Source: Olivibacter sp. SDN3
Lineage (GTDB): Bacteria; Bacteroidota; Bacteroidia; Sphingobacteriales; Sphingobacteriaceae
Length of the DNA stretch: 64,000 bases
NCBI RefSeq assembly: GCF_014334135.1
Contig: NZ_CP060497.1
Location: 806,001-870,000 of the forward strand
Direction of reading: 5' to 3'
Shown here: positions 1-64,000 of the stretch, piece by piece
How the letters are laid out: each line of letters starts with the position of its first letter
Numbering within the stretch: position 1 is the stretch's first letter
Made by a program: the position numbers and the translations under genes
The notes under the pieces: generated by a model
Seen by the model: only the letters and a program-made list of their open reading frames with translations
What the model was told of the DNA's origin: nothing
Database searches by the model: none

Positions 1-90
1 ATGCTACGTCACAGCTGTTTGCAAAGTATTCATAGCGCGTATTGTGGCCGCTCCGCTTCGCCAATCCGCTTGGTATAAGCAAAAATTTAT

Positions 91-702
91 TCAATCCATC
101 ACATAAACCATCAAGCTACGGGGGCCGTGTGCTCCGAGTACTAACGATTGCTCGATATCGGCGGTTTTTGAAGGTCCGGCAATAAATACGCCAAAATTTT
201 GATCGCCATTGCCCATAAGGGCATAAGCTTCGTGCATATTATGTAGAATATCTCTAGCCTCCACTAGGAGAATAAGGTGTTGACAAATAAAAGGCAATAC
301 CCTAACCTGTGTTTCGGGCACCCATAAGGCACTATTTTCTGCGACTCCTAAATCCGCCTTCATAATAGCTATATCTACATCTTGCAAGGTATGCGGGTCA
401 AAGTCTCCGGAAAGAAGCAATTCTGCGTGAGCTTCCATTTCTTGCAGGGTAGAAACCACCCGTAGTGGATGAGTAATGTGCCACTTGTTTCTTAACGATA
501 AGATATAATGCTCTTCAATATGCTCCTTTACTCCCTCCAGACCGTTTACCCGTATAACACCTCCTCCAACCGCAATAGCCATTTCGGTAAACTTAGCTAT
601 GGGGTCCTCGTAAGTAACCACCTGCGTCGGTAAGTGGGGCATGGGATGGTTACCCGGCTGAGCGGATGCAACGGCCCGAAGTATTTGATCTCTACTGCTC
701 AT
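91..702 (-). CDS. lutC: LutC-type lactate utilization protein (LUD domain)
   Basis: A 203-residue LUD-domain protein and the last gene of a lutA-lutB-lutC set. In the characterised Bacillus system LutABC together oxidise L-lactate to pyruvate in the cytoplasm and pass electrons to an acceptor. The family block AENSALW is visible near residues 121-127, inside the region expected to form the LUD fold. The length is normal for LutC. It starts 37 nt after the lutB stop codon, so the two are probably co-transcribed. Family and context agree well. The LUD domain alone could also belong to the related YkgG family, but that family sits in the same kind of operon. Confidence 0.9.
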   Translation of the reverse strand: MSSRDQILRAVASAQPGNHPMPHLPTQVVTYEDPIAKFTEMAIAVGGGVIRVNGLEGVKEHIEEHYILSLRNKWHITHPLRVVSTLQEMEAHAELLLSGDFDPHTLQDVDIAIMKADLGVAENSALWVPETQVRVLPFICQHLILLVEARDILHNMHEAYALMGNGDQNFGVFIAGPSKTADIEQSLVLGAHGPRSLMVYVMD

Positions 703-739
703 CTACAGATTGATTTATTTAATTTACCATTAGCTAAGC

Positions 740-2125
740 TCACCCCTCTCCTTCTTTCTTCCTAGATGCATACCACTCGCCGAAGGACTGTTTCGGAGGA
801 GAAGGCATCTCGCGCCCTTTGTACCATGGATTCAGTCCGTTATTAACAGCGAAGGGTATGTACCGCAATGTCAACCGACCCAGCTTACCCGCTAACTTAA
901 ACTTCGCAGGCGACGACAATGTAGCCGCCATTAGTTTCATGGCCGCCGTTTTCTTTTTATCGGTATAGCCCGCTTTCACCAATTCCTGTCGCCATTTATA
1001 TAATTGATTATGAATATCTATCTTTACCGGACATACATTACTGCAAGAGCCACATAAGGTAGAAGCGAAGGGTAGATCTGCAAAATCTTTCATATCCAGA
1101 TTGGGTGCTAAAATAGACCCTATCGGACCACTGATGGCATAATGATAACTATGCCCGCCACTTCTACGATAAACCGGGCAAGTATTCATGCAGGCTCCGC
1201 AACGAATGCACTTCAGCGAGTTTCGAAAATCTTCCCTTGCCAGTTGCCTGCTTCTCCCATTATCCACCAATACGATGTGCATCTCCTGACCTTCTCTCGG
1301 ACGTTTAAAGTGACTGGAATAAGTGGTAATCGGCTGTCCTGTGGCGCTTCGGGTTAGCAACCTCAGGAACACGCCTAAATGGGCCCGCTTAGGAATAAGT
1401 TTTTCTATCCCCATACTGGCAATATGAATAGACGACAGGTGTGCGCCCATATCTGCATTTCCTTCATTGGTACATACGACCATCTCGCCCGTTTCCGCTA
1501 CAGCGAAATTTACGCCCGTTAGCGCAGCCCTGCGTGTAAGAAAAGTATCTCTTAAATGCTGCCGAGCGGTTTCCGTAAGGATCTGTGGATCTGACTCTCC
1601 TGCTTCGGTACCTAAATGCTCATGAAATAAATCGCCTATTTCTTCCTTCTTTTTATGAATACAGGGCAGCACGATATGGCTAGGCATCTCTTTAGCCAGC
1701 TGTACAATACGTTCGCCCAGATCGGAATCGATAACTTCTATGCCGCGGTCTGCCAGGTAATCATTCAAATGACATTCTTCTGTAAGCATCGACTTGCTCT
1801 TTACCATCCGATCTATACCATGCTTCTGCAGCAGATGGCACACAATCTCGTTATGTTCAGCTGCATCGGTGGCCCAATGTACCTGTACGCCATTTGCGAT
1901 TGCCTGTTGCTCAAACTCTTCCAAATAGGTTGATAAGTTGGCCAGTGTATGGTGCTTCACTTCCGAGGCTACTTCACGGAGGCTCTCCCATTCTTCCAGG
2001 CCATGCGTAGCACGATCCCGCTTCGTTCTAACGAACCAAAGCGTCTCGTCGTGCCAGTCTACGCGCGCTTCATCGGCATTAAATACATCGGCTAAGTCTG
2101 CATGTCTCTTTGATGTTCCTCGCAT
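740..2125 (-). CDS. lutB: LutB-type iron-sulfur lactate utilization protein
   Basis: A 461-residue LUD domain fused to a ferredoxin-like module. The N-terminal 300 residues form the LUD part. Two cysteine clusters follow: C306, C309, C312 and C316 (CIRCGACMNTCP) and C358, C361 and C365 (CGSCSNVCP), the ligands expected for two [4Fe-4S] clusters. Length and layout match LutB/YkgF. It lies between lutA (42 nt upstream) and lutC (37 nt downstream). Its inferred role is electron transfer in L-lactate oxidation to pyruvate. No truncation or missing ligand was seen. Confidence 0.92.
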   Translation of the reverse strand: MRGTSKRHADLADVFNADEARVDWHDETLWFVRTKRDRATHGLEEWESLREVASEVKHHTLANLSTYLEEFEQQAIANGVQVHWATDAAEHNEIVCHLLQKHGIDRMVKSKSMLTEECHLNDYLADRGIEVIDSDLGERIVQLAKEMPSHIVLPCIHKKKEEIGDLFHEHLGTEAGESDPQILTETARQHLRDTFLTRRAALTGVNFAVAETGEMVVCTNEGNADMGAHLSSIHIASMGIEKLIPKRAHLGVFLRLLTRSATGQPITTYSSHFKRPREGQEMHIVLVDNGRSRQLAREDFRNSLKCIRCGACMNTCPVYRRSGGHSYHYAISGPIGSILAPNLDMKDFADLPFASTLCGSCSNVCPVKIDIHNQLYKWRQELVKAGYTDKKKTAAMKLMAATLSSPAKFKLAGKLGRLTLRYIPFAVNNGLNPWYKGREMPSPPKQSFGEWYASRKKEGEG

Positions 2126-2167
2126 ATTATTCTTAGCTATTCGCTTTAACCTTTAGATCATTTAACA

Positions 2168-2905
2168 TTATATGCTGCTATTTAATATCTCCGCGATATG
2201 GATCACTTTTGTCTTACTTTTAGCTCGCTTTAATACACCTTCCATATGCATGAGGCACGACATATCCGCTCCAGTAATGTATTCGGCATCGTGCCTAAGA
2301 TGATCTGCTACACGATCTTTGCCCATCTTCACCGAAACAGCCTCCTCCGCAACGCAGAAAGTACCTCCAAAACCGCAGCATTCGTCCCCCCTGTCTAAGG
2401 TAACCAGTTCAATGTCTTTAACCATATGGAGCAACTTACCCGGCTTAGAAAACATCGGTGCCGTCAGCTCACTCATCTGTGATAATTTAAGTCCGCGTTG
2501 ACCATGGCAGCTTTGGTGCATCCCCACCTTATATGGGAAGCGTGCCTCCAGCTCCTCCACTTGCAATACATCTGTCAGAAACTCCGTAAGCTCATAAATG
2601 CGTGGGCGGATAGCTACTGCCTGTTGCTTGTTTTTATCAGAGCTCAGGTGCTCTTTCAAATGCAATACACAACTACCCGAGGGTGATACAATATATTCGT
2701 AACCATCAAAATGCCTGATAAAATTCTCGTTGCAGCCTCCTGTCAAATGTTCATAGCCTGAATTGGCCATTGGTTGCCCGCAACAGGTTTGCCCTTCCGG
2801 ATAAACTACCCGAACACCCAGCCTTTCCAACAATTCCAAGCTTGCTTGAGCAACCTGCGGATAAAATTGGTCAACATAGCACGGCACAAATAAAGCAACC
2901 TCCAT
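2168..2905 (-). CDS. lutA: LutA-type (Fe-S)-binding protein, CCG domains
   Basis: A 245-residue protein with the two cysteine-rich CCG domains of LutA/GlpC-like oxidoreductase subunits. The first CCG block is at residues 41-43 (QTCCGQP) and the second at 176-178 (DECCGFGG). Extra cysteines at 133 (HQSCHGQ) and 184 complete the usual patterns. It is the first gene of lutABC and is preceded by a 191-bp intergenic stretch after the phospholipase gene, so the lut genes may have their own promoter there. I saw no convincing promoter box. The inferred role is L-lactate oxidation together with LutB and LutC. Confidence 0.92.
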   Translation of the reverse strand: MEVALFVPCYVDQFYPQVAQASLELLERLGVRVVYPEGQTCCGQPMANSGYEHLTGGCNENFIRHFDGYEYIVSPSGSCVLHLKEHLSSDKNKQQAVAIRPRIYELTEFLTDVLQVEELEARFPYKVGMHQSCHGQRGLKLSQMSELTAPMFSKPGKLLHMVKDIELVTLDRGDECCGFGGTFCVAEEAVSVKMGKDRVADHLRHDAEYITGADMSCLMHMEGVLKRAKSKTKVIHIAEILNSSI

Positions 2906-3096
2906 GTGATATTGTTTATGTTTAGTTTACATTTAGGAACAGCACCTACAAAGTAAGCAAATTCGAAGCCATGATCATTTTACTATCTTACCCTTTTATT
3001 AAGTTATCTTTACCCACCAGATGGCTAGTTTTCCTTTACAAAATTACACGCAAAGTAATCCATTTTAATCAAATAACCATCCTGTGCAGTCCGCTT

Positions 3097-5649
3097 TTAA
3101 ATTACGCGTCCCATAAATGGATCACTTTTACTATGTTTACCGGTTTCCACCCTTCCCGCGTAACGTCTTTCGAAAGTATCTATCCCATCAATGGTGACAG
3201 AAAAGTCGTACCATTGAAAGCTTTTTTCTGTATTAACAGGCAGTGTTAGTTCACCCAAGGCCCCCACTTCTTTCGTAACCACACCATTTCCATAAGCGTG
3301 GTCCTTCACCCTTACACGTATCATCTGCGGTTGTTTATTCTTAATCCTCAGATCGATATTACCAGACAACTGACTTTTCATCGAATTTTTCGTTCTTTGA
3401 TAGACTGCACTGGTTTCTATTAGCGAATCTTCAGTATTTCCTCTTAGTTCCCGAAAAAAGCCGTTAGGCCCGTAAACCCTTAGGTGATAGAGACGATGCT
3501 CAAAACACTCCAAGGGCCAAGCATAAGTTAATTCGTCTCCAGCAGAAACAGCGAAAGACCATACGCTTACGGCATCAAAGGACATCGCTCCCCCACTTCC
3601 TTTCTGCAAATACTTCCCGGGGGCATACACATTAAACGCTGAGCCGAGAGCCTGTTCTCCGAAAGCCCCTTTCTTTGCAGAAAACCGAAGTTCCAGACGG
3701 TCATTTGTAGCAGATAACATTCCTTCAACGGCTAGCTCATAAGCCAAAGCACACGAGTTTCTTATCCCTACTTCCTGTTGAGGTAAAACAGCGGCGTGTA
3801 TGGGGTCATTATTGGCGATACCAATTTCCTCGACGGTCAACGCTTTATAGGTAGGTAAGCTTTTAAATTGTGCATTGTAAATACCTTGTACAAATTGATT
3901 TCGATCTAAGGCTTCGGGAAAAATCATTTTCTCTCCCTTATATGGCCTAAAGGCTGAAGTTAAATCACCGGAAACTGTCCGTCGCCAGCTACTGATATTA
4001 TTTTCTTTTACCTTTTTACCTTTCCGCTGCAGGAAGCTTTCCATGAATCGGATGGTAGAAGTGACGTCACAAACCTCCGAATTCACCCATCCGCCTCTCG
4101 TCCAGGGAGAAGCAATGATTAACGGCACTCGATACCCCAAACCGACAGGACCTTCACGCGTATCACTTTCTTTTCTTTCTCGCCTTTGCTCTTCTTCCAT
4201 GGTTACATATTCATCGGAAGTATCCAGGCCATCAGACACCGCTCCGGCATTAGGGTCGTTAGGCTTGGGTGCCACAAATGGCGGTATATGATCAAAACAA
4301 CCATCATTTTCATCGTAATTGAGTATAAAGATCGTTTTCTTCCATACTTCCGGGTTCTTGGTCAAAATATCCAGTACTTCCGACACATACCAGGCTCCGT
4401 ACCAGGGTGCACTGGGATGATCAGAAAAATTCTGAGGAGCTACCAGCCAACTCACGGTAGGTAATTCACCTTCGTTCACATCCTTTCTAAACTGGTATAA
4501 TACATCGCCTTTAGGCACCCGCATCTGCCGTTCCACGCCTTCCTCGTCCCGATAGCTAAGCTCTTCGGTCTCATGGTAATGAGGGTCGGCAATATTTGTA
4601 GTAAAAGCCCTACGGTGTAGGTTTTGTTCGAAGGTGCTTAACTTTTCAAAATTATCGGGATTATACTTTGCTAGTTCGGCTTTAAATTTCGCCAACTGCG
4701 CTATCTTCTGCTCCAGCCTACCTTTATGTTTCTGCGTTTGACTTGGTTTCAGGCTGGAAATAGTCTTCTTCAATGCGGCAATCTCTTGCGGTAACTCTTC
4801 AAGGCGTTTCACCAGAAACCGGTGATGTCCTTTACTGAAACGTACATGGTACTGGCTGAACCATTCCAAGTTATTATCGGTGAAATTTCCGAGCCACGAT
4901 TCATCCTCTCCCGTTAAAACTGTTTGGACACTTAATTCATTTTGATAGACCCTCCAGCTAATCCCCTGCTCTTCCAATCGCTCAGGGAAGGTCTTCCAAT
5001 TCACTTCACGATTAAAATACACATCCGAATTACGGACATTGGCAATATCCCCCGATCTAGCTTTCAATGTTCCGCTCCAAAAGAACAGTCTATTCGTTGT
5101 TGTACCGGTTAACGATGAGCAGAAATGCTGATCACAGATCGTAAAGGCATCAGCCAAGGCATAATAAAACGGAATATCTTCTCTATTGTAATATCCCAAA
5201 GTAAGCGGCATCTCTTGATAAGCTTTAATACCCGAACGTTTGGCTTCCAACCAGCCATCGTATTTGCCATTGTTACGGGCGTCTACCTGGTTCCCCCATG
5301 AATGAGGTAAAGATTCCATCCAGGTAATCTTACTATTTTTGATATCCATACGAAAAGGGGCATATGTATGCCCCTGGCGGTCGGATTGTAACCAAACTGA
5401 ATTTTTATTGGGTAGCGTTATTGCTCTGGGGTCATTGAAGCCTCTAACGCCTTGCAGCGTTCCGAAACAGTGATCGAAAGAACGGTTTTCCTGCATCAGC
5501 AATACAATATGTTCTGCGTCATAAAATGTACTGCCAGGCGCTGGATTAATCGCTATAGCCTGTTGTATCGATTCCGGCAAGGTTCCCCACAAACCCGCCC
5601 CCCCGGCAAGCATGGCAGCTTTCTTTATAAATTCTCTTCTGTTGTCCAT
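3097..5649 (-). CDS. Phosphocholine-type phospholipase C, Tat-exported
   Basis: An 850-residue member of the bacterial phosphoesterase family that includes the Pseudomonas PlcH/PlcN enzymes. These cleave phosphatidylcholine and related lipids outside the cytoplasm to diacylglycerol and a phospho-alcohol. The N-terminus has a twin-arginine motif (RREFIKK, residues 4-10) and a hydrophobic stretch. The family signature QENRSFDH is at 53-60. The C-terminal 200 or so residues look like the two beta-rich DUF756 modules of the family. It starts 36 nt after the aldehyde dehydrogenase stop, in line with an ethanolamine-type cluster, so it may feed lipid head groups to it. Head-group specificity cannot be read from the sequence. 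Confidence 0.88.
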   Translation of the reverse strand: MDNRREFIKKAAMLAGGAGLWGTLPESIQQAIAINPAPGSTFYDAEHIVLLMQENRSFDHCFGTLQGVRGFNDPRAITLPNKNSVWLQSDRQGHTYAPFRMDIKNSKITWMESLPHSWGNQVDARNNGKYDGWLEAKRSGIKAYQEMPLTLGYYNREDIPFYYALADAFTICDQHFCSSLTGTTTNRLFFWSGTLKARSGDIANVRNSDVYFNREVNWKTFPERLEEQGISWRVYQNELSVQTVLTGEDESWLGNFTDNNLEWFSQYHVRFSKGHHRFLVKRLEELPQEIAALKKTISSLKPSQTQKHKGRLEQKIAQLAKFKAELAKYNPDNFEKLSTFEQNLHRRAFTTNIADPHYHETEELSYRDEEGVERQMRVPKGDVLYQFRKDVNEGELPTVSWLVAPQNFSDHPSAPWYGAWYVSEVLDILTKNPEVWKKTIFILNYDENDGCFDHIPPFVAPKPNDPNAGAVSDGLDTSDEYVTMEEEQRRERKESDTREGPVGLGYRVPLIIASPWTRGGWVNSEVCDVTSTIRFMESFLQRKGKKVKENNISSWRRTVSGDLTSAFRPYKGEKMIFPEALDRNQFVQGIYNAQFKSLPTYKALTVEEIGIANNDPIHAAVLPQQEVGIRNSCALAYELAVEGMLSATNDRLELRFSAKKGAFGEQALGSAFNVYAPGKYLQKGSGGAMSFDAVSVWSFAVSAGDELTYAWPLECFEHRLYHLRVYGPNGFFRELRGNTEDSLIETSAVYQRTKNSMKSQLSGNIDLRIKNKQPQMIRVRVKDHAYGNGVVTKEVGALGELTLPVNTEKSFQWYDFSVTIDGIDTFERRYAGRVETGKHSKSDPFMGRVI

Positions 5650-5685
5650 TTTTTATTCGTTAAGCCGTTGAAACGTTCAGCTGTT

Positions 5686-7053
5686 TCACTGTCCTATCAA
5701 ATGCCAGGCTTTAGGTTTCGTAAACGCTCGTATTCCTTGATGAGACAAGGTAACACCTAGTCCAGAATGCTGGCGACCGCTCCATGGCAAAGCTGCACTT
5801 ACTCGATCACAGCAGTTCCAATAAGCTGTGCCAATATTGATTTTCGTTAAAATGGAAACTGCCCTCATCTGTTGGTCGGCGTATACACTTGCTGTTAATC
5901 CATAGTCCGTATCCTGCATCAATGCGACGGCTTCCTCATCGTTTCTCACCTTCATAATACCTATGATCGGGCCGAAGCTCTCTTCACGCATAAGCGCCAT
6001 ATCGTGGTTCACGTTCACCAGCACTGTTGGTTCAAAATAGTAACCCCGTCTGTCCGCCCGTCTCCCGCCAAGTAGTAATGTGGCCCCCTTAGCCAAAGCG
6101 TCTGCCACTTGATCTTCCAGCAAGAGAAGTTGCGCACTACGTGTTAACGGTCCGAAATACACATCTTCCATTATCGGGTCTCCCAGCTTCCAACGTTTAA
6201 CCTGCGCCACGAAAGCCTCCACATAGGCATCGTATACCGCTTCGTGCACATAGATCCGTTCGACCGCACAGCAACTCTGTCCATTATTATAAAAAGCGCC
6301 ATCGGCGGTAGCTTCGGCTACCGCTTTCACATCGGCTAGATCATCGGTAATATACAGCGGATCCTTACCTCCCATCTCTAGCTGGCAAGGAACCATTTTA
6401 CTTGCTACTTGTTTATAAATAGCTTTACCCGTCTTATACGATCCGGTGAAGTAGTATCCATCAAAGTCGAGATCCAACAACGCTTTTCCTACATCGGCAC
6501 CACCAATGGCCACCTGCAAGACATTATCAGGTAATCCTGCCCTTTTTAATAATCGATCAATCTGTAAACCAGTATTAGTAGCAAATTCAGAAGGTTTATA
6601 CAATACCGTATTCCCAGCCAGCAATGCCGGAATAAAAACGTTTACACCCACCAAATAAGGGTAATTCCACGCCGAGATATTGCAGATGGTTCCCAATGGT
6701 TCGTAAGTGATCGTTTCTTCCAAATGGGGTCTAGATCGCATCTGTTCGGGCGAGAGGTATTTTTGCACATTTTCCATCATCCAGGAAATACGGGAAATGG
6801 CTCCGTTAATCTCGTTTCGTGCCTGTTGAATAGGTTTGCCCGTTTCGGCCGTTAATATGCCAGCCAGCGATTCAATTTCTTCTTTTAGCCCCTCCACGAA
6901 CTTTGCTATAACTATCATCCGCTCAGCCAGTAGTTTTTGGCTCCAATCAGCCCGGGCGGCCTGCAAGGTATTGTACTTCTCCAACAAGCGCTCAGGATGA
7001 TCATCCACTAACTCGATGATAGTTTCTGTTGATGTAGGATTAATGATCTTCAT
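5686..7053 (-). CDS. NAD(P)-dependent aldehyde dehydrogenase
   Basis: A 455-residue aldehyde dehydrogenase superfamily enzyme. The general-base glutamate is at 226 (LEMGGK) and the nucleophilic cysteine at 261 (NNGQSCC). The length is slightly below the usual 480-500 because the N-terminus is short, as in succinate-semialdehyde-like groups. It lies 50 nt after a class I amidotransferase-like hydrolase gene and 36 nt before a phospholipase C gene on the same strand. In this context I infer that it oxidises the aldehyde of a gamma-glutamylated amino alcohol to the acid, for example to gamma-glutamylglycine. The substrate is inference; the enzyme class is secure. Confidence 0.9.
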   Translation of the reverse strand: MKIINPTSTETIIELVDDHPERLLEKYNTLQAARADWSQKLLAERMIVIAKFVEGLKEEIESLAGILTAETGKPIQQARNEINGAISRISWMMENVQKYLSPEQMRSRPHLEETITYEPLGTICNISAWNYPYLVGVNVFIPALLAGNTVLYKPSEFATNTGLQIDRLLKRAGLPDNVLQVAIGGADVGKALLDLDFDGYYFTGSYKTGKAIYKQVASKMVPCQLEMGGKDPLYITDDLADVKAVAEATADGAFYNNGQSCCAVERIYVHEAVYDAYVEAFVAQVKRWKLGDPIMEDVYFGPLTRSAQLLLLEDQVADALAKGATLLLGGRRADRRGYYFEPTVLVNVNHDMALMREESFGPIIGIMKVRNDEEAVALMQDTDYGLTASVYADQQMRAVSILTKINIGTAYWNCCDRVSAALPWSGRQHSGLGVTLSHQGIRAFTKPKAWHLIGQ

Positions 7054-7103
7054 ATCTATAATTTTATTCTGTAAAGCTATGTGCTGATTTTAACTCATGC
7101 TGT

Positions 7104-7871
7104 TCACATCAATCGCACTGCACCGATAAAGGCTTCTCCAATATTTTTAACAAACACACTTTCCATATCTTCCATCCTTTCGGGATGCCATTGCACTAAA
7201 CACAGAAAAGGACCGTTAGTGGGATCCACGCGTTCAATTGCTTCCACCACCCCATCTGCCGACAGCGCAGACACCAGCAAGCCCCTTCCTATACGATTGG
7301 CACTCTGATGATGTAAACTGTTCACCATACCACTCTTGGCACCTGTTATTTCATATAACAAGGAGTTCTCATTTATTTGTATCTCATGGTAAGGAAGCTT
7401 GCCATTAGGTAATCTGGAGTGGTTAAATTTACCCCAGACAGGCAGGTCTGGTATTAACGTTCCCCCATAAAAAATGTTAATTAACTGTAGTCCGCGACAG
7501 ACACCTAATATAGGCAACTGTTTCTCATGGGCCTGCGTTAAAAGCTTCAGTTCAAAATCATCTCGTTGTTCATCAAAATCACATGCCTCACAATAGCTCA
7601 GGTACCCCTCTTTCCCGTAGTGTTTCGGGTATACATCTTCTCCTCCCGTAAACACCAAACCTCGGCATTTAGCCACTTCATGTAAATTATCTAAAGCATA
7701 TCCCAAACGTACAATCTCTACCGATAGATCTAAACCTTTTATCCATTGCGCGTACAGCTCATACATTCTGCCGTCAGTCATCCCTATAATTAATTTCTCT
7801 TGCATCGCTTCGCTATTCGTTGCCGGTTGTTCGTTCTCAGTTTTTACGCTATTTCCATACTCAACAAACAT
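7104..7871 (-). CDS. Class I glutamine amidotransferase-like gamma-glutamyl hydrolase (PuuD family)
   Basis: A 255-residue class I amidotransferase-fold protein of the peptidase C26/PuuD group, which hydrolyses gamma-glutamyl amide bonds. The nucleophile elbow GVCRG places the catalytic cysteine at 125, and the WHPER motif supplies H229 and E231. PuuD releases GABA from gamma-glutamyl-GABA. Here the neighbours suggest release of glycine from gamma-glutamylglycine instead, which is inference. The start is uncertain: an internal Met at residue 23 (position 7805) fits the family start better than the first Met. It is 18 nt downstream of the iron alcohol dehydrogenase gene, so co-transcription is likely. 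Confidence 0.85.
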   Translation of the reverse strand: MFVEYGNSVKTENEQPATNSEAMQEKLIIGMTDGRMYELYAQWIKGLDLSVEIVRLGYALDNLHEVAKCRGLVFTGGEDVYPKHYGKEGYLSYCEACDFDEQRDDFELKLLTQAHEKQLPILGVCRGLQLINIFYGGTLIPDLPVWGKFNHSRLPNGKLPYHEIQINENSLLYEITGAKSGMVNSLHHQSANRIGRGLLVSALSADGVVEAIERVDPTNGPFLCLVQWHPERMEDMESVFVKNIGEAFIGAVRLM

Positions 7872-7889
7872 TATTATCCCATTGTCTAC

Positions 7890-9026
7890 TTATAGAGCTT
7901 TCTCATATAATTCCCTAAAATCTTCCCTACTTACCGGTTTGGGGTTATTGGGGTGAGCAAAATCAGCTATTGCCATATCGGCCAGGGTTTCTATATGCGT
8001 CTCATTCACTCCTATGTCCCGTAGGTGATGTGGAATACCAATGCGGTTGTTCAAATCTAATAGATAAGCGACTACTGCTTCCCCGGTTTCTGCACGTAAT
8101 TCCAATGCCTGTGCAATATACCTGAATTTACTTTCGTTTCCTGCAATATTATAGGCCATACCGTAAGGAATATTCACAGCATTTGCTAAACCATGATGTG
8201 TATCTAGGAGTGACGACAGCGGATGCGCCAATGAATGAACCACTCCCAACCCTTTCTGAAAGGCAATAGCTCCCATCATAGAAGCCAGCAACATCTTACT
8301 GCGCGACTCCTCGTCTGGATTTAGCACCGCTCTTGCGAGCGACTCACTGATCAAACGAATTCCTTCCAGAGCAATTCCGTCACAAATCGGGTTGTAGTTC
8401 TTGGCTAGATAGGCTTCCATGTTATGTGTTAACGCATCCATTCCCGTAGCTGCGGTAATCGCGGGGGGAAGTTCCATCGTCAACAGCGGATCAGCGAAAA
8501 CCACTTTTGCCATTAACTTCGGCGAGAAAAGAATGCGTTTCTGGTGTGTTTCATCATCCGCAATAATAGCGCTTCGCCCCACCTCACTTCCTGTCCCCGC
8601 AGTGGTAGGGATCGCAATAAAATGAGGCACTTCATTCGTCACATAGACCTCACCACCTATCAGATCATCGTATTTGAACAGGTCTTCTCTATGGTTAATG
8701 CGCAGCGTAATTGCTCGTGCGATATCGAGCGCTGCACCTCCGCCAATGCCCACAACACAATCACGATCGGTGTCATCCCATACCGTTGTCCCACTATATA
8801 CATCCGATTTAACTGGGTTTTTATGAATGTCAGCAAAAACAACTATACTGATCCCTTTCGCTTCCAAACGACTGCATATCCCTTTAAAAAAAGGCAATTG
8901 AGCAATCACCGGATCTGTTACCACCAGGGGGCGTGCCAACGCATGCCCCACAAGGTAATCTGCCAGTTCGTTAACCGCCCCACAACCAAATCGTATCGTA
9001 GTGGGAATATTGAATTGATGAATCAT
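7890..9026 (-). CDS. Iron-containing alcohol dehydrogenase
   Basis: A 378-residue group III (FucO-like) alcohol dehydrogenase. The nucleotide-binding GIGGGAALD is at residues 93-101. The metal ligands expected from FucO fall at D197, H201, H264 and H278. The length is normal and the ligands are intact. It heads the downstream half of the amine cluster, just after the 213-bp repeat element. A polyamine pathway would carry a flavin amine oxidase (PuuB) at this step; an alcohol dehydrogenase instead points to an amino-alcohol substrate such as ethanolamine. The proposed substrate is gamma-glutamylethanolamide, which is inference from context. Confidence 0.9.
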   Translation of the reverse strand: MIHQFNIPTTIRFGCGAVNELADYLVGHALARPLVVTDPVIAQLPFFKGICSRLEAKGISIVVFADIHKNPVKSDVYSGTTVWDDTDRDCVVGIGGGAALDIARAITLRINHREDLFKYDDLIGGEVYVTNEVPHFIAIPTTAGTGSEVGRSAIIADDETHQKRILFSPKLMAKVVFADPLLTMELPPAITAATGMDALTHNMEAYLAKNYNPICDGIALEGIRLISESLARAVLNPDEESRSKMLLASMMGAIAFQKGLGVVHSLAHPLSSLLDTHHGLANAVNIPYGMAYNIAGNESKFRYIAQALELRAETGEAVVAYLLDLNNRIGIPHHLRDIGVNETHIETLADMAIADFAHPNNPKPVSREDFRELYEKAL

Positions 9027-9130
9027 GTTTTCTTATTTTACAGGTTGCACTACCGTTATTAAGGGTCTTTTGCCTGCCTTTTACCTCGAAAATCATTTCT
9101 TGCTTCTGTTCAGCTTCTTTAATTTCCTTA

Positions 9131-9343
9131 CAGCCTGTTTAAAATTTATCTAATAAATCTTTTATGACTCTTTTTGGCTACGACTTTGTTAAATTTCTCG
9201 CAATAGGCCACCAGCTATTGCTGCAAAACCGAACGAAGTGAGTTCATGAACACCCATGGAAGCAAACATGGTGTGAATAATTTGCCTTGTCTCGCTCAAA
9301 AATAACCTATAAAATTTTTTATAATACAAATTTAAACAGGCTC
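9131..9343. mobile_element. MITE-like element with 12-bp terminal inverted repeats
   Basis: The 317-bp gap between the ligase and alcohol dehydrogenase genes is mostly one palindromic unit. AGCCTGTTTAAA at 9132-9143 is matched exactly by its reverse complement at 9331-9342. A trinucleotide TTA flanks both ends (9128-9130 and 9344-9346), as a target duplication would, and the right copy is the stop codon of the ligase gene. Inside are smaller inverted repeats, including CAATAG/CTATTG and the palindrome GTTCATGAAC. On the minus strand a short open frame with no family match ends in TAA before the left repeat. No transposase is present, so movement would need help from elsewhere. Confidence 0.55.
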
Positions 9344-10702
9344 TTAAATAATTTCAAAATACCTTTTCAGTTCCCAATCGGTTACTGCCTTAGCAAACTG
9401 TTGCCATTCCCACTCACGGGTTCGGCAAAAGTGATCGACAAAAGTTTCTCCAAAAAGCTCCTTCGCAACGGTCGACTGCCGCATCTGTGCGGTAGCTTCC
9501 AACAAGTTTCCAGGCATGATACCGTTACTATAATCGGTATAACCATTCCCAAGAGTAGCGGGCTGTTCCAAATGCAGGCCCTTTTTTATTCCATATAGGC
9601 CGGCGGCAAGACAGGCGGCTATGGCCAAGTACGGGTTGGTATCAGAGCCAACAACCCTGGTTTCCAATCGCGAAGACTTTTCACTACCCACCAGCACCCG
9701 AAGCGCCACCGTTCGGTTATCCATCCCCCAGGTCAAGGTGGTAGGTGCCCACGCACCTTCTACCAAACGCTTATAACTGTTAATGGTAGGGGCTAACATG
9801 GGCAATATGTATGGTAAGCAATAAAGCTGACCGGCGATATACTGCTTCATCAGCGCACTCATTTTTTGCTTTTCGTCTCTATCATAAAACACGTTTTTCC
9901 GGGTCTCCATATTCCACAGACTTTGATGCACATGTCCGCTGCAGCCTGGCAGCTGCTCATTCCACTTAGCCATGAAAGAAGCCATCAATCCATGTTTATA
10001 TGCAATCTCTTTCACTGCAGTTTTGAACAATGTAGCCCTATCCGCGGCTTCCAGTGCATCACTATAAACGATGGCTGCTTCATATACACCAGGACCTGTT
10101 TCCGTATGTAGCCCTTCCAGCGGCACATTAAACCGTCCCAACAGATCAAATAAATCACTTATAAAATCGTTTTTCAACGTACTTCTTAAAATAGAATAAC
10201 CGAACATGCCGGGTGTCATAGGCTGGGGAGCCTGGTATTTCTTTTGCTGCAAACTGTCGGGTGTTTCGGCAAAATTAAACCATTCAAATTCCTGCGAAAA
10301 GAAGGGTTCGAAACCAAGCTGTCGGCTTTCATGAATTACTTTCTTTAACAGTTGACGCGGGCAAACCGGCGATGGCGTTCCATCTGCAGCTGAAAATTCG
10401 CCTAAAAAGAACGGTACATCCTGTTCCCATGGTATTTTTCTAAACGTATTCAGGTCTAGCTTGAGCGGCATATCAGGATATCCGGTATGCCAGCCGGTAA
10501 ATGGAGTATTTTCATAAGCCAGATCATTACTGTCCCAACCAAAAACCACGTCACAGAAGCCCAAGTTGTCTTTTAGGCTAGCATTAAACTTCTCTACTGA
10601 CAGGTATTTTCCTCGTAAAATGCCATCGATATCCGCTGCCGCAAGCTTTACTTTTCCTGAGGGATGCTGCTTGATATAGGTTTCTATTTCTTGTATGGTC
10701 AT
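9344..10702 (-). CDS. Glutamine-synthetase-like gamma-glutamyl amide ligase (PuuA/GlnA4-like)
   Basis: A 452-residue member of the glutamine synthetase superfamily. Metal and glutamate site residues are in place: E138 and E140 (QEFEW), E201 and E208 (TGPGVYE) and H257 (GHVHQS). A later WGMDNRT motif is typical of PuuA/GlnA4-like ligases, which join glutamate to an amine instead of ammonia. It overlaps the permease gene by 4 nt, so import and gamma-glutamylation are translationally coupled. With the alcohol dehydrogenase, aldehyde dehydrogenase and amidase next door, I infer ethanolamine as acceptor. Putrescine or isopropylamine-type substrates are alternatives. Its stop codon abuts the MITE-like element. 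Confidence 0.85.
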   Translation of the reverse strand: MTIQEIETYIKQHPSGKVKLAAADIDGILRGKYLSVEKFNASLKDNLGFCDVVFGWDSNDLAYENTPFTGWHTGYPDMPLKLDLNTFRKIPWEQDVPFFLGEFSAADGTPSPVCPRQLLKKVIHESRQLGFEPFFSQEFEWFNFAETPDSLQQKKYQAPQPMTPGMFGYSILRSTLKNDFISDLFDLLGRFNVPLEGLHTETGPGVYEAAIVYSDALEAADRATLFKTAVKEIAYKHGLMASFMAKWNEQLPGCSGHVHQSLWNMETRKNVFYDRDEKQKMSALMKQYIAGQLYCLPYILPMLAPTINSYKRLVEGAWAPTTLTWGMDNRTVALRVLVGSEKSSRLETRVVGSDTNPYLAIAACLAAGLYGIKKGLHLEQPATLGNGYTDYSNGIMPGNLLEATAQMRQSTVAKELFGETFVDHFCRTREWEWQQFAKAVTDWELKRYFEII

Positions 10703-12003
10703 CTCTTAAATACTTTAAATAAACAATAGGATAAAAAAAGAATCAGCAGGTAAATTAAACCAACGCCCCAATTATAAACAAACATGGCTACCAGCGATAG
10801 GATACCGATGACCAAAACCGTAATTGGAAACAGCGGAAAAAAAGGCACACGAAAGGGTCGGTCCAGGCCTGGCTCTACTTTCCGTAACCGGATAAGCGCC
10901 ACCATTGCTATCACATAGAGCGTGAGCGCACCGAAGACAGAAAGTGTGATAATTTCGCCCGTTCTACCTGAAAAAAGCGCGAGGAGCCCGACCAACATAT
11001 TACCCAACAGGGCGTATGCCGGTGTACGGAATTTTGAGGAGATTTTCCCAAACATACCTGGAAAATTATGCGCCTTTCCCATTTCATAGGTAGAGCGCCC
11101 TGCGGCCAATATCAAGCCATGAAACGAGGCTACCAAACCAAACAAGCCAACAGTAATCAATAAGTGATACATCAGGTGATTATCGCCCGTTACGATGGAT
11201 AACGCAAGCGGTAACGGAGAGTCTGAAGTCTCTCCTCCTATACCATCTCGATAAACAACGGCTTCCCACCCTGCCACGCCTATAGAAGAGGTAAACACCA
11301 ATATACAAAGCATTGCCAGCGTGAATATAGCCCAACCAAAACCTTTTTGAATATCGCGTTGCGGGTTTTTGGTTTCTTCTGCCACATTGGCTATACCTTC
11401 TATGCCCAAAAAGAACCAGATCGCAAAAGGGATAGCCGCAAATGCCCCTCCCCATCCATTGGGAAACGCGTTGTGAACAAGGTTGCTTGCTTCAAAATGA
11501 GGAACGGTAATTCCTACAAACAGCAATAGTTCTCCCACCGCTAACACCGTAATCACCATTTCAAATATTGCTGCGGCCTTTACGCCGATGATATTCAAAC
11601 CTGTAAATAAGAGATAAGCTATAACTGCACTGGTAATGATGGGTACATCAGGGAAAAAAGCATTAAAATAAGCGCCGATTGCAAAAGCTATAGCCGGTGG
11701 CGCAAAAACGAATTCAACCGTTTGGGCAATTCCCGAGATGAAGGCTATGTCTTTACCCAATACACGACCTGCATAATCGAATACGCCGCCGGCTTTCGGT
11801 ATGGCACAGGCCAGCTCCGTATAGCTGAAGGTAAAGGTCACGTACATGATCATGACAACCACCGTTGCCATTCCCATACCGAGGGTACCTCCTTTTTCCA
11901 GTCCGAGGTTCCAACCAAAATACATACCGGAGATCACATACCCCACCCCAAGTGCCCACAAAGCAAAGGGGGTGAGTGTTTTTTTTAATTTAACAGCACT
12001 CAT
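10699..12003 (-). CDS. Amino acid/amine permease, ethanolamine permease type
   Basis: A 434-residue APC-superfamily permease with about 12 hydrophobic segments along its length. The N-terminal region (GYVISGMYFGWN, then TELACAIPKAGG) resembles the ethanolamine permease (Eat) subfamily more than general amino acid permeases. It is the first gene of the amine cluster and ends inside the start of the ligase gene with a 4-nt overlap. Its inferred job is inward transport of ethanolamine or a similar small amine across the inner membrane. Subfamily assignment comes from recalled family patterns and would need a tree to confirm. The permease class itself is secure. Confidence 0.85.
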   Translation of the reverse strand: MSAVKLKKTLTPFALWALGVGYVISGMYFGWNLGLEKGGTLGMGMATVVVMIMYVTFTFSYTELACAIPKAGGVFDYAGRVLGKDIAFISGIAQTVEFVFAPPAIAFAIGAYFNAFFPDVPIITSAVIAYLLFTGLNIIGVKAAAIFEMVITVLAVGELLLFVGITVPHFEASNLVHNAFPNGWGGAFAAIPFAIWFFLGIEGIANVAEETKNPQRDIQKGFGWAIFTLAMLCILVFTSSIGVAGWEAVVYRDGIGGETSDSPLPLALSIVTGDNHLMYHLLITVGLFGLVASFHGLILAAGRSTYEMGKAHNFPGMFGKISSKFRTPAYALLGNMLVGLLALFSGRTGEIITLSVFGALTLYVIAMVALIRLRKVEPGLDRPFRVPFFPLFPITVLVIGILSLVAMFVYNWGVGLIYLLILFLSYCLFKVFKR

Positions 12004-12095
12004 TCATTTGTTGGTTTTAATTTACAATAATCCTATTCCCCAACAGTGTAATTATTATAAATCCGGCTAGTCATTTTTTGATCAGTTAAATATAA

Positions 12096-12125
12096 CAGAA
12101 AAACCCTTTAGTTGGATTTTTTCTG
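12096..12125. terminator. Bidirectional stem-loop terminator
   Basis: CAGAAAAACC pairs with GGATTTTTTCTG across a short loop, allowing one bulged base, with A- and T-rich arms on both sides. It sits between the susD remnant, transcribed toward it on the minus strand, and the permease start at 12003. It would stop read-through from the scar region into the amine operon. Confidence 0.5.
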
Positions 12126-12148
12126 ACAATGAATAGCGCTCCATAACA

Positions 12149-12355
12149 CTATTTCAGCAACCACACTTCCTGATTTACATTATCGTTTCCTCCAAACTGC
12201 CGTTGCAGGGCCTCATTCAGATTCTCCATGTTATAGTTTAATTCATTGCTGGGGTAAAGCCAGCGCTTCGGAAACTGCGTAGTGGGCGTATTTAAATTAG
12301 TATTTGCGTTTAATAGGAATTGAGGGTAACCGGTACGCCTGTTTTCAAACCAAGA
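12149..12355 (-). pseudogene. C-terminal remnant of a SusD/RagB-type lipoprotein
   Basis: On the minus strand 68 codons plus a stop read as the tail of a SusD-like glycan-binding outer-membrane lipoprotein: SWFENRRTGYPQFLL, then RWLYPSNELNYN, then ALQRQFGGND, ending in WLLK. SusD C-termini commonly carry this tyrosine- and asparagine-rich block. There is no start codon, no N-terminal domain and no SusC partner nearby. It joins out of frame to a metallophosphoesterase fragment at about 12345-12360. It fills most of the gap between 12004 and 12344. I read it as the residue of a deleted polysaccharide-utilization locus. Confidence 0.75.
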
Positions 12356-12737
12356 TTAGTTCATAAGGTTCAAAAGAAGTTATTTCTTTAGAGACTACAC
12401 GATATTTATAAGTTGTAGCTGCCTTAAGATTTTTAAGACGTATGCGATTAATTCTCAGATAAGCCTCCACCATACCATCCTGTTCCTCCTGTGCTTTCTC
12501 GCTAAGCTCTCCTTCCCCATATTCCACCCAGCTATAAGCGTCCTTTGCCGTAATAAACACCACGTCAACGCTATTAGGGCCCAGTGCCTGCAAATAAGGA
12601 GGCGTGAGTAAACGATGTTCTTCCCTTTTTGTTACGGCAGCGGTATTCGCTTCCAATGGTGTAACGTGTAAAGCTGTTAAAGCCGATACCGCAGTTAACT
12701 GACCTAAAAATTTTCTACGCTGATTGGTTTTTTCCAT
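12345..12737 (-). pseudogene. Truncated Tat-exported metallophosphoesterase (N-terminal 120 residues)
   Basis: A 130-codon frame that begins like an exported purple-acid-phosphatase-type protein. It has a twin-arginine motif (QRRKFLGQL, residues 6-14), a hydrophobic stretch, then a fibronectin-like N-terminal domain (TPPYLQALGPNSVDV, later ATTYKYRVVS). It breaks off at FEPYEL, just where the family would enter the phosphoesterase domain, and runs into a susD 3' end. The catalytic metal-binding domain is entirely absent, so it cannot act as a phosphatase. A short exported peptide might still be made. The family call rests on the N-terminal pattern only. Confidence 0.7.
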
Positions 12738-12832
12738 GATCCGATTATTTGATTAGTAGCTAAGAGGAGTTCAATATTAACTTTATTAAGTGTCAATTGC
12801 AATGTTGGAAACAACGCAATCGGTTGTTTAAA

Positions 12833-12864
12833 TTGTTTATAGTGAAATAAAGTCATTAATTTTA
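12833..12864 (+). promoter_or_regulatory. Bacteroidota-type promoter of pncA
   Basis: TTG at 12833-12835 and TAATTTTA at 12857-12864 are 21 bp apart, close to the Bacteroidota TTG...TAnnTTTG layout. The last G is replaced by A. The pncA ATG follows 4 nt later, so the transcript would have almost no leader. Confidence 0.45.
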
Positions 12865-12868
12865 CAGG

Positions 12869-13465
12869 ATGCGAGCATTAATTATTGTGGATGTACAGAA
12901 CGATTTTTTACCCGGCGGCTCATTGGCGGTACCAAATGGAAATGAAGTGATCGACGTGATCAATGAACTACAAGCGCAGTACAGCTTGGTTGTAGCCACC
13001 CAAGATTGGCATCCCAGGCGTCATCAGAGTTTTGCTTCTGCTCATCCCCGAAAAAAACCGTTCGAACAGATTACCTTACATGGGCTCAAGCAAGTACTAT
13101 GGCCAGATCATTGTGTACAAGAAAGCCATGGAGCAGCTTTCACGGCAGAACTAAAAATGGCTGCTGTAGAAGCCATTTTTAGAAAAGGAATGGACGTAAC
13201 GATTGACAGTTATAGTGGCTTTTTCGATAACGGAAGAAAGAAAGCAACCGGAATGGTTGATTTTTTAAAAGGACGAGGCGTTACCGAAGTAGATGTATGT
13301 GGTTTAGCTGCCGATTACTGCGTATATTTCACGGCCAATGACGCCCTCGATCTGGGATTTAAAGCACGCATGCTCGACTTCGCTACCCGCCCTATTGATC
13401 TAGCTAATTACGAAGCTATTAAAATTGCATTTGCAGCTAAAGGAGGAGAGGTACTTACTGATTGA
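12869..13465 (+). CDS. pncA: Nicotinamidase
   Basis: A 198-residue isochorismatase-fold nicotinamidase, which hydrolyses nicotinamide to nicotinate for NAD salvage in the cytoplasm. The N-terminal VDVQNDFLPGG contains the catalytic aspartate, TQDWHP contains the metal-site histidine, and GLAADYCV carries the nucleophilic cysteine near residue 150. Length and start match PncA. It stands alone on the plus strand between minus-strand genes. Its stop is only 14 nt from the stop of the convergent glutaminyl cyclase gene. A Bacteroidota promoter-like pair lies directly upstream. No anomaly was seen. Confidence 0.93.
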   Translation: MRALIIVDVQNDFLPGGSLAVPNGNEVIDVINELQAQYSLVVATQDWHPRRHQSFASAHPRKKPFEQITLHGLKQVLWPDHCVQESHGAAFTAELKMAAVEAIFRKGMDVTIDSYSGFFDNGRKKATGMVDFLKGRGVTEVDVCGLAADYCVYFTANDALDLGFKARMLDFATRPIDLANYEAIKIAFAAKGGEVLTD

Positions 13466-13479
13466 GTGAACAAAACATA

Positions 13480-14532
13480 CTACCGCTCCAACATCTTAAT
13501 TTCAAATAGCTTGTCCCAATTCTTTCCGGTCACATAAAGATGTTTGCCCTGATGATCGTAAGCGATACCGTTGAGAACATTGGTATCTGTTGTTACATCT
13601 TTTTGGGGCAATAAACCAATCAGGTTTAGTTCTGCCTCCACTTGGCCGGTTTCCGGATCAATTACTACGATAACATCAGAATAGTATATGTTTGCATAAA
13701 CTTTCCCATCAATATACTCCAATTCATTAAGGTTATCTACAGGCCCTTTATGATTGTACACTTCTACGTAGCCCTCTTCCCGGTAATTTTCCTTATTTAA
13801 AAAGTATAGCCGGTTGCTGCCATCGGATTTAATCAGGCGCTTACCGTCATAACAGATGCCCCAACCTTCTTTGCTGGATTGATAGGGAAACTCACTTTCT
13901 TTATCAAAAGTATTTTTGTTGTAGACAAAACCTACGCCTTCTTGCCAGGTCAGCTGTACAATTTTATCGTCTACGATGGTCATTCCCTCACCAAAATACT
14001 TATTAGGCAGGTCATATTGCTGCACCACTTTCCCTGTTTTCAGCTCTACCTTTCGGAGGGTAGATTGTCCACGTTGCCCGGTACTTTCATAAAGGTAGCC
14101 ATCGTGGAATTCCAGCCCCTGTGTATAGGCATGGGCGTCATGCGGGTAAGTATTGACTACACTAAAGCTATACTGTTCTGGCACTGCCGAAGCAACAACA
14201 ACAATATTTGTATTTATCCGCTCTGATTCACCCTCTTTGTAAACATTGGCCGTAATAAGCTTACTTCCCATCGTTAACTCAGCTGTTTGCAGCCAAACGG
14301 CAGCACTGTCATGCACCGTTTTATAATGTTTGTCATTCAACTCATAGACAATAGAATCAATGTCAATTTCTTCTGGTATATTGATGGCTAATGACACACT
14401 GTCGCCCCTATTTATCAGCGTCCCAGACTCGATAGATCGAAAATGAACGGATCTAGATTTTTTCCCTCCCCCGTTGTTACAGGCTGCTACACTGCTTAGG
14501 GCCGCTAAACAAAACAGCAAAAATTTATTCAT
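13480..14532 (-). CDS. Glutaminyl-peptide cyclotransferase, lipoprotein
   Basis: A 350-residue beta-propeller glutamine cyclotransferase, which converts N-terminal glutamine of proteins to pyroglutamate. The start is set at the internal Met at 14532, because it is followed by a clear lipoprotein signal (hydrophobic run, then SVAAC with the lipidated cysteine at residue 18). An upstream Met at 14565 would put a non-signal extension in front of it. An N-terminal Ig-like segment precedes the propeller, whose family motifs include YTQGLEF and LNELEYI. In Bacteroidota, exported proteins often begin with glutamine after signal cleavage, which fits a periplasmic role. Confidence 0.87.
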   Translation of the reverse strand: MNKFLLFCLAALSSVAACNNGGGKKSRSVHFRSIESGTLINRGDSVSLAINIPEEIDIDSIVYELNDKHYKTVHDSAAVWLQTAELTMGSKLITANVYKEGESERINTNIVVVASAVPEQYSFSVVNTYPHDAHAYTQGLEFHDGYLYESTGQRGQSTLRKVELKTGKVVQQYDLPNKYFGEGMTIVDDKIVQLTWQEGVGFVYNKNTFDKESEFPYQSSKEGWGICYDGKRLIKSDGSNRLYFLNKENYREEGYVEVYNHKGPVDNLNELEYIDGKVYANIYYSDVIVVIDPETGQVEAELNLIGLLPQKDVTTDTNVLNGIAYDHQGKHLYVTGKNWDKLFEIKMLER

Positions 14533-14535
14533 GCA

Positions 14536-14543
14536 CAAATATA
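14536..14543 (-). promoter_or_regulatory. TAnnTTTG box of the glutaminyl cyclase gene
   Basis: On the minus strand TATATTTG lies only 3 nt before the start codon chosen at 14532. This supports that start and suggests a leaderless or nearly leaderless transcript. No clear TTG element was identified upstream. Confidence 0.45.
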
Positions 14544-14744
14544 TTATATGTAAGACATTTGACATAATTTAATAGGTATTAGGTGTTACGTATTATCTAA
14601 GCATACCTTAGCCAAAACATATCTTTTTTATAAAACAAAGATAAACACAAAATTATTATGCCTTGCAAGCTATCTGAAATCGACCGGAACCGATGTTAAA
14701 AATAAACAGCCATTGATTTGAATTTAGGTCAACAACATTGAAAA

Positions 14745-15113
14745 CTAAGAATACCTCGGCCAGAAGGCGTCTTTTATGTGCCTGATATTATATTGATCAC
14801 TTGGATTAGCGAAAATAGAGACGACATCAAACCTAATTTCGCCTTCGTAATGATGTTGTTTAATATAGATGGTGGCGGCCTGAGAAAGTTTACGCTGTTT
14901 CTGCCAATTTACCGATTCATAGGGTAAGCCGAAACGCCCATCGGTGCGTGTTTTAACTTCAACAAAAACCAATGTATCCTGATCTCGCATAACGATATCC
15001 ACCTCTAGGTGTTTATATCGCCAGTTTTTGTGGAGCAACAGGTATCCGCATTCAAGTAAGTAATTTTGGGCAGCCGTTTCTCCCGATATACCTGTTAATA
15101 GATGTTTAGCCAT
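14745..15113 (-). CDS. YraN/UPF0102 family putative endonuclease
   Basis: A 122-residue protein of the YraN (UPF0102) family, a restriction-endonuclease-like fold of uncertain function. The motif order matches the family: GETAAQNYL at the start, the predicted active-site block EVDIV then VFVEVKTR around residues 37-55, and a later KLSQAA. The length is normal. It lies 11 nt after the dnaG stop codon on the same strand, so the two are probably co-transcribed. A nuclease role is a fold-based expectation and has not been settled for the family. Confidence 0.88.
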   Translation of the reverse strand: MAKHLLTGISGETAAQNYLLECGYLLLHKNWRYKHLEVDIVMRDQDTLVFVEVKTRTDGRFGLPYESVNWQKQRKLSQAATIYIKQHHYEGEIRFDVVSIFANPSDQYNIRHIKDAFWPRYS

Positions 15114-15124
15114 AGCATACCAAA

Positions 15125-17101
15125 CTATTTTACGATGACAGTTCCCAAATAACTGGTGATTTCTTTCTCCATCATCTTCAATTTCTGATATTTAACCATC
15201 AGCATTTCGAGGTTTTCGGCATTGGTCTCCTGTCGTAATTCCTCACGGACGTCTTGCATATTTTGCTCCACTTTACGTTTTTTTATCCTGTAAAGCGCTC
15301 CCAAGACTGCATTTTTTAAATTATCTGTTTCCTGTGCCACGTATATCTTACGCTTCTCATCGTTCCAATTAGGACTCAAACTGTAGGGAGACGCTAAAAG
15401 TGTGATGGCCAGATCGGCAATTTCACGATCTTTATGGGTAATAAAATAACGGTCGTTGGGTAACTCCTCTCTTTCCATAAAAGTTAAATAGACCGTTACG
15501 ACTTTTTGGCAAAGGGCATCCGTAAACGTTACATCCTGCAAACCTGCCAATAGCACGAAAGCGATAGGATAATCTTGCTCCCATTTTGCAGGAACGTGCC
15601 CATAATTAAGTAGCAAACGTATTATTTCGCGCTCTTGGAGAGCGATCGACTGTGATTTGTTAACTTTAGGAGAAAAAGTTGTCTCCAAAGAAGGAGCCAC
15701 CCCATCCGCGGGGTCCATAAACAAATCAGGAGGGGGTTCATTCCCAGCAAATGGAGAAGAAGCCTTTTTTTCAGGAAGCTGTTGATCTTTTCGTGAAGCT
15801 TTCAGTCGAAGTTTATTGAGTTCGGAGATCAATAGACGTTCTTCTATATCTAACAGATTGCTACACTCCCTAATGAAAACGGAAGCTTTTATATCGTCAG
15901 GTATTAAAGCTATACTTTCCACTACATCATGGATAACTTCAGCGCGTTTTACCGGGTCAGTACCCGCATCTTTTAATAACACATCGGTCTTATAAAAGAT
16001 AAAATCTTTGCTATTGCCTTCAATATATTGTTTAAAGGCATCAGCACCGTTTTTCATGGCAAAAGAGTCGGGGTCATCACCATCTGGAAAAAGAAGTACC
16101 TTTACATTCATTCCTTCTTCCAACAACATGTCCAAGCCTCGCAACGAAGCTTTAATGCCTGCTGCATCTCCATCAAAAAGAATGGTTACATTTTTGGTAT
16201 AACGTGCTATTAACCGGATCTGACCACTGGTTAACGAAGTTCCTGACGATGCCACTACATTTTCAACACCGGCCTGATGCATGGATATTACATCAGCGTA
16301 TCCTTCCACAAGGTAACAGCTGTCGGCAACCGTAATGGCTTTCTTCGCAAAGAATAAACCGTATAATACATCCGACTTATGATAGATAATACTCTCCGGA
16401 GAGTTAACATACTTTGGTACTTTCTTGTCGGTTTTTAAAGTACGCCCGCCAAAGCCCAATACCCTTCCTGTAAGATTATGGATAGGAAACATCACCCTTC
16501 CCCGAAAACGATCATAGGATTTACCATCATCTTTCCGAACAATCAACCCTGTTTCCTGCAGGAAATCTTCGTCATGCCCAGCTGCAATCGCTTTCCCATG
16601 CAGCGCTTCCCAAGCTTCCGGAGAATAGCCGAGTTCAAACTTCTTGATAATATCTTCGCGGTATCCACGTTCCCTGAAGTAACTGAGGCCGATAGCTCTC
16701 CCGTCGTCAGTATCCCATAAACAATCCCGAAAAAATTTTGAAGCCCAATTGGTCACTACCAATAAACTCTCTCGATGATCTGTTACGGCAGCCTGCTCGG
16801 GTGATACAGCGGTCTCTTCTACTTCAATATTATACTTTTGCGCTAAATAACGTAATGCTTCCGGATAAGCATATTTTTCCAGCTCCATTACAAAACGAAC
16901 GGCATCGCCGCCGGCACCGCAACCAAAACACTTATAAATTCCTTTGCTTACCGATACGTGGAAAGAGGGTGTTTTTTCATTATGAAAAGGACACAATCCG
17001 ATCATACTTGTGCCACGCTTTCTTAGGTCAACGAAGTCCCCCACTACCTCTTCAATACGGGCAGCATCAAGAATCTTATCAATCGTTTCCTGTTTAATCA
17101 T
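15125..17101 (-). CDS. dnaG: DNA primase
   Basis: A 658-residue bacterial primase that makes RNA primers at the replication fork. The N-terminal CHC2 zinc finger has C37, H40, C58 and C61. The TOPRIM catalytic core follows, with VEGYADV and LFDGDAAG near residues 265-315. A C-terminal helicase-interaction region closes the protein. The length is normal. The start at 17101 fits because the zinc finger falls at its usual position and a promoter-like box lies just upstream. It is followed by yraN after 11 nt. Confidence 0.95.
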   Translation of the reverse strand: MIKQETIDKILDAARIEEVVGDFVDLRKRGTSMIGLCPFHNEKTPSFHVSVSKGIYKCFGCGAGGDAVRFVMELEKYAYPEALRYLAQKYNIEVEETAVSPEQAAVTDHRESLLVVTNWASKFFRDCLWDTDDGRAIGLSYFRERGYREDIIKKFELGYSPEAWEALHGKAIAAGHDEDFLQETGLIVRKDDGKSYDRFRGRVMFPIHNLTGRVLGFGGRTLKTDKKVPKYVNSPESIIYHKSDVLYGLFFAKKAITVADSCYLVEGYADVISMHQAGVENVVASSGTSLTSGQIRLIARYTKNVTILFDGDAAGIKASLRGLDMLLEEGMNVKVLLFPDGDDPDSFAMKNGADAFKQYIEGNSKDFIFYKTDVLLKDAGTDPVKRAEVIHDVVESIALIPDDIKASVFIRECSNLLDIEERLLISELNKLRLKASRKDQQLPEKKASSPFAGNEPPPDLFMDPADGVAPSLETTFSPKVNKSQSIALQEREIIRLLLNYGHVPAKWEQDYPIAFVLLAGLQDVTFTDALCQKVVTVYLTFMEREELPNDRYFITHKDREIADLAITLLASPYSLSPNWNDEKRKIYVAQETDNLKNAVLGALYRIKKRKVEQNMQDVREELRQETNAENLEMLMVKYQKLKMMEKEITSYLGTVIVK

Positions 17102-17106
17102 TGACG

Positions 17107-17114
17107 TAAAGATA
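17107..17114 (-). promoter_or_regulatory. TATCTTTA box of dnaG
   Basis: On the minus strand TATCTTTA, one mismatch from TAnnTTTG, ends 5 nt before the dnaG ATG. The spacing implies a transcript starting at or within the first codons, as at several other genes in this window. Confidence 0.4.
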
Positions 17115-17217
17115 GTAAATTAGCACTGCTTGCGAATTATAAGTTCTACGTTTTTACAAGTGAAGTAGTTGAGTAGCGAGGTAGTATTATTCAACGGCTA
17201 AACGATTGAACAAGCCT

Positions 17218-18537
17218 TTACCGGTTTCCGCTTTTTACCTCCAGCTCATTGGCAAACTTAATACCGAACACATCCGAGCCCGACTCTAACTCGAATACAT
17301 TGAGGTCAAAATAGGGCACTGCAGCTATTAAATGATCAAAAATATCGGCCATAATCGGTTCATACTCTATCCATTTTGTAGTATTGGTGAAACCGTATAT
17401 TTCCAAGGGCATACCATTCTCAGTTGGAGCGAGCTGCCTGACCATTAATAGCATTCCTTGATTGATTCCGGGATGATTCCGCAAGTACCAGTCGACATAT
17501 TTACGATAAAGCCCAAAATTAGTAAAATTACGCCCATTCAAAGCGAGACTTCTATCTGCATCAATAGTTTCATTATGCTTTTTGATCTCTGCTGCGCGTT
17601 CATCAATATAATCTCTAATGCCTTGAATTTTTTGGAACCTCGGCAATTCATCATCTTTTATAAAGTGTATGCTAGACTGCTTAATAATAATCGAACGTTT
17701 GATTCTTCTGCCACCGGATTCGTGCATCCCTCTCCAATTCTGAAAGGAATCAGCTATTAAGGTATAGGTAGGAATCGTGGTAATGGTTTTATCAAAGTTC
17801 CTAACTTTCACTGTCGTCAGGTTAATCTCCTCCACATCACCATCGGCACCATATTTAGGCATCGTAATCCAGTCGCCAATACGTACCATATCATTGGTGG
17901 TTACCTGTATGCTGGCCACGAAGCCCATAATAGTATCTTTGAACATCAGTAAGAGAATAGCCGATGCCGCCCCCATGGCAGCGAAAAAAGCGGCTGGTGA
18001 TTTTCCCGTTATTGTAGAAAAGATGGCTACGGCACCGAAGAGGTAAAATATCATACGGATGACCGACAGGTAGCTTTCCATGGGTTTTGCGTGGAACGCA
18101 GGTCTTTCTCTTAAGACATCAGCACCGGACCGAATGATGGCCATAATAATGGATATGATCATAAAGACCATATAGATTTCCAACAGGACATCCGCGGGCT
18201 TGATCAAATGCTGAAAGTCATCAAAAACAATCGGAACGGCATTTTTGACCAAGCTAAATGGCGCAATAAGCGCTAAAAAGTGAGGAAAGCGATTTTTAAG
18301 CAGGTAATCGAAAAATTTTAAGCGGGTAGTTGATGCTATCTTACGAAACACCATTTTTAAACCTCTTCGCACAATATACTGCAACACGTACACTAAAAAC
18401 ACCAGTACTGCCAGCAGAACAAAAACATTTACATACGCTGCTATATCCTTATCAATCCCCCATTCTACCAGTTTATCGTAGCTAAAGCGACTGATCAGGC
18501 TGGAGGATTTTTCTAATCCTGTTTCTAAATTTTCCAT
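17218..18537 (-). CDS. MscS-family mechanosensitive ion channel
   Basis: A 439-residue small-conductance mechanosensitive channel. Four or five hydrophobic segments occupy residues 30-200. The pore-lining helix and beta domain follow, with the family stretch KDTIMGFVASIQ then IGDWITMP. After that comes a cytoplasmic domain resembling the YbdG/YnaI-type longer C-terminus. It would release solutes on osmotic downshift in the inner membrane. It stands alone, 116 nt downstream of dnaG in coordinates and on the same strand. No regulatory signal was recognised. Exact subfamily (YbdG-like) is my estimate from length and the C-terminal pattern. Confidence 0.87.
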   Translation of the reverse strand: MENLETGLEKSSSLISRFSYDKLVEWGIDKDIAAYVNVFVLLAVLVFLVYVLQYIVRRGLKMVFRKIASTTRLKFFDYLLKNRFPHFLALIAPFSLVKNAVPIVFDDFQHLIKPADVLLEIYMVFMIISIIMAIIRSGADVLRERPAFHAKPMESYLSVIRMIFYLFGAVAIFSTITGKSPAAFFAAMGAASAILLLMFKDTIMGFVASIQVTTNDMVRIGDWITMPKYGADGDVEEINLTTVKVRNFDKTITTIPTYTLIADSFQNWRGMHESGGRRIKRSIIIKQSSIHFIKDDELPRFQKIQGIRDYIDERAAEIKKHNETIDADRSLALNGRNFTNFGLYRKYVDWYLRNHPGINQGMLLMVRQLAPTENGMPLEIYGFTNTTKWIEYEPIMADIFDHLIAAVPYFDLNVFELESGSDVFGIKFANELEVKSGNR

Positions 18538-18649
18538 AAAAATGACCCTAACACCCTCTGAAGGAAGAGTTTAAAATTATATGATTAACGTTTTAAAGTG
18601 ATGATTTAAGCGCACATAGGATGCGCTCAACAAAGATACAATTCTCTGC

Positions 18650-19834
18650 TTAGTTTCCTAAACGTTTAAGGGTAACATATGCCATTAAGCCCGTGCTTAG
18701 CGCCAACGCCTGCTCATCGATATCGAAATTAGGGGTATGCACAGAGGCGGTAATTCCTTTTGAGGTATTACGGGTACCTAATCGGTAAAAGCATGCATCG
18801 GTAATTTGCGAATAAAATGCGAAATCCTCTCCGGCCAACCATAGATCTAAATCAAGTACATTTTCTTTTCCGAGATACTCCTCCGCATAAGCTCTTATTT
18901 CCTGGGTTAGCAGCTCATTGTTCACCAGAAAAGGGTATCCGCGGACGATTTCAAAATCACATGAGCCCCCCATACTTTCAGCGATACCTTCGGCCATTTT
19001 CTTCATCCGTTGATGCGCTTCCTCTCGCCATTGCTCATCAAAGGTTCTAAACGTTCCTTCTAGCTTCACCTCATTGGGAATGACGTTGGTGGCACCTTCA
19101 GCAACAATTTTTCCAAAAGATAAAACGGTAGGCATTTTAGGATCGGCTATCCGGCTAACCACTTGTTGTAAAGCGGTAATAATGTGAGCAGTAATAACAA
19201 TAGGATCGATGTTTTGCTGTGGTTGCGCACCATGACCGCCTTTGCCCTTCACGGTCACATAGAGTTCATCTGCCGAAGCCATATATTTTCCAGACCTGAA
19301 CCCCACTTTTCCGGCATCGATCAGTGGCATCACATGCTGCCCAATGATGGCACCTGGTTTTGGGTTTTCCAAGACACCTTCCTTAATCATTAGGCTTGCC
19401 CCACCGGGTAGCTTCTCTTCTCCGGGTTGAAAAATCAATTTCACCGTGCCGGCAAAATCCGCTTTCAGACTAGTCAGTATTTTTGCGGTACCCAATAAAG
19501 AAGAGGTATGAACATCATGGCCACAGGCGTGCATTACCCCTGCGTTTTTTGAACCGTAATCCCGCCCATCTACCTCCTGTATGGGCAATGCATCAATATC
19601 CGCCCGAAGTGCAACAACGGCATCACTGGGTCGATCTCCATTTATCAGGGCAACAACGCCTGTATTCGCCTTTTCCTGCCATTCAACACCCAGTTCATCC
19701 AATTTCGACTTAATGTAAGCCGATGTATTATATTCTTCAAAGGAGAGTTCTGGGTTTGCATGAATATGTCTTCTTAGGGCTACAACTTCCGAAAAAACAG
19801 ACTGGGCAAGTTTATAAACGGTATCTTTCAACAT
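18650..19834 (-). CDS. M20 family metal-dependent amidohydrolase
   Basis: A 394-residue member of the M20 aminoacylase/hippurate-hydrolase group, which removes acyl groups from N-acyl amino acids or related amides. The metal site motif MHACGHDVHT gives C104, H106 and H109, followed by PGEEK and later WLAGEDFA. The dimerisation domain sits in the middle. Length is normal. Its start codon overlaps the last base of the SPOR-protein gene, so the two are coupled in one operon. The physiological substrate cannot be deduced; an N-acetyl-diaminopimelate or indole-amide role cannot be separated on sequence alone. Confidence 0.88.
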   Translation of the reverse strand: MLKDTVYKLAQSVFSEVVALRRHIHANPELSFEEYNTSAYIKSKLDELGVEWQEKANTGVVALINGDRPSDAVVALRADIDALPIQEVDGRDYGSKNAGVMHACGHDVHTSSLLGTAKILTSLKADFAGTVKLIFQPGEEKLPGGASLMIKEGVLENPKPGAIIGQHVMPLIDAGKVGFRSGKYMASADELYVTVKGKGGHGAQPQQNIDPIVITAHIITALQQVVSRIADPKMPTVLSFGKIVAEGATNVIPNEVKLEGTFRTFDEQWREEAHQRMKKMAEGIAESMGGSCDFEIVRGYPFLVNNELLTQEIRAYAEEYLGKENVLDLDLWLAGEDFAFYSQITDACFYRLGTRNTSKGITASVHTPNFDIDEQALALSTGLMAYVTLKRLGN

Positions 19835-20289
19835 CAGTATTCTAAATTAACGGTCTCGGTAAATATAAAAACGGAATTGAAGCTCTTCTTCAGTTGATTC
19901 ATCAAGGCTTGTGCATGACTTCTATTGGTAAAATCACCCACCTTTACGCGATAGTTTGGCTGTTCGTATCCGAGATACGTATTTAAATCCTTATAAATAT
20001 GCTTAAACTTTGCTTGCGCCGCATAGGCGTCCGAGCGGTTAGTTCCTGAATAAATCTGTACACGGTAACCATTTGCCGTTACTTTTTGACCAGTCTTGAC
20101 TGGCACTCCAGGTCTTGTTCCCTCTCCTTCTCCCGTTGCTGTTTCTGCATTTCCAAACACCGTACGTTCTTGCTGCAAACGTTCAATCAGTGTGCTTTTG
20201 TGCTCTTCAAGTATGCCTTTCTTATCCTGTGCAGAAACCGCTAACAGCGACAGGCAGAAAAAGCATGTCAACAGAAAATACTTATTCAT
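19834..20289 (-). CDS. SPOR-domain secreted protein
   Basis: A 151-residue exported protein. The first 20 residues form a signal peptide ending near AVSAQ. A short linker rich in charged residues precedes a C-terminal SPOR domain (YRVQIYSGTNRSDA, then YRVKVGDF and an aromatic end), roughly residues 70-148. SPOR domains bind peptidoglycan lacking stem peptides, usually at division sites. The gene starts 20 nt after secA ends and its last base overlaps the M20 gene start. The role is likely in the cell envelope, but no specific function can be named. Confidence 0.85.
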   Translation of the reverse strand: MNKYFLLTCFFCLSLLAVSAQDKKGILEEHKSTLIERLQQERTVFGNAETATGEGEGTRPGVPVKTGQKVTANGYRVQIYSGTNRSDAYAAQAKFKHIYKDLNTYLGYEQPNYRVKVGDFTNRSHAQALMNQLKKSFNSVFIFTETVNLEY

Positions 20290-20309
20290 GAGTTACGGGT
20301 TAAAAACAT

Positions 20310-23300
20310 TTAAGCCTGTCCTATTCCGTGGCAATTCTTATATTTTTTCCCACTGCCACAAGGACAAGGATCATTTCTTCCTATCTTATTATCATTACGG
20401 ATGGGCTGCGTTTTTTGCACTTCTCTCGTATCTTCTACCGGTAAATTACCCCCTCCTGATGTTGCAGCTGCCAATTCAGGCTTGGATACCTTCACTTTTG
20501 GTTGCTGGCTCGGCATAGGCCTTGCCTCTCGCACCTCTTGTGGTTGCTGCTGCGGTATTCCCCCCTTGAACAAGAACGAAACTACATCTTTGTTCATCGC
20601 TGCCAACATCTGTTTGAACAGGTTGAAGGCCTCCATTTTATAAATGATGATCGGATCTTTCTGTTCATAAACCGCATTCTGTACCGACTGCTTCAGGTCG
20701 TCCATTTCACGCAAATGTTCTTTCCACGCCTCATCAATCAACGAAAGAACTACACCCTTTTCAAAAGATTTAAACACCTCTTTACCCTCACTCTCTACCG
20801 CTTTCTTTAGGTTAGCAGCTACTTGCAAACCACGCATACCGTCTGTAAACGGCACGACGATATTTTCTATCTGCTCGCCTCTGGTAGCGAACACATCCTT
20901 CAGTACGGGCAACGTTTGTGAGGCGATATGTTCCGCTTTACGGTGGTAAAAGTCAATGACGTGGTTAAACAGCTGATCTGTCAACGAAGTAATGTTTTCA
21001 TTGGCAAAGGCATCTGCCTCCAAGGCCGGATCAACAGAAAATATCCGGATAAACTCTAATTGGAAATCTTCATAGGTTCCCGTTTCCTTATATTCTGCCA
21101 CCATATCTTCCACGACGTCAAAAATGGTGTTGTTCAAATCGACATCCAGGCGTTCACCGAACAGGGCATTTTTCCGTTTCGCATAGATAACTGTCCGCTG
21201 TGAATTCATCACATCATCATACTCCAACAGACGCTTCCGAATACCAAAGTTGTTTTCTTCTACCTTTTTCTGTGCTCGCTCAATAGACTTGGTAATCATT
21301 GAATGTTGGATTACCTCGCCTTCTTCGATACCCATTCGTACCATGATGTTGGAGATCCTATCCGAACCGAACAAACGCATCAGGTTATCTTCCAGGGACA
21401 CAAAAAACTGTGAGGAGCCAGGATCTCCCTGTCTACCTGCACGACCGCGCAGCTGGCGGTCAACACGGCGGGATTCATGCCGCTCGGTACCTACGATAGC
21501 TAGTCCTCCAGCATCTTTAACACCAGGCCCAAGCTTAATATCCGTACCCCTACCGGCCATATTCGTAGCAATGGTTACTGTACCAGCCTGACCAGCTTCA
21601 GCTACGATATCGGCTTCCCGTTGATGGAGTTTTGCATTCAGCACATTGTGCTTTATTCCGCGTAACTTCAGCATACGACTTAAAAGCTCCGAAATCTCAA
21701 CCGACGTGGTACCCACCAGTACGGGGCGCCCCGCTTCAGTTAATTTTTGGATTTCTTCTGCCACCGCATTATATTTTTCCCGGGCGGTACGATATACCAA
21801 GTCCTCACGGTCGTCTCGTTGGATGGATATATTGGTCGGTATCTCCACCACATCCAGTTTATAGATCTGCCACAGCTCGCCCGCTTCCGTAACGGCTGTA
21901 CCCGTCATTCCGGCCAGCTTATGATACATTCTGAAGTAGTTCTGTAAGGTAATCGTAGCATAAGTCTGTGTAGCATCTTCTACTTTCACATTCTCTTTCG
22001 CCTCAATTGCCTGGTGCAAACCATCTGAATAACGACGGCCATCCATAATACGACCAGTCTGTTCATCTACAATCTTAACCTTACTTTCATCCAATATATA
22101 CTCTACATCTTTCTCAAATAAGGTATAAGCCTTCAACAGTTGATTAACTGAATGTATACGTTCCGATTTAATAGAAAAATCACGCATCAATTCATCTTTC
22201 TTCTGCGCTTTCTCCTCAGCGGTAAGGGATAATTTTTCTATTTCAGCTATTTCCGACCCAACATCCGGCATGACAAAGAAATTAGGATCTTCGCCAGACG
22301 TCGTGATCAATTCAATTCCTTTTTCCGTAAGTTCTACCTGGTTGTTTTTCTCATCAATGACGAAGAAAAGCTCGGCATCCACCTTCGGCATATTCTTGCT
22401 TTGTTCCTGGAGATAATAGTTCTCCGTTTTCATGAGCACCTGACGGTTGCTACCTTCACTCAGAAATTTAATCAGGGCTTTATTTTTTGGCAAACCACGA
22501 TGTGCGCGTAACAAAGCCATCCCGGCCCCATCTACTTCTGTATCTCCTCCTTTAATGCCTTTTTTTGCTTCGTTAAGCACGGTATTGATAAATGCTTTCT
22601 GTGCATTCACCAAACGCTCAATCCGAGGCTTTAACTCATAGAATTCATGTTCATCTCCCCGAGGTATAGGTCCTGATATAATTAACGGTGTACGGGCATC
22701 ATCAATTAATACAGAGTCAACCTCATCCACCATCGCAAAATGAAGCTTACGTTGTACTAATCCCTCAGGCGATTGCGACATATTATCACGCAAATAGTCG
22801 AAGCCAAATTCATTATTGGTGCCAAATACAATATCTGCAGCATAAGCATTTCTTCTGGCGGCAGAGTTTGGTTGATGCTTATCGATACAGTCTACCCGTA
22901 ATCCATGAAATTCAAACAAGGGTCCATTCCACTCAGCATCACGACGGGCAAGATAATCGTTTACGGTAACAATATGTACCCCCTGTCCCGACAATGCATT
23001 TAGGTATGCCGGCAAGGTTCCTACCAAAGTTTTACCTTCACCGGTAGCCATCTCGGCAATTTTACCTTCATGCAGTACAACACCCCCGATCAGCTGCACG
23101 TCATAATGTATCATATTCCAGGTAACCATTGTTCCTGCAGCCATCCAACTGTTCTGCCAAAGAGCTTTTTCACCTTGGATCTCTATATGAGATTTAGTAG
23201 CAGCCAATTCCCGGTCGAAATCACTGGCCGTAACTTCCAGTGTGGTATTTTCAGTAAAACGCCTAGCCGTTTCTTTTACTACAGCAAAGGCTTCGGGAAG

Positions 23301-23618
23301 AATGTCCATCAACACTTCCTCTAACTTTTTATCACGATCTTTGGTAAGCTTATCAACTTTGTCATACAAAGCATTTTTTTCTGCCATTTCTACTTCTGGC
23401 TGTTCAGCTTCCGATTTTAATTCGTTGATTTCCGCATCAATTTCTGCCAAATAATCGGCAATACGCTGCTTAAATTCCGCCGTTTTTGCACGCAGTTCAT
23501 CATTGCTCAGCGATTCCAGTTTACTAAACTCTTCTTTGATTTTCTCAACTAGTGGACGAATATGTTTTATATCACGGTCAGATTTACTGCCAAAAATTTT
23601 ACTTAAGAATCCTAACAT
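20310..23618 (-). CDS. secA: Protein translocase ATPase SecA
   Basis: A 1,102-residue SecA, the ATPase motor of the Sec translocon. The Walker A motif ATGEGKT and the DEVDS helicase block are in the N-terminal half. NMAGRGTDI and [13 protein letters not shown] mark the second nucleotide-binding domain. The protein ends with the zinc-binding tail [16 protein letters not shown]. It is about 200 residues longer than E. coli SecA; much of the extra sequence lies between the first DEAD domain and the second nucleotide domain (about residues 330-470), as in other Bacteroidota. The gene leads a run with the SPOR and M20 genes. Confidence 0.96.
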
Positions 23619-23788
23619 GCTCTAATAATAATCTAAAATATACGCGATTTGCTTCAACAAATGCGCCAAATATTGCGATACGTCATAATGACATCATCAC
23701 AATGAGCAAAGTTAGTGATTTTTATAATAGTACTCAGCATGCCAAAGAAAGTATCGAAAAAGTGATGAATAAAAGCGCATTTATTTTA

Positions 23789-24103
23789 CTTCTTTTTTCC
23801 GCAAAAAGAAGCAAAAGCTCCAGCTGCACCTAGTTGCTACAAGGGTAGTGCCTCCACCTGCAAGTCGCAACTAGCTGAGGCGGATTTTAAGTAGAACGGA
23901 GAACCTTTGCGAGCAGATGGAAAGGAAGATCATCGGCAAACAATAACTAGAGCGATATGATAACATACCCAAGAGTTTACATCTTGTAGTGGGATGCACT
24001 GCCGTTCCTAAGGACTCGAATGGCATAGGCTTGCGTCGGTAGCAATCGGCAGGCAACGTGCCTGATGCAGGCATTTTGCTCTACTTTGTTGCGGACAAAG
24101 TAG
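23789..24103. repeat. Hairpin-capped intergenic repeat, copy 1
   Basis: Most of the 498-bp gap between secA and the next gene. The left end is a 9-bp hairpin (CTTCTTTTT, loop TCCGC, AAAAAGAAG at 23789-23811). The right end is another 9-bp hairpin (CTACTTTGT, loop TGCGG, ACAAAGTAG at 24081-24103). Between them lie an inverted pair CTAGTTGC/GCAACTAG and a TTTACATCTTG block at 23976-23986 followed by CCGTTCC. A diverged second copy in the same orientation is at 38957-39328. It contains no supported ORF. The remaining 170 bp before secA (23619-23788) hold only its upstream region. Confidence 0.6.
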
Positions 24104-24116
24104 AAAAAAATCGTCT

Positions 24117-25379
24117 TTAATTAGGTAACACGGCCCAAACGGTATGTCCGGAATCATCCGTTACCAACATGTAACCTTGTTTTGCAAAAGCAACACCTAC
24201 CGGTCTTCCATATACCTCGCTTTTTTCTTCATCGGCAATGAAACCGGTAAGAAAATCTTTATATTCTCCCGTAGGTTTCCCATCTTCAAAAGGCACAAAT
24301 ACCACTTTGTACCCAACAAGTTCAGACCGATTCCAGGAGCCGTGCTGACCAACATAGGCTCCCGTTTGAAATTTTTCAGAAGTATTAAACGCCAGTCCAA
24401 GAGAAGCAGTATGTGATCCGAGCGCAAAATCCGGAACGATCGACTCTGCTACCAAATCTTCACGTGCACCGTTTAATCGCGGATCGGGGTTTTTGCCCCA
24501 ATAGGCATATGGCCAGCCGTAAAATCCATTTTCCTGTATGCTGGTAATATAGTCTGGCACCAATTGATCGCCCAGCTCATCCCGCTCATTTACCGCTGTC
24601 CATAATTTACCTGTTACCGGCTCCCAATCAACACCTACTGGATTTCTCAGGCCGGCAGCATATATCTTTTCTCCGGTACCGTCTGGGTTGATCTCTAAAA
24701 TGTTCGCCCGTCGCCTTTCATGCTCCATCCCATTTTCACCCGCATTACTCCCCGAACCTACGGTAACATAGATTTTTGTACCGTCGGCATTTGCTATTAA
24801 GTTACGTGTCCAATGGTTATTGTACCCTCCCGCGGGCAGATCTAATAGCTTTTCTCCTTTTGCGGTGATCGCTTTTTCTCCTGCTTTGTAGGGGTATCTC
24901 CATAATCCATCGGTATTTGCCACATAAAAATAGTCTCCAAGCGCCAACATACCGAATGGCCTGTTCAGATTCTCCAGAAAAGTATTTTTGCTATCTGCAA
25001 GGCCATCACCATCGGTATCACGTAAGAGTGTTATTCTATTGGCACTTTTACCCGTTGTCTGCGACTCCGCTATAAAGATGTCGCCATTTGGGCCTACATA
25101 TACCCAACGTGGGTGCTGAAATCCGTCTGCAAATTTCACTACGCGGTACCCTACAGGCGCGATCGGCGTTTTTTCTTCAGGCCATCCGATAACTTTAGAA
25201 GTATTAATGGCGGACTCGGTAGCTAGAGGGTCTGCTAAACGAATCTCCGGGCCATACTCGCTTATATGATCGGAAAGCGTATCTACAGCGGTCTCGTTAT
25301 GATCTTTTGTAGATCCATTACAAGCCGATACCATGAGCAAGGCCGGCAACACTAACAAAGAAAACGTCTTGAACTTCAT
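24117..25379 (-). CDS. PQQ-dependent sugar (sorbosone-type) dehydrogenase, lipoprotein
   Basis: A 420-residue beta-propeller of the glucose/sorbosone dehydrogenase family, which oxidises sugars or related aldehydes in the periplasm with pyrroloquinoline quinone. The N-terminus is a lipoprotein signal ending in MVSAC, with the lipidated cysteine near residue 20. Family motifs include GFQHPRWVYVGPNGD, RNPVGVDWEP and GSWNRS. The length is typical of the membrane-bound sorbosone dehydrogenase group. No PQQ biosynthesis genes are in the window, so the cofactor might be scavenged. The gene is 47 nt downstream of pgi on the same strand. The true substrate is unknown. Confidence 0.83.
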   Translation of the reverse strand: MKFKTFSLLVLPALLMVSACNGSTKDHNETAVDTLSDHISEYGPEIRLADPLATESAINTSKVIGWPEEKTPIAPVGYRVVKFADGFQHPRWVYVGPNGDIFIAESQTTGKSANRITLLRDTDGDGLADSKNTFLENLNRPFGMLALGDYFYVANTDGLWRYPYKAGEKAITAKGEKLLDLPAGGYNNHWTRNLIANADGTKIYVTVGSGSNAGENGMEHERRRANILEINPDGTGEKIYAAGLRNPVGVDWEPVTGKLWTAVNERDELGDQLVPDYITSIQENGFYGWPYAYWGKNPDPRLNGAREDLVAESIVPDFALGSHTASLGLAFNTSEKFQTGAYVGQHGSWNRSELVGYKVVFVPFEDGKPTGEYKDFLTGFIADEEKSEVYGRPVGVAFAKQGYMLVTDDSGHTVWAVLPN

Positions 25380-25426
25380 TTGATTTTTCTGATTTCCCTA
25401 AGCAACAGCCCTGGCTAAAAAAAGTT

Positions 25427-27073
25427 TTAACGCCATGACTTATACTGATTGATCAACCCATTGGTAGAAGAATCATGAGAAACAACCTCTTTATCGGTTT
25501 TCAATTCGGGCAGTATTTTCCCAGCAAGCTGTTTGCCCAACTCTACCCCCCACTGATCGAAACTAAAAATGTTCCAAATTACACCCTGCGTGAAGATCTT
25601 ATGTTCATAAAACGCGATCAGGGTTCCTAAACTTCTTGGGGTTATTTTCTTTATAAGAAAGGAGTTGCTCGGACGGTTACCTTCAAAAACCTTAAAAGGC
25701 GTAAGCGCTTGAATATCCTCAACAGATTTATCAGTAGCCTCCAGCTCCAGCACAACTTCATCTTCCATCTTTCCGTTCATTAAAGCCTCTGTCTGCGCAA
25801 AGAAATTGGATAACAGCAGCTGATGATGCGCACCAATAGGGTTGTGTGTTTGAGCGGGAGCGATAAAATCGCAAGGAATCATTTTCGTTCCCTGGTGAAT
25901 CAACTGATAAAAAGCATGCTGCCCATTGGTTCCCGGTTCACCCCAAATGATAGGCCCCGTTTGATATTCCACTGGTTTTCCTTTGCGATCAACATACTTT
26001 CCGTTACTTTCCATATCTCCCTGCTGGAAATAGGCGGCAAAACGATGCATATACTGATCATAAGGAAGAATAGCATGACTCTCGGCATCAAAAAAGTTAT
26101 TGTACCATACCCCCAACATCCCCATGAGTACGGGTATGTTTTCTTCAAAGGGTGTATTTCTAAAATGATTATCAGCAGCATGTGCTCCTACCAGTAGCTC
26201 CTTAAAGTTGTCAAAGCCTATACCTAGGGCGATGGAAAGACCGATGGCGCTCCATAAAGAATAACGGCCACCTACCCAATCCCAGAACTCAAACATATTT
26301 TGCGTATCAATACCAAAATCCTGCACGGCTCGTGTATTTGTACTGAGCGCAACAAAATGTTTGGCAATATCTTTTTCACTGCCGCCCTGTGTTAAAAACC
26401 AGTCGCGCGCGCTATGCGCGTTAGCCATGGTTTCCTGTGTTGTAAATGTTTTGGAAGCGATCAGGAACAGGGTTGTCTCGGCGTTCACCTGGCGTAATAC
26501 TTCGGCAATATGCGTACCATCAACATTGGACACAAAGTGTAAGTTCAAATGATTTTTATACGCTTTCAGAGCTTCTGTTACCATTACCGGTCCAAGGTCA
26601 GACCCACCAATTCCAATATTCACGACATCAGTAATTGTTTCCCTGCTATAGCCTTTCCAATTCCCGGAAATTACGGAGGAGCTAAACGACTCCATATGGT
26701 CGAGCACGGCATTCACTGCGGGCATCACATCTTGTCCGTCCACGTTTACCGGTTGATTACCTATGTTTCGCAATGCGGTATGCAAAACAGCACGGTTCTC
26801 TGTTTCATTGATTGACTGCCCGTTAAACATAGCTTCAATAGCTTCCTGAAGCTTGCATTCCCTAGCTAACTGCACCAATAAGGCTATGGTCTGCTCATCG
26901 ATCCGATTCTTCGAATAGTCGAATAACATATCCTCAAAAAGTATCGAAAACTTCTCAAAACGCTTAGCATCAGACGCAAATAAATCACGTAAATGCTTAG
27001 GTGCTATATTAATATAGTGGTTGCTTAAATAGTTATAAGCATCTGTTTCTGTAAAATTCACACTTGGTAACAT
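25427..27073 (-). CDS. pgi: Glucose-6-phosphate isomerase
   Basis: A 548-residue phosphoglucose isomerase that interconverts glucose-6-phosphate and fructose-6-phosphate in glycolysis and gluconeogenesis. Both family signatures are present: [14 protein letters not shown] with the later [17 protein letters not shown], and the C-terminal [13 protein letters not shown]. The length matches the proteobacterial-type long Pgi. It is followed by the PQQ-type dehydrogenase on the same strand. A 341-bp divergent intergenic region precedes it. Confidence 0.96.
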
Positions 27074-27414
27074 AATAACATCAAATTTTCACGAAACTAC
27101 AAATTCATTGCAGAAAGTAAAAGCCCAACGCATTATTTTATTAGGCTATTTACCGACCGAAAGTGACTTGTTACAAGCATCGATCACACGATACCTGTAG
27201 CACAACATCGAACAATCAAGCAATTTTTAACACTTTTTTGCTTTAATAAAATATAAAAATTCAATACCTTTAACAAACAAAAACAAGCTGTGTATTAACC
27301 TGTTTTATTACTGAGATTTGAACATTTGGGATTTGCAAAAGAAATCGGCTATTGTTAATTTAGTATCCTGAATCTATAGTATAAAGCAGTAAGCAATGAG
27401 GTAAACGGATAAAG
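27074..27414. other. Divergent intergenic region, pgi / TPR gene
   Basis: 341 bp of AT-rich sequence that must hold the promoters of pgi (minus) and the TPR gene (plus). I found no TAnnTTTG box I would defend, no hairpin terminator and no open frame resembling a gene. Confidence 0.5.
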
Positions 27415-28131
27415 ATGACTGACGTTAATTACGAAAATATTGAACGTTATCTTTCTGGTGATATGACAGAAAAAGAGCGTAGTAGCTTTGAAGATGAGCT
27501 GGACGGAAATGAAGAGCTCGCTCAGGAACTTCGATTCTATATGTACGTCAATAAAAGTGTTGCTGAATGCCTGCGTCAGTCATGTGTGCCTGGCCCGAAA
27601 AAACAGGTGAGCAGATTTCCATCCTTAAAGAATATCCGAGCAAACCGTCAAATAAAATGGGGGATATTAGCTTTAACAACTCTGCTATTTGGGGGTGTAC
27701 TATTATGGTCGCCATGGACAAACGACGGATTAGTGGAAGCTAACCAAGTGAAGATGAGCGCCGTTGACAATGATGGTTTATTAATAGAAAATAAATACCC
27801 GGACATTATCGAGCTTTTTAACGACGGCAAATATACCGAGGCACTCCCATTACTGAATAACGCACTTACTGAAGTGCCCGACGATCTTTATATACGTTAT
27901 TACCGGGGTGTTACTTATCTAAACTTAGCATATCTGGGTTCTGCGCGCCGCGATTTATTGAAGGTTTACTCAGAAAGCACTTCGCAAATGTATGAAGCCG
28001 CTTACTATATTGCGCTGAGTTACACCTTAGAAGAAGACGATTACGCTGAAAGTGCTCTTAATTGGCTCGAAAAAATCCCAAAAGAGGCTGCCATTTATCC
28101 GAAAGCGGCTGAGCTAATGAAAAAATTATAG
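27415..28131 (+). CDS. Membrane-anchored TPR protein with anti-sigma-like N-terminus
   Basis: A 238-residue protein with three parts. The first 75 residues (YLSGDMTEKERSSFEDEL) resemble the short helical cytoplasmic segment of Bacteroidota anti-sigma/FecR-like regulators. A single membrane helix follows at about 80-100. A periplasmic tetratricopeptide region follows at about 120-238 (YTEALPLLNNAL, then RYYRGVTYLNLA). No function can be assigned. It lies 27 nt upstream of prfB, but prfB appears to have its own promoter box. A scaffold or regulator role is a guess from architecture only. Confidence 0.75.
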   Translation: MTDVNYENIERYLSGDMTEKERSSFEDELDGNEELAQELRFYMYVNKSVAECLRQSCVPGPKKQVSRFPSLKNIRANRQIKWGILALTTLLFGGVLLWSPWTNDGLVEANQVKMSAVDNDGLLIENKYPDIIELFNDGKYTEALPLLNNALTEVPDDLYIRYYRGVTYLNLAYLGSARRDLLKVYSESTSQMYEAAYYIALSYTLEEDDYAESALNWLEKIPKEAAIYPKAAELMKKL

Positions 28132-28145
28132 TTCGTAATTTTGGT

Positions 28146-28153
28146 TATCTTTG
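28146..28153 (+). promoter_or_regulatory. TATCTTTG box of prfB
   Basis: A perfect TAnnTTTG match that ends 5 nt before the prfB ATG at 28159. It implies a leaderless or nearly leaderless prfB mRNA. No TTG element at the usual distance is obvious. Confidence 0.45.
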
Positions 28154-28158
28154 CGCCT

Positions 28159-29245
28159 ATGACCAAGGAAAATATTCAGGATTTAAGGGATCGAGCAGCT
28201 TCCCTGAGGAGGCATCTTTGACATCGATGCCAAACAAACATTAATCAATCAGGAACAGGAGATAACACTTGCTCCAAATTTCTGGGACAATCCGAAAGAA
28301 GCCGAGAAGGTTCTGCATTCGATAAAGAGTAAGAAAGTTTGGACAGACAGTTTTGAAGAGCTTAGTGAAGCTATTGAAGACGCGTCGGTTATGTTTGATT
28401 TCTATCAGAGTGGTGAAGCTGACGAAGAGGAAGCCGAAGAACTCTATCAGGAGGCATTAACACGAATGGAGGAGCTGGAGTTCAAGAATATGTTAAGTGC
28501 AGAGGAAGACCAACTCACAGCTATCTTACAGATTACTGCCGGAGCAGGGGGAACAGAAAGCTGTGATTGGGCAGCCATGCTCATGCGGATGTACATTATG
28601 TGGGGAGAAAAGAATGGTTATAAGGTTACGGAGCAAGATTTTCTTGAGGGAGACGTAGCCGGCGTGAAATCTGTAACGCTACAATTTGACGGAAGCTTTG
28701 CTTACGGTTATCTCAAAGGCGAAAACGGTGTGCACCGCTTAGTGCGAATATCTCCTTTTGACTCGAATGCAAAAAGGCATACCTCCTTTGCTTCTGTATA
28801 CGTATATCCGTTAGTTGACGACACGATAGAAATTGACGTTAAAGATGCCGATATCGAATGGGACACTTTTCGTTCGGGTGGCGCAGGCGGGCAGAATGTA
28901 AATAAAGTAGAAACTGCGGTACGCCTGCATCATAAACCTTCGGGTATCGTGATCAAAAATCAGGAGTCGCGCTCGCAATTGCAAAATAAAGACAATGCCA
29001 TGCGTCTTTTAAAGTCCCAACTTTATGAGATTGAAATGCGCAAACGTATGGAAACAACTGCAGCCATCGAAGGAAACAAGAAAAAGATTGAATGGGGGTC
29101 GCAGATCAGAAATTACGTACTGCATCCTTATAAATTGGTAAAAGATCTGCGAACAAATCATGAGACATCCAATACACAAGCGGTGCTGGATGGTGAAATC
29201 GATGCGTTTCTAAAATCTTACTTAATGGAGTTCGGAGGTAATTAA
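28159..29245 (+). CDS. prfB: Peptide chain release factor 2, with programmed +1 frameshift
   Basis: The gene for RF2, which terminates translation at UGA and UAA. The reading frame opens at ATG 28159 and runs 20 codons to an in-frame TGA at 28219-28221. A +1 shift at CTT-TGA-C then continues from 28220 to the stop at 29245, giving about 361 residues. The hydrolysis motif [10 protein letters not shown] and the codon-recognition region are intact. Because of the shift, simple frame scanning shows only the 3' part from 28391. Its stop overlaps the stop of the convergent dcd gene within TTAA at 29242-29245. Confidence 0.95.
28207..28222 (+). promoter_or_regulatory. Programmed +1 frameshift site of prfB
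   Basis: AGGAGG at 28207-28212, a perfect Shine-Dalgarno-like hexamer, lies 3 nt before the slippery CTT-TGA-C (28216-28222). This is the classic autoregulatory arrangement: low RF2 lets ribosomes pause at UGA and slip +1. It is notable here because Bacteroidota rarely use Shine-Dalgarno pairing for initiation. Confidence 0.93.
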
Positions 29246-29778
29246 AATTCGTTTTTCCACATCATAGACTCTACCGGCCGCGTTGTTTTGCGATTGTATT
29301 TGGCGTTGCCCTTGGTATTGTACATGGTGTGGATTTCACCTTCAACGGAAAAATAAATCAGCTGTCCGATAGGCATTCCTGCATAAATCCGAACAGGTTG
29401 TGCCACAGAGATCTCTAAAGTCCAGGTATTGCAAAATCCCACGTCTCCTTTGCCAGCGGTTGCATGTATATCTATTCCTAGACGACCAGTACTGCTTTTC
29501 CCCTCCAAAAAAGGCACATGTTCGTGTGTTTCTGTATATTCCAAGGTTACCCCCAGATAGAGTGTATTGGGTTCCAATACATATCCGGCTTTCGGAATTT
29601 CAAAATGCTCGATTTCATTATGCGTTTTTGCATCGAGTACGCGATCCTTATACGTAGCCAAATATTTACCCAAATGAACGTCATAGGAGTTCGTCCCCAG
29701 GCATTCTTTCCTGAACGGCTCTATGATGATCGTTCCTTTATCTATTTCTTCGAGAATTCTTTTATCTGATAATATCAT
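29242..29778 (-). CDS. dcd: dCTP deaminase
   Basis: A 178-residue dCTP deaminase of the dUTPase-like trimeric fold, making dUTP for dTMP synthesis. The family start MILSDKRIL and the [13 protein letters not shown] block are present, and the catalytic region [18 protein letters not shown] lies near residues 98-115. Whether it is mono- or bifunctional (also a diphosphatase) cannot be told by eye. The gene is convergent with prfB, and the two stop codons share the palindrome TTAA. Confidence 0.92.
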
Positions 29779-29885
29779 ACTTTATTGTAAGCCGGTAAAG
29801 AAAGCGGTAGCTTTCGGGCAAGGCACAAACTTAAGAAAGAACGCGCAAGATGCAAAACTTCTCTTAACCTTACATGCTGATCCGA

Positions 29886-29893
29886 TATTTTTG
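29886..29893 (+). promoter_or_regulatory. TATTTTTG box of the phosphopantetheinyl transferase gene
   Basis: A full TAnnTTTG match 13 nt before the ATG at 29907. It overlaps the extended upstream reading frame, so it supports the internal start at 29907. Confidence 0.4.
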
Positions 29894-29906
29894 TTTATTT
29901 TTAGCC

Positions 29907-30548
29907 ATGCCGTTAGTATATCTAAAAGAAATTGACGAGAACACACGTTTCGCTATTTGGAAAATTGAAGAATCCGCTGAAGATTTGTTGAGCAAACTAC
30001 AACTGAGCAGAAGTGAGAAGGCATTTTTAAAGCGACTGAATAAAGGAAAACGAACATTAAATTGGTTAGGTACACGTGTACTATTACGTAAGATGCTCGA
30101 TACACCGGGTTATGTCGATTGTCCTTCTGATGAAAACGGCAAACCATATCTCGTTAATTTCCCTCATAAGATATCCCTCAGCCACTCCTTTGATTATGCG
30201 GCAGTTATGTTAAGCACCAAACATGAAGTTGGCATCGATATGGAGTTAGTGAAGCCAAAAATAGAATTGATTGCCAAAAAATTCATGAAACCCCAGGAGC
30301 TCGCAGACTTAGCCACAGACAAACGTATAGAACAACTTTATGCCTGTTGGTGCGCAAAAGAAGCTGTCTACAAGTTACAAGGTAAAAAAGGCGTTTCATT
30401 CAAAGACAACATTTTTATCGAACCTTTCCAGTACAGCGAAGCAGGGGGCTTCTTAAAAGCGCGACTTAACGGACCTTATCAGGAATCGGCTTATACCATC
30501 TATTATGAGCGTTTTGAAGCGTATATGTTAGGTTATGTGATGGGGTAA
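29907..30548 (+). CDS. 4'-phosphopantetheinyl transferase (Sfp/Gsp type)
   Basis: A 213-residue Sfp-type transferase that moves the phosphopantetheine arm of CoA to acyl or peptidyl carrier proteins. The two signature blocks are present: VGIDME and later CWCAKEAVYKL. The start at 29907 is preferred over an in-frame Met 33 nt upstream, because the extra residues are hydrophobic and unlike the family and a promoter box lies inside that stretch. No carrier protein or synthase gene is nearby, so it probably serves fatty acid synthesis. Confidence 0.88.
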   Translation: MPLVYLKEIDENTRFAIWKIEESAEDLLSKLQLSRSEKAFLKRLNKGKRTLNWLGTRVLLRKMLDTPGYVDCPSDENGKPYLVNFPHKISLSHSFDYAAVMLSTKHEVGIDMELVKPKIELIAKKFMKPQELADLATDKRIEQLYACWCAKEAVYKLQGKKGVSFKDNIFIEPFQYSEAGGFLKARLNGPYQESAYTIYYERFEAYMLGYVMG

Positions 30549-30823
30549 TTGTTTTCCATTTATGCAAGCTACTCCTTGTTATACCATGCTTTTTTCTGTC
30601 TAAGGTGATTTGAAGAGAATTTACCTAGCATTTCTCAATAGAAGCAATCGATCTTTAGTCAAAAAATAGTTCGTCGTAATCGCTGTTCTCAGATCTATTT
30701 GTTTTATGAACAGAAAAACTCTTCACATTATACTAACAAAAAAACTGAAGGATCTTTTCTCAGAATTTTAAGAAAAATATTGAGTTAAAACATGTAATCA
30801 CACGGTGAATGCATTCTATTCAT

Positions 30824-31927
30824 CTATCTGTTCACGGAATAGCCGCTTCCTGCGTGCTTGTATTTGTCGTCTAAAAACTTAATATATTTAATGGTGGTAT
30901 CCGACAAAATAAAAGCCGATTCTTTATCCAGTTTTGCTGCTTTATTGTACAGGTAGACATAAAAAAAAGGACTACTAATATGATTAATCAATTCTTCTTT
31001 ATAGCCATTTCTCTCGATAACATTCATCATATAATATCCTGGAATATGTCCACTTGTATTCCATGTGTTTAATAATTCTTTTAATGTTAAAGATCTTTCA
31101 TCCCGCTCGTGAGTTAGTAAGGAATCAATATTCGATAATACTTTTGGTCCCTCTTCCAAAAAGTTCTCTGGATATCCACGTTGAAACTCTAGCAGTGCAT
31201 AGGCGTCCTCTCCCTGATAACCCTTGTCGACCAAGTCAGCACTGCCCTCATTTAAAATTCTTTGCAAAACTTCGATGATTACTTCGTCTTCCTTATCGGG
31301 CGTGAAATGATACCTGGGCCTTAAGGCATGATGTAACTCATGCCCAATTAAAATCCCCGTTTTATTTTTATCGTTAAAATAGGCACACATTAAGGTACAC
31401 ACCATCCAACCGCTTTCGATATGGGCATCTGTATGTAAAGGAATGATTGAAAGCTTATAGTTGTCGACTCTCTTATGCGCCTTCTTGGGCAGCATTTTAT
31501 AAGCGTGTTCATAGCAAGTATCTAAGTAGCCATTAGGGTTCTGTCTAATCTTCGTCAAATACGCTTTCATATCCTGTTCATGTATCTTATATTCATTGAC
31601 AATATAAGTCCACCAGTATTTATTCGGATCTTTCAATCTACTTTTCAAGATAGATTCATTTTGCGGCATGTAAACGACTTCCATAGTTTTTCTATATGTA
31701 TCCAAAAAAGCGGTATCTATTCCCTGATCTTTCATGTATACCTCGATCGCCTCATCGTCCAGAAATTTGTTCCAGTCTTCTTTCGATATAGGATCACCTT
31801 TTCTTAACCCATCGGTCAACTTGAAGTACTTCCAGCACAAGTGATCATCAATCGCTTGCGCATTTAACTCATTTGTTAAGCAAACAGTTATTACAGATAA
31901 TACTAAGATTCTTAATGTCATTACCAT
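30824..31927 (-). CDS. Secreted putative zinc peptidase (HExxH), DUF5700-like
   Basis: A 367-residue exported protein of unknown function. The first 23 residues are a Sec signal peptide ending near LNAQA; a second Met two codons in (31921) is an equal candidate start. The middle holds GHELHHALR, an HExxH zinc-protease motif around residue 197, followed by a downstream glutamate-rich stretch (NEGSADLVDKGY) that could supply the third ligand. The pattern resembles the DUF5700 putative zinc-dependent peptidases, an assignment I hold loosely. It is isolated, with 275 and 346 bp of non-coding sequence either side, and no partner gene suggests a substrate. Confidence 0.7.
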   Translation of the reverse strand: MVMTLRILVLSVITVCLTNELNAQAIDDHLCWKYFKLTDGLRKGDPISKEDWNKFLDDEAIEVYMKDQGIDTAFLDTYRKTMEVVYMPQNESILKSRLKDPNKYWWTYIVNEYKIHEQDMKAYLTKIRQNPNGYLDTCYEHAYKMLPKKAHKRVDNYKLSIIPLHTDAHIESGWMVCTLMCAYFNDKNKTGILIGHELHHALRPRYHFTPDKEDEVIIEVLQRILNEGSADLVDKGYQGEDAYALLEFQRGYPENFLEEGPKVLSNIDSLLTHERDERSLTLKELLNTWNTSGHIPGYYMMNVIERNGYKEELINHISSPFFYVYLYNKAAKLDKESAFILSDTTIKYIKFLDDKYKHAGSGYSVNR

Positions 31928-32240
31928 ATAGATAAAGCTAATTTAACTGTTAATTACAAATTAAATAAATCTAACGAATAATCTAAATTTTCTCCCCCAA
32001 GGCGCAACCATAAAAACTCATCTTATCGAACTGTCTTTTCTGCCATACCATCTAAAACAGCAATAGTTGTGAAAGTAATATTAAATGAATAAAAGAAGCA
32101 TTTTTTCTATTCTCTTTAAAAATCATTAACAGGTCATTAAACTTTAATTTATCTGCTAAAAAATCTCACCAACCGTAGCCCAAAGACTGAGCTATAAAGG
32201 AATATGAGTTAAGCTAAACGTGAAAATCATAAACAAAGCG

Positions 32241-32248
32241 TATCTTTG
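32241..32248 (+). promoter_or_regulatory. TATCTTTG box of lipB
   Basis: A perfect TAnnTTTG match 25 nt before the lipB ATG at 32274. It is the only feature I can support in the 346-bp gap 31928-32273, whose remainder is AT-rich and has no ORF or terminator I recognise. Confidence 0.5.
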
Positions 32249-32273
32249 TACCAGATTTTAGAAGGGGTTTTCC

Positions 32274-33008
32274 ATGAACAAAAAAGTATTCTTTGAGGAT
32301 TGGGGTAAGGTGGATTATCAGGAGGCGTGGGATAGACAGGAACAGATCTTTACCAAAGTGGTACAGCAAAAAACAGATAACCGTATTAAGGGTACTGACC
32401 AACCCACCGATAACTACCTGATTTTTGTCGAACATCCGCACGTGTATACATTAGGTAAAAGCGGAAAACCTGAAAACCTGTTATTAGACGATACCGGTTT
32501 ACTGGAGAAGCAAGCAACCTATTACAAAATCAATCGGGGCGGCGACATCACCTATCATGGACCCGGGCAATTAGTAGGCTACCCTATTCTGGATCTCGAT
32601 AACTTTTTCACCGATATCCACTTGTATATGCGCACTATCGAGGAGGCCGTAATCCTGACGTTAGCAGACTATGGTATCCGGGCGGGACGTTATCCCGGCT
32701 ATACTGGCGTTTGGCTGGATTCCGATAATGAGAAGGCTAGAAAAATCTGTGCCATTGGCGTGCGTGCCAGCAGGTGGGTAACGATGCATGGTTTTGCTTT
32801 TAACATCAACACTGACCTATCTTATTTTAGCAATATCGTACCTTGCGGCATTGAAGACAAAGATGTTACCTCCCTGCAACGCGAACTCGGCCATGAGGTA
32901 AATATAAACGATGTAAAGGAGAAACTCCAGAGACACTTTGCCGACTTGTTCGGCATGAAATTGCTACACGGTTCCGCAATATACGCTGTCGGAAACCTCT
33001 CCAAATAA
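32274..33008 (+). CDS. lipB: Lipoyl(octanoyl) transferase
   Basis: A 244-residue LipB that transfers octanoate from acyl carrier protein to lipoyl domains, the first step of lipoate assembly. The RGGDITYHGPGQLVGYPI signature lies at residues 88-105. The catalytic lysine is K157 (RKICAIGV) and the acyl-accepting cysteine is C191 (VPCGI). The length is slightly above the E. coli enzyme. The last 45 nt overlap the 3' end of a DUF6266 gene on the other strand, an unusual convergent overlap for a housekeeping gene. The start is MNKKVFF, downstream of a promoter box. Confidence 0.94.
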   Translation: MNKKVFFEDWGKVDYQEAWDRQEQIFTKVVQQKTDNRIKGTDQPTDNYLIFVEHPHVYTLGKSGKPENLLLDDTGLLEKQATYYKINRGGDITYHGPGQLVGYPILDLDNFFTDIHLYMRTIEEAVILTLADYGIRAGRYPGYTGVWLDSDNEKARKICAIGVRASRWVTMHGFAFNINTDLSYFSNIVPCGIEDKDVTSLQRELGHEVNINDVKEKLQRHFADLFGMKLLHGSAIYAVGNLSK

Positions 33009-33599
33009 AGGATCTCTGAACATTACATATACATGGATTGGACACTTCGCCTGGTGCAGCGTTTCGATTTCCCAAACGTCCATTTGCGTAGACCTTTTTG
33101 CTCCGATGTCACGATAGTTTCGAAAATAACCCATATCCTCTTCATAGAGCAACACCATCAACCGATCGTTTGAATCCTGCCGATCCAAATGCTCCCATTG
33201 AAAAATCAACTTATTGTTTTCTCTTACAACAGTACAATTATGAGGAGGTTGACGCGGTCCTTTACTTACCAATACCCTAGCGGGATCAATGTAAGGATGT
33301 CCTCCCTTATCCACCAAGACCGCATGCTTCCGTGCATGTGACTGGGCCATTTGAAAGGCGCCTACCTTACTGCCCGCTGGCGCCGCTTTTGAAAACCCCA
33401 ACTTCACCCAAGGTTTTATTGGCGCTAAAAATTTAGAAACTACTTTCATCTTGGCCTGATTGAGTAATTCGAGCGGCGTGTAAGGTTTTCTCCGCTCTCC
33501 TACTGTACGCATCACATGCTGTCCGCCTAATTGATAACCGATAACTGACCCAACTTTGCCACTGAAACTGCCATTGATCCCATTTTTTGCAATTGCCAT
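32964..33599 (-). CDS. DUF6266 family protein
   Basis: A 211-residue protein of the DUF6266 family, found mainly in Sphingobacteriaceae and without assigned function. The N-terminus GINGSFSGKVGSVIGYQ followed by a basic stretch ending in PIKPWVKLGF is the family hallmark. The rest is predicted beta-rich, with no signal peptide or membrane helix. Its 3' 45 nt overlap lipB on the opposite strand. An array of 11-bp repeats lies 96-158 bp upstream of its start and may control it. I cannot name a function. Paralogues are common in this family, so recent acquisition is possible. Confidence 0.8.
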   Translation of the reverse strand: MAIAKNGINGSFSGKVGSVIGYQLGGQHVMRTVGERRKPYTPLELLNQAKMKVVSKFLAPIKPWVKLGFSKAAPAGSKVGAFQMAQSHARKHAVLVDKGGHPYIDPARVLVSKGPRQPPHNCTVVRENNKLIFQWEHLDRQDSNDRLMVLLYEEDMGYFRNYRDIGAKRSTQMDVWEIETLHQAKCPIHVYVMFRDPLFGEVSDSVYCGTV

Positions 33600-33694
33600 T
33601 TGTACCTATTTGATGATATCCAAGTTAAATAAAAACTCATTTAAATCTATCTATTTAAATAGTAAAAAACAAGCTTTCACAGAGATTTACTAAA

Positions 33695-33757
33695 GGGTTA
33701 ACAAGGGTTTACCTTTGTTAACCCCTTGTTAACCCTCTTTCAACCCTTTGTTTAACC
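33695..33757. repeat. Array of 11-bp tandem repeats (TTGTTAACCC type)
   Basis: Four units with an exact 11-bp period start at 33712, 33723, 33734 and 33745: CCTTTGTTAAC, CCCTTGTTAAC, CCTCTTTCAAC and CCTTTGTTTAA. Two half units in opposite orientation (GGGTTAAC at 33695 and GGGTTTA at 33705) precede them, forming a near-palindrome GGGTTAACAAGGG/CCTTTGTTAACCC. The array lies upstream of the DUF6266 gene and downstream of the barrel gene end. One helical turn per unit would suit a protein-binding operator. It is too short for CRISPR. Confidence 0.6.
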
Positions 33758-33835
33758 TAGATGAATGGTGAATTTAAGCTAAATTAAAAATAAGCCAGAG
33801 CGCTATCAAACCCATATCTCAAAGACGTGAAACAA

Positions 33836-36229
33836 CTACAACCTTTCCCGTTCTTCCGTATTACTTTTGTCTAAACTCCGCAGCTTAAAAGCCTTACCAA
33901 TATTAATATTATACATTAGCGATAGGGTAAACACGCGCGTTTGATCACGTTGCCAGAGATCAAGCACCGAGTCATTATAAAAGCTTCTGGCGCTGAAGTT
34001 ATTGGTATAAAAAATATCACTTAAAGCCGCTCTCGCCGAAAGTCGCTCGCCAAAGAATTTTTTCTGTATGCCAACATCTACACTGGCAATGCTGGTAGTG
34101 CTGATATTACCGATCAATACTCCCGGTGTGTAAAAAGCATTTAGGCTGACCTTCCAATCCTGTGGCAAATTGATTTCCTGCTCGGATTGCAGAACTAATG
34201 AGTTCAAAGACACATCAAATTCAGGAGCCCGAGACCGACTATGCGTTAAGATCAGGTTATTGGTGGTTGTCCACCAGCTCGTGAGATTTACGGGGGCGCT
34301 GAAAGTGGCGGTATACACATCTTCCCGACCGGTATTTTTTCGCAAAAGCGTCATCTGTTCGCTTTCCAGGTCGGTTTCAATCACCTGGTTGATGACATCT
34401 CTGCTGCGCGCATAACTGAAGGCAGCATAGTATTTTTGCTTAAACAGATACCCCAGCTCAACGGAATTGGAAAATTGCGGTGTAAGGAATGGATTACCGG
34501 CTTGCACCGAATAGTTATCCAAATAATAGCGATAGGGATTAAGGTCTTGATAGGAAGGTCGCTTAATGCGCCTATTGGCTGACAAGGTTAGACTGTGATT
34601 ACCCGCTTCGTCCAACGGACGCTGTAGGAAAGCTGAAGGAAATAAGCTAAAGTAATTCCATTTAGTCAGGGTATCCTGCCCGTCGCCTATAAGTTCGCCC
34701 CGTATATTACTGTGCTCACCCCGTAAGCCGACACTAAATTGTGTCTGCAACAGGTTACCGCTAAGCGTGATGAACCCGGCACTGATACGTTCCCGATAGA
34801 GATAATCGAACGCATTTGCGCCTTCACGTACGGTTTCTCCTAAAAAAATATCATAGCTATTTGCGTTATCAATGTCTGTTGACGATAGCTTGCCCCCAAT
34901 AGCCAAATCTAGCCCAGAACGGAAGGTTTTATTATATTTCAAATCTGCGGTTAAGATTTTGGACGTACTGGGATAAAAAAACGTGAAGATAGTGTCTGCT
35001 ATAGGCAATCCTGCCGCGTTATAAGTGATACTATTGGTTCCACTGTAAGCATTTTTATCGCTGTAGGTATAGTCGGCAATAAAGCGCAGCCTTGAGCCAA
35101 GGGTATCCGTATTCCAGGAATAGTTCAAACCCACATTCGTGAAATTATTACGCGCATGGGTGGGAAAATCACCCACCGCTTGGGTGTTATTGGCGGCATC
35201 TGGATAAACAATATCCGTCACCGAGCGTATGGAATCGGTAAACCAGCCATAATTCCCGGTATAATCGAGCGCAATAAATTGCTGATCGTTGATATCATAA
35301 GTGGTTGAAAAGCGTATCCGATTGTTCCTCCGGCGATGAACGGCATCATTCGTTGCCTGATACTGCCCTTGATTGGGGAATGCCCGCTCCTGCCCCACTT
35401 CCTGAAAACCTTTGTCATGCGCATAGCCATAATCGAGCGACATGCCCAATTTATCTTTTTTATAGCTTAAGCCGGCATTTGGCCGATAAGAGGGGTATTT
35501 TCCGAGTCCTAAAGTATAATCATGGCCAAAACGGGCGTTCATTCCAGCCTGCGTCTGCTTCTTCAAAATGATATTGATCATTCCGCCAGAACCTTCTGCG
35601 TCATACTCCGCAGGTGGGCGAGCGATAATTTCGATGGACTGAATGTCTTCTGCCCGCAGATTTTGCAGGTAATTTTTCAGGTCATCACCGCTAAGGTTCA
35701 ATATGCGCCCGTTAACCATCACCCGCGTACCCCACATGCCATTGATGGAAATATTTCCATTATTTACAAAAACTCCCGGTGCGGTATTAAAAAGTTCCAG
35801 GGAAGATCTTCCCGCATACGCGGCATTATCTTCGACGTTCATCACCAGTCGGTCGACCTTCCGGGTAAGCCGATCTTTTTTAGCCGTAACGGTTACTTCA
35901 TTTAAAACATTCGGATCCTCCTCCAGCATGATTGTTTCAAGATTAAGGTTATCGTGAATTTTAAGTGATTGCTCCAGCGTCTTCATACCTAACATGCTTA
36001 CCTGTAACATATAATCACCAGTAGGTATATTCGTCACTTCAAAATTCCCATCTTCATCACTATATACGCCGTAAAACTGCTGACTCTGCGCAGCAGGCTT
36101 TATATTAACCGAAGCGTAAGCGAGTGGTGACTTACTACTGTCGGTAAGACGACCTTTAACGGAGAACGTTTGACCAAGAACAAGGGTAGAAAAAAATAGA
36201 GCAAGAAGGTTCAGTAAAAGTGTTTTCAC
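33836..36229 (-). CDS. Outer-membrane beta-barrel protein with carboxypeptidase-like regulatory domain
   Basis: A 797-residue TonB-receptor-like protein. A signal peptide ends near LVLGQ (residue 19). A carboxypeptidase-regulatory-like beta sandwich spans about 22-105 (GRLTDSSKSPLAYASVNI). A plug-like segment follows (TVTAKKDRL, then NTAPGVFVNNGNISINGMWGTRVMVNG split by loops), and a barrel of the outer membrane beta-barrel family fills the remainder. It has no SusD partner, so it is more likely of the Bacteroidota 'outer membrane beta-barrel family' than a SusC glycan importer. The ligand is unknown. Confidence 0.87.
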   Translation of the reverse strand: MKTLLLNLLALFFSTLVLGQTFSVKGRLTDSSKSPLAYASVNIKPAAQSQQFYGVYSDEDGNFEVTNIPTGDYMLQVSMLGMKTLEQSLKIHDNLNLETIMLEEDPNVLNEVTVTAKKDRLTRKVDRLVMNVEDNAAYAGRSSLELFNTAPGVFVNNGNISINGMWGTRVMVNGRILNLSGDDLKNYLQNLRAEDIQSIEIIARPPAEYDAEGSGGMINIILKKQTQAGMNARFGHDYTLGLGKYPSYRPNAGLSYKKDKLGMSLDYGYAHDKGFQEVGQERAFPNQGQYQATNDAVHRRRNNRIRFSTTYDINDQQFIALDYTGNYGWFTDSIRSVTDIVYPDAANNTQAVGDFPTHARNNFTNVGLNYSWNTDTLGSRLRFIADYTYSDKNAYSGTNSITYNAAGLPIADTIFTFFYPSTSKILTADLKYNKTFRSGLDLAIGGKLSSTDIDNANSYDIFLGETVREGANAFDYLYRERISAGFITLSGNLLQTQFSVGLRGEHSNIRGELIGDGQDTLTKWNYFSLFPSAFLQRPLDEAGNHSLTLSANRRIKRPSYQDLNPYRYYLDNYSVQAGNPFLTPQFSNSVELGYLFKQKYYAAFSYARSRDVINQVIETDLESEQMTLLRKNTGREDVYTATFSAPVNLTSWWTTTNNLILTHSRSRAPEFDVSLNSLVLQSEQEINLPQDWKVSLNAFYTPGVLIGNISTTSIASVDVGIQKKFFGERLSARAALSDIFYTNNFSARSFYNDSVLDLWQRDQTRVFTLSLMYNINIGKAFKLRSLDKSNTEERERL

Positions 36230-36447
36230 GTAATTATTGATAAAAATATTAGTTAGTAAAAATGAAAAATGGACGTTAATGAAAACCCTGTACGAGATCG
36301 AAGTTCAGTCCAATTGCTAGGTAGAACGCAAGCTGCACGCTTTCCGCTACACAAGCACACGAACATACGGAAGCATTTCCCTTAAGGCAACTATTTTAGA
36401 CAAAACCCCTTTATTGGTCGACAAATCTTTATTCGTTTAGCTAAACC

Positions 36448-37875
36448 TTAGCATTCCGGCAAACTCAGCGGTATATTGGTAGCCAAACCGCCATCGGAAG
36501 TTTCCTTATACTTGGCGTTCATATCAAGTGCAGTTTCCCACATGGTGTTTACCACGGCGTCTAAACTTACTTTAGCTTTATCTGGATTGGATTGTAGTGC
36601 CAGCTGCGAAGCGGTTATCGCTTTAATGGCACCCATTGTATTCCGTTCAATGCAAGGGATCTGTACCAATCCGCCAATCGGATCACAGGTCAAGCCCAAG
36701 TGATGCTCCATGGCAATTTCAGCAGCCATCAGCACCTGACGTTGTGAGCCGCCCAGGCATTCGGTCAAGGCCGCTGCCGCCATTGCAGACGACACACCGA
36801 TCTCTGCCTGACAGCCACCCATTGCAGCAGAAATGGTTGAACCTTTTTTAAAGATACTGCCGATCTCCGACGCTGTAGCTATAAACTGCAAAATCTTCTC
36901 CTCTTTAAAGTCATTACCAAAAGTGATGTAATACTGCAAGACAGCAGGTATCACACCGGCAGCACCGTTGGTCGGTGCTGTAACCACTCTTCCGAAGGAG
37001 GCGTTTTCCTCATTCACTGCCAGAGCGAAACAGCTTACCCAATCTAATATATACTGAAAAGAAGCACCTCCATCACGGATAGCTTTGGTCCAGCTATCAT
37101 AGTCGCGATAGGCTCTTCCTGCCAACAGTTTTTTATTTAATTTTGCCGCACGCCGCTCCACATTCAACCCTCCCGGCAATACACCGGTAGTATGGCAGCC
37201 TCTATAAATACAATCACGTATGGTATGGAATAAATTTAAAACACCCTGATTGGTCTCTTCTTCACTACGCCAGGCATGTTCGTTCTCCATCACCACCTCC
37301 GACACCTTTAAACCGGTGCGCATGCACCATACCAGTAAGTCTTTCGCATTTTGAATGGGGAAGGGTAAGTCTACCTCTTTTGTTCCATCGCGGCTTTCAT
37401 TCTCCTGTACCACAAAACCACCACCTATGGAGTAATACGTTTCAGAGTGCGCTTTACCATTGCTTAAAAAAGCTTGAAAAGTAACCGCATTGGGATGAAA
37501 AGGTAGGCTCTCATGAAATAAAAACAGCAGATCATCTTCATAAGTGAAGTCGATCTGGTGTACACCTCCCAACGTCAGGTGATGCTGCCGCTTGATATCC
37601 GCCACCTTCGGTTCGATCTGACTGACGTCGAATGTAACAGGGTCGTCTCCGCTAAGTCCTAAAAGAACAGCGATATCGGTACCATGTCCCTTACCCGTTT
37701 TGGCAAGCGAGCCATACAAAAGAATCTTGATGGCTTCCGTTTGTTCTAAAATCCCCTCCTGTTGGAGGATCTTCACAAATTTCTGCCCTGCCCGCCAAGG
37801 CCCCAGCGTATGCGAGCTCGAAGGCCCTACACCGATCTTGAATATATCGAAAATTGAAATCTGCTCTTTATTCAT
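36448..37875 (-). CDS. L-serine ammonia-lyase, iron-sulfur dependent
   Basis: A 475-residue single-chain L-serine dehydratase that converts serine to pyruvate and ammonia. The N-terminal beta domain starts [18 protein letters not shown]. The catalytic alpha domain holds [15 protein letters not shown] and the [4Fe-4S] cysteines in GGCQAEIG and [19 protein letters not shown]. The start at 37875 (MNKEQ) is preferred over an in-frame Met 9 nt upstream, since family members begin there. Glycine from the amine cluster could feed into serine and then this enzyme, but it is distant and that link is speculation. Confidence 0.93.
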
Positions 37876-38131
37876 AAAAATCACCTTACGAAGTTAAGCG
37901 ATATAATTGTCATTTCCCTACCTTATGTATTTATTACTGTTATGATTATTGCAAAAAAAATGTCCAAGGCCAATATTTTCCGACAGCTAAAAGGATTTTC
38001 CTTGCACAGCTATCACTCATGCATTAAAAAATTTAAGAAAAAACTAATTTTTTTCACATAAAAAACTTTGTTTCTAATATTCTTTTATCGAATTTTAACA
38101 GCAATTAATTATTTACTTAAACAAAAGCAAT

Positions 38132-38614
38132 ATGGACAATTATAATTACGGAGATTCCATGAGCTCAGGCTTGCTGGCTGGCATAGGTGTCGTTGGCATG
38201 CTCATTTACTTAGCTATTATTGTTTTAACCGTCGCAGGCCTTTGGAAAATGTTTGAAAAGGCGGGCAAACCCGGTTGGGCGGCTATCATTCCGATATATA
38301 ATGTTATTATTATGCTCGAAATTGTTGGCAAACCGCTTTGGTGGATCATTGGTTTATTTATTCCCTGTGTAAACGTCGTGGTACTTATCTGGGTAACTAA
38401 CCTGTTGATGAAGTCTTTTGGAAAAGACACGGTATACACGGTTTTGGTTATCCTCTTCCCCTTTATCATTTATCCAATGATTGGTTTTGGAAGTGACCAA
38501 TATCAAGGGCCAAGTGCCGCGGAAGCTCGTGGGCAGAATTCCTTTAATCAATTTAAAAATTATAAAAATCCTTTCGACGAAGAAAATGAACCTCCTAAAG
38601 ATCCAACCGTTTAA
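38132..38614 (+). CDS. DUF5684-type small membrane protein
   Basis: A 160-residue membrane protein with four hydrophobic segments, roughly at residues 10-35, 48-62, 68-88 and 100-118, and a polar C-terminal tail. The block KPGWAAIIPIYNVI is the recognisable DUF5684 pattern, often seen in small proteins linked to signal peptidase I homologues. No signal peptidase is near here. Function is unknown. The next gene starts 29 nt inside its 3' end, so the two are coupled. Confidence 0.78.
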   Translation: MDNYNYGDSMSSGLLAGIGVVGMLIYLAIIVLTVAGLWKMFEKAGKPGWAAIIPIYNVIIMLEIVGKPLWWIIGLFIPCVNVVVLIWVTNLLMKSFGKDTVYTVLVILFPFIIYPMIGFGSDQYQGPSAAEARGQNSFNQFKNYKNPFDEENEPPKDPTV

Positions 38615-38945
38615 TACGTTTGTATCAAAGGCCGCATTAATATTGATCTGTAGCCAGGAATTGATGCACTGGCTACAGCATCACCTCATTCCCTGCCCCT
38701 TTAAATTTATTACGGGCATCGACTGTCCGGGCTGTGGATTTCAACGCTCCTTTCTGTTATTGATCCAAGGCCAGCTAAACGCAAGTATCCAACAATATCC
38801 GCCAACTATACCATTGCTTCTACTGGGCGCGTTCTTCCTCGTTAAACAGCGCTATGCATTTAAAAACAGTGAACAGATCGCTACCGTGCTTTCCTGCCTG
38901 GTAGGCATGCACATCTTGGTTTCGTATATTCAGAAAATATGGTAA
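38586..38945 (+). CDS. DUF2752 small membrane protein
   Basis: A 119-residue membrane protein of the DUF2752 family. The hallmark CPFKFITGIDCPGCGFQRS lies around residues 37-55 and is followed by two hydrophobic stretches. The start at 38586 is preferred: an in-frame Met at 38481 would add 35 basic residues unlike the family and overlap the upstream gene by 134 nt. With the chosen start the overlap is 29 nt. The function of this family is unknown. The conserved cysteines could bind a metal or form disulfides. Confidence 0.8.
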   Translation: MNLLKIQPFNTFVSKAALILICSQELMHWLQHHLIPCPFKFITGIDCPGCGFQRSFLLLIQGQLNASIQQYPPTIPLLLLGAFFLVKQRYAFKNSEQIATVLSCLVGMHILVSYIQKIW

Positions 38946-38956
38946 TAGAATGACCC

Positions 38957-39328
38957 TACTTTTTTTACGCAAAAAAGTACGTAAAAAGTTCCCACTTGGA
39001 TCTCCCGCTGCAAAGTTAGTGCATCAACTTGCAAACCGCAGGATCTCCTAGGTGGTTTTTTAGCGTTACGAAGGGGTATTGCAGGCAAAAGCACTGACCA
39101 CTGGCCTTCGAATGCTGTCGCATCCAAAATTTACATCTTGCAATCGGAGACACTTCCGTTCCCGTAAATTTCGAAGCGACGAGCTTTATTCGCAAAAGTT
39201 AATTTTCATAGGAGCTCATGAGACCGCGTAACTTAGTTCTTTGCTATCTTTCTTTCGCGGAGACCTTCGCTTTTTAAAGCGAAAGCTTGAATGCCTTTGA
39301 ACGCATACACGTATGAAAAAAGAAAGTA
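38957..39328. repeat. Hairpin-capped intergenic repeat, copy 2
   Basis: It fills the 391-bp gap between two convergent gene ends. The left hairpin is TACTTTTTT, loop TACGC, AAAAAAGTA (38957-38979); its stem differs from copy 1 yet keeps 9 pairs and a 5-nt CGC loop. Shared internal blocks include TAGTGC...TTGCAA and TTTACATCTTG at 39130-39140 followed by CCGTTCC. On the right, CTTTCTTT near 39250 can pair with AAAGAAAG near 39320 around a 60-nt insert that has its own TTCGCTTT/AAAGCGAA hairpin. No supported ORF is present. Confidence 0.55.
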
Positions 39329-39336
39329 GTGTAAAA

Positions 39337-40071
39337 TTACACCCTTGATGTAATATAATTATAATCTTTAATGATCGCTCGTAGAAACTGCAGCTCATCC
39401 ATCTCTTCGGGAATTTGGATGCCCATGGTGTCTTTAGCCTTCATGGCCATTTTATAGACCAACATATTATTGCCCGACTTACTAAAGTTACCGATTACCT
39501 CATGGATCAAGGTTACATCCCTGTCATTCAATTGCGCAACTTCAGGAAATAATGGATCATAGTCTTCTGTCGCGACCTGAGGGCGAAAAACAACTGCATC
39601 CAGCGAGGTACGGGGAACGGTTTTGATTAAAGTGGTACCGGCAACCAGATCGCCAATGCGCTGTTTACTCGGAGTTACTGCCGCACATACCAAGGCGCCC
39701 ACCTGCATGGTGATGGTAAAATCCACAAAACGGAACAGCCATCTCAAAAAATACTGACTTAAACTAGGCTGATAACCGTCTAAACTAATAACCTTTATGC
39801 GCAGCACCCGCTTTCCTACACTTTGCCCGTTGAAAAACACCTCACAAAGCAAATCATAAAAAACAAACAACAATCCAAAAATTACCAGCAAGGTTAAATT
39901 ACCACTATTATTAAATATAAGTCCCAAAGAAGATACAATGATGATGAAAAGCAAATATACGGCGAAGAAAATAGCAAAATCAAGAATACGCGCAGCAATC
40001 CTTTCTCCAACGCCAGCGACGTCATAGTCGATAGTAATGTTTTGAGAGGTGGTTACGCTGATATAATTCAT
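39337..40071 (-). CDS. RDD-family membrane protein
   Basis: A 244-residue RDD protein. The RDD domain covers about residues 12-155, with the hallmark RIAARILDFAIF near 24-35 and three membrane segments. A soluble tail of about 90 residues follows. RDD proteins are membrane transport or scaffold proteins of unsettled function. It is transcribed away from a SpoIIM-DUF4129-DUF4350-MoxR-DUF58 set. In Bacteroidota this RDD type is often part of that cluster, so I treat it as a divergent member. Confidence 0.85.
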   Translation of the reverse strand: MNYISVTTSQNITIDYDVAGVGERIAARILDFAIFFAVYLLFIIIVSSLGLIFNNSGNLTLLVIFGLLFVFYDLLCEVFFNGQSVGKRVLRIKVISLDGYQPSLSQYFLRWLFRFVDFTITMQVGALVCAAVTPSKQRIGDLVAGTTLIKTVPRTSLDAVVFRPQVATEDYDPLFPEVAQLNDRDVTLIHEVIGNFSKSGNNMLVYKMAMKAKDTMGIQIPEEMDELQFLRAIIKDYNYITSRV

Positions 40072-40376
40072 CCAAGCGAATTTATATCAAAATAGTCAAA
40101 TATAAAAACATAATAAGTGATCACATCACAATTTAACCAGTTGCTATATATGAGGGCCGATTACTTAAATATTTAGCTATAAATAATGTCTGTTTCCCAT
40201 TAATTATATTTACGAATCAACGTAAAAACAGCAAAAAACCAACACCTTGAGGGCTATATAGCAGTTGAGCCACTTTTAATACAAAAAATAACATTTGTGA
40301 AAAAAATCAATTTATCTTAGATTTACTACCATTACTGATAATTATAGAATGAAAATCCCTAAACTTTATTTCACAT
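40072..40376. other. Divergent intergenic region, RDD / SpoIIM-like gene
   Basis: 305 bp of AT-rich sequence serving both directions. TTG at 40295-40297 and TATCTTAG at 40313-40320 give a possible but imperfect promoter for the plus-strand operon, with a spacer of 15 bp that is shorter than usual. Nothing else was recognised. Confidence 0.4.
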
Positions 40377-41354
40377 ATGCGGGAGGCATTATTTGTTAAA
40401 CAGAACAGCGAAAAGTGGGAGGACTATGAAAAGATGGAAGTTAGTCATCCTGACGAGCTTGCTGAGCGGTTTATCGAAATCACGGACGATCTCGCTTATG
40501 CTAAGACCTTCTACCCTACTTCTAAAACCACTGCGTACCTCAATGGATTGGCAGCCCGCTTACATCAATCGATTTATACTAACAAACGGGAGAAAGCCAA
40601 TCGTTTTGTTACATTTTGGAAGATAGAGCTCCCACTGGTCTTTTATACATACCGCAAGCAGCTGTTGTACGCAGCAATTTTTTTCACCCTGTTTGCGCTT
40701 ATCGGCGCCTTTTCTGCTGCGCATGATGACACCTTCGTTCGATTGATATTGGGCGATACTTATGTTGACATGACCAATGCCAACATTGATAAGGGTGATC
40801 CTTTTGGCGTATATAAAGAAATGGACCCCTTTATGATGTTTATAATGATCGCATTAAATAACATAAAGGTCTCTTGTTTTGCCTTTTTGCTGGGCATACT
40901 TTTTTCGGTGGGCACCGTCGTATTGTTAATGTATAATGGCATTATGCTGGGTTCGTTCCAGTATTATTTTTTTAGCAAGGGATTAGGCGTAGCTTCCGTA
41001 CTGGTGATCTGGATTCATGGCACCTTAGAAATAGCGGCCATCATTTTCTCTGGCGCCGCCGGGCTGATATTGGGCAACAGCATCCTCTTCCCTAAGACCT
41101 ATTCGCGACTGGTCTCTTTCAAGCGAGGAGGGAAAGACGGTCTTAAGATTATTATAGGCTTAGTACCTATTTTCATAATAGCAGCAATCCTAGAGTCCTT
41201 CGTAACCAGACATACCGGGATGCCGACCTGGTTAAGCTCCTTTATATTGATTGCTTCGCTATTCTTTATCATCTGGTACGTTATCATTTATCCAAAAAAG
41301 GTTTTTTCGTTACAACATCAAAGGCAGCATGACAGGCAACAAGATGTCGTTTAA
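40377..41354 (+). CDS. Stage II sporulation protein M-like membrane protein
   Basis: A 325-residue member of the SpoIIM (DUF95) family. A soluble N-terminal 95 residues precede about six membrane helices spanning 100-315. Family patterns such as NNIKVSCFAFLLGI and IWIHGTLEIAAIIFSGAAGLILG are clear; the HGTLE box is typical. In non-sporulating bacteria this family travels with RDD and MoxR genes and its role is unknown. It begins the plus-strand operon, and the next gene starts 12 nt after its stop. Confidence 0.87.
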   Translation: MREALFVKQNSEKWEDYEKMEVSHPDELAERFIEITDDLAYAKTFYPTSKTTAYLNGLAARLHQSIYTNKREKANRFVTFWKIELPLVFYTYRKQLLYAAIFFTLFALIGAFSAAHDDTFVRLILGDTYVDMTNANIDKGDPFGVYKEMDPFMMFIMIALNNIKVSCFAFLLGILFSVGTVVLLMYNGIMLGSFQYYFFSKGLGVASVLVIWIHGTLEIAAIIFSGAAGLILGNSILFPKTYSRLVSFKRGGKDGLKIIIGLVPIFIIAAILESFVTRHTGMPTWLSSFILIASLFFIIWYVIIYPKKVFSLQHQRQHDRQQDVV

Positions 41355-41366
41355 AAATTTACACCT

Positions 41367-42275
41367 ATGAACCAAGTGGAACCAAAAATAGAATGCCGAA
41401 AGGTTAGAGACTTCAGTCAGACAATCAATGACAGTTTCACCTTTATTAAACAAAATTTCAGTGCACTGCTTAAGCCTCTTATCTACATTTGTGGTTTTTT
41501 CATTTTGGCTACCATTGCCAGTGGCGTTCTCCAACAGTTAAAGACCATTCGCATATTGGGTATAGCAAAAGCATCGCAGGGCTTTCAATCCTATTCACCA
41601 GACTTTTCTACCTACGCATTAGGCCTGGAGTATTTTTTACTGATACTTTTCAGCATCCTTACGGTCAGTGCGATTTACCTAGTTACCTTCTGCTATATCA
41701 AGCTATACAAAGATCAAGGTAATATGGCACCCACTATGGAAGCCGTTTGGACGCTTTTTAAGGAACATGCTATCCGCTTTTTCTTGGGTACAATCTTGTT
41801 GAGTATACTGATGTGTATAGGCTTTCTCCTATGTCTCATACCAGGCTTTTATTTCATGCCTATCGTCACTTTGGCACTTCCGATCATGGTTATGGAGAAT
41901 CTCAGTATAAGCGACTCCTTTTCCCGGAGTATGGCGCTACTGAAAGACAATTGGTGGCGAACCTTCGGATTGCTCTTGGTTGCAGGACTCATTGCCTATT
42001 TCAGTATGAGCATATTGGGTATTCCGGCAGCTTTACTAAATATCGGTGCTGTTTTTATTGAAAATTCACCTAACATTCTTTTTGCCGGGAGTATTTTCAG
42101 TTCTTTCCTTACAGGGGTTTCTCAGTTATTTTATGTTCTTCCTGCGATAGTGAGCGCACTTTGGTATTACAGTTTAAGCGAAGAAAAAGACGGTGGAGGG
42201 CTACTTGACCGAATAGATTCCTTCGGTACTGAAAAAACTCAAGGATCAACTGAATGGCCGGAAGAGGAGTATTAA
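41367..42275 (+). CDS. Multi-pass membrane protein of the MoxR cluster
   Basis: A 302-residue integral membrane protein with about six hydrophobic segments (near residues 35-55, 85-110, 140-170, 175-190, 205-235 and 240-270). The pattern LIPGFYFMPIVTLALPIMVMEN with a following SFSRSMALLKDNWWRTF resembles glycerophosphodiester-phosphodiesterase-type or DUF975-like membrane domains, without any catalytic domain. It lies between the SpoIIM-like and DUF4129 genes and is likely a structural partner in that system. No enzyme function is suggested. Confidence 0.75.
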   Translation: MNQVEPKIECRKVRDFSQTINDSFTFIKQNFSALLKPLIYICGFFILATIASGVLQQLKTIRILGIAKASQGFQSYSPDFSTYALGLEYFLLILFSILTVSAIYLVTFCYIKLYKDQGNMAPTMEAVWTLFKEHAIRFFLGTILLSILMCIGFLLCLIPGFYFMPIVTLALPIMVMENLSISDSFSRSMALLKDNWWRTFGLLLVAGLIAYFSMSILGIPAALLNIGAVFIENSPNILFAGSIFSSFLTGVSQLFYVLPAIVSALWYYSLSEEKDGGGLLDRIDSFGTEKTQGSTEWPEEEY

Positions 42276-42286
42276 CGCGTAATAAC

Positions 42287-43165
42287 ATGCATAAATTATT
42301 ACTATTTTTTGCTCGCGCAATTCGTTTACCCGATAGCTACTGTTCTTGTTTGACATTGCTTTCTAAAAAGAAAAAACAGCTAAGGGCAACGACACCTCTT
42401 TGTTCCGGCATCTTATATCTATTATTATTTGTTGTAGCAATACCCAGCGACCTAGCAGGCGTTCCTGCGGCTACCATAAGCTTTACTTCAGCAGCGATGA
42501 AGCAAGATACGCTTACCTCAACAAAAGCACAACGCAGCCCGTATACCGATACTTCTACCTTGCGGATAAGATCTTTTTCTCCGGAAAAATTGGCCGCCTA
42601 TAAAAAAGATCAAGCCTTTGACTATGCTGAAGAAATTGTCCCGATCACGTGGTGGCAGAAGTTAAAACATTGGTTTTACAATTTACTGCAAAAGACTTTT
42701 GTGAACCAGCGTTCCTTTACCGCCATCAAATGGCTCTTAGTCATCTTAGGGGCTGCGGCGCTTGTTTTCCTTGTATATAAACTTTCGGGAATGCAGCTAA
42801 TGGGCATTTTCGGAAAGAAGTCTGGTACACAGACAACTACTGCCCCACTGGAGGAAAACATTCATGCCATTAATTTTGAAGAGCAAGTGCAGCAAGCTAT
42901 TCTTCAGCAGAACTTTCGGCTAGCCGTGCGCTTACTTTATCTGAGGAGCCTAAAGAAGCTTACCGATAAGCACCTGATAGATTGGCGACCTGGTAAAACC
43001 AATCAGGCATATATTGCCGAAATTGATGCGAAGCCTACTAAAACGGCTTTTATAGGGCTTACCAACCAATTTGAATATGTTTGGTACGGAGACTTTCAAA
43101 TACAGTCGCAACATTTTAACCAGATAAGAGAGGCTTTTGCTTCTTTCGATAAAGAGCTAATTTAG
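42287..43165 (+). CDS. DUF4129 domain membrane protein
   Basis: A protein of about 292 residues with two membrane segments (near residues 40-60 and 140-165) and a C-terminal DUF4129 domain. The family core FRLAVRLLYLRSLKKL, then LIDWRPGKTNQ, lies near residues 210-245. DUF4129 resembles the C-terminus of transglutaminase-fused proteins in MoxR clusters. The start is uncertain: an upstream Met at 42254 overlaps the previous gene by 22 nt, while 42287 lies 11 nt after it; I prefer the latter. It is followed by DUF4350 after 10 nt. Confidence 0.78.
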   Translation: MHKLLLFFARAIRLPDSYCSCLTLLSKKKKQLRATTPLCSGILYLLLFVVAIPSDLAGVPAATISFTSAAMKQDTLTSTKAQRSPYTDTSTLRIRSFSPEKLAAYKKDQAFDYAEEIVPITWWQKLKHWFYNLLQKTFVNQRSFTAIKWLLVILGAAALVFLVYKLSGMQLMGIFGKKSGTQTTTAPLEENIHAINFEEQVQQAILQQNFRLAVRLLYLRSLKKLTDKHLIDWRPGKTNQAYIAEIDAKPTKTAFIGLTNQFEYVWYGDFQIQSQHFNQIREAFASFDKELI

Positions 43166-43175
43166 CAAAAACCAA

Positions 43176-44390
43176 ATGAAAGATTTAAAGACATATCTCT
43201 TTATTGCCGGCACCTTACTAGGCCTCTACCTTATTGTAGAGTATAATAAGCCCATCCCTGTCGACTGGACGCCCACCTTTAACAAGTCTGACAAAATTCC
43301 TTTCGGCACTTATGTGCTTTATCACGAATTACCTCGCTTATTCAGCGAAGGTATAAGCAGCTCTCGTCAATCGATCTACGAAGCACTAAATAATCGAACG
43401 GACAACGCCAATCTATTGATTGTTTCACCGAAGGTGAACATCAGTAATACCGACTATGAACGTATGAAGGCGTATATGGCCGATGGTCATGCTATTTTCA
43501 TAGCCTCCCATAGTTTCAATTATGCCTTTCTGGATTCCCTCAATTTAGCAATACAATCGAGAGACGTACTCTTTGCGAAAGACAGCCTAAATTTTCGTTT
43601 CACTAACTCCTTGCTCGATTCCAACAAGTTATACACCTATGAACGCGGTATTGGCGTCCATTATTTCAGTAAATTTGACACCACCAAAGCCGTAATTCTG
43701 GCCCGCAATAATAAAGATGATGCCAATTTTTTAAAATATGATTTTGGCAAGGGTTCGTTATTTCTACTAGCTTCTCCCGATTTTTTTAGCAATTACGCTT
43801 TACTAAGCCAAGACGGATCTACCTTTGCTTCGCATGCCCTGTCTTATTTGTCTGACCAGCGCAAGCTGCTGTTCGACGAGTATCAGCTTTTGGGTACGCA
43901 GGGGGCTCAATCGATACTGCGTGTTATTTTTGCAACACCATCCTTAAAATGGGCCTATTACCTCGCACTGTTCAGCATGGTCTTGTTTATCTTATATGAA
44001 ATCAAAAGGCGCCAACGTATCATCCCCGTAGAGGATCCCATGCGAAACACCAGTGTAGAATTTGCAAAAGTAGTGGGTGGCGTATATTACCAGCAGAGAG
44101 ACAACAAAGACATTGGCCATAAAAAAATCATCTATTTACTGAATTTTATACGGACAAACTATCGGTTAAAGACCAGTGAATTAAATGAAGAATTCGTTGA
44201 TTTACTTACCCATCGATCGGGCGTAGGACGAGAAACCATTGATAAGATTATACAGGAAATAAAGGAAGTGTACGGAGGTAAATACCTGAGTGACCAAGAA
44301 CTGATAACACTCAACAATAATATTGAAACTTTTTACGAACAATCAGGAACAACATGGAAGAAGAATTTTTCACAAAACGAACCGACTTAA
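43176..44390 (+). CDS. DUF4350 domain membrane protein
   Basis: A 404-residue protein with a signal-anchor helix at about residues 6-22, a soluble domain of the DUF4350 type (GTYVLYHELPRLF, then a receiver-like Rossmann region), a second membrane helix near 265-282 and a C-terminal cytoplasmic tail. DUF4350 proteins almost always sit beside MoxR and DUF58 genes. Its 3' end overlaps the MoxR gene by 37 nt, so their translation is coupled. It may present a ligand-binding domain to the periplasm; function is not established. Confidence 0.83.
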   Translation: MKDLKTYLFIAGTLLGLYLIVEYNKPIPVDWTPTFNKSDKIPFGTYVLYHELPRLFSEGISSSRQSIYEALNNRTDNANLLIVSPKVNISNTDYERMKAYMADGHAIFIASHSFNYAFLDSLNLAIQSRDVLFAKDSLNFRFTNSLLDSNKLYTYERGIGVHYFSKFDTTKAVILARNNKDDANFLKYDFGKGSLFLLASPDFFSNYALLSQDGSTFASHALSYLSDQRKLLFDEYQLLGTQGAQSILRVIFATPSLKWAYYLALFSMVLFILYEIKRRQRIIPVEDPMRNTSVEFAKVVGGVYYQQRDNKDIGHKKIIYLLNFIRTNYRLKTSELNEEFVDLLTHRSGVGRETIDKIIQEIKEVYGGKYLSDQELITLNNNIETFYEQSGTTWKKNFSQNEPT

Positions 44391-45331
44391 GTGCGCTTAA
44401 TACTGCAGTTGAAACCATCAAACAAACTCTTGCACAGGTTATCATTGGGCAACAGGAAATGATTGATCTCTTAATAGCAGGTATCTTGGCAGATGGTCAC
44501 TTATTAATTGAAGGCGTTCCGGGCGTAGCCAAAACGTTGAGTGCCAAACTTGTTGCCAAATGTATTGACGCGACATTCAGCAGGATACAGTTCACGCCGG
44601 ACCTGATGCCGTCAGACGTTTTGGGGACAGCGATTTTTAATCCGAAGACCGCTGACTTTGAATTTAAAAGAGGCCCTATCTTTGGCCATGTTATCTTAGT
44701 GGATGAAATCAACAGGGCACCGGCCAAAACGCAGTCGGCATTATTTGAGGTTATGGAAGAACGGCAGATCACCATGGATGGTATGTGCTATAAAATGGAT
44801 GATCCCTTTATCGTTTTAGCCACCCAGAACCCCATTGAACAGGAAGGAACATACCGTCTTCCCGAGGCACAGCTCGATCGCTTCCTCTTCAAGATTGAAG
44901 TGGGCTACCCGTCCCTGGTAGAAGAAACACAAATTCTTGCCAAGCATCATCATCAACGCACAGAAGAGCGTGTGCAAGCGATCAAAAGCATACTGAATGC
45001 CGAGCAGATTACGCAATATAGAAAGTTAGTAAAAGAGCTACATGTGGAAGATAAACTATTGGAGTTCGTGGCCAAAATAGTTTATCAGACAAGAAATCAT
45101 AAATCTTTATTTTTAGGCGGGTCGCCTCGTTCTTCTTTAGCTATTATTAATAGCGCCAAAGCAATCGCTGCCATGAACAGTCGCGACTTCGTCACACCTG
45201 ATGATATTACGAAAGTGGTGCTACCCGTATTGCGGCACCGGATTATGCTCACACCCGAAAAAGAAATGGAGGGTGTTACGCCTGATGATGTACTTAAACA
45301 AATTATAAGGAACATAGAGATACCGAGATAA
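44354..45331 (+). CDS. MoxR-family AAA+ ATPase
   Basis: A 325-residue MoxR-type AAA+ ATPase. The Walker A motif is EGVPGVAKT (residues 54-62), Walker B is VILVDEINRAP (near 114-124), and the lid domain follows, ending in DVLKQIIRNI. MoxR ATPases act as chaperones that insert cofactors or assemble complexes, usually with von Willebrand A or DUF58 partners encoded nearby. Here a DUF58 gene follows after 184 bp. It overlaps the DUF4350 gene by 37 nt. The client is unknown. Confidence 0.93.
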   Translation: MEEEFFTKRTDLSALNTAVETIKQTLAQVIIGQQEMIDLLIAGILADGHLLIEGVPGVAKTLSAKLVAKCIDATFSRIQFTPDLMPSDVLGTAIFNPKTADFEFKRGPIFGHVILVDEINRAPAKTQSALFEVMEERQITMDGMCYKMDDPFIVLATQNPIEQEGTYRLPEAQLDRFLFKIEVGYPSLVEETQILAKHHHQRTEERVQAIKSILNAEQITQYRKLVKELHVEDKLLEFVAKIVYQTRNHKSLFLGGSPRSSLAIINSAKAIAAMNSRDFVTPDDITKVVLPVLRHRIMLTPEKEMEGVTPDDVLKQIIRNIEIPR

Positions 45332-45366
45332 TTTCTCGAGACGTCTCAATTTATACGTTTTGACAT

Positions 45367-45434
45367 ATGAACCGTCCATAATGAAATTTCATTTCCTTCA
45401 CATAGGGAAATTTAAATTTATTCACGGATTTTAA
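45367..45434 (+). repeat. 28-bp repeat with two overlapping micro-ORFs, copy A
   Basis: The first 28 bp (45367-45394) are identical to the reverse complement of 51081-51108. The block opens ATG-AAC-CGT-CCA-TAA (peptide MNRP), whose stop overlaps a second ATG (TAATG). That second frame runs to 45434 and reads MKFHFLHIGKFKFIHGF. Copy B reads MKFHFHHPEKCKFLLW in the same layout. This copy sits 81 nt upstream of the DUF58 gene. It could be a translated leader or a promoter element. A palindrome GAGACGTCTC lies upstream at 45338-45347. Confidence 0.5.
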
Positions 45435-45515
45435 CTATTCAATTTATGTTCATGAGCCCTTCGGGGTTTGAACATGGCAAGCTCCATCTAGCCGGTGGAT
45501 TAAATTTATTTACAG

Positions 45516-46865
45516 ATGAAACGATTTTTTAATCTCTTCTATACGAATCTCTTTCTCTGCAATCGACTGTTCATCGCTCTGGGAACGGCCTCGTTCCTGT
45601 TTTTGCTTTCCTTTTTTTTCCCGTGGTTGGGTATCATCCCTTTTGTTTTTATCGTAGCAGTGCTTGCCACCTTCATCATTGACCTTTTACTCTTATATGG
45701 AAATAACCATTGGAAGGTTGTCAGTTCACGCGTCACCCCTTCGAAACTAAGCAATAGTGACGAGAACGAGATTCAATTACAGAGCATTAACTATTATCCT
45801 TTTACCGTAACACTGGGTATTATAGATGAAGTGCCTGTTCAATTTCAACGAAGGGATGTCTGGTTTAGGCAAAAGCTCCTTGGGAGGGCATATGGCACCA
45901 TTTATTACCAGCTACGTCCAACCAAACGCGGAGTGTATACTTTTGGGTTTATCAGAACCTTTGTGCAATCGCCCATCGGCTTCATTCAGCGACGATTTAA
46001 CGATGATGCCTCCATCCACCTTCCGGTTTACCCCTCTTTTCTCCAAATGCGCAGGTACGAACTGATGGCTATATCCGACCGGTTAACAGAGTACGGTTTA
46101 AAAAAAATCCGCAGGCTTGGTCATAGCATGGAGTTTGAGCAAATAAAAACTTACGTACAGGGTGACGATTACCGCACATTGAACTGGAAAGCCACCGCGC
46201 GCCATGGCAACCTGATGGTGAACGCTTATATTGACGAACGATCGCAACATGTTTATTGCATAATTGATAAATCGCGTGCTATGAAGATGCCTTTCAACGG
46301 TCTGACTCTGTTGGATTATGCTATCAATGCAAGCTTGGTACTTTCCAATGTCGCGCTTAAAAGAGAAGATAAAGCTGGGCTGATTACCGTTTCGGAAAAA
46401 ATAGGAAGTGTGGTGCCCGCCGATCGTCGACCGACACAGCTCCATTATATTATGGAGGTGCTGTTTAAAGAAAAAACCAGGTACCTTGAAACAAATATGG
46501 AGGCCTTATATAGTACGATGCGACGTACGTTAAGACAGCGTAGTCTGGTGGTATTGTTTACCAATTTTGAAAGTATTTCAGCTTTAAACCGGCAGCTTCC
46601 CTACCTCAAGAAGATTGCCCAATTTCATCTGCTGGTAGTGATATTTTTTGAAAACACCGAATTAACTACGTTAAGCTTAGCAAAAGCACGGGATGTGGAG
46701 GGTGTATACCTAAAAACCATCGCGGAAAAATTTGCCTATGAAAAGCGTCTGATTGTACGTGAACTGTCACGCCATGGTATCCAGTCCGTACTCACTCCTC
46801 CACACCTGTTAACGGTTAACGCAATCAATAAATATCTGGAAATAAAAGCAAAGCAAGGTATTTAG
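45516..46865 (+). CDS. DUF58 domain protein (MoxR partner)
   Basis: A 449-residue protein with two membrane helices at about residues 15-65 and a DUF58 domain at about 200-280. The signature GHSMEFEQIKTYVQGDDYRTLNW followed by KATARHGNLMV is clear when read across residues 208-240. A von Willebrand A-like fold then follows (YCIIDKSRAM, DxS-type metal site). DUF58 proteins are membrane partners of MoxR ATPases. It is the last gene of the cluster and is separated from moxR by 184 bp with its own repeat element, so it may be regulated separately. Confidence 0.88.
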   Translation: MKRFFNLFYTNLFLCNRLFIALGTASFLFLLSFFFPWLGIIPFVFIVAVLATFIIDLLLLYGNNHWKVVSSRVTPSKLSNSDENEIQLQSINYYPFTVTLGIIDEVPVQFQRRDVWFRQKLLGRAYGTIYYQLRPTKRGVYTFGFIRTFVQSPIGFIQRRFNDDASIHLPVYPSFLQMRRYELMAISDRLTEYGLKKIRRLGHSMEFEQIKTYVQGDDYRTLNWKATARHGNLMVNAYIDERSQHVYCIIDKSRAMKMPFNGLTLLDYAINASLVLSNVALKREDKAGLITVSEKIGSVVPADRRPTQLHYIMEVLFKEKTRYLETNMEALYSTMRRTLRQRSLVVLFTNFESISALNRQLPYLKKIAQFHLLVVIFFENTELTTLSLAKARDVEGVYLKTIAEKFAYEKRLIVRELSRHGIQSVLTPPHLLTVNAINKYLEIKAKQGI

Positions 46866-46876
46866 CAATTGAAGGT

Positions 46877-48394
46877 TTAACCCTTCAAAAAGGGCAAAAG
46901 GTTATCTAAATAGGTGCGATCATTCGCCAGACGAGGCACCTTATTCTGTCCGCCCAATTTATCCCTGCTTTTCATCCACCTGTAAAAGGTACCTTCAGGA
47001 GCAATATGTATTAAAGGTTCTTTTAACGCTAGATTATGATAACGTTTGGCATCATAGTCGGAATTAATTTCACGCAGTTGCTGATCGAGCACCTGTTTAA
47101 ACTTCGATATATCGTATGGTTCACGTTCAAACTCGATCACCCATTCATGGGCGCCGACATCTTTATCTTTGAAGTAAATAGGCCCTGCTGTATAGTCCCT
47201 AACAATTCCATGCGTCAATTCACAGGCAATCTTTAGCGCGTCATCTGCGTTATCTACAATAAGCTCTTCACCGAAGGTGTTGATATATTGCTTCGTCCTC
47301 CCCGTGATCTGTATACGATAGGGATGTAAGGTGGTGAATTTAACCGTATCACCGATCATATACCGCCACAATCCTGCGTTTGTCGATATAATCAACGCAT
47401 AGTTCTTTCCCAATTCAACCTCGTCTAAAGACAAGGTTTTGGGATGTTCATCATGGATATGTTCCATTGGTAAGAACTCGTAATAAACCCCATAGTCCAA
47501 CATCAATAGTAAATCCTCTGCATCCGAACGATCCTGAATACCAAAATAGCCTTCGGATGCATTATAATTTTCAAGGTAATACATATTATCGGAAGGAATA
47601 AGTTGCTTAAACTGTTCTTTATAGGGCTTAAAGCTCACTCCTCCATGTAAATATAACTCCAGATTCGGCCAAACTTCCAGCAGGTTATCTTTGCCGCTAA
47701 GTTCCAACACCCTTTTTGCCAATACGACATTCCACGTGGGTACGCCCGACAAATTGGTTACATTCTCATGAATAATCAATTGAGCTACGCGCTCGATCTT
47801 CTCCTCAAAATTAGGATTAAGCGTTGTTTCCAGATCGGGTGTCCGGTACATTTCTGCCCAGAAAGGAAGATTACGAATCAAGATGGCCGACAGATCGCCC
47901 GAGCTCGACTCTCCATTGCCGAGCTGATTGATCTTATGACTTCCTCCCAGTACTACCCCTTTTCCTGTGAAAACTTTCGCATCTGGCCGGTTGTGACAAT
48001 AAATAGAGATCAGGTCTTTGCCTCCCTGAAAATGGCAATCTTCCAATGCTTCATCACTTACGGGAATAAACTTACTCCGGTCTGCCGTTGTGCCGGAAGA
48101 TTTGGCAAACCATTTGACATCTGATGGCCAGAGTAATTGCTGCTCTCCGGCAATCATTCGGTCGATATATGGCTTTAAAGTACTGTAATCCTGTATTGGC
48201 ACCCTTTCTCTATACGCTTCCACAGTACAAATAGACTCATAATCGTATTTTTTTCCCCATTCTGTTGCCTGAGCGGTAGAAATAAGGCTTTGAAACCACT
48301 CCTCTTGAACCTCATGTGGATATTTCATGAACAGCTCAATCTGGTGGATCCGCTTTTTCATTATCCAATTGATAATTGAATTTACAATTGCCAT
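46877..48394 (-). CDS. GH3-type acyl-acid amide synthetase-like protein
   Basis: A 505-residue member of the GH3 (auxin-responsive promoter) family, an adenylating fold that in plants conjugates amino acids to jasmonate or auxin. Family motifs are visible: AKSSGTTADRSKFIPVS near residues 93-110, YNASEGYFGIQ near 280-290, and YRMI-type GLWRYMIGDTVKFT near 340. Bacterial members are common in Bacteroidota and their substrates are unknown. It converges on the DUF58 gene, with only 11 bp between the two stops. The name GH3 here does not mean glycoside hydrolase family 3. Confidence 0.88.
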   Translation of the reverse strand: MAIVNSIINWIMKKRIHQIELFMKYPHEVQEEWFQSLISTAQATEWGKKYDYESICTVEAYRERVPIQDYSTLKPYIDRMIAGEQQLLWPSDVKWFAKSSGTTADRSKFIPVSDEALEDCHFQGGKDLISIYCHNRPDAKVFTGKGVVLGGSHKINQLGNGESSSGDLSAILIRNLPFWAEMYRTPDLETTLNPNFEEKIERVAQLIIHENVTNLSGVPTWNVVLAKRVLELSGKDNLLEVWPNLELYLHGGVSFKPYKEQFKQLIPSDNMYYLENYNASEGYFGIQDRSDAEDLLLMLDYGVYYEFLPMEHIHDEHPKTLSLDEVELGKNYALIISTNAGLWRYMIGDTVKFTTLHPYRIQITGRTKQYINTFGEELIVDNADDALKIACELTHGIVRDYTAGPIYFKDKDVGAHEWVIEFEREPYDISKFKQVLDQQLREINSDYDAKRYHNLALKEPLIHIAPEGTFYRWMKSRDKLGGQNKVPRLANDRTYLDNLLPFLKG

Positions 48395-48466
48395 GGTGTA
48401 ATATCAGGTGCTATGGTAAGCGGTACTAAACTAAGAAAAAATATTGGATCTTTTAGTGAACATTCG

Positions 48467-49204
48467 CTAGCCCAGCTTTTTCCTCCGTAGTTCAAAATGC
48501 TGACCAAGGTAATAGGTTCTCGCCATATCGTTTACCGCAATTTCTTCAGGTGTTCCCGTAAGCATAATTTTTCCTTCGGTGAGTAAATAGGCCCTATCTG
48601 TAATGGAGAGCGTTTCCTGCACGTTATGATCAGTAATTAGAATACCAATATTTCTATGCTTTAGTTTATGAACAATGGTTTGTATTTCTTCTACCGCAAT
48701 TGGATCCACACCTGCAAAAGGCTCATCAAGAAGAATAAAATGAGGACTAGCAGCGAGCGCACGTGCTATTTCGGTACGCCTGCGTTCACCACCCGACAAC
48801 AGGTCACCTCGATTTTTACGCACTTTGTGCAAGCTGAACTCATTAATAAGTTCTTCCAATTTCTCTTTCCGCACTTCTTTATCCTTATGGTGTATTTCCA
48901 ATACCGCCATAATATTATCTTCTACCGATAGCTTTCTGAAAACAGAAGCTTCCTGTGCAAGGTAACCGATTCCTTTTTGTGCCCTTCTGTACATCGGGTC
49001 TTCGGTGATATTATCATCTTCCAGAAAAACATTACCTGCATTAGGTTTTATTAAACCCACAATCATGTAGAACGAGGTTGTTTTACCTGCACCATTAGGC
49101 CCCAGTAAGCCCACTATTTCTCCCTGCTCAACTTGAAAGGAAACATCATTTACAACTGTCCGCTGTTTATATTTTTTAACTAAATGTTCTGCTTTTAAAA
49201 TCAT
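48467..49204 (-). CDS. lptB: LPS export ABC transporter ATP-binding protein
   Basis: A 245-residue ABC ATPase that powers lipopolysaccharide extraction from the inner membrane with LptF and LptG. Walker [10 protein letters not shown] is near residues 34-42, the signature LLSGGERRR near 136-144, and Walker [14 protein letters not shown] near 155-167. The characteristic SGGERRR variant and length support LptB over other ABC ATPases. Its neighbours are GH3 and recJ, as often seen in Bacteroidota. The lptFG partners are not in the window. Confidence 0.92.
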
Positions 49205-49294
49205 CTCTTTTTGCTATCAGATGTTGGCTCTATGCAATCTGCATAATAGCTATGCCTATAAGCCTTTATTTAATTTGTTCGATCAGTCGGTTCC

Positions 49295-51007
49295 TTACCC
49301 CAGCAACCGGATACCTTTCAGATTCAGCTGCACACTGCGCTTTTCCCGCCATATGTTTTCCTCTATGCTAAAACATGCGTCAAAAGGTATGCCTTTATTA
49401 ATTTGCGGTAAGAAATCTCCTAAGCCAAAACCTATACAGTCAAAAGATGGTGCCCGCTCCTGTGTAACGGTCATTTTTAGGTGATTCATTCCTACCAATA
49501 CTGCTTCTCCTACCGTATACACATTTTTCGCAAGAAATATAGGAGCATTATTTTCCGGACCAAAAGGAGCAAATTGTTTAAGTACGCGAAAGAATTTCGG
49601 CGTAATTTCTGATAGTCTGATCACTGCATCAATCGCTATTTCAGGTTCCAATAGTTCAGGTGTAATATGTTGTGCCACGACTTCTTCAAAACGTGCCTGA
49701 AGGGCGGGCACATTTTCTACTTTCATGGTTAAACCGGCAGCATATTTATGACCGCCGAACTGTTCCAATAGATCGCTACATGCCGACAGGGCTTCATAAA
49801 GGTCGAAGCCTGCAACCGATCGTGCCGATCCTGCCACATGCCCATTCGATTTAGTCAACACAATAGTTGGTCTATAATATTTCTCGGTTAACCTTGAGGC
49901 CACAATGCCAATAACGCCCTTATGCCAATCTTCCTGGTATACTACTGTTGTTTTCCGCATCAATTGTGCTTCATCACCTTGTATCTGTTCCAATGCCTCT
50001 GCCGTAATGCGTGCGTCAAAATCTTTTCGCTGCATATTTTGTATATCAATCAGTCCACAACAGGTTTTCGCCTCTTCCATACTCTTAGCCATTAAAAGTT
50101 TAACAGCATCTTTTGCATCATCAATTCTTCCCGCAGCATTGATACGGGGGCCTATCTGAAAAACCACGTCCGTTAATGTCAGATCGCTACTTTTAGACGA
50201 CAGATCAATCAGGGCCTGCAAACCAAAACACGGGTTGCTATTGAGTTTTTTTAGCCCATAGTATGCCAACACCCTATTCTCACCATTAATAGGTACAATA
50301 TCAGAAGCAATACTTACGGCTACAAGATCTAAGTATTGATAAACTTCAGCTTCGGCTAACTGATTGGTTTTTGCCAATGCCTGGATAATCTTAAATGCGA
50401 TACCACAGCCCGATAGTTCTTTATAAGGGTAGGCACAGTCATTACGTTTAGGATCAAGTACGGCAACGGCTTTCGGTAACTCATCACCAGGTGTGTGATG
50501 ATCACCTATAATAAAGTCGATACCTTTACGCTGCGCGTAATCGACCTTATCTACGGATTTTACTCCACAATCTAACGCAATAATCAAGGTGAAATTATTT
50601 GCTTCAGCATAGTCTATTCCTTGCGTAGATATACCATAACCTTCTTTATAACGATCTGGAATGTAGTAACCTATATGACTATAGAAACGTCTTAAGAAGC
50701 TGCATAACACAGCAACAGCTGTTGTCCCATCCACATCATAATCGCCGTAAATCAGAATATGTTCTTTCATCCCCATCGCCCGTTCTATTCTTGAAATAGC
50801 GAGATCCATATCTTTCATCAGGAACGGATCGTGTAAATGAGGCAGTTCGGGTCTAAAGAAATCGCGTGCCTGTTCGAAAGTGTACACGCCACGTTGTGCC
50901 AATAAAGTTGCTAATATGTTATCAATTTTAAGCGCCGTTGCCATCGCGCTCACGATTTTTGTATCTGCTTTATGCCTTTCTACCCACCTCTTTTGCATAT
51001 ATTTCAT
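49295..51007 (-). CDS. recJ: Single-stranded-DNA-specific exonuclease RecJ
   Basis: A 570-residue 5'-3' single-strand exonuclease for recombination and mismatch repair. The DHH phosphoesterase motifs are in order: YGDYDVDGTTA near residues 81-91, ALDCGVKS near 135, and IGDHHTPGDELP near 155-166; the DHHA1 and OB-fold parts follow. The length is normal. Two ATGs lie close together at the N-terminus (51007 and 9 nt further in). A 28-bp repeat shared with the DUF58 upstream region ends 37 nt before the start codon. Confidence 0.94.
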   Translation of the reverse strand: MKYMQKRWVERHKADTKIVSAMATALKIDNILATLLAQRGVYTFEQARDFFRPELPHLHDPFLMKDMDLAISRIERAMGMKEHILIYGDYDVDGTTAVAVLCSFLRRFYSHIGYYIPDRYKEGYGISTQGIDYAEANNFTLIIALDCGVKSVDKVDYAQRKGIDFIIGDHHTPGDELPKAVAVLDPKRNDCAYPYKELSGCGIAFKIIQALAKTNQLAEAEVYQYLDLVAVSIASDIVPINGENRVLAYYGLKKLNSNPCFGLQALIDLSSKSSDLTLTDVVFQIGPRINAAGRIDDAKDAVKLLMAKSMEEAKTCCGLIDIQNMQRKDFDARITAEALEQIQGDEAQLMRKTTVVYQEDWHKGVIGIVASRLTEKYYRPTIVLTKSNGHVAGSARSVAGFDLYEALSACSDLLEQFGGHKYAAGLTMKVENVPALQARFEEVVAQHITPELLEPEIAIDAVIRLSEITPKFFRVLKQFAPFGPENNAPIFLAKNVYTVGEAVLVGMNHLKMTVTQERAPSFDCIGFGLGDFLPQINKGIPFDACFSIEENIWREKRSVQLNLKGIRLLG

Positions 51008-51043
51008 CCGTAAATAATTTAAAATTCAGCGGTCGGACGGAAC

Positions 51044-51108
51044 TTACCATAATAAAAATTTACATTTTTCCGGGTGATGAAAATGAAATTTCATTATGGA
51101 CGGTTCAT
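51044..51108 (-). repeat. 28-bp repeat with two overlapping micro-ORFs, copy B
   Basis: Minus-strand counterpart of the repeat at 45367. It opens MNRP-stop, overlaps a second ATG through TAATG, and then reads MKFHFHHPEKCKFLLW to a stop at 51044, with 36 nt left before recJ. It has the same orientation relative to recJ as copy A has to DUF58. A CTGCCTT/AAGGCAG hairpin (51116-51132) lies just upstream. Confidence 0.5.
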
Positions 51109-51327
51109 CTAAGTACTGCCTTCTAAAGGCAGATAACAGATTAACAAATAGCTTTTATAGGCCCTTGATATGTTGCATATAACAGGCTATTTGTCTAAGT
51201 TTGCTGAATTTAATGGGTAAATATACAGTTTTTGTTTGGTTAAGTTGTAGTGAAAGGACGGAGACCTCAGTTATCCCCATGGGGCTACGCTTTTTTATTT
51301 TTAAGTATTTAATTTTCATTTCGTAAT
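51109..51327. other. Intergenic region between recJ and the MBL gene
   Basis: The plus-strand side of a 320-bp gap. It holds a 7-bp hairpin CTGCCTT/AAGGCAG at 51116-51132 and the palindrome CCCCATGGGG near 51277 followed by a run of T (CGCTTTTTTATTTTT). The latter looks like a weak terminator or the end of a small RNA, with no gene upstream on that strand. No promoter is convincing. Confidence 0.35.
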
Positions 51328-52104
51328 ATGCGGGCATTTTCTTTATATGAAGGGTCTTATTCGGTAGACAGCACTAAAAAATTTATCCCTTTTGATCCGG
51401 AGAAAGATGATAAAAAAGACAGGAAAGGTTCTTTATTCATTCATGTACACCCATTTTTAATTCAGACAGCTAAAGATTTGATATTGTTGGATACCGGACT
51501 TGGCTTTAAGGATGATGACGGGACATTAATTTTACACAAAAACATTAAAAAGTTTGGTTTTTCACTTCAGGACGTCAGCCTGGTACTGCTTTCGCATCTA
51601 CATCAAGACCATGCCAGCGGTATGGTTTTCGAAAAAGACGGAAAACTGCAACTATCCTTTCCAGAGGCTGATTACGTGGTATCAAGAGGTGAATGGGAGG
51701 CGGGTTATAGCGGTCAGTCAGATTCGTATAAGACGGAGGTGTTCGATGTATTACAACGCAGCGGCAACCTTCAACTTGTTGAGGGAGATGGCATAGTGAA
51801 CGAGCAGATCAGTTACGAGCACAGCGGTGGCCATACGGAGTTTCATCAGGTTTTCCATATCGCAGAGGATAAAGCACATTATTTTTTTGGAGGCGATGAA
51901 CTGCCCGAGCCCGAACAGTTATTGAGAAAATTTGCAGCAAAATACGATTTTGACGGAAAAAAGGCGATGCATCTTCGGGAAGAATATGGATCGCGAGCAG
52001 CAAAGGAAGACTGGACCTGCATGTTCTATCATTCTACCAAGGCGCCTTTTGGTAAAGTTGAGGAAATAGAAGGTGGATTTAAGGTACATCCAGCAAGTTC
52101 ATAA
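51328..52104 (+). CDS. MBL-fold metallo-hydrolase
   Basis: A 258-residue metallo-beta-lactamase-fold hydrolase. The zinc motif SHLHQDHASG (HxHxDH) is near residues 89-98. A second metal-site histidine lies in SGGHTEFHQ near 170, and GGDE near 190 supplies the bridging acid. It lacks a signal peptide. The family covers lactonases, glyoxalase-II-like enzymes and many unknowns, so no substrate is proposed. It stands alone between recJ and a broken lipoprotein gene. Confidence 0.85.
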   Translation: MRAFSLYEGSYSVDSTKKFIPFDPEKDDKKDRKGSLFIHVHPFLIQTAKDLILLDTGLGFKDDDGTLILHKNIKKFGFSLQDVSLVLLSHLHQDHASGMVFEKDGKLQLSFPEADYVVSRGEWEAGYSGQSDSYKTEVFDVLQRSGNLQLVEGDGIVNEQISYEHSGGHTEFHQVFHIAEDKAHYFFGGDELPEPEQLLRKFAAKYDFDGKKAMHLREEYGSRAAKEDWTCMFYHSTKAPFGKVEEIEGGFKVHPASS

Positions 52105-52112
52105 TATATTTT

Positions 52113-52472
52113 CTATTCGCCATCTATATTCGCAAACCCAAACAAGCCAATGCTCTCCCAAGATCCATTATCATTGCTGACTTGCACTTCCAATTCTTTG
52201 ATCTTTCGATCGCCATTTTTCTGGGCAAAGAAAAAACCATCTACATCCCTTGCTTCGCCCATATCTACTGTGTTCTTTCTAAGTAAACCGGCAGATCTAT
52301 TTGCTACAAATAAATCGATTAGCATCCCTTATAGCGGATACAAACTAACCCACCTAGAGACGTAAGTCGATTGTTCGGCGATTTACTCCGAAAAATCTAT
52401 CGTTTTACCAGGAGAGTATTCACCCACAATATTGCAAATATAACAGTTGGTATCAGTCTCTTGACAAGATGC
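52113..52472 (-). pseudogene. Broken lipoprotein gene with F5/8 type C (discoidin-like) C-terminus
   Basis: One frame on the minus strand reads through two stops (TAA at 52383-52385 and at 52329-52331). It starts near a lipobox remnant, LVASC, then QETDTNCYICNIVGEYS and KTIDFSE, a stop, AEQSTYVSRWVSLYPL, a stop, then IDLFVANRSAGL and VDGFFFAQKNGDRKI with VQVSNDNGSWES, which looks like the end of an F5/8 type C carbohydrate-binding domain. The signal peptide and the central part are missing. I read it as an internally deleted cell-surface lipoprotein. The last 70 codons still form a short open frame from 52325. Confidence 0.55.
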
Positions 52473-52474
52473 GA

Positions 52475-53323
52475 CTAGCTATGCCCCTTCTCCTGATAAT
52501 ATAAATTTGGTGGTAATACCGAATTTCCCGATCCATAATAAGTAATTGTAACGTAGTGATCAGAAGCTTCATCACATACTGAATTAAAAAAACGTATCTG
52601 ATAAGATACATTTTGTTCATTTGGAGAGTTTACGGTGAATGTGCTAGAAGTTATGTCAACAGACTGGCCAGAAGTTATATATCCTCCTCCGGACCCCATC
52701 TTATATATCTGATACTTATTCACGATTACTTGGTCTAATGGATCATCAATGACCTCAGACCTGACAACAGAAAAAGATATTCCACTACTACCTCTGCTAA
52801 CTATGGAGCCTGCTGGCGCTACACTTAAATATGTTTTACCACAGTCGTTCTCAAGATGAGTGCCAGTTCCATTTTGGATATTAAATTTAAACGACCCTTT
52901 TCGAATACACATACCACTGCACTGAGAATCAGTACAAAATAGAGAGTAATTTATATTGTAACTCTCGCCCTCAGGTTTAGTTATAGACTTCGAACCATTT
53001 GCAGCTACATTCCCGTAATAATCACTCCCACCATCAAGCGTTAAAATAAACCCATGATTGGCTCCAGGATCGGTTGTGTACCAATCAATTACATACCCAG
53101 AATTCCCCCCTTGAACACTAGTCACAGAAACTTGGGGAACACATGACCCGCCAGTACATGTGTAATCCCCCTCGTTAGACGAATTGATTACGTTAGACGA
53201 TAACAGTTCATTGTCACTTATAATGTCCTCTTGTTTATGACAAGAGGATAAAATTAATAATATCAAAAGTAACGTCAGGAAGTGATTCTTTTGAGTCCAT
53301 TTTATAATTAGAGTTTTTTTCAT
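52475..53323 (-). CDS. Cysteine-containing lipoprotein of unknown function
   Basis: A 282-residue lipoprotein that I do not recognise. The start at 53323 is preferred to 53365, because the shorter form begins with a basic segment, a long hydrophobic run and the lipobox LSSC at about residue 28. The mature part holds eight or so cysteines in pairs (YTCTGGSCVP, then FCTDSQCSGMCIRKGSF), consistent with disulfides outside the cell, and two or three beta-sandwich-like repeats. Codon and base use look more AT-rich than the neighbours, which hints at transfer. It lies downstream of an ECF sigma gene and may be its target. Confidence 0.7.
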   Translation of the reverse strand: MKKTLIIKWTQKNHFLTLLLILLILSSCHKQEDIISDNELLSSNVINSSNEGDYTCTGGSCVPQVSVTSVQGGNSGYVIDWYTTDPGANHGFILTLDGGSDYYGNVAANGSKSITKPEGESYNINYSLFCTDSQCSGMCIRKGSFKFNIQNGTGTHLENDCGKTYLSVAPAGSIVSRGSSGISFSVVRSEVIDDPLDQVIVNKYQIYKMGSGGGYITSGQSVDITSSTFTVNSPNEQNVSYQIRFFNSVCDEASDHYVTITYYGSGNSVLPPNLYYQEKGHS

Positions 53324-53511
53324 GAGATAAAATTTAAATTTAAGATTATTTGAGGTTAACGACACACTACTCTTCCTCCTTATTAAGTTTCCTCAATAGG
53401 TACCTGTTAATCTCCGAAGCTATTTGAAAAGGTTTGTTGGTCATATTTTCAGGCGCTTTATTACTAAGAAACCTGAAGGATAAAAAGGGGTGGAGTTTTT
53501 TTAGTTTTTTA

Positions 53512-54057
53512 CTATATATAAGCAGCTGAGCTAGATCGAAGGTTTCCGGTGATATATTTCCGTTTCAACAACATTAACCCACGCTGCTTCTGGCTCTTAA
53601 CCGTATTGATGCTAATACCTAACTTTTTGGCTAAATCCTGATTACTTAGTCCTTCGAGATAACCTTCTTTAAATATTAAATAGCATCCTTTAGGGAGTTC
53701 GTTAATTGCTTCATGGATCTTCCCCATAATTTCAGCATGAACAATAGCTTCCAAAAATTTAGGATCTTCGACGGGGTTGGCATCCATACTGGCTTCTATA
53801 CGTTTTTTAACTTTCTTATGTCGCAATCGGTTAAGGCATGCAAATTTGACGCAGGAGTATAAGAAAGCTTTCAGGGCGTTATCATCAGTAGCCACTTGGT
53901 GTTTATTTTCCAAAAAAGAAACAAAAGCATCTTGCACCAGATCCTCTGCCAAATGCTCGTCCTGCACATACCTTAAAGCAAAATCACATAATCTGGGATA
54001 ATATTTCTTAAAGAGTTCTTCTTCTGACAGCCTATGTATAAGATCTTTGCTTTCCAT
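53512..54057 (-). CDS. ECF-type RNA polymerase sigma factor
   Basis: A 181-residue sigma-70 family factor of the Bacteroidota ECF type. Region 2 is around residues 12-80 (FALRYVQDEHLAEDLVQDAFV), and region 4 with its helix-turn-helix is around 120-170 (LEGLSNQDLAKKLGISINTVKSQK). No FecR anti-sigma or TonB-receptor gene follows, which is the usual partner arrangement. The next gene is a cysteine-containing lipoprotein 188 nt further on. The signal that controls it is unknown. Confidence 0.9.
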   Translation of the reverse strand: MESKDLIHRLSEEELFKKYYPRLCDFALRYVQDEHLAEDLVQDAFVSFLENKHQVATDDNALKAFLYSCVKFACLNRLRHKKVKKRIEASMDANPVEDPKFLEAIVHAEIMGKIHEAINELPKGCYLIFKEGYLEGLSNQDLAKKLGISINTVKSQKQRGLMLLKRKYITGNLRSSSAAYI

Positions 54058-54280
54058 ATACGCCCACTATTTTCCAGCGACAAATAAATAAAATTCAGCT
54101 ACCGCGATTTATAATCTGTTAGACCATCATCTATTTAAACCTATAATAGCTTAAATGTATAATGGCGCTCTAATATAACGATCTATCCATAATTATGAAA
54201 AACTTTATAGCTTACATTGGATATAGCTGTATAAAAAGGCGGCGTAAACCAGTCTAAATTTCAGGAATAAAGCAACACGA

Positions 54281-54931
54281 TCAAATCAATTGGTACTGGG
54301 TTGCCACCCGTATTAGGGCAGCAGCATTAGATACATTGAATTTTTGCATGAGATTTTTTCGGTGGGTCTCGACTGTATGGGGGCTTATAAAAAGTAACTC
54401 GCCAATTTCAGCGGTTGTTTTACCTTCAGCAATGCAACGCAGCACTTCTTGTTCCCGACGGGTGAGCTTTGGTAAGTCCAGGGGGTCTTCCAGAGCAACC
54501 TCAAAAAGCGATTGCTGCACTTCTTCACTGAAATATACTTTTTTATTAACGACTGTTTTGATCGCGTTGATAATCTCTTCTGCGGAGGCATTTTTCAACA
54601 CGTAACCGGTAGCTCCATTCTGTAACATCTTGGTAACCATGCTCCGCTCGTTGTAATTGCTAATAGCGATAACATGGGTATTTGGACGTAGTTGTTTGAT
54701 TTGCTTACAGAGGTCAATGCCACTCACATCGGGCAAATTAATGTCTAATAGCACTACGTCTACCGTTTGCTCCTGTAGAAAAGATAGTGTCTCGCTTCCA
54801 CTTCCGCAGCAGGCGCTTACTTCCACTAAATCACTATCTAACAATAATGCTTTCATTCCTTCCAGCACTACTGGATGATCATCCACTATAAGCAGGGATA
54901 TGTTCTGTCTGTGTATTGACATTAAATTCAA
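54281..54931 (-). CDS. NarL/LuxR-family response regulator
   Basis: A 216-residue two-component regulator. The receiver domain holds the acidic pocket VDDHP near residues 16-20 and the phospho-acceptor D63 (VVLLDINLPDVSG). A LuxR-type helix-turn-helix is near 150-210 (LTRREQEVLRCIAEGKTTAEI). Its 5' end overlaps the histidine kinase gene by 53 nt (or 44 nt with the second Met at 54922), so the pair is translationally coupled and almost certainly cognate. The regulon is unknown. Confidence 0.92.
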   Translation of the reverse strand: MNLMSIHRQNISLLIVDDHPVVLEGMKALLLDSDLVEVSACCGSGSETLSFLQEQTVDVVLLDINLPDVSGIDLCKQIKQLRPNTHVIAISNYNERSMVTKMLQNGATGYVLKNASAEEIINAIKTVVNKKVYFSEEVQQSLFEVALEDPLDLPKLTRREQEVLRCIAEGKTTAEIGELLFISPHTVETHRKNLMQKFNVSNAAALIRVATQYQLI

Positions 54932-56921
54932 TATTAATAGTTGTTCCTATATTGTTTTCCGATTGTATATCCAATAGGCCGTTCAGATAAGCAACCCGGT
55001 TTTTTACATTATGTAAGCCAATCCCTTTTTTATCTTGAACTTCTTTCATCGCAAAGCCCTTTCCATCATCTTCCACGGTTAAATATACTTTTTCATCATC
55101 CTGTATGCACTGCACCAAAATATTCTTGGCCTCGGCGTGCCGAACAGCATTACTGATAAGCTCTTGAAGTATTCGGTAGATCATAATCTGTTGGCTCTTT
55201 TCTGCCGTTAGCGACAAGCCATAAGTTTGCAAAGAGATATTGACACCTGATTTTTCCAAGTCGTCACAAAAATCACGTAAGGCTGTAGCTAATCCGAAAC
55301 GCAATAAGGTTTCGGGCATCATATTCCGTGCTATTCTTCTCAATTCATTAACTGCCGTATCCAGTTTTGCCAAAATTAGTTGATGTTGCTGTTTTGCCTG
55401 CGAGCTATCGCCCAAACATGGATTTTTCGACAACAATAGCTTTACATTGGAAAGCAGCCCTCCCAAACCGTCATGCAGTTCACCTGCCAGTCGCTTTCGC
55501 TCCTGTTCCTGTCCCTGAATCATGGCATTGAAGAAATTCACTTGCTGCTCTTTCTTCATCCGCTGCATTTGCTCCTCATGCAATTGATCTTGCTGGTGGG
55601 CAATTTTCTGTTTGTTATTATATAGAAGATATCCAAGCACCAGTAGTATAAGTAAGCAGGCAACAGCGGCTACGGTAAATGTTAACATGGCTTTATTATA
55701 TTTTAGCGCAGCTGATTTTAGCTGGTTCTCCGCCTTAAGCTCCACAATTTCGCGCTCTTTTTTTTCATGTTCATATTTCTGTTCAATAAGATTTAGCTTA
55801 ATATTGGTTTGTTTTTTATTAACGGTATCTGCAAAAGCAACATATTCTTTCATAAACTGAAAAGCTTTGTCTTTGTTACCCAGCGCTTCTTCCACATTTA
55901 CCAAATTCCGAAGGTAAATCAGTTTATTGCTGGATAGCGGGTATTTTGACGTTTTTTGGTATAGCGCATATACCATCTCCCTAGCTTCTGGATAACGCTC
56001 CTGATCGTAAAATAGGTAGTACTTGCGATTTAGCAACTCCAATCCCACATACTCTTCCTGTCGCTTATTAACGAAATCCAGTCCGTCATCGTAACTCCGC
56101 AGGGCTTTTTGGGGGTTTTCTTCCACATACTGATAATACATCCCCTGCATGGTATAGTAATTTACCCACGGGTGCGCGTCAGGATGTTTAACTAATATCG
56201 CATGCGCCTTATCTAAATAAGACTGCATGGCTAATTTCTTTTCTTCAGTAAAATCTTCCTCATACAATAATGCCTTTACCACGCCCAAATAGCTATCCAC
56301 CGCATCGGCGTATTTGGAATGATCTGCCAAAATAGTAGCTGCTGTTTTAAAATAATGAAGGGCTTTATCGTATTGTTTGATACTTACGAAGATATTTCCG
56401 ATATCGTAATAATTGCTAGCCAGCAAGATCGAATCGCCTATTTTTTCCAGAATAGGACAGGCGTTATTTGTCAGCATATCCAAAAACCCTTCTATATCAT
56501 CTTCTCTCTGGTATACTGCTCCCAGGTCATGCCAAACGCGGGCCAAATAACGTTGGGCATAATAGGATGAGTCGCGTTTTAGTAAGGGAATGGCCTGTTG
56601 ATACTCTTTTTTAGCTTCTATCAGGTTATAATGTTCCATATATACACCGCCCACGTAATAATGACCGATTGCGATGGTGGTTTCATCACCTGTTTTTGCA
56701 CTTTTTGCAAAGGCCTGCTTTGCATAGTCCATGGCTTTTGCAGAATCTATATACAGCCAATGATCAGAAAGGTCCTGAAGGGCTTTGATTTTTTGCGTTT
56801 CTTCTGAATCGCTGTTTTGGATGATCTGTAACAAACTATCCTGATTGAAGGACAGTTTCTGCTGTGCATCTGCTATCATTGCGGAAATCAGCATCATCCA
56901 TATCAAAAAAAAATGGCGCAT
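54879..56921 (-). CDS. TPR-containing sensor histidine kinase
   Basis: A 680-residue membrane kinase. A signal peptide (to about residue 19) leads a periplasmic tetratricopeptide region spanning about 40-385. A coiled coil and a single membrane helix near 408-430 follow. The cytoplasmic part is a HisKA_3 kinase with the phospho-acceptor histidine in LAGELHDGLGG near residue 480 and an ATPase domain (VEDDGKGF, then GIGLHNVKNR). This layout is typical of Bacteroidota kinases whose TPR sensor reads peptides or envelope state. It is coupled to the downstream response regulator. Confidence 0.9.
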   Translation of the reverse strand: MRHFFLIWMMLISAMIADAQQKLSFNQDSLLQIIQNSDSEETQKIKALQDLSDHWLYIDSAKAMDYAKQAFAKSAKTGDETTIAIGHYYVGGVYMEHYNLIEAKKEYQQAIPLLKRDSSYYAQRYLARVWHDLGAVYQREDDIEGFLDMLTNNACPILEKIGDSILLASNYYDIGNIFVSIKQYDKALHYFKTAATILADHSKYADAVDSYLGVVKALLYEEDFTEEKKLAMQSYLDKAHAILVKHPDAHPWVNYYTMQGMYYQYVEENPQKALRSYDDGLDFVNKRQEEYVGLELLNRKYYLFYDQERYPEAREMVYALYQKTSKYPLSSNKLIYLRNLVNVEEALGNKDKAFQFMKEYVAFADTVNKKQTNIKLNLIEQKYEHEKKEREIVELKAENQLKSAALKYNKAMLTFTVAAVACLLILLVLGYLLYNNKQKIAHQQDQLHEEQMQRMKKEQQVNFFNAMIQGQEQERKRLAGELHDGLGGLLSNVKLLLSKNPCLGDSSQAKQQHQLILAKLDTAVNELRRIARNMMPETLLRFGLATALRDFCDDLEKSGVNISLQTYGLSLTAEKSQQIMIYRILQELISNAVRHAEAKNILVQCIQDDEKVYLTVEDDGKGFAMKEVQDKKGIGLHNVKNRVAYLNGLLDIQSENNIGTTINIEFNVNTQTEHIPAYSG

Positions 56922-57140
56922 AATGAATAGGTAAAGAGATTTATGATCACTCCTAATTACACAAATTTATCTATTCCAAACAGTATTAATGCATAACAAA
57001 TGAAAATATACCTGAAAACCATTAGAAAAAAATACCCATAGCATAGGATTTCATATGAATAAAAAAAGCAAGAATTTTGGATTGCTAAATACTTAAGACA
57101 AGACACTTAAACAATTCTTTTCAAATAATTTATAACAACC

Positions 57141-57614
57141 ATGAAACGATTCTCTCTTTTTGCTGCCCTAATGGTATGCTTTATGGGTATGTCATTACCA
57201 AAAGCAGCAGCCCAATCTTCCGCTCCTTACCATACTGCTTTTGGTCTCTTTCTAGACCTGGGAAATGGGGGCACTTATGTAGGTCCGCATGTTAAACACT
57301 TTTTCTCTGGAAACGATGCAGGGCAAGCTATGGTTCTTTTTGGGAACGACATCACCATATTAGGTGTGGAATACTCCTACAACAAGGAGATCCCTGATGC
57401 AAAAGGTTTGATGTGGAATCTGGGCATAGGCCCACAAGCCTTTTTTGGTGATGGAGAGACTGTATTTGCCATCCGGCCGATGGCAGGACTAGAGTTTAAG
57501 GTACCTCAGGCTCCGATAGCAATAGGTTTCGATTGGCGGCCAGCATGGGCGATTTCCGATGGATCTGAATTTGAAGCTGGCCGTTTTGGATTAAGCTTTA
57601 AATATACGCTTTAG
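57141..57614 (+). CDS. Small secreted beta-rich protein of unknown function
   Basis: A 157-residue exported protein. A signal peptide ends near PKAAAQS (residue 26). The mature 130 residues alternate glycine- and aromatic-rich short strands (FGLFLDLGNGGTYVGPHV, then LMWNLGIGPQAFF and ending in FGLSFKYTL). The C-terminal phenylalanine- and tyrosine-rich strand suggests a small outer-membrane beta barrel. I do not recognise a family. It is single, ends at a terminator and has a 219-bp upstream region. Confidence 0.7.
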   Translation: MKRFSLFAALMVCFMGMSLPKAAAQSSAPYHTAFGLFLDLGNGGTYVGPHVKHFFSGNDAGQAMVLFGNDITILGVEYSYNKEIPDAKGLMWNLGIGPQAFFGDGETVFAIRPMAGLEFKVPQAPIAIGFDWRPAWAISDGSEFEAGRFGLSFKYTL

Positions 57615-57640
57615 TTTTTTAGTTCATCAATTGTTAAGGT

Positions 57641-57664
57641 AAGAGCCTCTTTAAGGAGGCTTTT
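57641..57664 (+). terminator. Intrinsic terminator after the small secreted protein gene
   Basis: AGCCTC and GAGGCT (57644-57649 and 57656-57661) form a stem extended by A-U pairs, with a short TTAA loop and a trailing TTTT. It lies 27 nt past the stop codon and just before the convergent uvrB stop, so it may serve both. Confidence 0.7.
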
Positions 57665-57669
57665 ACTAT

Positions 57670-59703
57670 TTATTTACCGTAACGCTCTTGCAGTGTTTTC
57701 TCCAAAGCAAACATCTCATCTCTCAGTTTTGCAGCCTGTAGGAAATCCATTTCTTTAGCCGCTCTCTCCATATCTTTCCGGGCGTTATCTACCGCTTTTT
57801 GAAGCTGTGCTTCGTTCATATACTGAACGACGGGATCCGCTGCCACGCTACTTGCCGGATCAGGATCTATATAGGCTCTGGCGACACCTCCTTTAAAGTC
57901 GGCCACCGACGTTTGTTCCATAATGGCTTCACGAGATTTCCCTACAGTACGTGGTGTTATACTGTGCTCTTCATTATATTTTACCTGCTTCTCCCTTCTT
58001 CTATTCGTTTCATCGATAGTTGCCCGCATGCTATCCGTAATACTATCTGCATACATAATCACTCTGCCCTTGTCATTTCTCGCTGCTCTTCCGATGGTTT
58101 GTATAAGAGATGTTTGCGAACGTAAAAAACCTTCTTTATCTGCATCAAGGATAGCCACCAAACTAACTTCAGGCAAATCCAAACCTTCGCGCAAGAGATT
58201 TATCCCTACCAATACATCAAATTCTCCTAAACGAAGTCCTCGTAATATCTCTACCCGTTCGAGTGTTTTTATTTCAGAATGTATATACCTCACTTTAATA
58301 CCTAAACGTGTCATGTATTTTGTCAGTTCTTCAGACATCCTTTTGGTAAGCGTGGTAACCAATACCCGTCCGCCTTCTTTGGTAACGATATCTACCTCGT
58401 CTAACAAATCGTCCACCTGATTGATAACCGGACGGATTTCTATGGTAGGATCTAGCAATCCCGTAGGCCTAATAACCTGTTCTACCACCACACCTTCTGT
58501 TTGTTGCAGTTCATAATCGCCAGGTGTTGCGCTTACATAGATTGTTTGCGGAGCAAGGGATTCAAACTCCTGAAAGTTTAGCGGTCGGTTGTCCAATGCT
58601 GCAGGTAATCGGAAACCATATTCTACCAACGAAATTTTACGTGAGCGGTCGCCACCGTACATTGCCCTGATCTGCGGTACCGTGACATGGCTCTCATCAA
58701 TTACCATAAGGTAATCTTCCGGAAAATAGTCGAGTAAACAGAAAGGTCGCATACCGGGTTGTCTGCCGTCGAAAAATCGGGAATAATTTTCGATGCCACT
58801 GCAGTACCCTAACTCTCTCATCATTTCCAAATCATAATTAACCCGCTCCTCCAGGCGTTTGGCCTCCAACATCCTTCCATCCTTAACCAATTGCTCTTTT
58901 CGCTGTACAAGTTCATCCTGTATAGCCCATATGGATTGACTGAATTTTTCTTTTGGGGTAACGAATAAATTAGCAGGGAAAAGCGCCATATTTTCCATTT
59001 TCTCATAGGTTTTCCCCGAAACGGGGTCAATCACGCTTAGCTCTTCAATTTCATCACCAAAAAACGTGATGCGGTAAGCCTCATCCATATACGCAGGGAA
59101 GACGTCTACGGTATCTCCTTTTACCCGAAAAGTAGCCCGCTTAAATTCTGCTGTTGTACGTACATATAAAATCTCCACCAATCGGTGCAGAAATGCATTG
59201 CGACTAATGGTGGTACCTACCCCGAAACGGAAGACCGAACGCGAGAAATCTTCTGGATTTCCCATACCATAAATGCAGGAGATGGAAGAAACTACCACAA
59301 TATCTCTTCTTCCGGACATCAATGCTGATGTGGTCCGTAGGCGCAGCTTCTCTATCTCATCGTTTATCTGGAGATCTTTTTCGATATAGGTATTGGAGGT
59401 TGCTATATACGCCTCCGGTTGGTAATAATCATAGTATGAGACAAAATAATTGACCGCGTTTTCGGGAAAAAACTGCTTCATTTCACCATATAGCTGCGCA
59501 GCCAATGTCTTATTATGACTTAAAATCAATGTTGGTTTCTGTGTATTGGCAATGACGTTTGCCACCGTAAACGTTTTTCCGGACCCCGTTACTCCCAGGA
59601 GTGTTTGATAATGTTCGCCGGTATTAACACCTGCTACCAACTGTCGGATAGCTTCTGGCTGATCACCGGTTGGCACGTATGTGGAAGACAATTTAAATTT
59701 CAT
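57670..59703 (-). CDS. uvrB: Excinuclease ABC subunit B
   Basis: A 677-residue UvrB of nucleotide excision repair. Walker A GVTGSGKT is at residues 37-44. The beta-hairpin region with VSYYDYYQPEAYI follows, then the helicase motifs up to QTIGRAARN, and a C-terminal UVR domain (MERAAKEMDFLQAAKLRDEM) that contacts UvrA/UvrC. The length and motifs are complete. It has a TATCTTTG box about 100 nt upstream. Confidence 0.96.
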   Translation of the reverse strand: MKFKLSSTYVPTGDQPEAIRQLVAGVNTGEHYQTLLGVTGSGKTFTVANVIANTQKPTLILSHNKTLAAQLYGEMKQFFPENAVNYFVSYYDYYQPEAYIATSNTYIEKDLQINDEIEKLRLRTTSALMSGRRDIVVVSSISCIYGMGNPEDFSRSVFRFGVGTTISRNAFLHRLVEILYVRTTAEFKRATFRVKGDTVDVFPAYMDEAYRITFFGDEIEELSVIDPVSGKTYEKMENMALFPANLFVTPKEKFSQSIWAIQDELVQRKEQLVKDGRMLEAKRLEERVNYDLEMMRELGYCSGIENYSRFFDGRQPGMRPFCLLDYFPEDYLMVIDESHVTVPQIRAMYGGDRSRKISLVEYGFRLPAALDNRPLNFQEFESLAPQTIYVSATPGDYELQQTEGVVVEQVIRPTGLLDPTIEIRPVINQVDDLLDEVDIVTKEGGRVLVTTLTKRMSEELTKYMTRLGIKVRYIHSEIKTLERVEILRGLRLGEFDVLVGINLLREGLDLPEVSLVAILDADKEGFLRSQTSLIQTIGRAARNDKGRVIMYADSITDSMRATIDETNRRREKQVKYNEEHSITPRTVGKSREAIMEQTSVADFKGGVARAYIDPDPASSVAADPVVQYMNEAQLQKAVDNARKDMERAAKEMDFLQAAKLRDEMFALEKTLQERYGK

Positions 59704-59807
59704 TGAACACGGATTTTAATGTCGTTTGTGTCATCTATTACAAAGAATGGCGTGTGTTTCTATAATAACACAGCCTTGATTTTTAGATAACGCGAATGAT
59801 AAGTAAA

Positions 59808-59815
59808 CAAAGATA
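59808..59815 (-). promoter_or_regulatory. TATCTTTG box of uvrB
   Basis: A perfect TAnnTTTG match on the minus strand 104 nt before the uvrB ATG, in the divergent region shared with upp. It would give a leader of about 100 nt, longer than most here. No SOS-type box was recognised. Confidence 0.45.
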
Positions 59816-59874
59816 CAAAAAAGGTGTTTGTTATGGAGGAGTTAATAACCATTTCGTACATCAAATGCTAAAAT

Positions 59875-60519
59875 ATGGCTTTCATTTTAAGTGATCAAAA
59901 TAGTATCGCCAATCAGTTTATTGCAGAAATGCGTAACGTGGAGGTACAACAAGACCGCATGCGGTTTCGCCGTAATATGGAGCGTTTGGGAGAAATATTT
60001 GCTTACGAAATAAGCAAAACGCTATCTTACGAACCCACAGAAGTAGAAACCCCACTTGGTGTTTCTGAAACCTCCTTGTTAGGAGAACATCCGGTTTTAA
60101 TGACGATTGTGAGAGCCGGGCTACCCCTACATCAGGGCCTGTTGAACTACTTCGACCAAGCAGACTGTGGTTTTATCGGTGCATATCGGAAAACAAAAAA
60201 AAGTGGTGCATTTGAGATTGCCAAAAAGTACGTGACTTCGCCTGACTTAAAAGACAAAATTGTTATTATGGTTGACCCCATGCTGGCAACCGGCAGTAGC
60301 ATGGTTTTATCTTGTAAAGAGCTTTTGGGCACCTATGCCATTAAGGAATTACATATTGTGGCGGCCATATCCAGTGAAGAGGGTTTAGAACATGTAAAAG
60401 CTTACCTTCCCAAGGCTAAATTGTGGATAGGTGTGGTGGATAGTGAGATGACAAGCAAAGCTTATATTGTGCCCGGCTTGGGGGATGCGGGAGATTTAGC
60501 TTTTGGCGAAAAGGTTTAG
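59875..60519 (+). CDS. upp: Uracil phosphoribosyltransferase
   Basis: A 214-residue phosphoribosyltransferase that converts uracil and PRPP to UMP in pyrimidine salvage. The PRPP-binding loop VDPMLATGSSM lies near residues 132-142, the N-terminal TIVRAGLPLHQG block near 77-88, and the uracil-binding C-terminus IVPGLGDAGDLAFG is intact. Its last residues lie close to the next gene, a nucleotidase-like phosphatase 31 nt downstream, which would act in the same pathway. The start fits the family length. Confidence 0.94.
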   Translation: MAFILSDQNSIANQFIAEMRNVEVQQDRMRFRRNMERLGEIFAYEISKTLSYEPTEVETPLGVSETSLLGEHPVLMTIVRAGLPLHQGLLNYFDQADCGFIGAYRKTKKSGAFEIAKKYVTSPDLKDKIVIMVDPMLATGSSMVLSCKELLGTYAIKELHIVAAISSEEGLEHVKAYLPKAKLWIGVVDSEMTSKAYIVPGLGDAGDLAFGEKV

Positions 60520-60538
60520 GTCTAACAAGCAAAATAGC

Positions 60539-60546
60539 TATCTTTG
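60539..60546 (+). promoter_or_regulatory. TATCTTTG box of the YjjG-type phosphatase gene
   Basis: A perfect TAnnTTTG match 4 nt before ATG 60551. It supports that start over an in-frame Met 48 nt upstream and suggests a nearly leaderless transcript. Confidence 0.5.
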
Positions 60547-60550
60547 TGTT

Positions 60551-61252
60551 ATGCAATATACGCACAAAAAGCATATTTTCTTTGATTTAGATCATACTTT
60601 GTGGGATTTTGACAAAAATGCGGAAGAAACCCTATCAGAACTTTTTACGGTTTATAAATTTCCTGATTTAGGTATAAATTCTGCTGATAAGTTTATTGAA
60701 ACATACCATAGAAACAACCAGCGGGTATGGGCCCTTTACCATAACGGAGTCATCGATAAGGACGAACTACGGCGGGCGAGGTTTGCGGACACATTTAGTG
60801 AGCTCGGCATTTCGCCGACACTTTTCCCCGAGGCTTTTGAAACCGATTATTTGAGGTTATGCCCTCATAAAACCAATTTGTTTCCGGGAGTGCATGATAC
60901 ACTGGCATATTTGCGGGAAAATTATGTGCTGCATCTAATCTCCAATGGTTTCAAGGACGCAGCTGCGATCAAAATCGTTAAAACAGGTATAAAGAAATAT
61001 TTTTCTCAGATTATCATTTCTGAAGATGTGGGGGTTCACAAACCTCATCCAGCTATTTACAGTCATTCGCTAGTGGCCGCGCAGGCAAACAAAGAAGAGA
61101 GTGTAATGATTGGCGACAGTATTGAAGCCGATATCCGCGGCGCTCAGGCCTTTGGTCTTGATGCTATCTACTTCAATCCAAATGGACTTGAAGAACCGGC
61201 AGACGTTAAAAAAAGTATTCGTGAACTGGCCGAGTTAACACGGTTATTTTAA
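60551..61252 (+). CDS. YjjG-type HAD phosphatase (pyrimidine nucleotidase)
   Basis: A 233-residue haloacid dehalogenase-fold phosphatase. Motif I FFDLDHTLWDFD holds the nucleophile Asp near residue 11. The cap domain follows, then motif III/IV around HKPHPAIY and MIGDSIEADIRGA. The aromatic-rich start (HTLWDF) is typical of the YjjG noncanonical pyrimidine nucleotidases, which clean damaged nucleotides. A longer frame from 60503 overlaps upp; the shorter start is preferred because a promoter box lies directly before it. The 3' end overlaps the ROK gene by 9 nt. Confidence 0.87.
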   Translation: MQYTHKKHIFFDLDHTLWDFDKNAEETLSELFTVYKFPDLGINSADKFIETYHRNNQRVWALYHNGVIDKDELRRARFADTFSELGISPTLFPEAFETDYLRLCPHKTNLFPGVHDTLAYLRENYVLHLISNGFKDAAAIKIVKTGIKKYFSQIIISEDVGVHKPHPAIYSHSLVAAQANKEESVMIGDSIEADIRGAQAFGLDAIYFNPNGLEEPADVKKSIRELAELTRLF

Positions 61253-62107
61253 TGCCCCGGCTGCACCATAGATGGCAGCCATTTCTCCCAGTTCTGCAAT
61301 TTTGATAGGTAGCTCCTGTTCTTGTTGAGCTAGTACCTTTTTTGTTTCTGACAAAAATAAGGGGTGTGCCTTTGCTATATTACCTCCCAATATAAGGCCG
61401 TCAGGTTTGTCGTCCAGTAAATGCTCCACAACAAACTCCCCTAATGTCCGACCAAATTCGCGGAGTAATGCTTCAGCTTGACCATCGGCAGGCACCAACT
61501 CACATAAGGCCTTTACATGTTCGACATTTCTCCCAGTACGCGCTAAGTAACTATTTTTCAACCAGCTGCCAGACAAATAGTCTTCCGCAATACCGTCTCT
61601 AAAAGCCGCGCACCACAAATCGCCATCCACGGCATGTCCATTTAGATATAAAGCACTGCCAAGCCCTGTTCCCAAAGTCAGCCCTACCGATCGCGTAAAT
61701 GTTGTACCGGCTCCGGCGAACATTTCACCTTGTAGGAAGCAAGCCGCATCATTCATAAACGTTAACTGCGAAGATGTTATCCCCAGCTTTTTGGCTAAAA
61801 GTTCCTTAACATCAACACCATATAACGCCTCATATTTGTTCTGATTCTTCATCAGACTAATGCCATGTTCGTAATCAAAGGGTCCGGGGATAGCAATGCC
61901 AACAGCAGTCTTCTCTATTGCTCCCTTTTTAAGCGTATTTGTTATGCAATTGCTCCAAGCATCAATAATGGAAGATACTCCCTCATTTGAATTCACCGAT
62001 TGTCTAACAAAAGTTTCCTTGATAAGCGTCTTTTTATCTAAATCGACCAATGCGGCCGAAATATGTGACCCACCAATATCGCAACCTACAACAATAGAGT
62101 TATTCAT
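61244..62107 (-). CDS. ROK-family sugar kinase
   Basis: A 287-residue ROK protein. The phosphate-binding start GCDIGGSHISAAL lies near residues 8-20, and the later GLTLGTGLGSALY and DGLILGGNIAKAH blocks complete the ATPase core. The usual ROK zinc motif (CxCGxxGC) is replaced by CAAFRDGIAED, so the zinc site is missing. The start at 62107 (MNNSIVVG) is preferred over 62212, because the extra 35 residues overlap the GH88 stop and do not resemble the family. Its place beside GH88 and KduD suggests a sugar-kinase role in uronate breakdown. Confidence 0.83.
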   Translation of the reverse strand: MNNSIVVGCDIGGSHISAALVDLDKKTLIKETFVRQSVNSNEGVSSIIDAWSNCITNTLKKGAIEKTAVGIAIPGPFDYEHGISLMKNQNKYEALYGVDVKELLAKKLGITSSQLTFMNDAACFLQGEMFAGAGTTFTRSVGLTLGTGLGSALYLNGHAVDGDLWCAAFRDGIAEDYLSGSWLKNSYLARTGRNVEHVKALCELVPADGQAEALLREFGRTLGEFVVEHLLDDKPDGLILGGNIAKAHPLFLSETKKVLAQQEQELPIKIAELGEMAAIYGAAGALK

Positions 62108-62208
62108 GAATTGTTTATAATTTTTAATATGAATGACGCAAATATAATTAAAGCGTTTTAGCAAAAAAACAAACACCTTAAAATGTTTATATTTTTTTTC
62201 CGGTAGAA

Positions 62209-63441
62209 TCAATTTTTAGCAATAATTGCTTTATACCGATTCAAGGCCTCCAAATAATAGTAATCTGCATAGGGTAAAGGCACATCAACTTCTGCCATAA
62301 TCGGTATATAACCCGCTCCATGCATTAAGATAAACCCACCATTAGTACCTAACAAGGCGGTATATTCGGGAGAAGCCAAGGTTTCTATCATTGTTTCGCC
62401 AGCTTTGAAATATTTCTTTGCCATAGCTTCATCCAGATACCCGCATAATTCCAGGAGTGCAGCTGCTGATATAGCTCCGGCCGATGCATCTCTATACGTG
62501 TTCGGTATTTCTGGTGTATTAAAATCCCAGTAGGGAATCATATCTTTCGGTAAATTCGGATGATCTAATATAAAATCAGCGATGTGTTTCGCTTGTTCTA
62601 AATACTGCGCATCGGCTGTCTCACGGTACAGCATAGTATAGCCATACAGGGCCCAAGCCTCACCCCTGGACCATGTAGATTCATCCCCGTAACCCTGCGC
62701 ATTACGCCTTTGTTTTAACTTACCCGTTTTAGTATCAAGGTGAACGATCTGATAGGTACTATAGTCGGATCTAAAGTGGTTCTTCAATACCGTTTCTGCA
62801 TGATTATTGGCCATTTTATAATAAGAAGAATCATTGGTTGCCCTGAAGGCCCAGAATAACAGTTCGAGATTCATCAGGTGATCGATAACCACAATAAACT
62901 CTTTATCATTCTGCCGTGTATCCCACGACCGTATGGCCTTGACCTTTGGATCATAGCGTTTCGCCATAGTTTTAGCACTGCCCAACAATACCTTATGGTA
63001 ATCGATCTCCGGGATGGTTTGCATTGCTCTCCCAAAACTATTATATATAATAAACCCGAGATCGGGCGATTTCGCATTGTTCTGCTGTTTAGCCAAAAGT
63101 GCCAGTGTTCGTTTTGCTTCTTTTAGCAAGAGTGAGTCGCCCGTTTGTTCATACAAACGTAATAAGGTACCCGGATAATAACCACTTGTCCACCAATCTG
63201 GACCGCTCGTTTCCAAATAGTTCTGTGCTTTAACAAAAGTTTTGGGAAGTTTGCCTTCAGGTAGCTCATCCATCATCAATTTATACTGGGTAGTAGCATG
63301 TCGGTAGCGTTGATCGATAGTGGTTGTCAATGATTTGCTGGCCCTGGGCGTAACCTGTTGATTAATGCTACAGGCAGTCAACAATAAAAATGGGCAAAGT
63401 ATAAGATATACAATTTTTAATTTAAGCATTCGGCCTTTCAT
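62209..63441 (-). CDS. GH88-type unsaturated glucuronyl hydrolase, lipoprotein
   Basis: A 410-residue glycoside hydrolase of family 88, which cleaves unsaturated uronic acid from oligosaccharides made by polysaccharide lyases. A lipoprotein signal ends in LLTAC near residue 24. Family blocks include GPDWWTSGYYPGTLLRLYE, ESTWSRGEAWALYGY and DASAGAISAAALLEL, spread over the alpha/alpha barrel. Starts at 63441 and 63429 are both possible; a longer frame from 63522 is unlikely because its extra residues precede the signal. It lies downstream of kduD but is separated from it by a strong terminator. Confidence 0.85.
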   Translation of the reverse strand: MKGRMLKLKIVYLILCPFLLLTACSINQQVTPRASKSLTTTIDQRYRHATTQYKLMMDELPEGKLPKTFVKAQNYLETSGPDWWTSGYYPGTLLRLYEQTGDSLLLKEAKRTLALLAKQQNNAKSPDLGFIIYNSFGRAMQTIPEIDYHKVLLGSAKTMAKRYDPKVKAIRSWDTRQNDKEFIVVIDHLMNLELLFWAFRATNDSSYYKMANNHAETVLKNHFRSDYSTYQIVHLDTKTGKLKQRRNAQGYGDESTWSRGEAWALYGYTMLYRETADAQYLEQAKHIADFILDHPNLPKDMIPYWDFNTPEIPNTYRDASAGAISAAALLELCGYLDEAMAKKYFKAGETMIETLASPEYTALLGTNGGFILMHGAGYIPIMAEVDVPLPYADYYYLEALNRYKAIIAKN

Positions 63442-63534
63442 TCGTTTGTTAAAACGACTTTTATAGATAAAAGGTGCAAGAAAAACAATTTTTGTTAAGT
63501 TTCCAATTAATATTTTTATCATCCGTTTATTAAG

Positions 63535-63576
63535 AAAAAAGTGTAACCTTTACATCGATTAGGTTACACTTTTTTT
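63535..63576. terminator. Bidirectional terminator between kduD and the GH88 gene
   Basis: A perfect 9-bp stem GTGTAACCT/AGGTTACAC (63541-63549 and 63561-63569) flanked by six A on the left and seven T on the right. It lies 31 nt after the kduD stop codon on the minus strand, so kduD and the GH88 gene are probably not one transcript. Confidence 0.8.
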
Positions 63577-63607
63577 ATAACGGCTTCCTAGCGGTTTTGT
63601 TGTTGAC

Positions 63608-64000
63608 CTAGCGTCCCATCCAACCCCCATCAACTGTTAATATGGTTCCGTGCACGTAGCTCGCGGCATCAGAAGCCAAGAATACAACAGGACCTTTAAA
63701 ATCATCCGGTTCTCCCCACCTTCCAGCCGGAATTCTCGACAAAATAGAAGCGCTTCTCTCCTCATCGGCCCTTAAAGCTGTTGTATTATCTGTAGCGATA
63801 TAACCTGGTGCTATAGCATTTACGTTTACTCCGCTACCTGCCCACTCATTAGCGAAAGCTTTGGTAAGCTGTCCTACCGCACCTTTGGACGCTGCATAAC
63901 CGGGCACATTGATCCCTCCTTGAAAGGTCAGTAAAGAAGCGGTGAAAATAACTTTTCCTGTTCCACGGGCAACCATTTCCTTTCCGAATTCGCGGGTAAT
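63608..64000 (-). CDS. kduD: KduD-type short-chain dehydrogenase (partial, cut by window end)
   Basis: The C-terminal 130 codons of a short-chain dehydrogenase; the gene continues past position 64000. The catalytic YAASK motif is present. The tail [17 protein letters not shown], then [12 protein letters not shown] and VDGGWMGR, matches 2-dehydro-3-deoxy-D-gluconate 5-dehydrogenase (KduD). KduD acts in uronate catabolism, between the lyase products and 2-keto-3-deoxygluconate. With GH88 and the ROK kinase next to it, it marks the edge of a locus for unsaturated uronate use. Confidence 0.88.

Follow-up and report, generated by a model that had tools for sequence, protein, structure and literature searches.

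The window analysed here, a stretch of 64,000 nucleotides from Olivibacter sp. SDN3, contains a compact set of genes that look as if they handle a gamma-glutamylated amine, and the question is which amine this might be. Five intact open reading frames lie side by side on the minus strand, with exactly the coordinates given in a preliminary description, where they were listed in pathway order rather than in order of transcription. As transcribed, they encode an Eat-type APC permease (10699..12003), a glutamine synthetase (GS)-like gamma-glutamyl amine ligase (9344..10702), whose gene overlaps that of the permease by 4 bp, an iron-containing alcohol dehydrogenase (Fe-ADH, 7890..9026), a C26-type amidotransferase hydrolase (7104..7871) and an aldehyde dehydrogenase (ALDH, 5686..7053). 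The four enzyme types of a gamma-glutamylation pathway (ligase, dehydrogenase for the alcohol, ALDH, gamma-glutamyl hydrolase) are all encoded together. A search of positions 1-16000 of the window against Rfam, at gathering thresholds, gave no match.

On the basis of the sequences, we consider it probable that this is a catabolic operon for the use of ethanolamine as a nitrogen and carbon source, free of B12 and running through gamma-glutamyl intermediates. We infer both the substrate and every catalytic step of the following scheme. The permease would bring in ethanolamine, and the ligase, a predicted ethanolamine gamma-glutamylase, would use ATP to couple the amino group of ethanolamine to the gamma-carboxyl group of glutamate. 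The resulting gamma-glutamylethanolamide would be oxidised to the aldehyde by the Fe-ADH, and the aldehyde to gamma-glutamylglycine by the ALDH. Finally, the hydrolase would release glutamate, to be recycled, and glycine, which could be used by the glycine cleavage system; a glycine decarboxylase is encoded in the genome. Since glutamylation would block the amine and tether the aldehyde, neither B12 nor a microcompartment would be needed. The choice of ethanolamine is based on the permease score, the co-occurrence of the genes across genomes, the clade of the permease in its tree, the published enzyme classes and the replacement of the flap glutamate in the ligase. This chemistry, as put forward in the preliminary description, is the best reading, and most of the tests named there favour it; the GlnA4-like ligase and the use of the alcohol dehydrogenase as the key sign do not hold.

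The permease scores 412.8 bits against the ethanolamine permease model TIGR00908, which has a curated cut-off of 381.75. Six of seven permeases from other loci also pass, the one below being that of Microvirga (L092, 344 vs 381.75). A tree was built with 31 of the 33 permease sources tried. The window-type permeases form one clade with the three that are paired with a ligase of the Eto/GlnA4 type (defined below), apart from the permeases linked to EutB (100/99), to which the window permease is just 42-46% identical. Nesting of the Eto-partnered permeases among the window-type ones is weakly supported (92/62).

The genes were followed through two samples, with the permease sought at E 1e-60 in 120 relatives and at 1e-90 in 395 genomes of the phylum, four genomes being shared. 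The Fe-ADH matched in 22 of the 120 relatives, and once four matches of 35-39% identity (G010, G023, G043 and G056) had been dropped as paralogues, there was an orthologue in 18, the genome of the window included. The five-gene order is complete and contiguous in nine of these 18, and is therefore more than chance; one of the others has the five genes on the same strand with inserts, five are cut by contig ends and three are rearranged or scattered. The order thus recurs within the family, as the preliminary description proposed to check, and it is also found beyond it. The ligase matched in 41 of the 120, of which 33 were counted (seven very weak matches and G073, at 35%, being left out). The Fe-ADH matched in 9 of the 395 phylum genomes; G289, whose match is at 43% and is accompanied by a ligase of the Eto type and an ALDH, was not counted.

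There are 38 distinct Bacteroidota genomes with the permease: 24 have the Fe-ADH orthologue, 10 have EutB, three have an adjacent Eto/GlnA4-type ligase and one has none of these. In G300, no partner genes accompany the permease within the 14.5 kb read. The Fe-ADH orthologue was not found together with EutB in any of 18 relatives or 8 phylum genomes, and the Fisher tests of co-occurrence ignore the relatedness of the genomes. The two genes lie no more than 0.8 kb apart in all five relatives that have both the permease and EutB, and in seven of the eight such genomes of the phylum sample; 4 of the 12 EutB genomes in the phylum sample lack a permease at the cut-off. The genome of the window itself has no match to EutB (PF06751), in agreement with the earlier statement that an ethanolamine ammonia-lyase gene is missing; the absence of EutB disfavours the Eut pathway here. 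Among the matches listed, 80 named loci selected by their Fe-ADH divide into 21 with a window-type ligase, 27 with an Eto-type ligase and 32 with neither in the stretch covered, these last including L109 and L123, whose ligase matches are just 30% and 35%. Two loci (L083 and L085) have dehydrogenase, hydrolase and ALDH with no ligase nearby. As a point against ethanolamine, the pathway enzymes of two betaproteobacteria follow a 2-aminoethylphosphonate transaminase.

The ligase belongs to PF00120, and falls below the cut-off of all the NCBIfam models that it matched (TIGR00653, TIGR03105, NF045547 and NF007006). In the tree it has a clade of its own, nearest to IpuC; this is sister to the IpuC clade (91/86) and not inside it. 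It lies outside the clade formed by the Eto ligases and the GlnA4 stand-ins from Nonomuraea and Embleya (100/99), which refutes the earlier label of GlnA4-like, and it is far from PuuA, itself a long branch. Its identity is 34-38% to Eto-type ligases, 33-34% to the GlnA4 stand-ins, 33% to PuuA and 39-41% to IpuC. Assignment as PuuA or GlnA4 is disfavoured by this position. The Eto/GlnA4 clade was named not from assayed ligases, but from gene order in Paracoccus, Nonomuraea and Embleya and from PDB 5dm3, which falls within the Eto clade and which we take to be the ligase of Chromohalobacter salexigens (the primary paper on the Chromohalobacter route is reportedly Vetting et al. 2015). A first ligase tree held 80 of 103 ligases and two PDB stretches; 59 of these 82 went into a later one together with three more. 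The later tree places two betaproteobacterial ligases among those of the Bacteroidota operon clade (94/79), which a quick tree did not. Counting against the ethanolamine reading, a sister clade of the ligase comprises 15 genomes of the family, all without the operon and five of them with EutB, and some ligases of the wider clade are accompanied by an aminotransferase or a GMC oxidoreductase in the absence of the Fe-ADH. Relatives of the ligase carry the annotation glutamine synthetase.

Alignment indicates that the ligase retains the residues of the metal and glutamate sites. The flap glutamate of GlnA, Glu327, is replaced by Trp318, and this position is tryptophan in 57 of 57 sequences of the wider clade. 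In the tree the ligase groups with neither PuuA nor GlnA, the two outcomes that would have counted against the preliminary description. At the amine site it has Trp318, Phe167 and His199, compared with mostly Phe, Glu/Gln/Val and Lys in the Eto/GlnA4 clade. Opposite GlnA Asp50 the ligase has Glu64, and most of the clade has Asp; the alignment is unsure at this position, but it would appear that not every ammonia-site residue has been lost.

These features bear directly on what else the operon might do. That the ligase is a common glutamine synthetase working on ammonia, in a chance neighbourhood, is hardly credible: its family, the names given to its relatives and the acidic residue at the Asp50 position in most of the clade are what one would expect of such an enzyme, but the flap glutamate is gone throughout the wider clade, operon order and co-occurrence are conserved, and the genome has another GS-family gene (an open frame of 734 codons). 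A Puu-type route for putrescine or polyamines is very improbable. The overall layout, with a ligase, an oxidation step, an ALDH and a C26 hydrolase, is the same, and the hydrolase is 33% identical to E. coli PuuD; against this stand the distance of the ligase from the long-branched PuuA, a permease that scores for ethanolamine, and an Fe-ADH in the place of PuuB. The preliminary description had named a co-regulated PuuB-like oxidase as grounds for doubt, and none that is close or co-located was found: the best match in the genome has 26% identity and is far from the operon.

The four enzymes could also follow the same logic but act mainly on a different primary amino alcohol, such as 3-aminopropanol, serinol, alaninol or N-methylethanolamine, or on several of these, with ethanolamine a minor substrate. 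We regard this as unlikely, though it has more in its favour than the readings above, as the ligase is nearest to IpuC, annotated for isopropylamine, and stands apart from the Eto/GlnA4 clade, it has other residues at the amine site than the Eto type, and its clade relatives occur with different oxidising enzymes. The permease points the other way, both by its score and because its relatives adjoin EutB or Eto/GlnA4-type ligases.

In the Fe-ADH (PF00465/PF25137), Asp197, His201, His264 and His278 are invariant in 16 sequences and are presumably the metal ligands, by comparison with FucO; the protein is 38-40% identical to the Paracoccus, Legionella and Aminobacter copies. Glu226 and Cys261 of the ALDH (PF00171) are invariant in six sequences, E. 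coli PuuC among them, as are Cys125, His229 and Glu231 of the hydrolase (PF07722) in seven that include PuuD. The aligned relatives of the hydrolase begin at its residue 23, so that the start given above is probably too far upstream and the real coding sequence likely 7104-7805.

A sixth co-directional gene (3097..5649, minus strand) follows 36 bp after the ALDH and encodes a phosphocholine-type phospholipase C (TIGR03396, 768 bits vs 580). It adjoins the operon in six of nine carrier genomes of the family, and is on the other side in one. Ethanolamine is among the commonest membrane head groups, and the enzyme may help to supply them. Upstream of the permease, an open reading frame of 130 residues (12345..12737, minus strand) has just the N-terminal domain of a purple acid phosphatase (PF16656 only), and many stops separate it from the permease in the one frame read; it is probably a remnant.

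We also propose, tentatively and with rather less confidence than in the ethanolamine pathway, that Bacteroidota have their own version of it, in which a separately recruited ligase clade, with its own amine pocket and Trp flap, is swappable with the Eto/GlnA4 type behind the same permease clade and is tied to phospholipase C and a phosphatase. It would form a B12-free path from membrane phospholipid to glycine, replacing EutBC lineage by lineage. If true, this predicts ethanolamine users without B12, EutB and the operon never being together in the sampled genomes; transporter, ligase, alcohol dehydrogenase and hydrolase would each be replaceable, and related ligases now named glutamine synthetase would need a new annotation. 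Among the titles and abstract openings listed from open-licence PMC articles, none describes such an operon for Bacteroidota, a weak negative.

The pathway itself is not new, being already known from other bacteria, here with partly different proteins. The papers found here place the B12-free route in Proteobacteria and Streptomyces (PMC10132767; PMC9397018; PMC6529630). Ethanolamine gamma-glutamylation (Eto) operons are reported from Phaeobacter sp. MED193, Chromohalobacter salexigens and Agrobacterium C58 (PMC10132767; PMC9397018 Table 2), a complete one being described in Phaeobacter (PMC10132767). As far as these sources go, they share with the window a PF00120 ligase, a PF00465 dehydrogenase, a PF00171 ALDH, a gamma-glutamylglycine hydrolase and the predicted chemistry. 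The alcohol dehydrogenase in place of PuuB, previously taken as the key sign, is therefore already published, since an iron-dependent PF00465 dehydrogenase is listed for this step in C. salexigens (PMC9397018 Table 2); Paracoccus denitrificans has a matching gene order, including an annotated Fe-ADH. What differs in the window is the ligase clade, an Eat APC permease for the TRAP transporter EtoVWX, a C26 (PF07722) hydrolase for PF05013, and the adjoining phospholipase C.

The GlnA4 cluster of Streptomyces coelicolor, whose GlnA4 has been shown to form gamma-glutamylethanolamide, likewise has a GS-like ligase, an ALDH, a glutamine amidotransferase and, in some species, a putative permease (PMC6529630), but its dehydrogenase is of the short-chain type and its ligase, represented in our tree by the stand-ins and not by SCO1613, is in another clade. 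The E. coli Puu pathway shares gamma-glutamyl tethering, ALDH and C26 hydrolase, and differs in its diamine substrate, its PuuB oxidase and its distant ligase; no pairing of Puu-type ligase and PuuB was found here. IpuC, encoded on Paenarthrobacter and Microbacterium plasmids and annotated for isopropylamine, is the nearest named ligase and has Trp at the flap position, whereas its cluster contains a P450 and an SDR and its clade is separate from the window ligase at 100/100. Finally, EutBC also makes ethanolamine available as food, and in relatives the same permease family adjoins EutB, but that enzyme depends on B12.

The five minus-strand genes of the preliminary description are all intact, and are transcribed in the order permease (10699–12003), ligase (9344–10702), alcohol dehydrogenase (ADH; 7890–9026), hydrolase (7104–7871) and aldehyde dehydrogenase (ALDH; 5686–7053), with a 4 bp overlap between the permease and ligase genes. 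The permease scores above the curated NCBIfam ethanolamine-permease cut-off. The ligase contains a glutamine synthetase (GS) catalytic domain (Pfam), and falls under the cut-off of each NCBIfam model matched. Pfam and NCBIfam profiles confirm the ALDH and identify the ADH as iron-containing (Fe-ADH); a profile search marks the hydrolase as a Peptidase C26 amidotransferase, whose true start is probably residue 23 of the ORF as given. Downstream (91–2905) is a LutABC-like set for lactate utilisation, which is seen again near the operon in relatives G004 and, partly in view, G001.

The catalytic residues are largely retained. By the numbering and residue roles of GlnA, all the metal and glutamate residues checked are kept in the aligned ligase, while flap Glu327 is replaced by Trp318. 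This Trp is shared by 57/57 sequences of the ligase's wider clade and by the two IpuC sequences; elsewhere the position is Phe (15/16 of the published Eto group, 2/2 stand-ins for Streptomyces GlnA4) or Tyr (2/2 PuuA). Asp50 aligns with Glu64 in the window ligase and with Asp in most of the wider clade; since the position remains acidic, the Asp50 site is not clearly lost. GS-like enzymes acting on organic amines are described, in an excerpt of PMC11335346, as losing both flap Glu (numbered 357 there) and Asp50. Asp197, His201, His264 and His278 of the Fe-ADH are conserved in 16/16 aligned sequences, Cys125, His229 and Glu231 of the hydrolase in 7/7, and Glu226 and Cys261 of the ALDH in 6/6.

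Co-occurrence was analysed in 120 relatives including the own genome (permease E 1e-60, Fe-ADH orthologue at least 59%, ligase at least 56%), of which 23 have the permease, 18 the Fe-ADH orthologue, 5 EutB (the B12-dependent ammonia-lyase subunit) and 33 the ligase. All 18 Fe-ADH genomes have the ligase and 17 the permease, the exception being G095, where the ligase reaches the contig end. In all five EutB genomes the permease lies within 0.8 kb of EutB, no Fe-ADH orthologue was found, and the ligases fall in a sister clade lacking the operon. In the remaining permease genome, G073, the permease has as neighbours TRAP genes and a ligase of 35% identity. A profile search found no EutB in the own genome.

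The same division is seen in 395 genomes from across Bacteroidota (permease E 1e-90). The permease occurs in 19: eight with the Fe-ADH orthologue, eight with EutB, two in which an Eto/GlnA4-type ligase shares an operon with SDR, ALDH and amidotransferase genes, and one with none of these; no genome has both the Fe-ADH orthologue and EutB. EutB is within 0.8 kb of the permease in 7/8, and on a separate contig in one. In 8/8 Fe-ADH genomes the permease and Fe-ADH genes share a strand, and the space between them would fit one ligase gene, which was read directly in three (the window, L170 and L171). All five genes are in order in Limnovirga soli, Sphingobacterium sp. HMA12, Membranihabitans marinus and a Chitinophagaceae MAG (L082), and likewise in 2/2 operon-bearing phylum genomes read out.

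The ligase cannot settle the substrate. In a 62-row tree, which holds no assayed ligase itself and uses two actinobacterial GlnA4 stand-ins picked by gene order, the Eto ligases group with these stand-ins and PDB 5dm3 in a single clade (100/99); the window ligase falls outside it, with IpuC its nearest named neighbour (91/86). The permease is more informative. The curated ethanolamine cut-off is also passed by EutB-linked permeases (2/2 tested) and by that of G073. Three Bacteroidota genomes (L064, L167, L168) encode, next to an Eto/GlnA4-clade ligase, a permease that belongs to the window-type clade (joint clade 100/99, position inside it 92/62 only), so that one permease clade would work with both the published and the window ligase types. 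From this gene context we infer that ethanolamine is the likely substrate.

A phosphocholine-type phospholipase C gene (3097–5649, minus strand) begins 36 bp after the ALDH, and adjoins the operon in 6/9 operon-carrying family genomes (G000, G001, G002, G022 and G032 by reading, G003 from coordinates on one contig), at the opposite side in G032. It is present in 36/120 relatives, with a second copy elsewhere in the own genome. Upstream of the permease lies an apparent remnant of a purple acid phosphatase, truncated to the N-terminal domain (12345–12737; Pfam); in G022 an acid phosphatase gene is immediately upstream of the permease. That the phospholipase supplies phosphoethanolamine is only a guess, because its family name says phosphocholine.

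Several related loci were also seen. The sister-clade ligase sits in a conserved cluster in 15 same-family genomes (L051:7721–12702; also L043, L045, L046, L048, L049, L050, L053, L055, L056, L058, L060, L061, L062 and L066) with a 345-residue protein lacking a Pfam match (15/15), a HAD-like protein (15/15), type II glutamine synthetase (GSII; 13/15) and gamma-glutamylcyclotransferase GGACT (10/15), where GGACT alone is profile-tested and the labels kinase-like, HAD and GSII reflect our own reading. In betaproteobacterial MAG loci L090:3435–14059 and L138, ligase, ADH, hydrolase and ALDH directly follow PhnW 2-aminoethylphosphonate transaminase; L090 also has a HAD-IB phosphatase gene and, by our reading, putative phosphonate ABC transporter genes. 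A 6.6 kb Flavobacteriaceae MAG contig (L132), possibly misbinned, carries a Roseobacter-like Eto operon.

The preliminary description took the ADH, in the place of a PuuB oxidase, as the key sign of the route. Published studies describe a complete ethanolamine pathway in Phaeobacter, with proteomics and measured transporter affinity, and refer to C. salexigens and Agrobacterium (PMC10132767); list PF00120, iron-dependent PF00465, PF00171 and PF05013 for C. salexigens (PMC9397018, Table 2); and report GlnA4 to be active on ethanolamine (PMC6529630). Paracoccus denitrificans plasmid 1 carries RpiR, N-formylglutamate amidohydrolase, TRAP, ligase, ALDH and Fe-ADH genes in the Phaeobacter order, and Legionella lytica a window-type ligase with ALDH, Fe-ADH and an amidotransferase-like gene. 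Among the matches listed, 80 named loci were retrieved through their Fe-ADH; 48 of them carry a ligase within the stretch retrieved, of window type in 21 and of Eto type in 27, and 14 of the 80 have the full RpiR-hydrolase-TRAP-ligase-ALDH-ADH set. Fe-ADH is thus a known partner, and not a novelty. A weak search of open-licence PMC titles and abstract openings found no description of a window-type operon in Bacteroidota. The pathway itself is known and published complete, and it is the variant in the window lineage that is new, set apart from the published operons by a ligase from a separate clade, a permease of the Eat type, a hydrolase of the C26 type and a phospholipase C neighbour.
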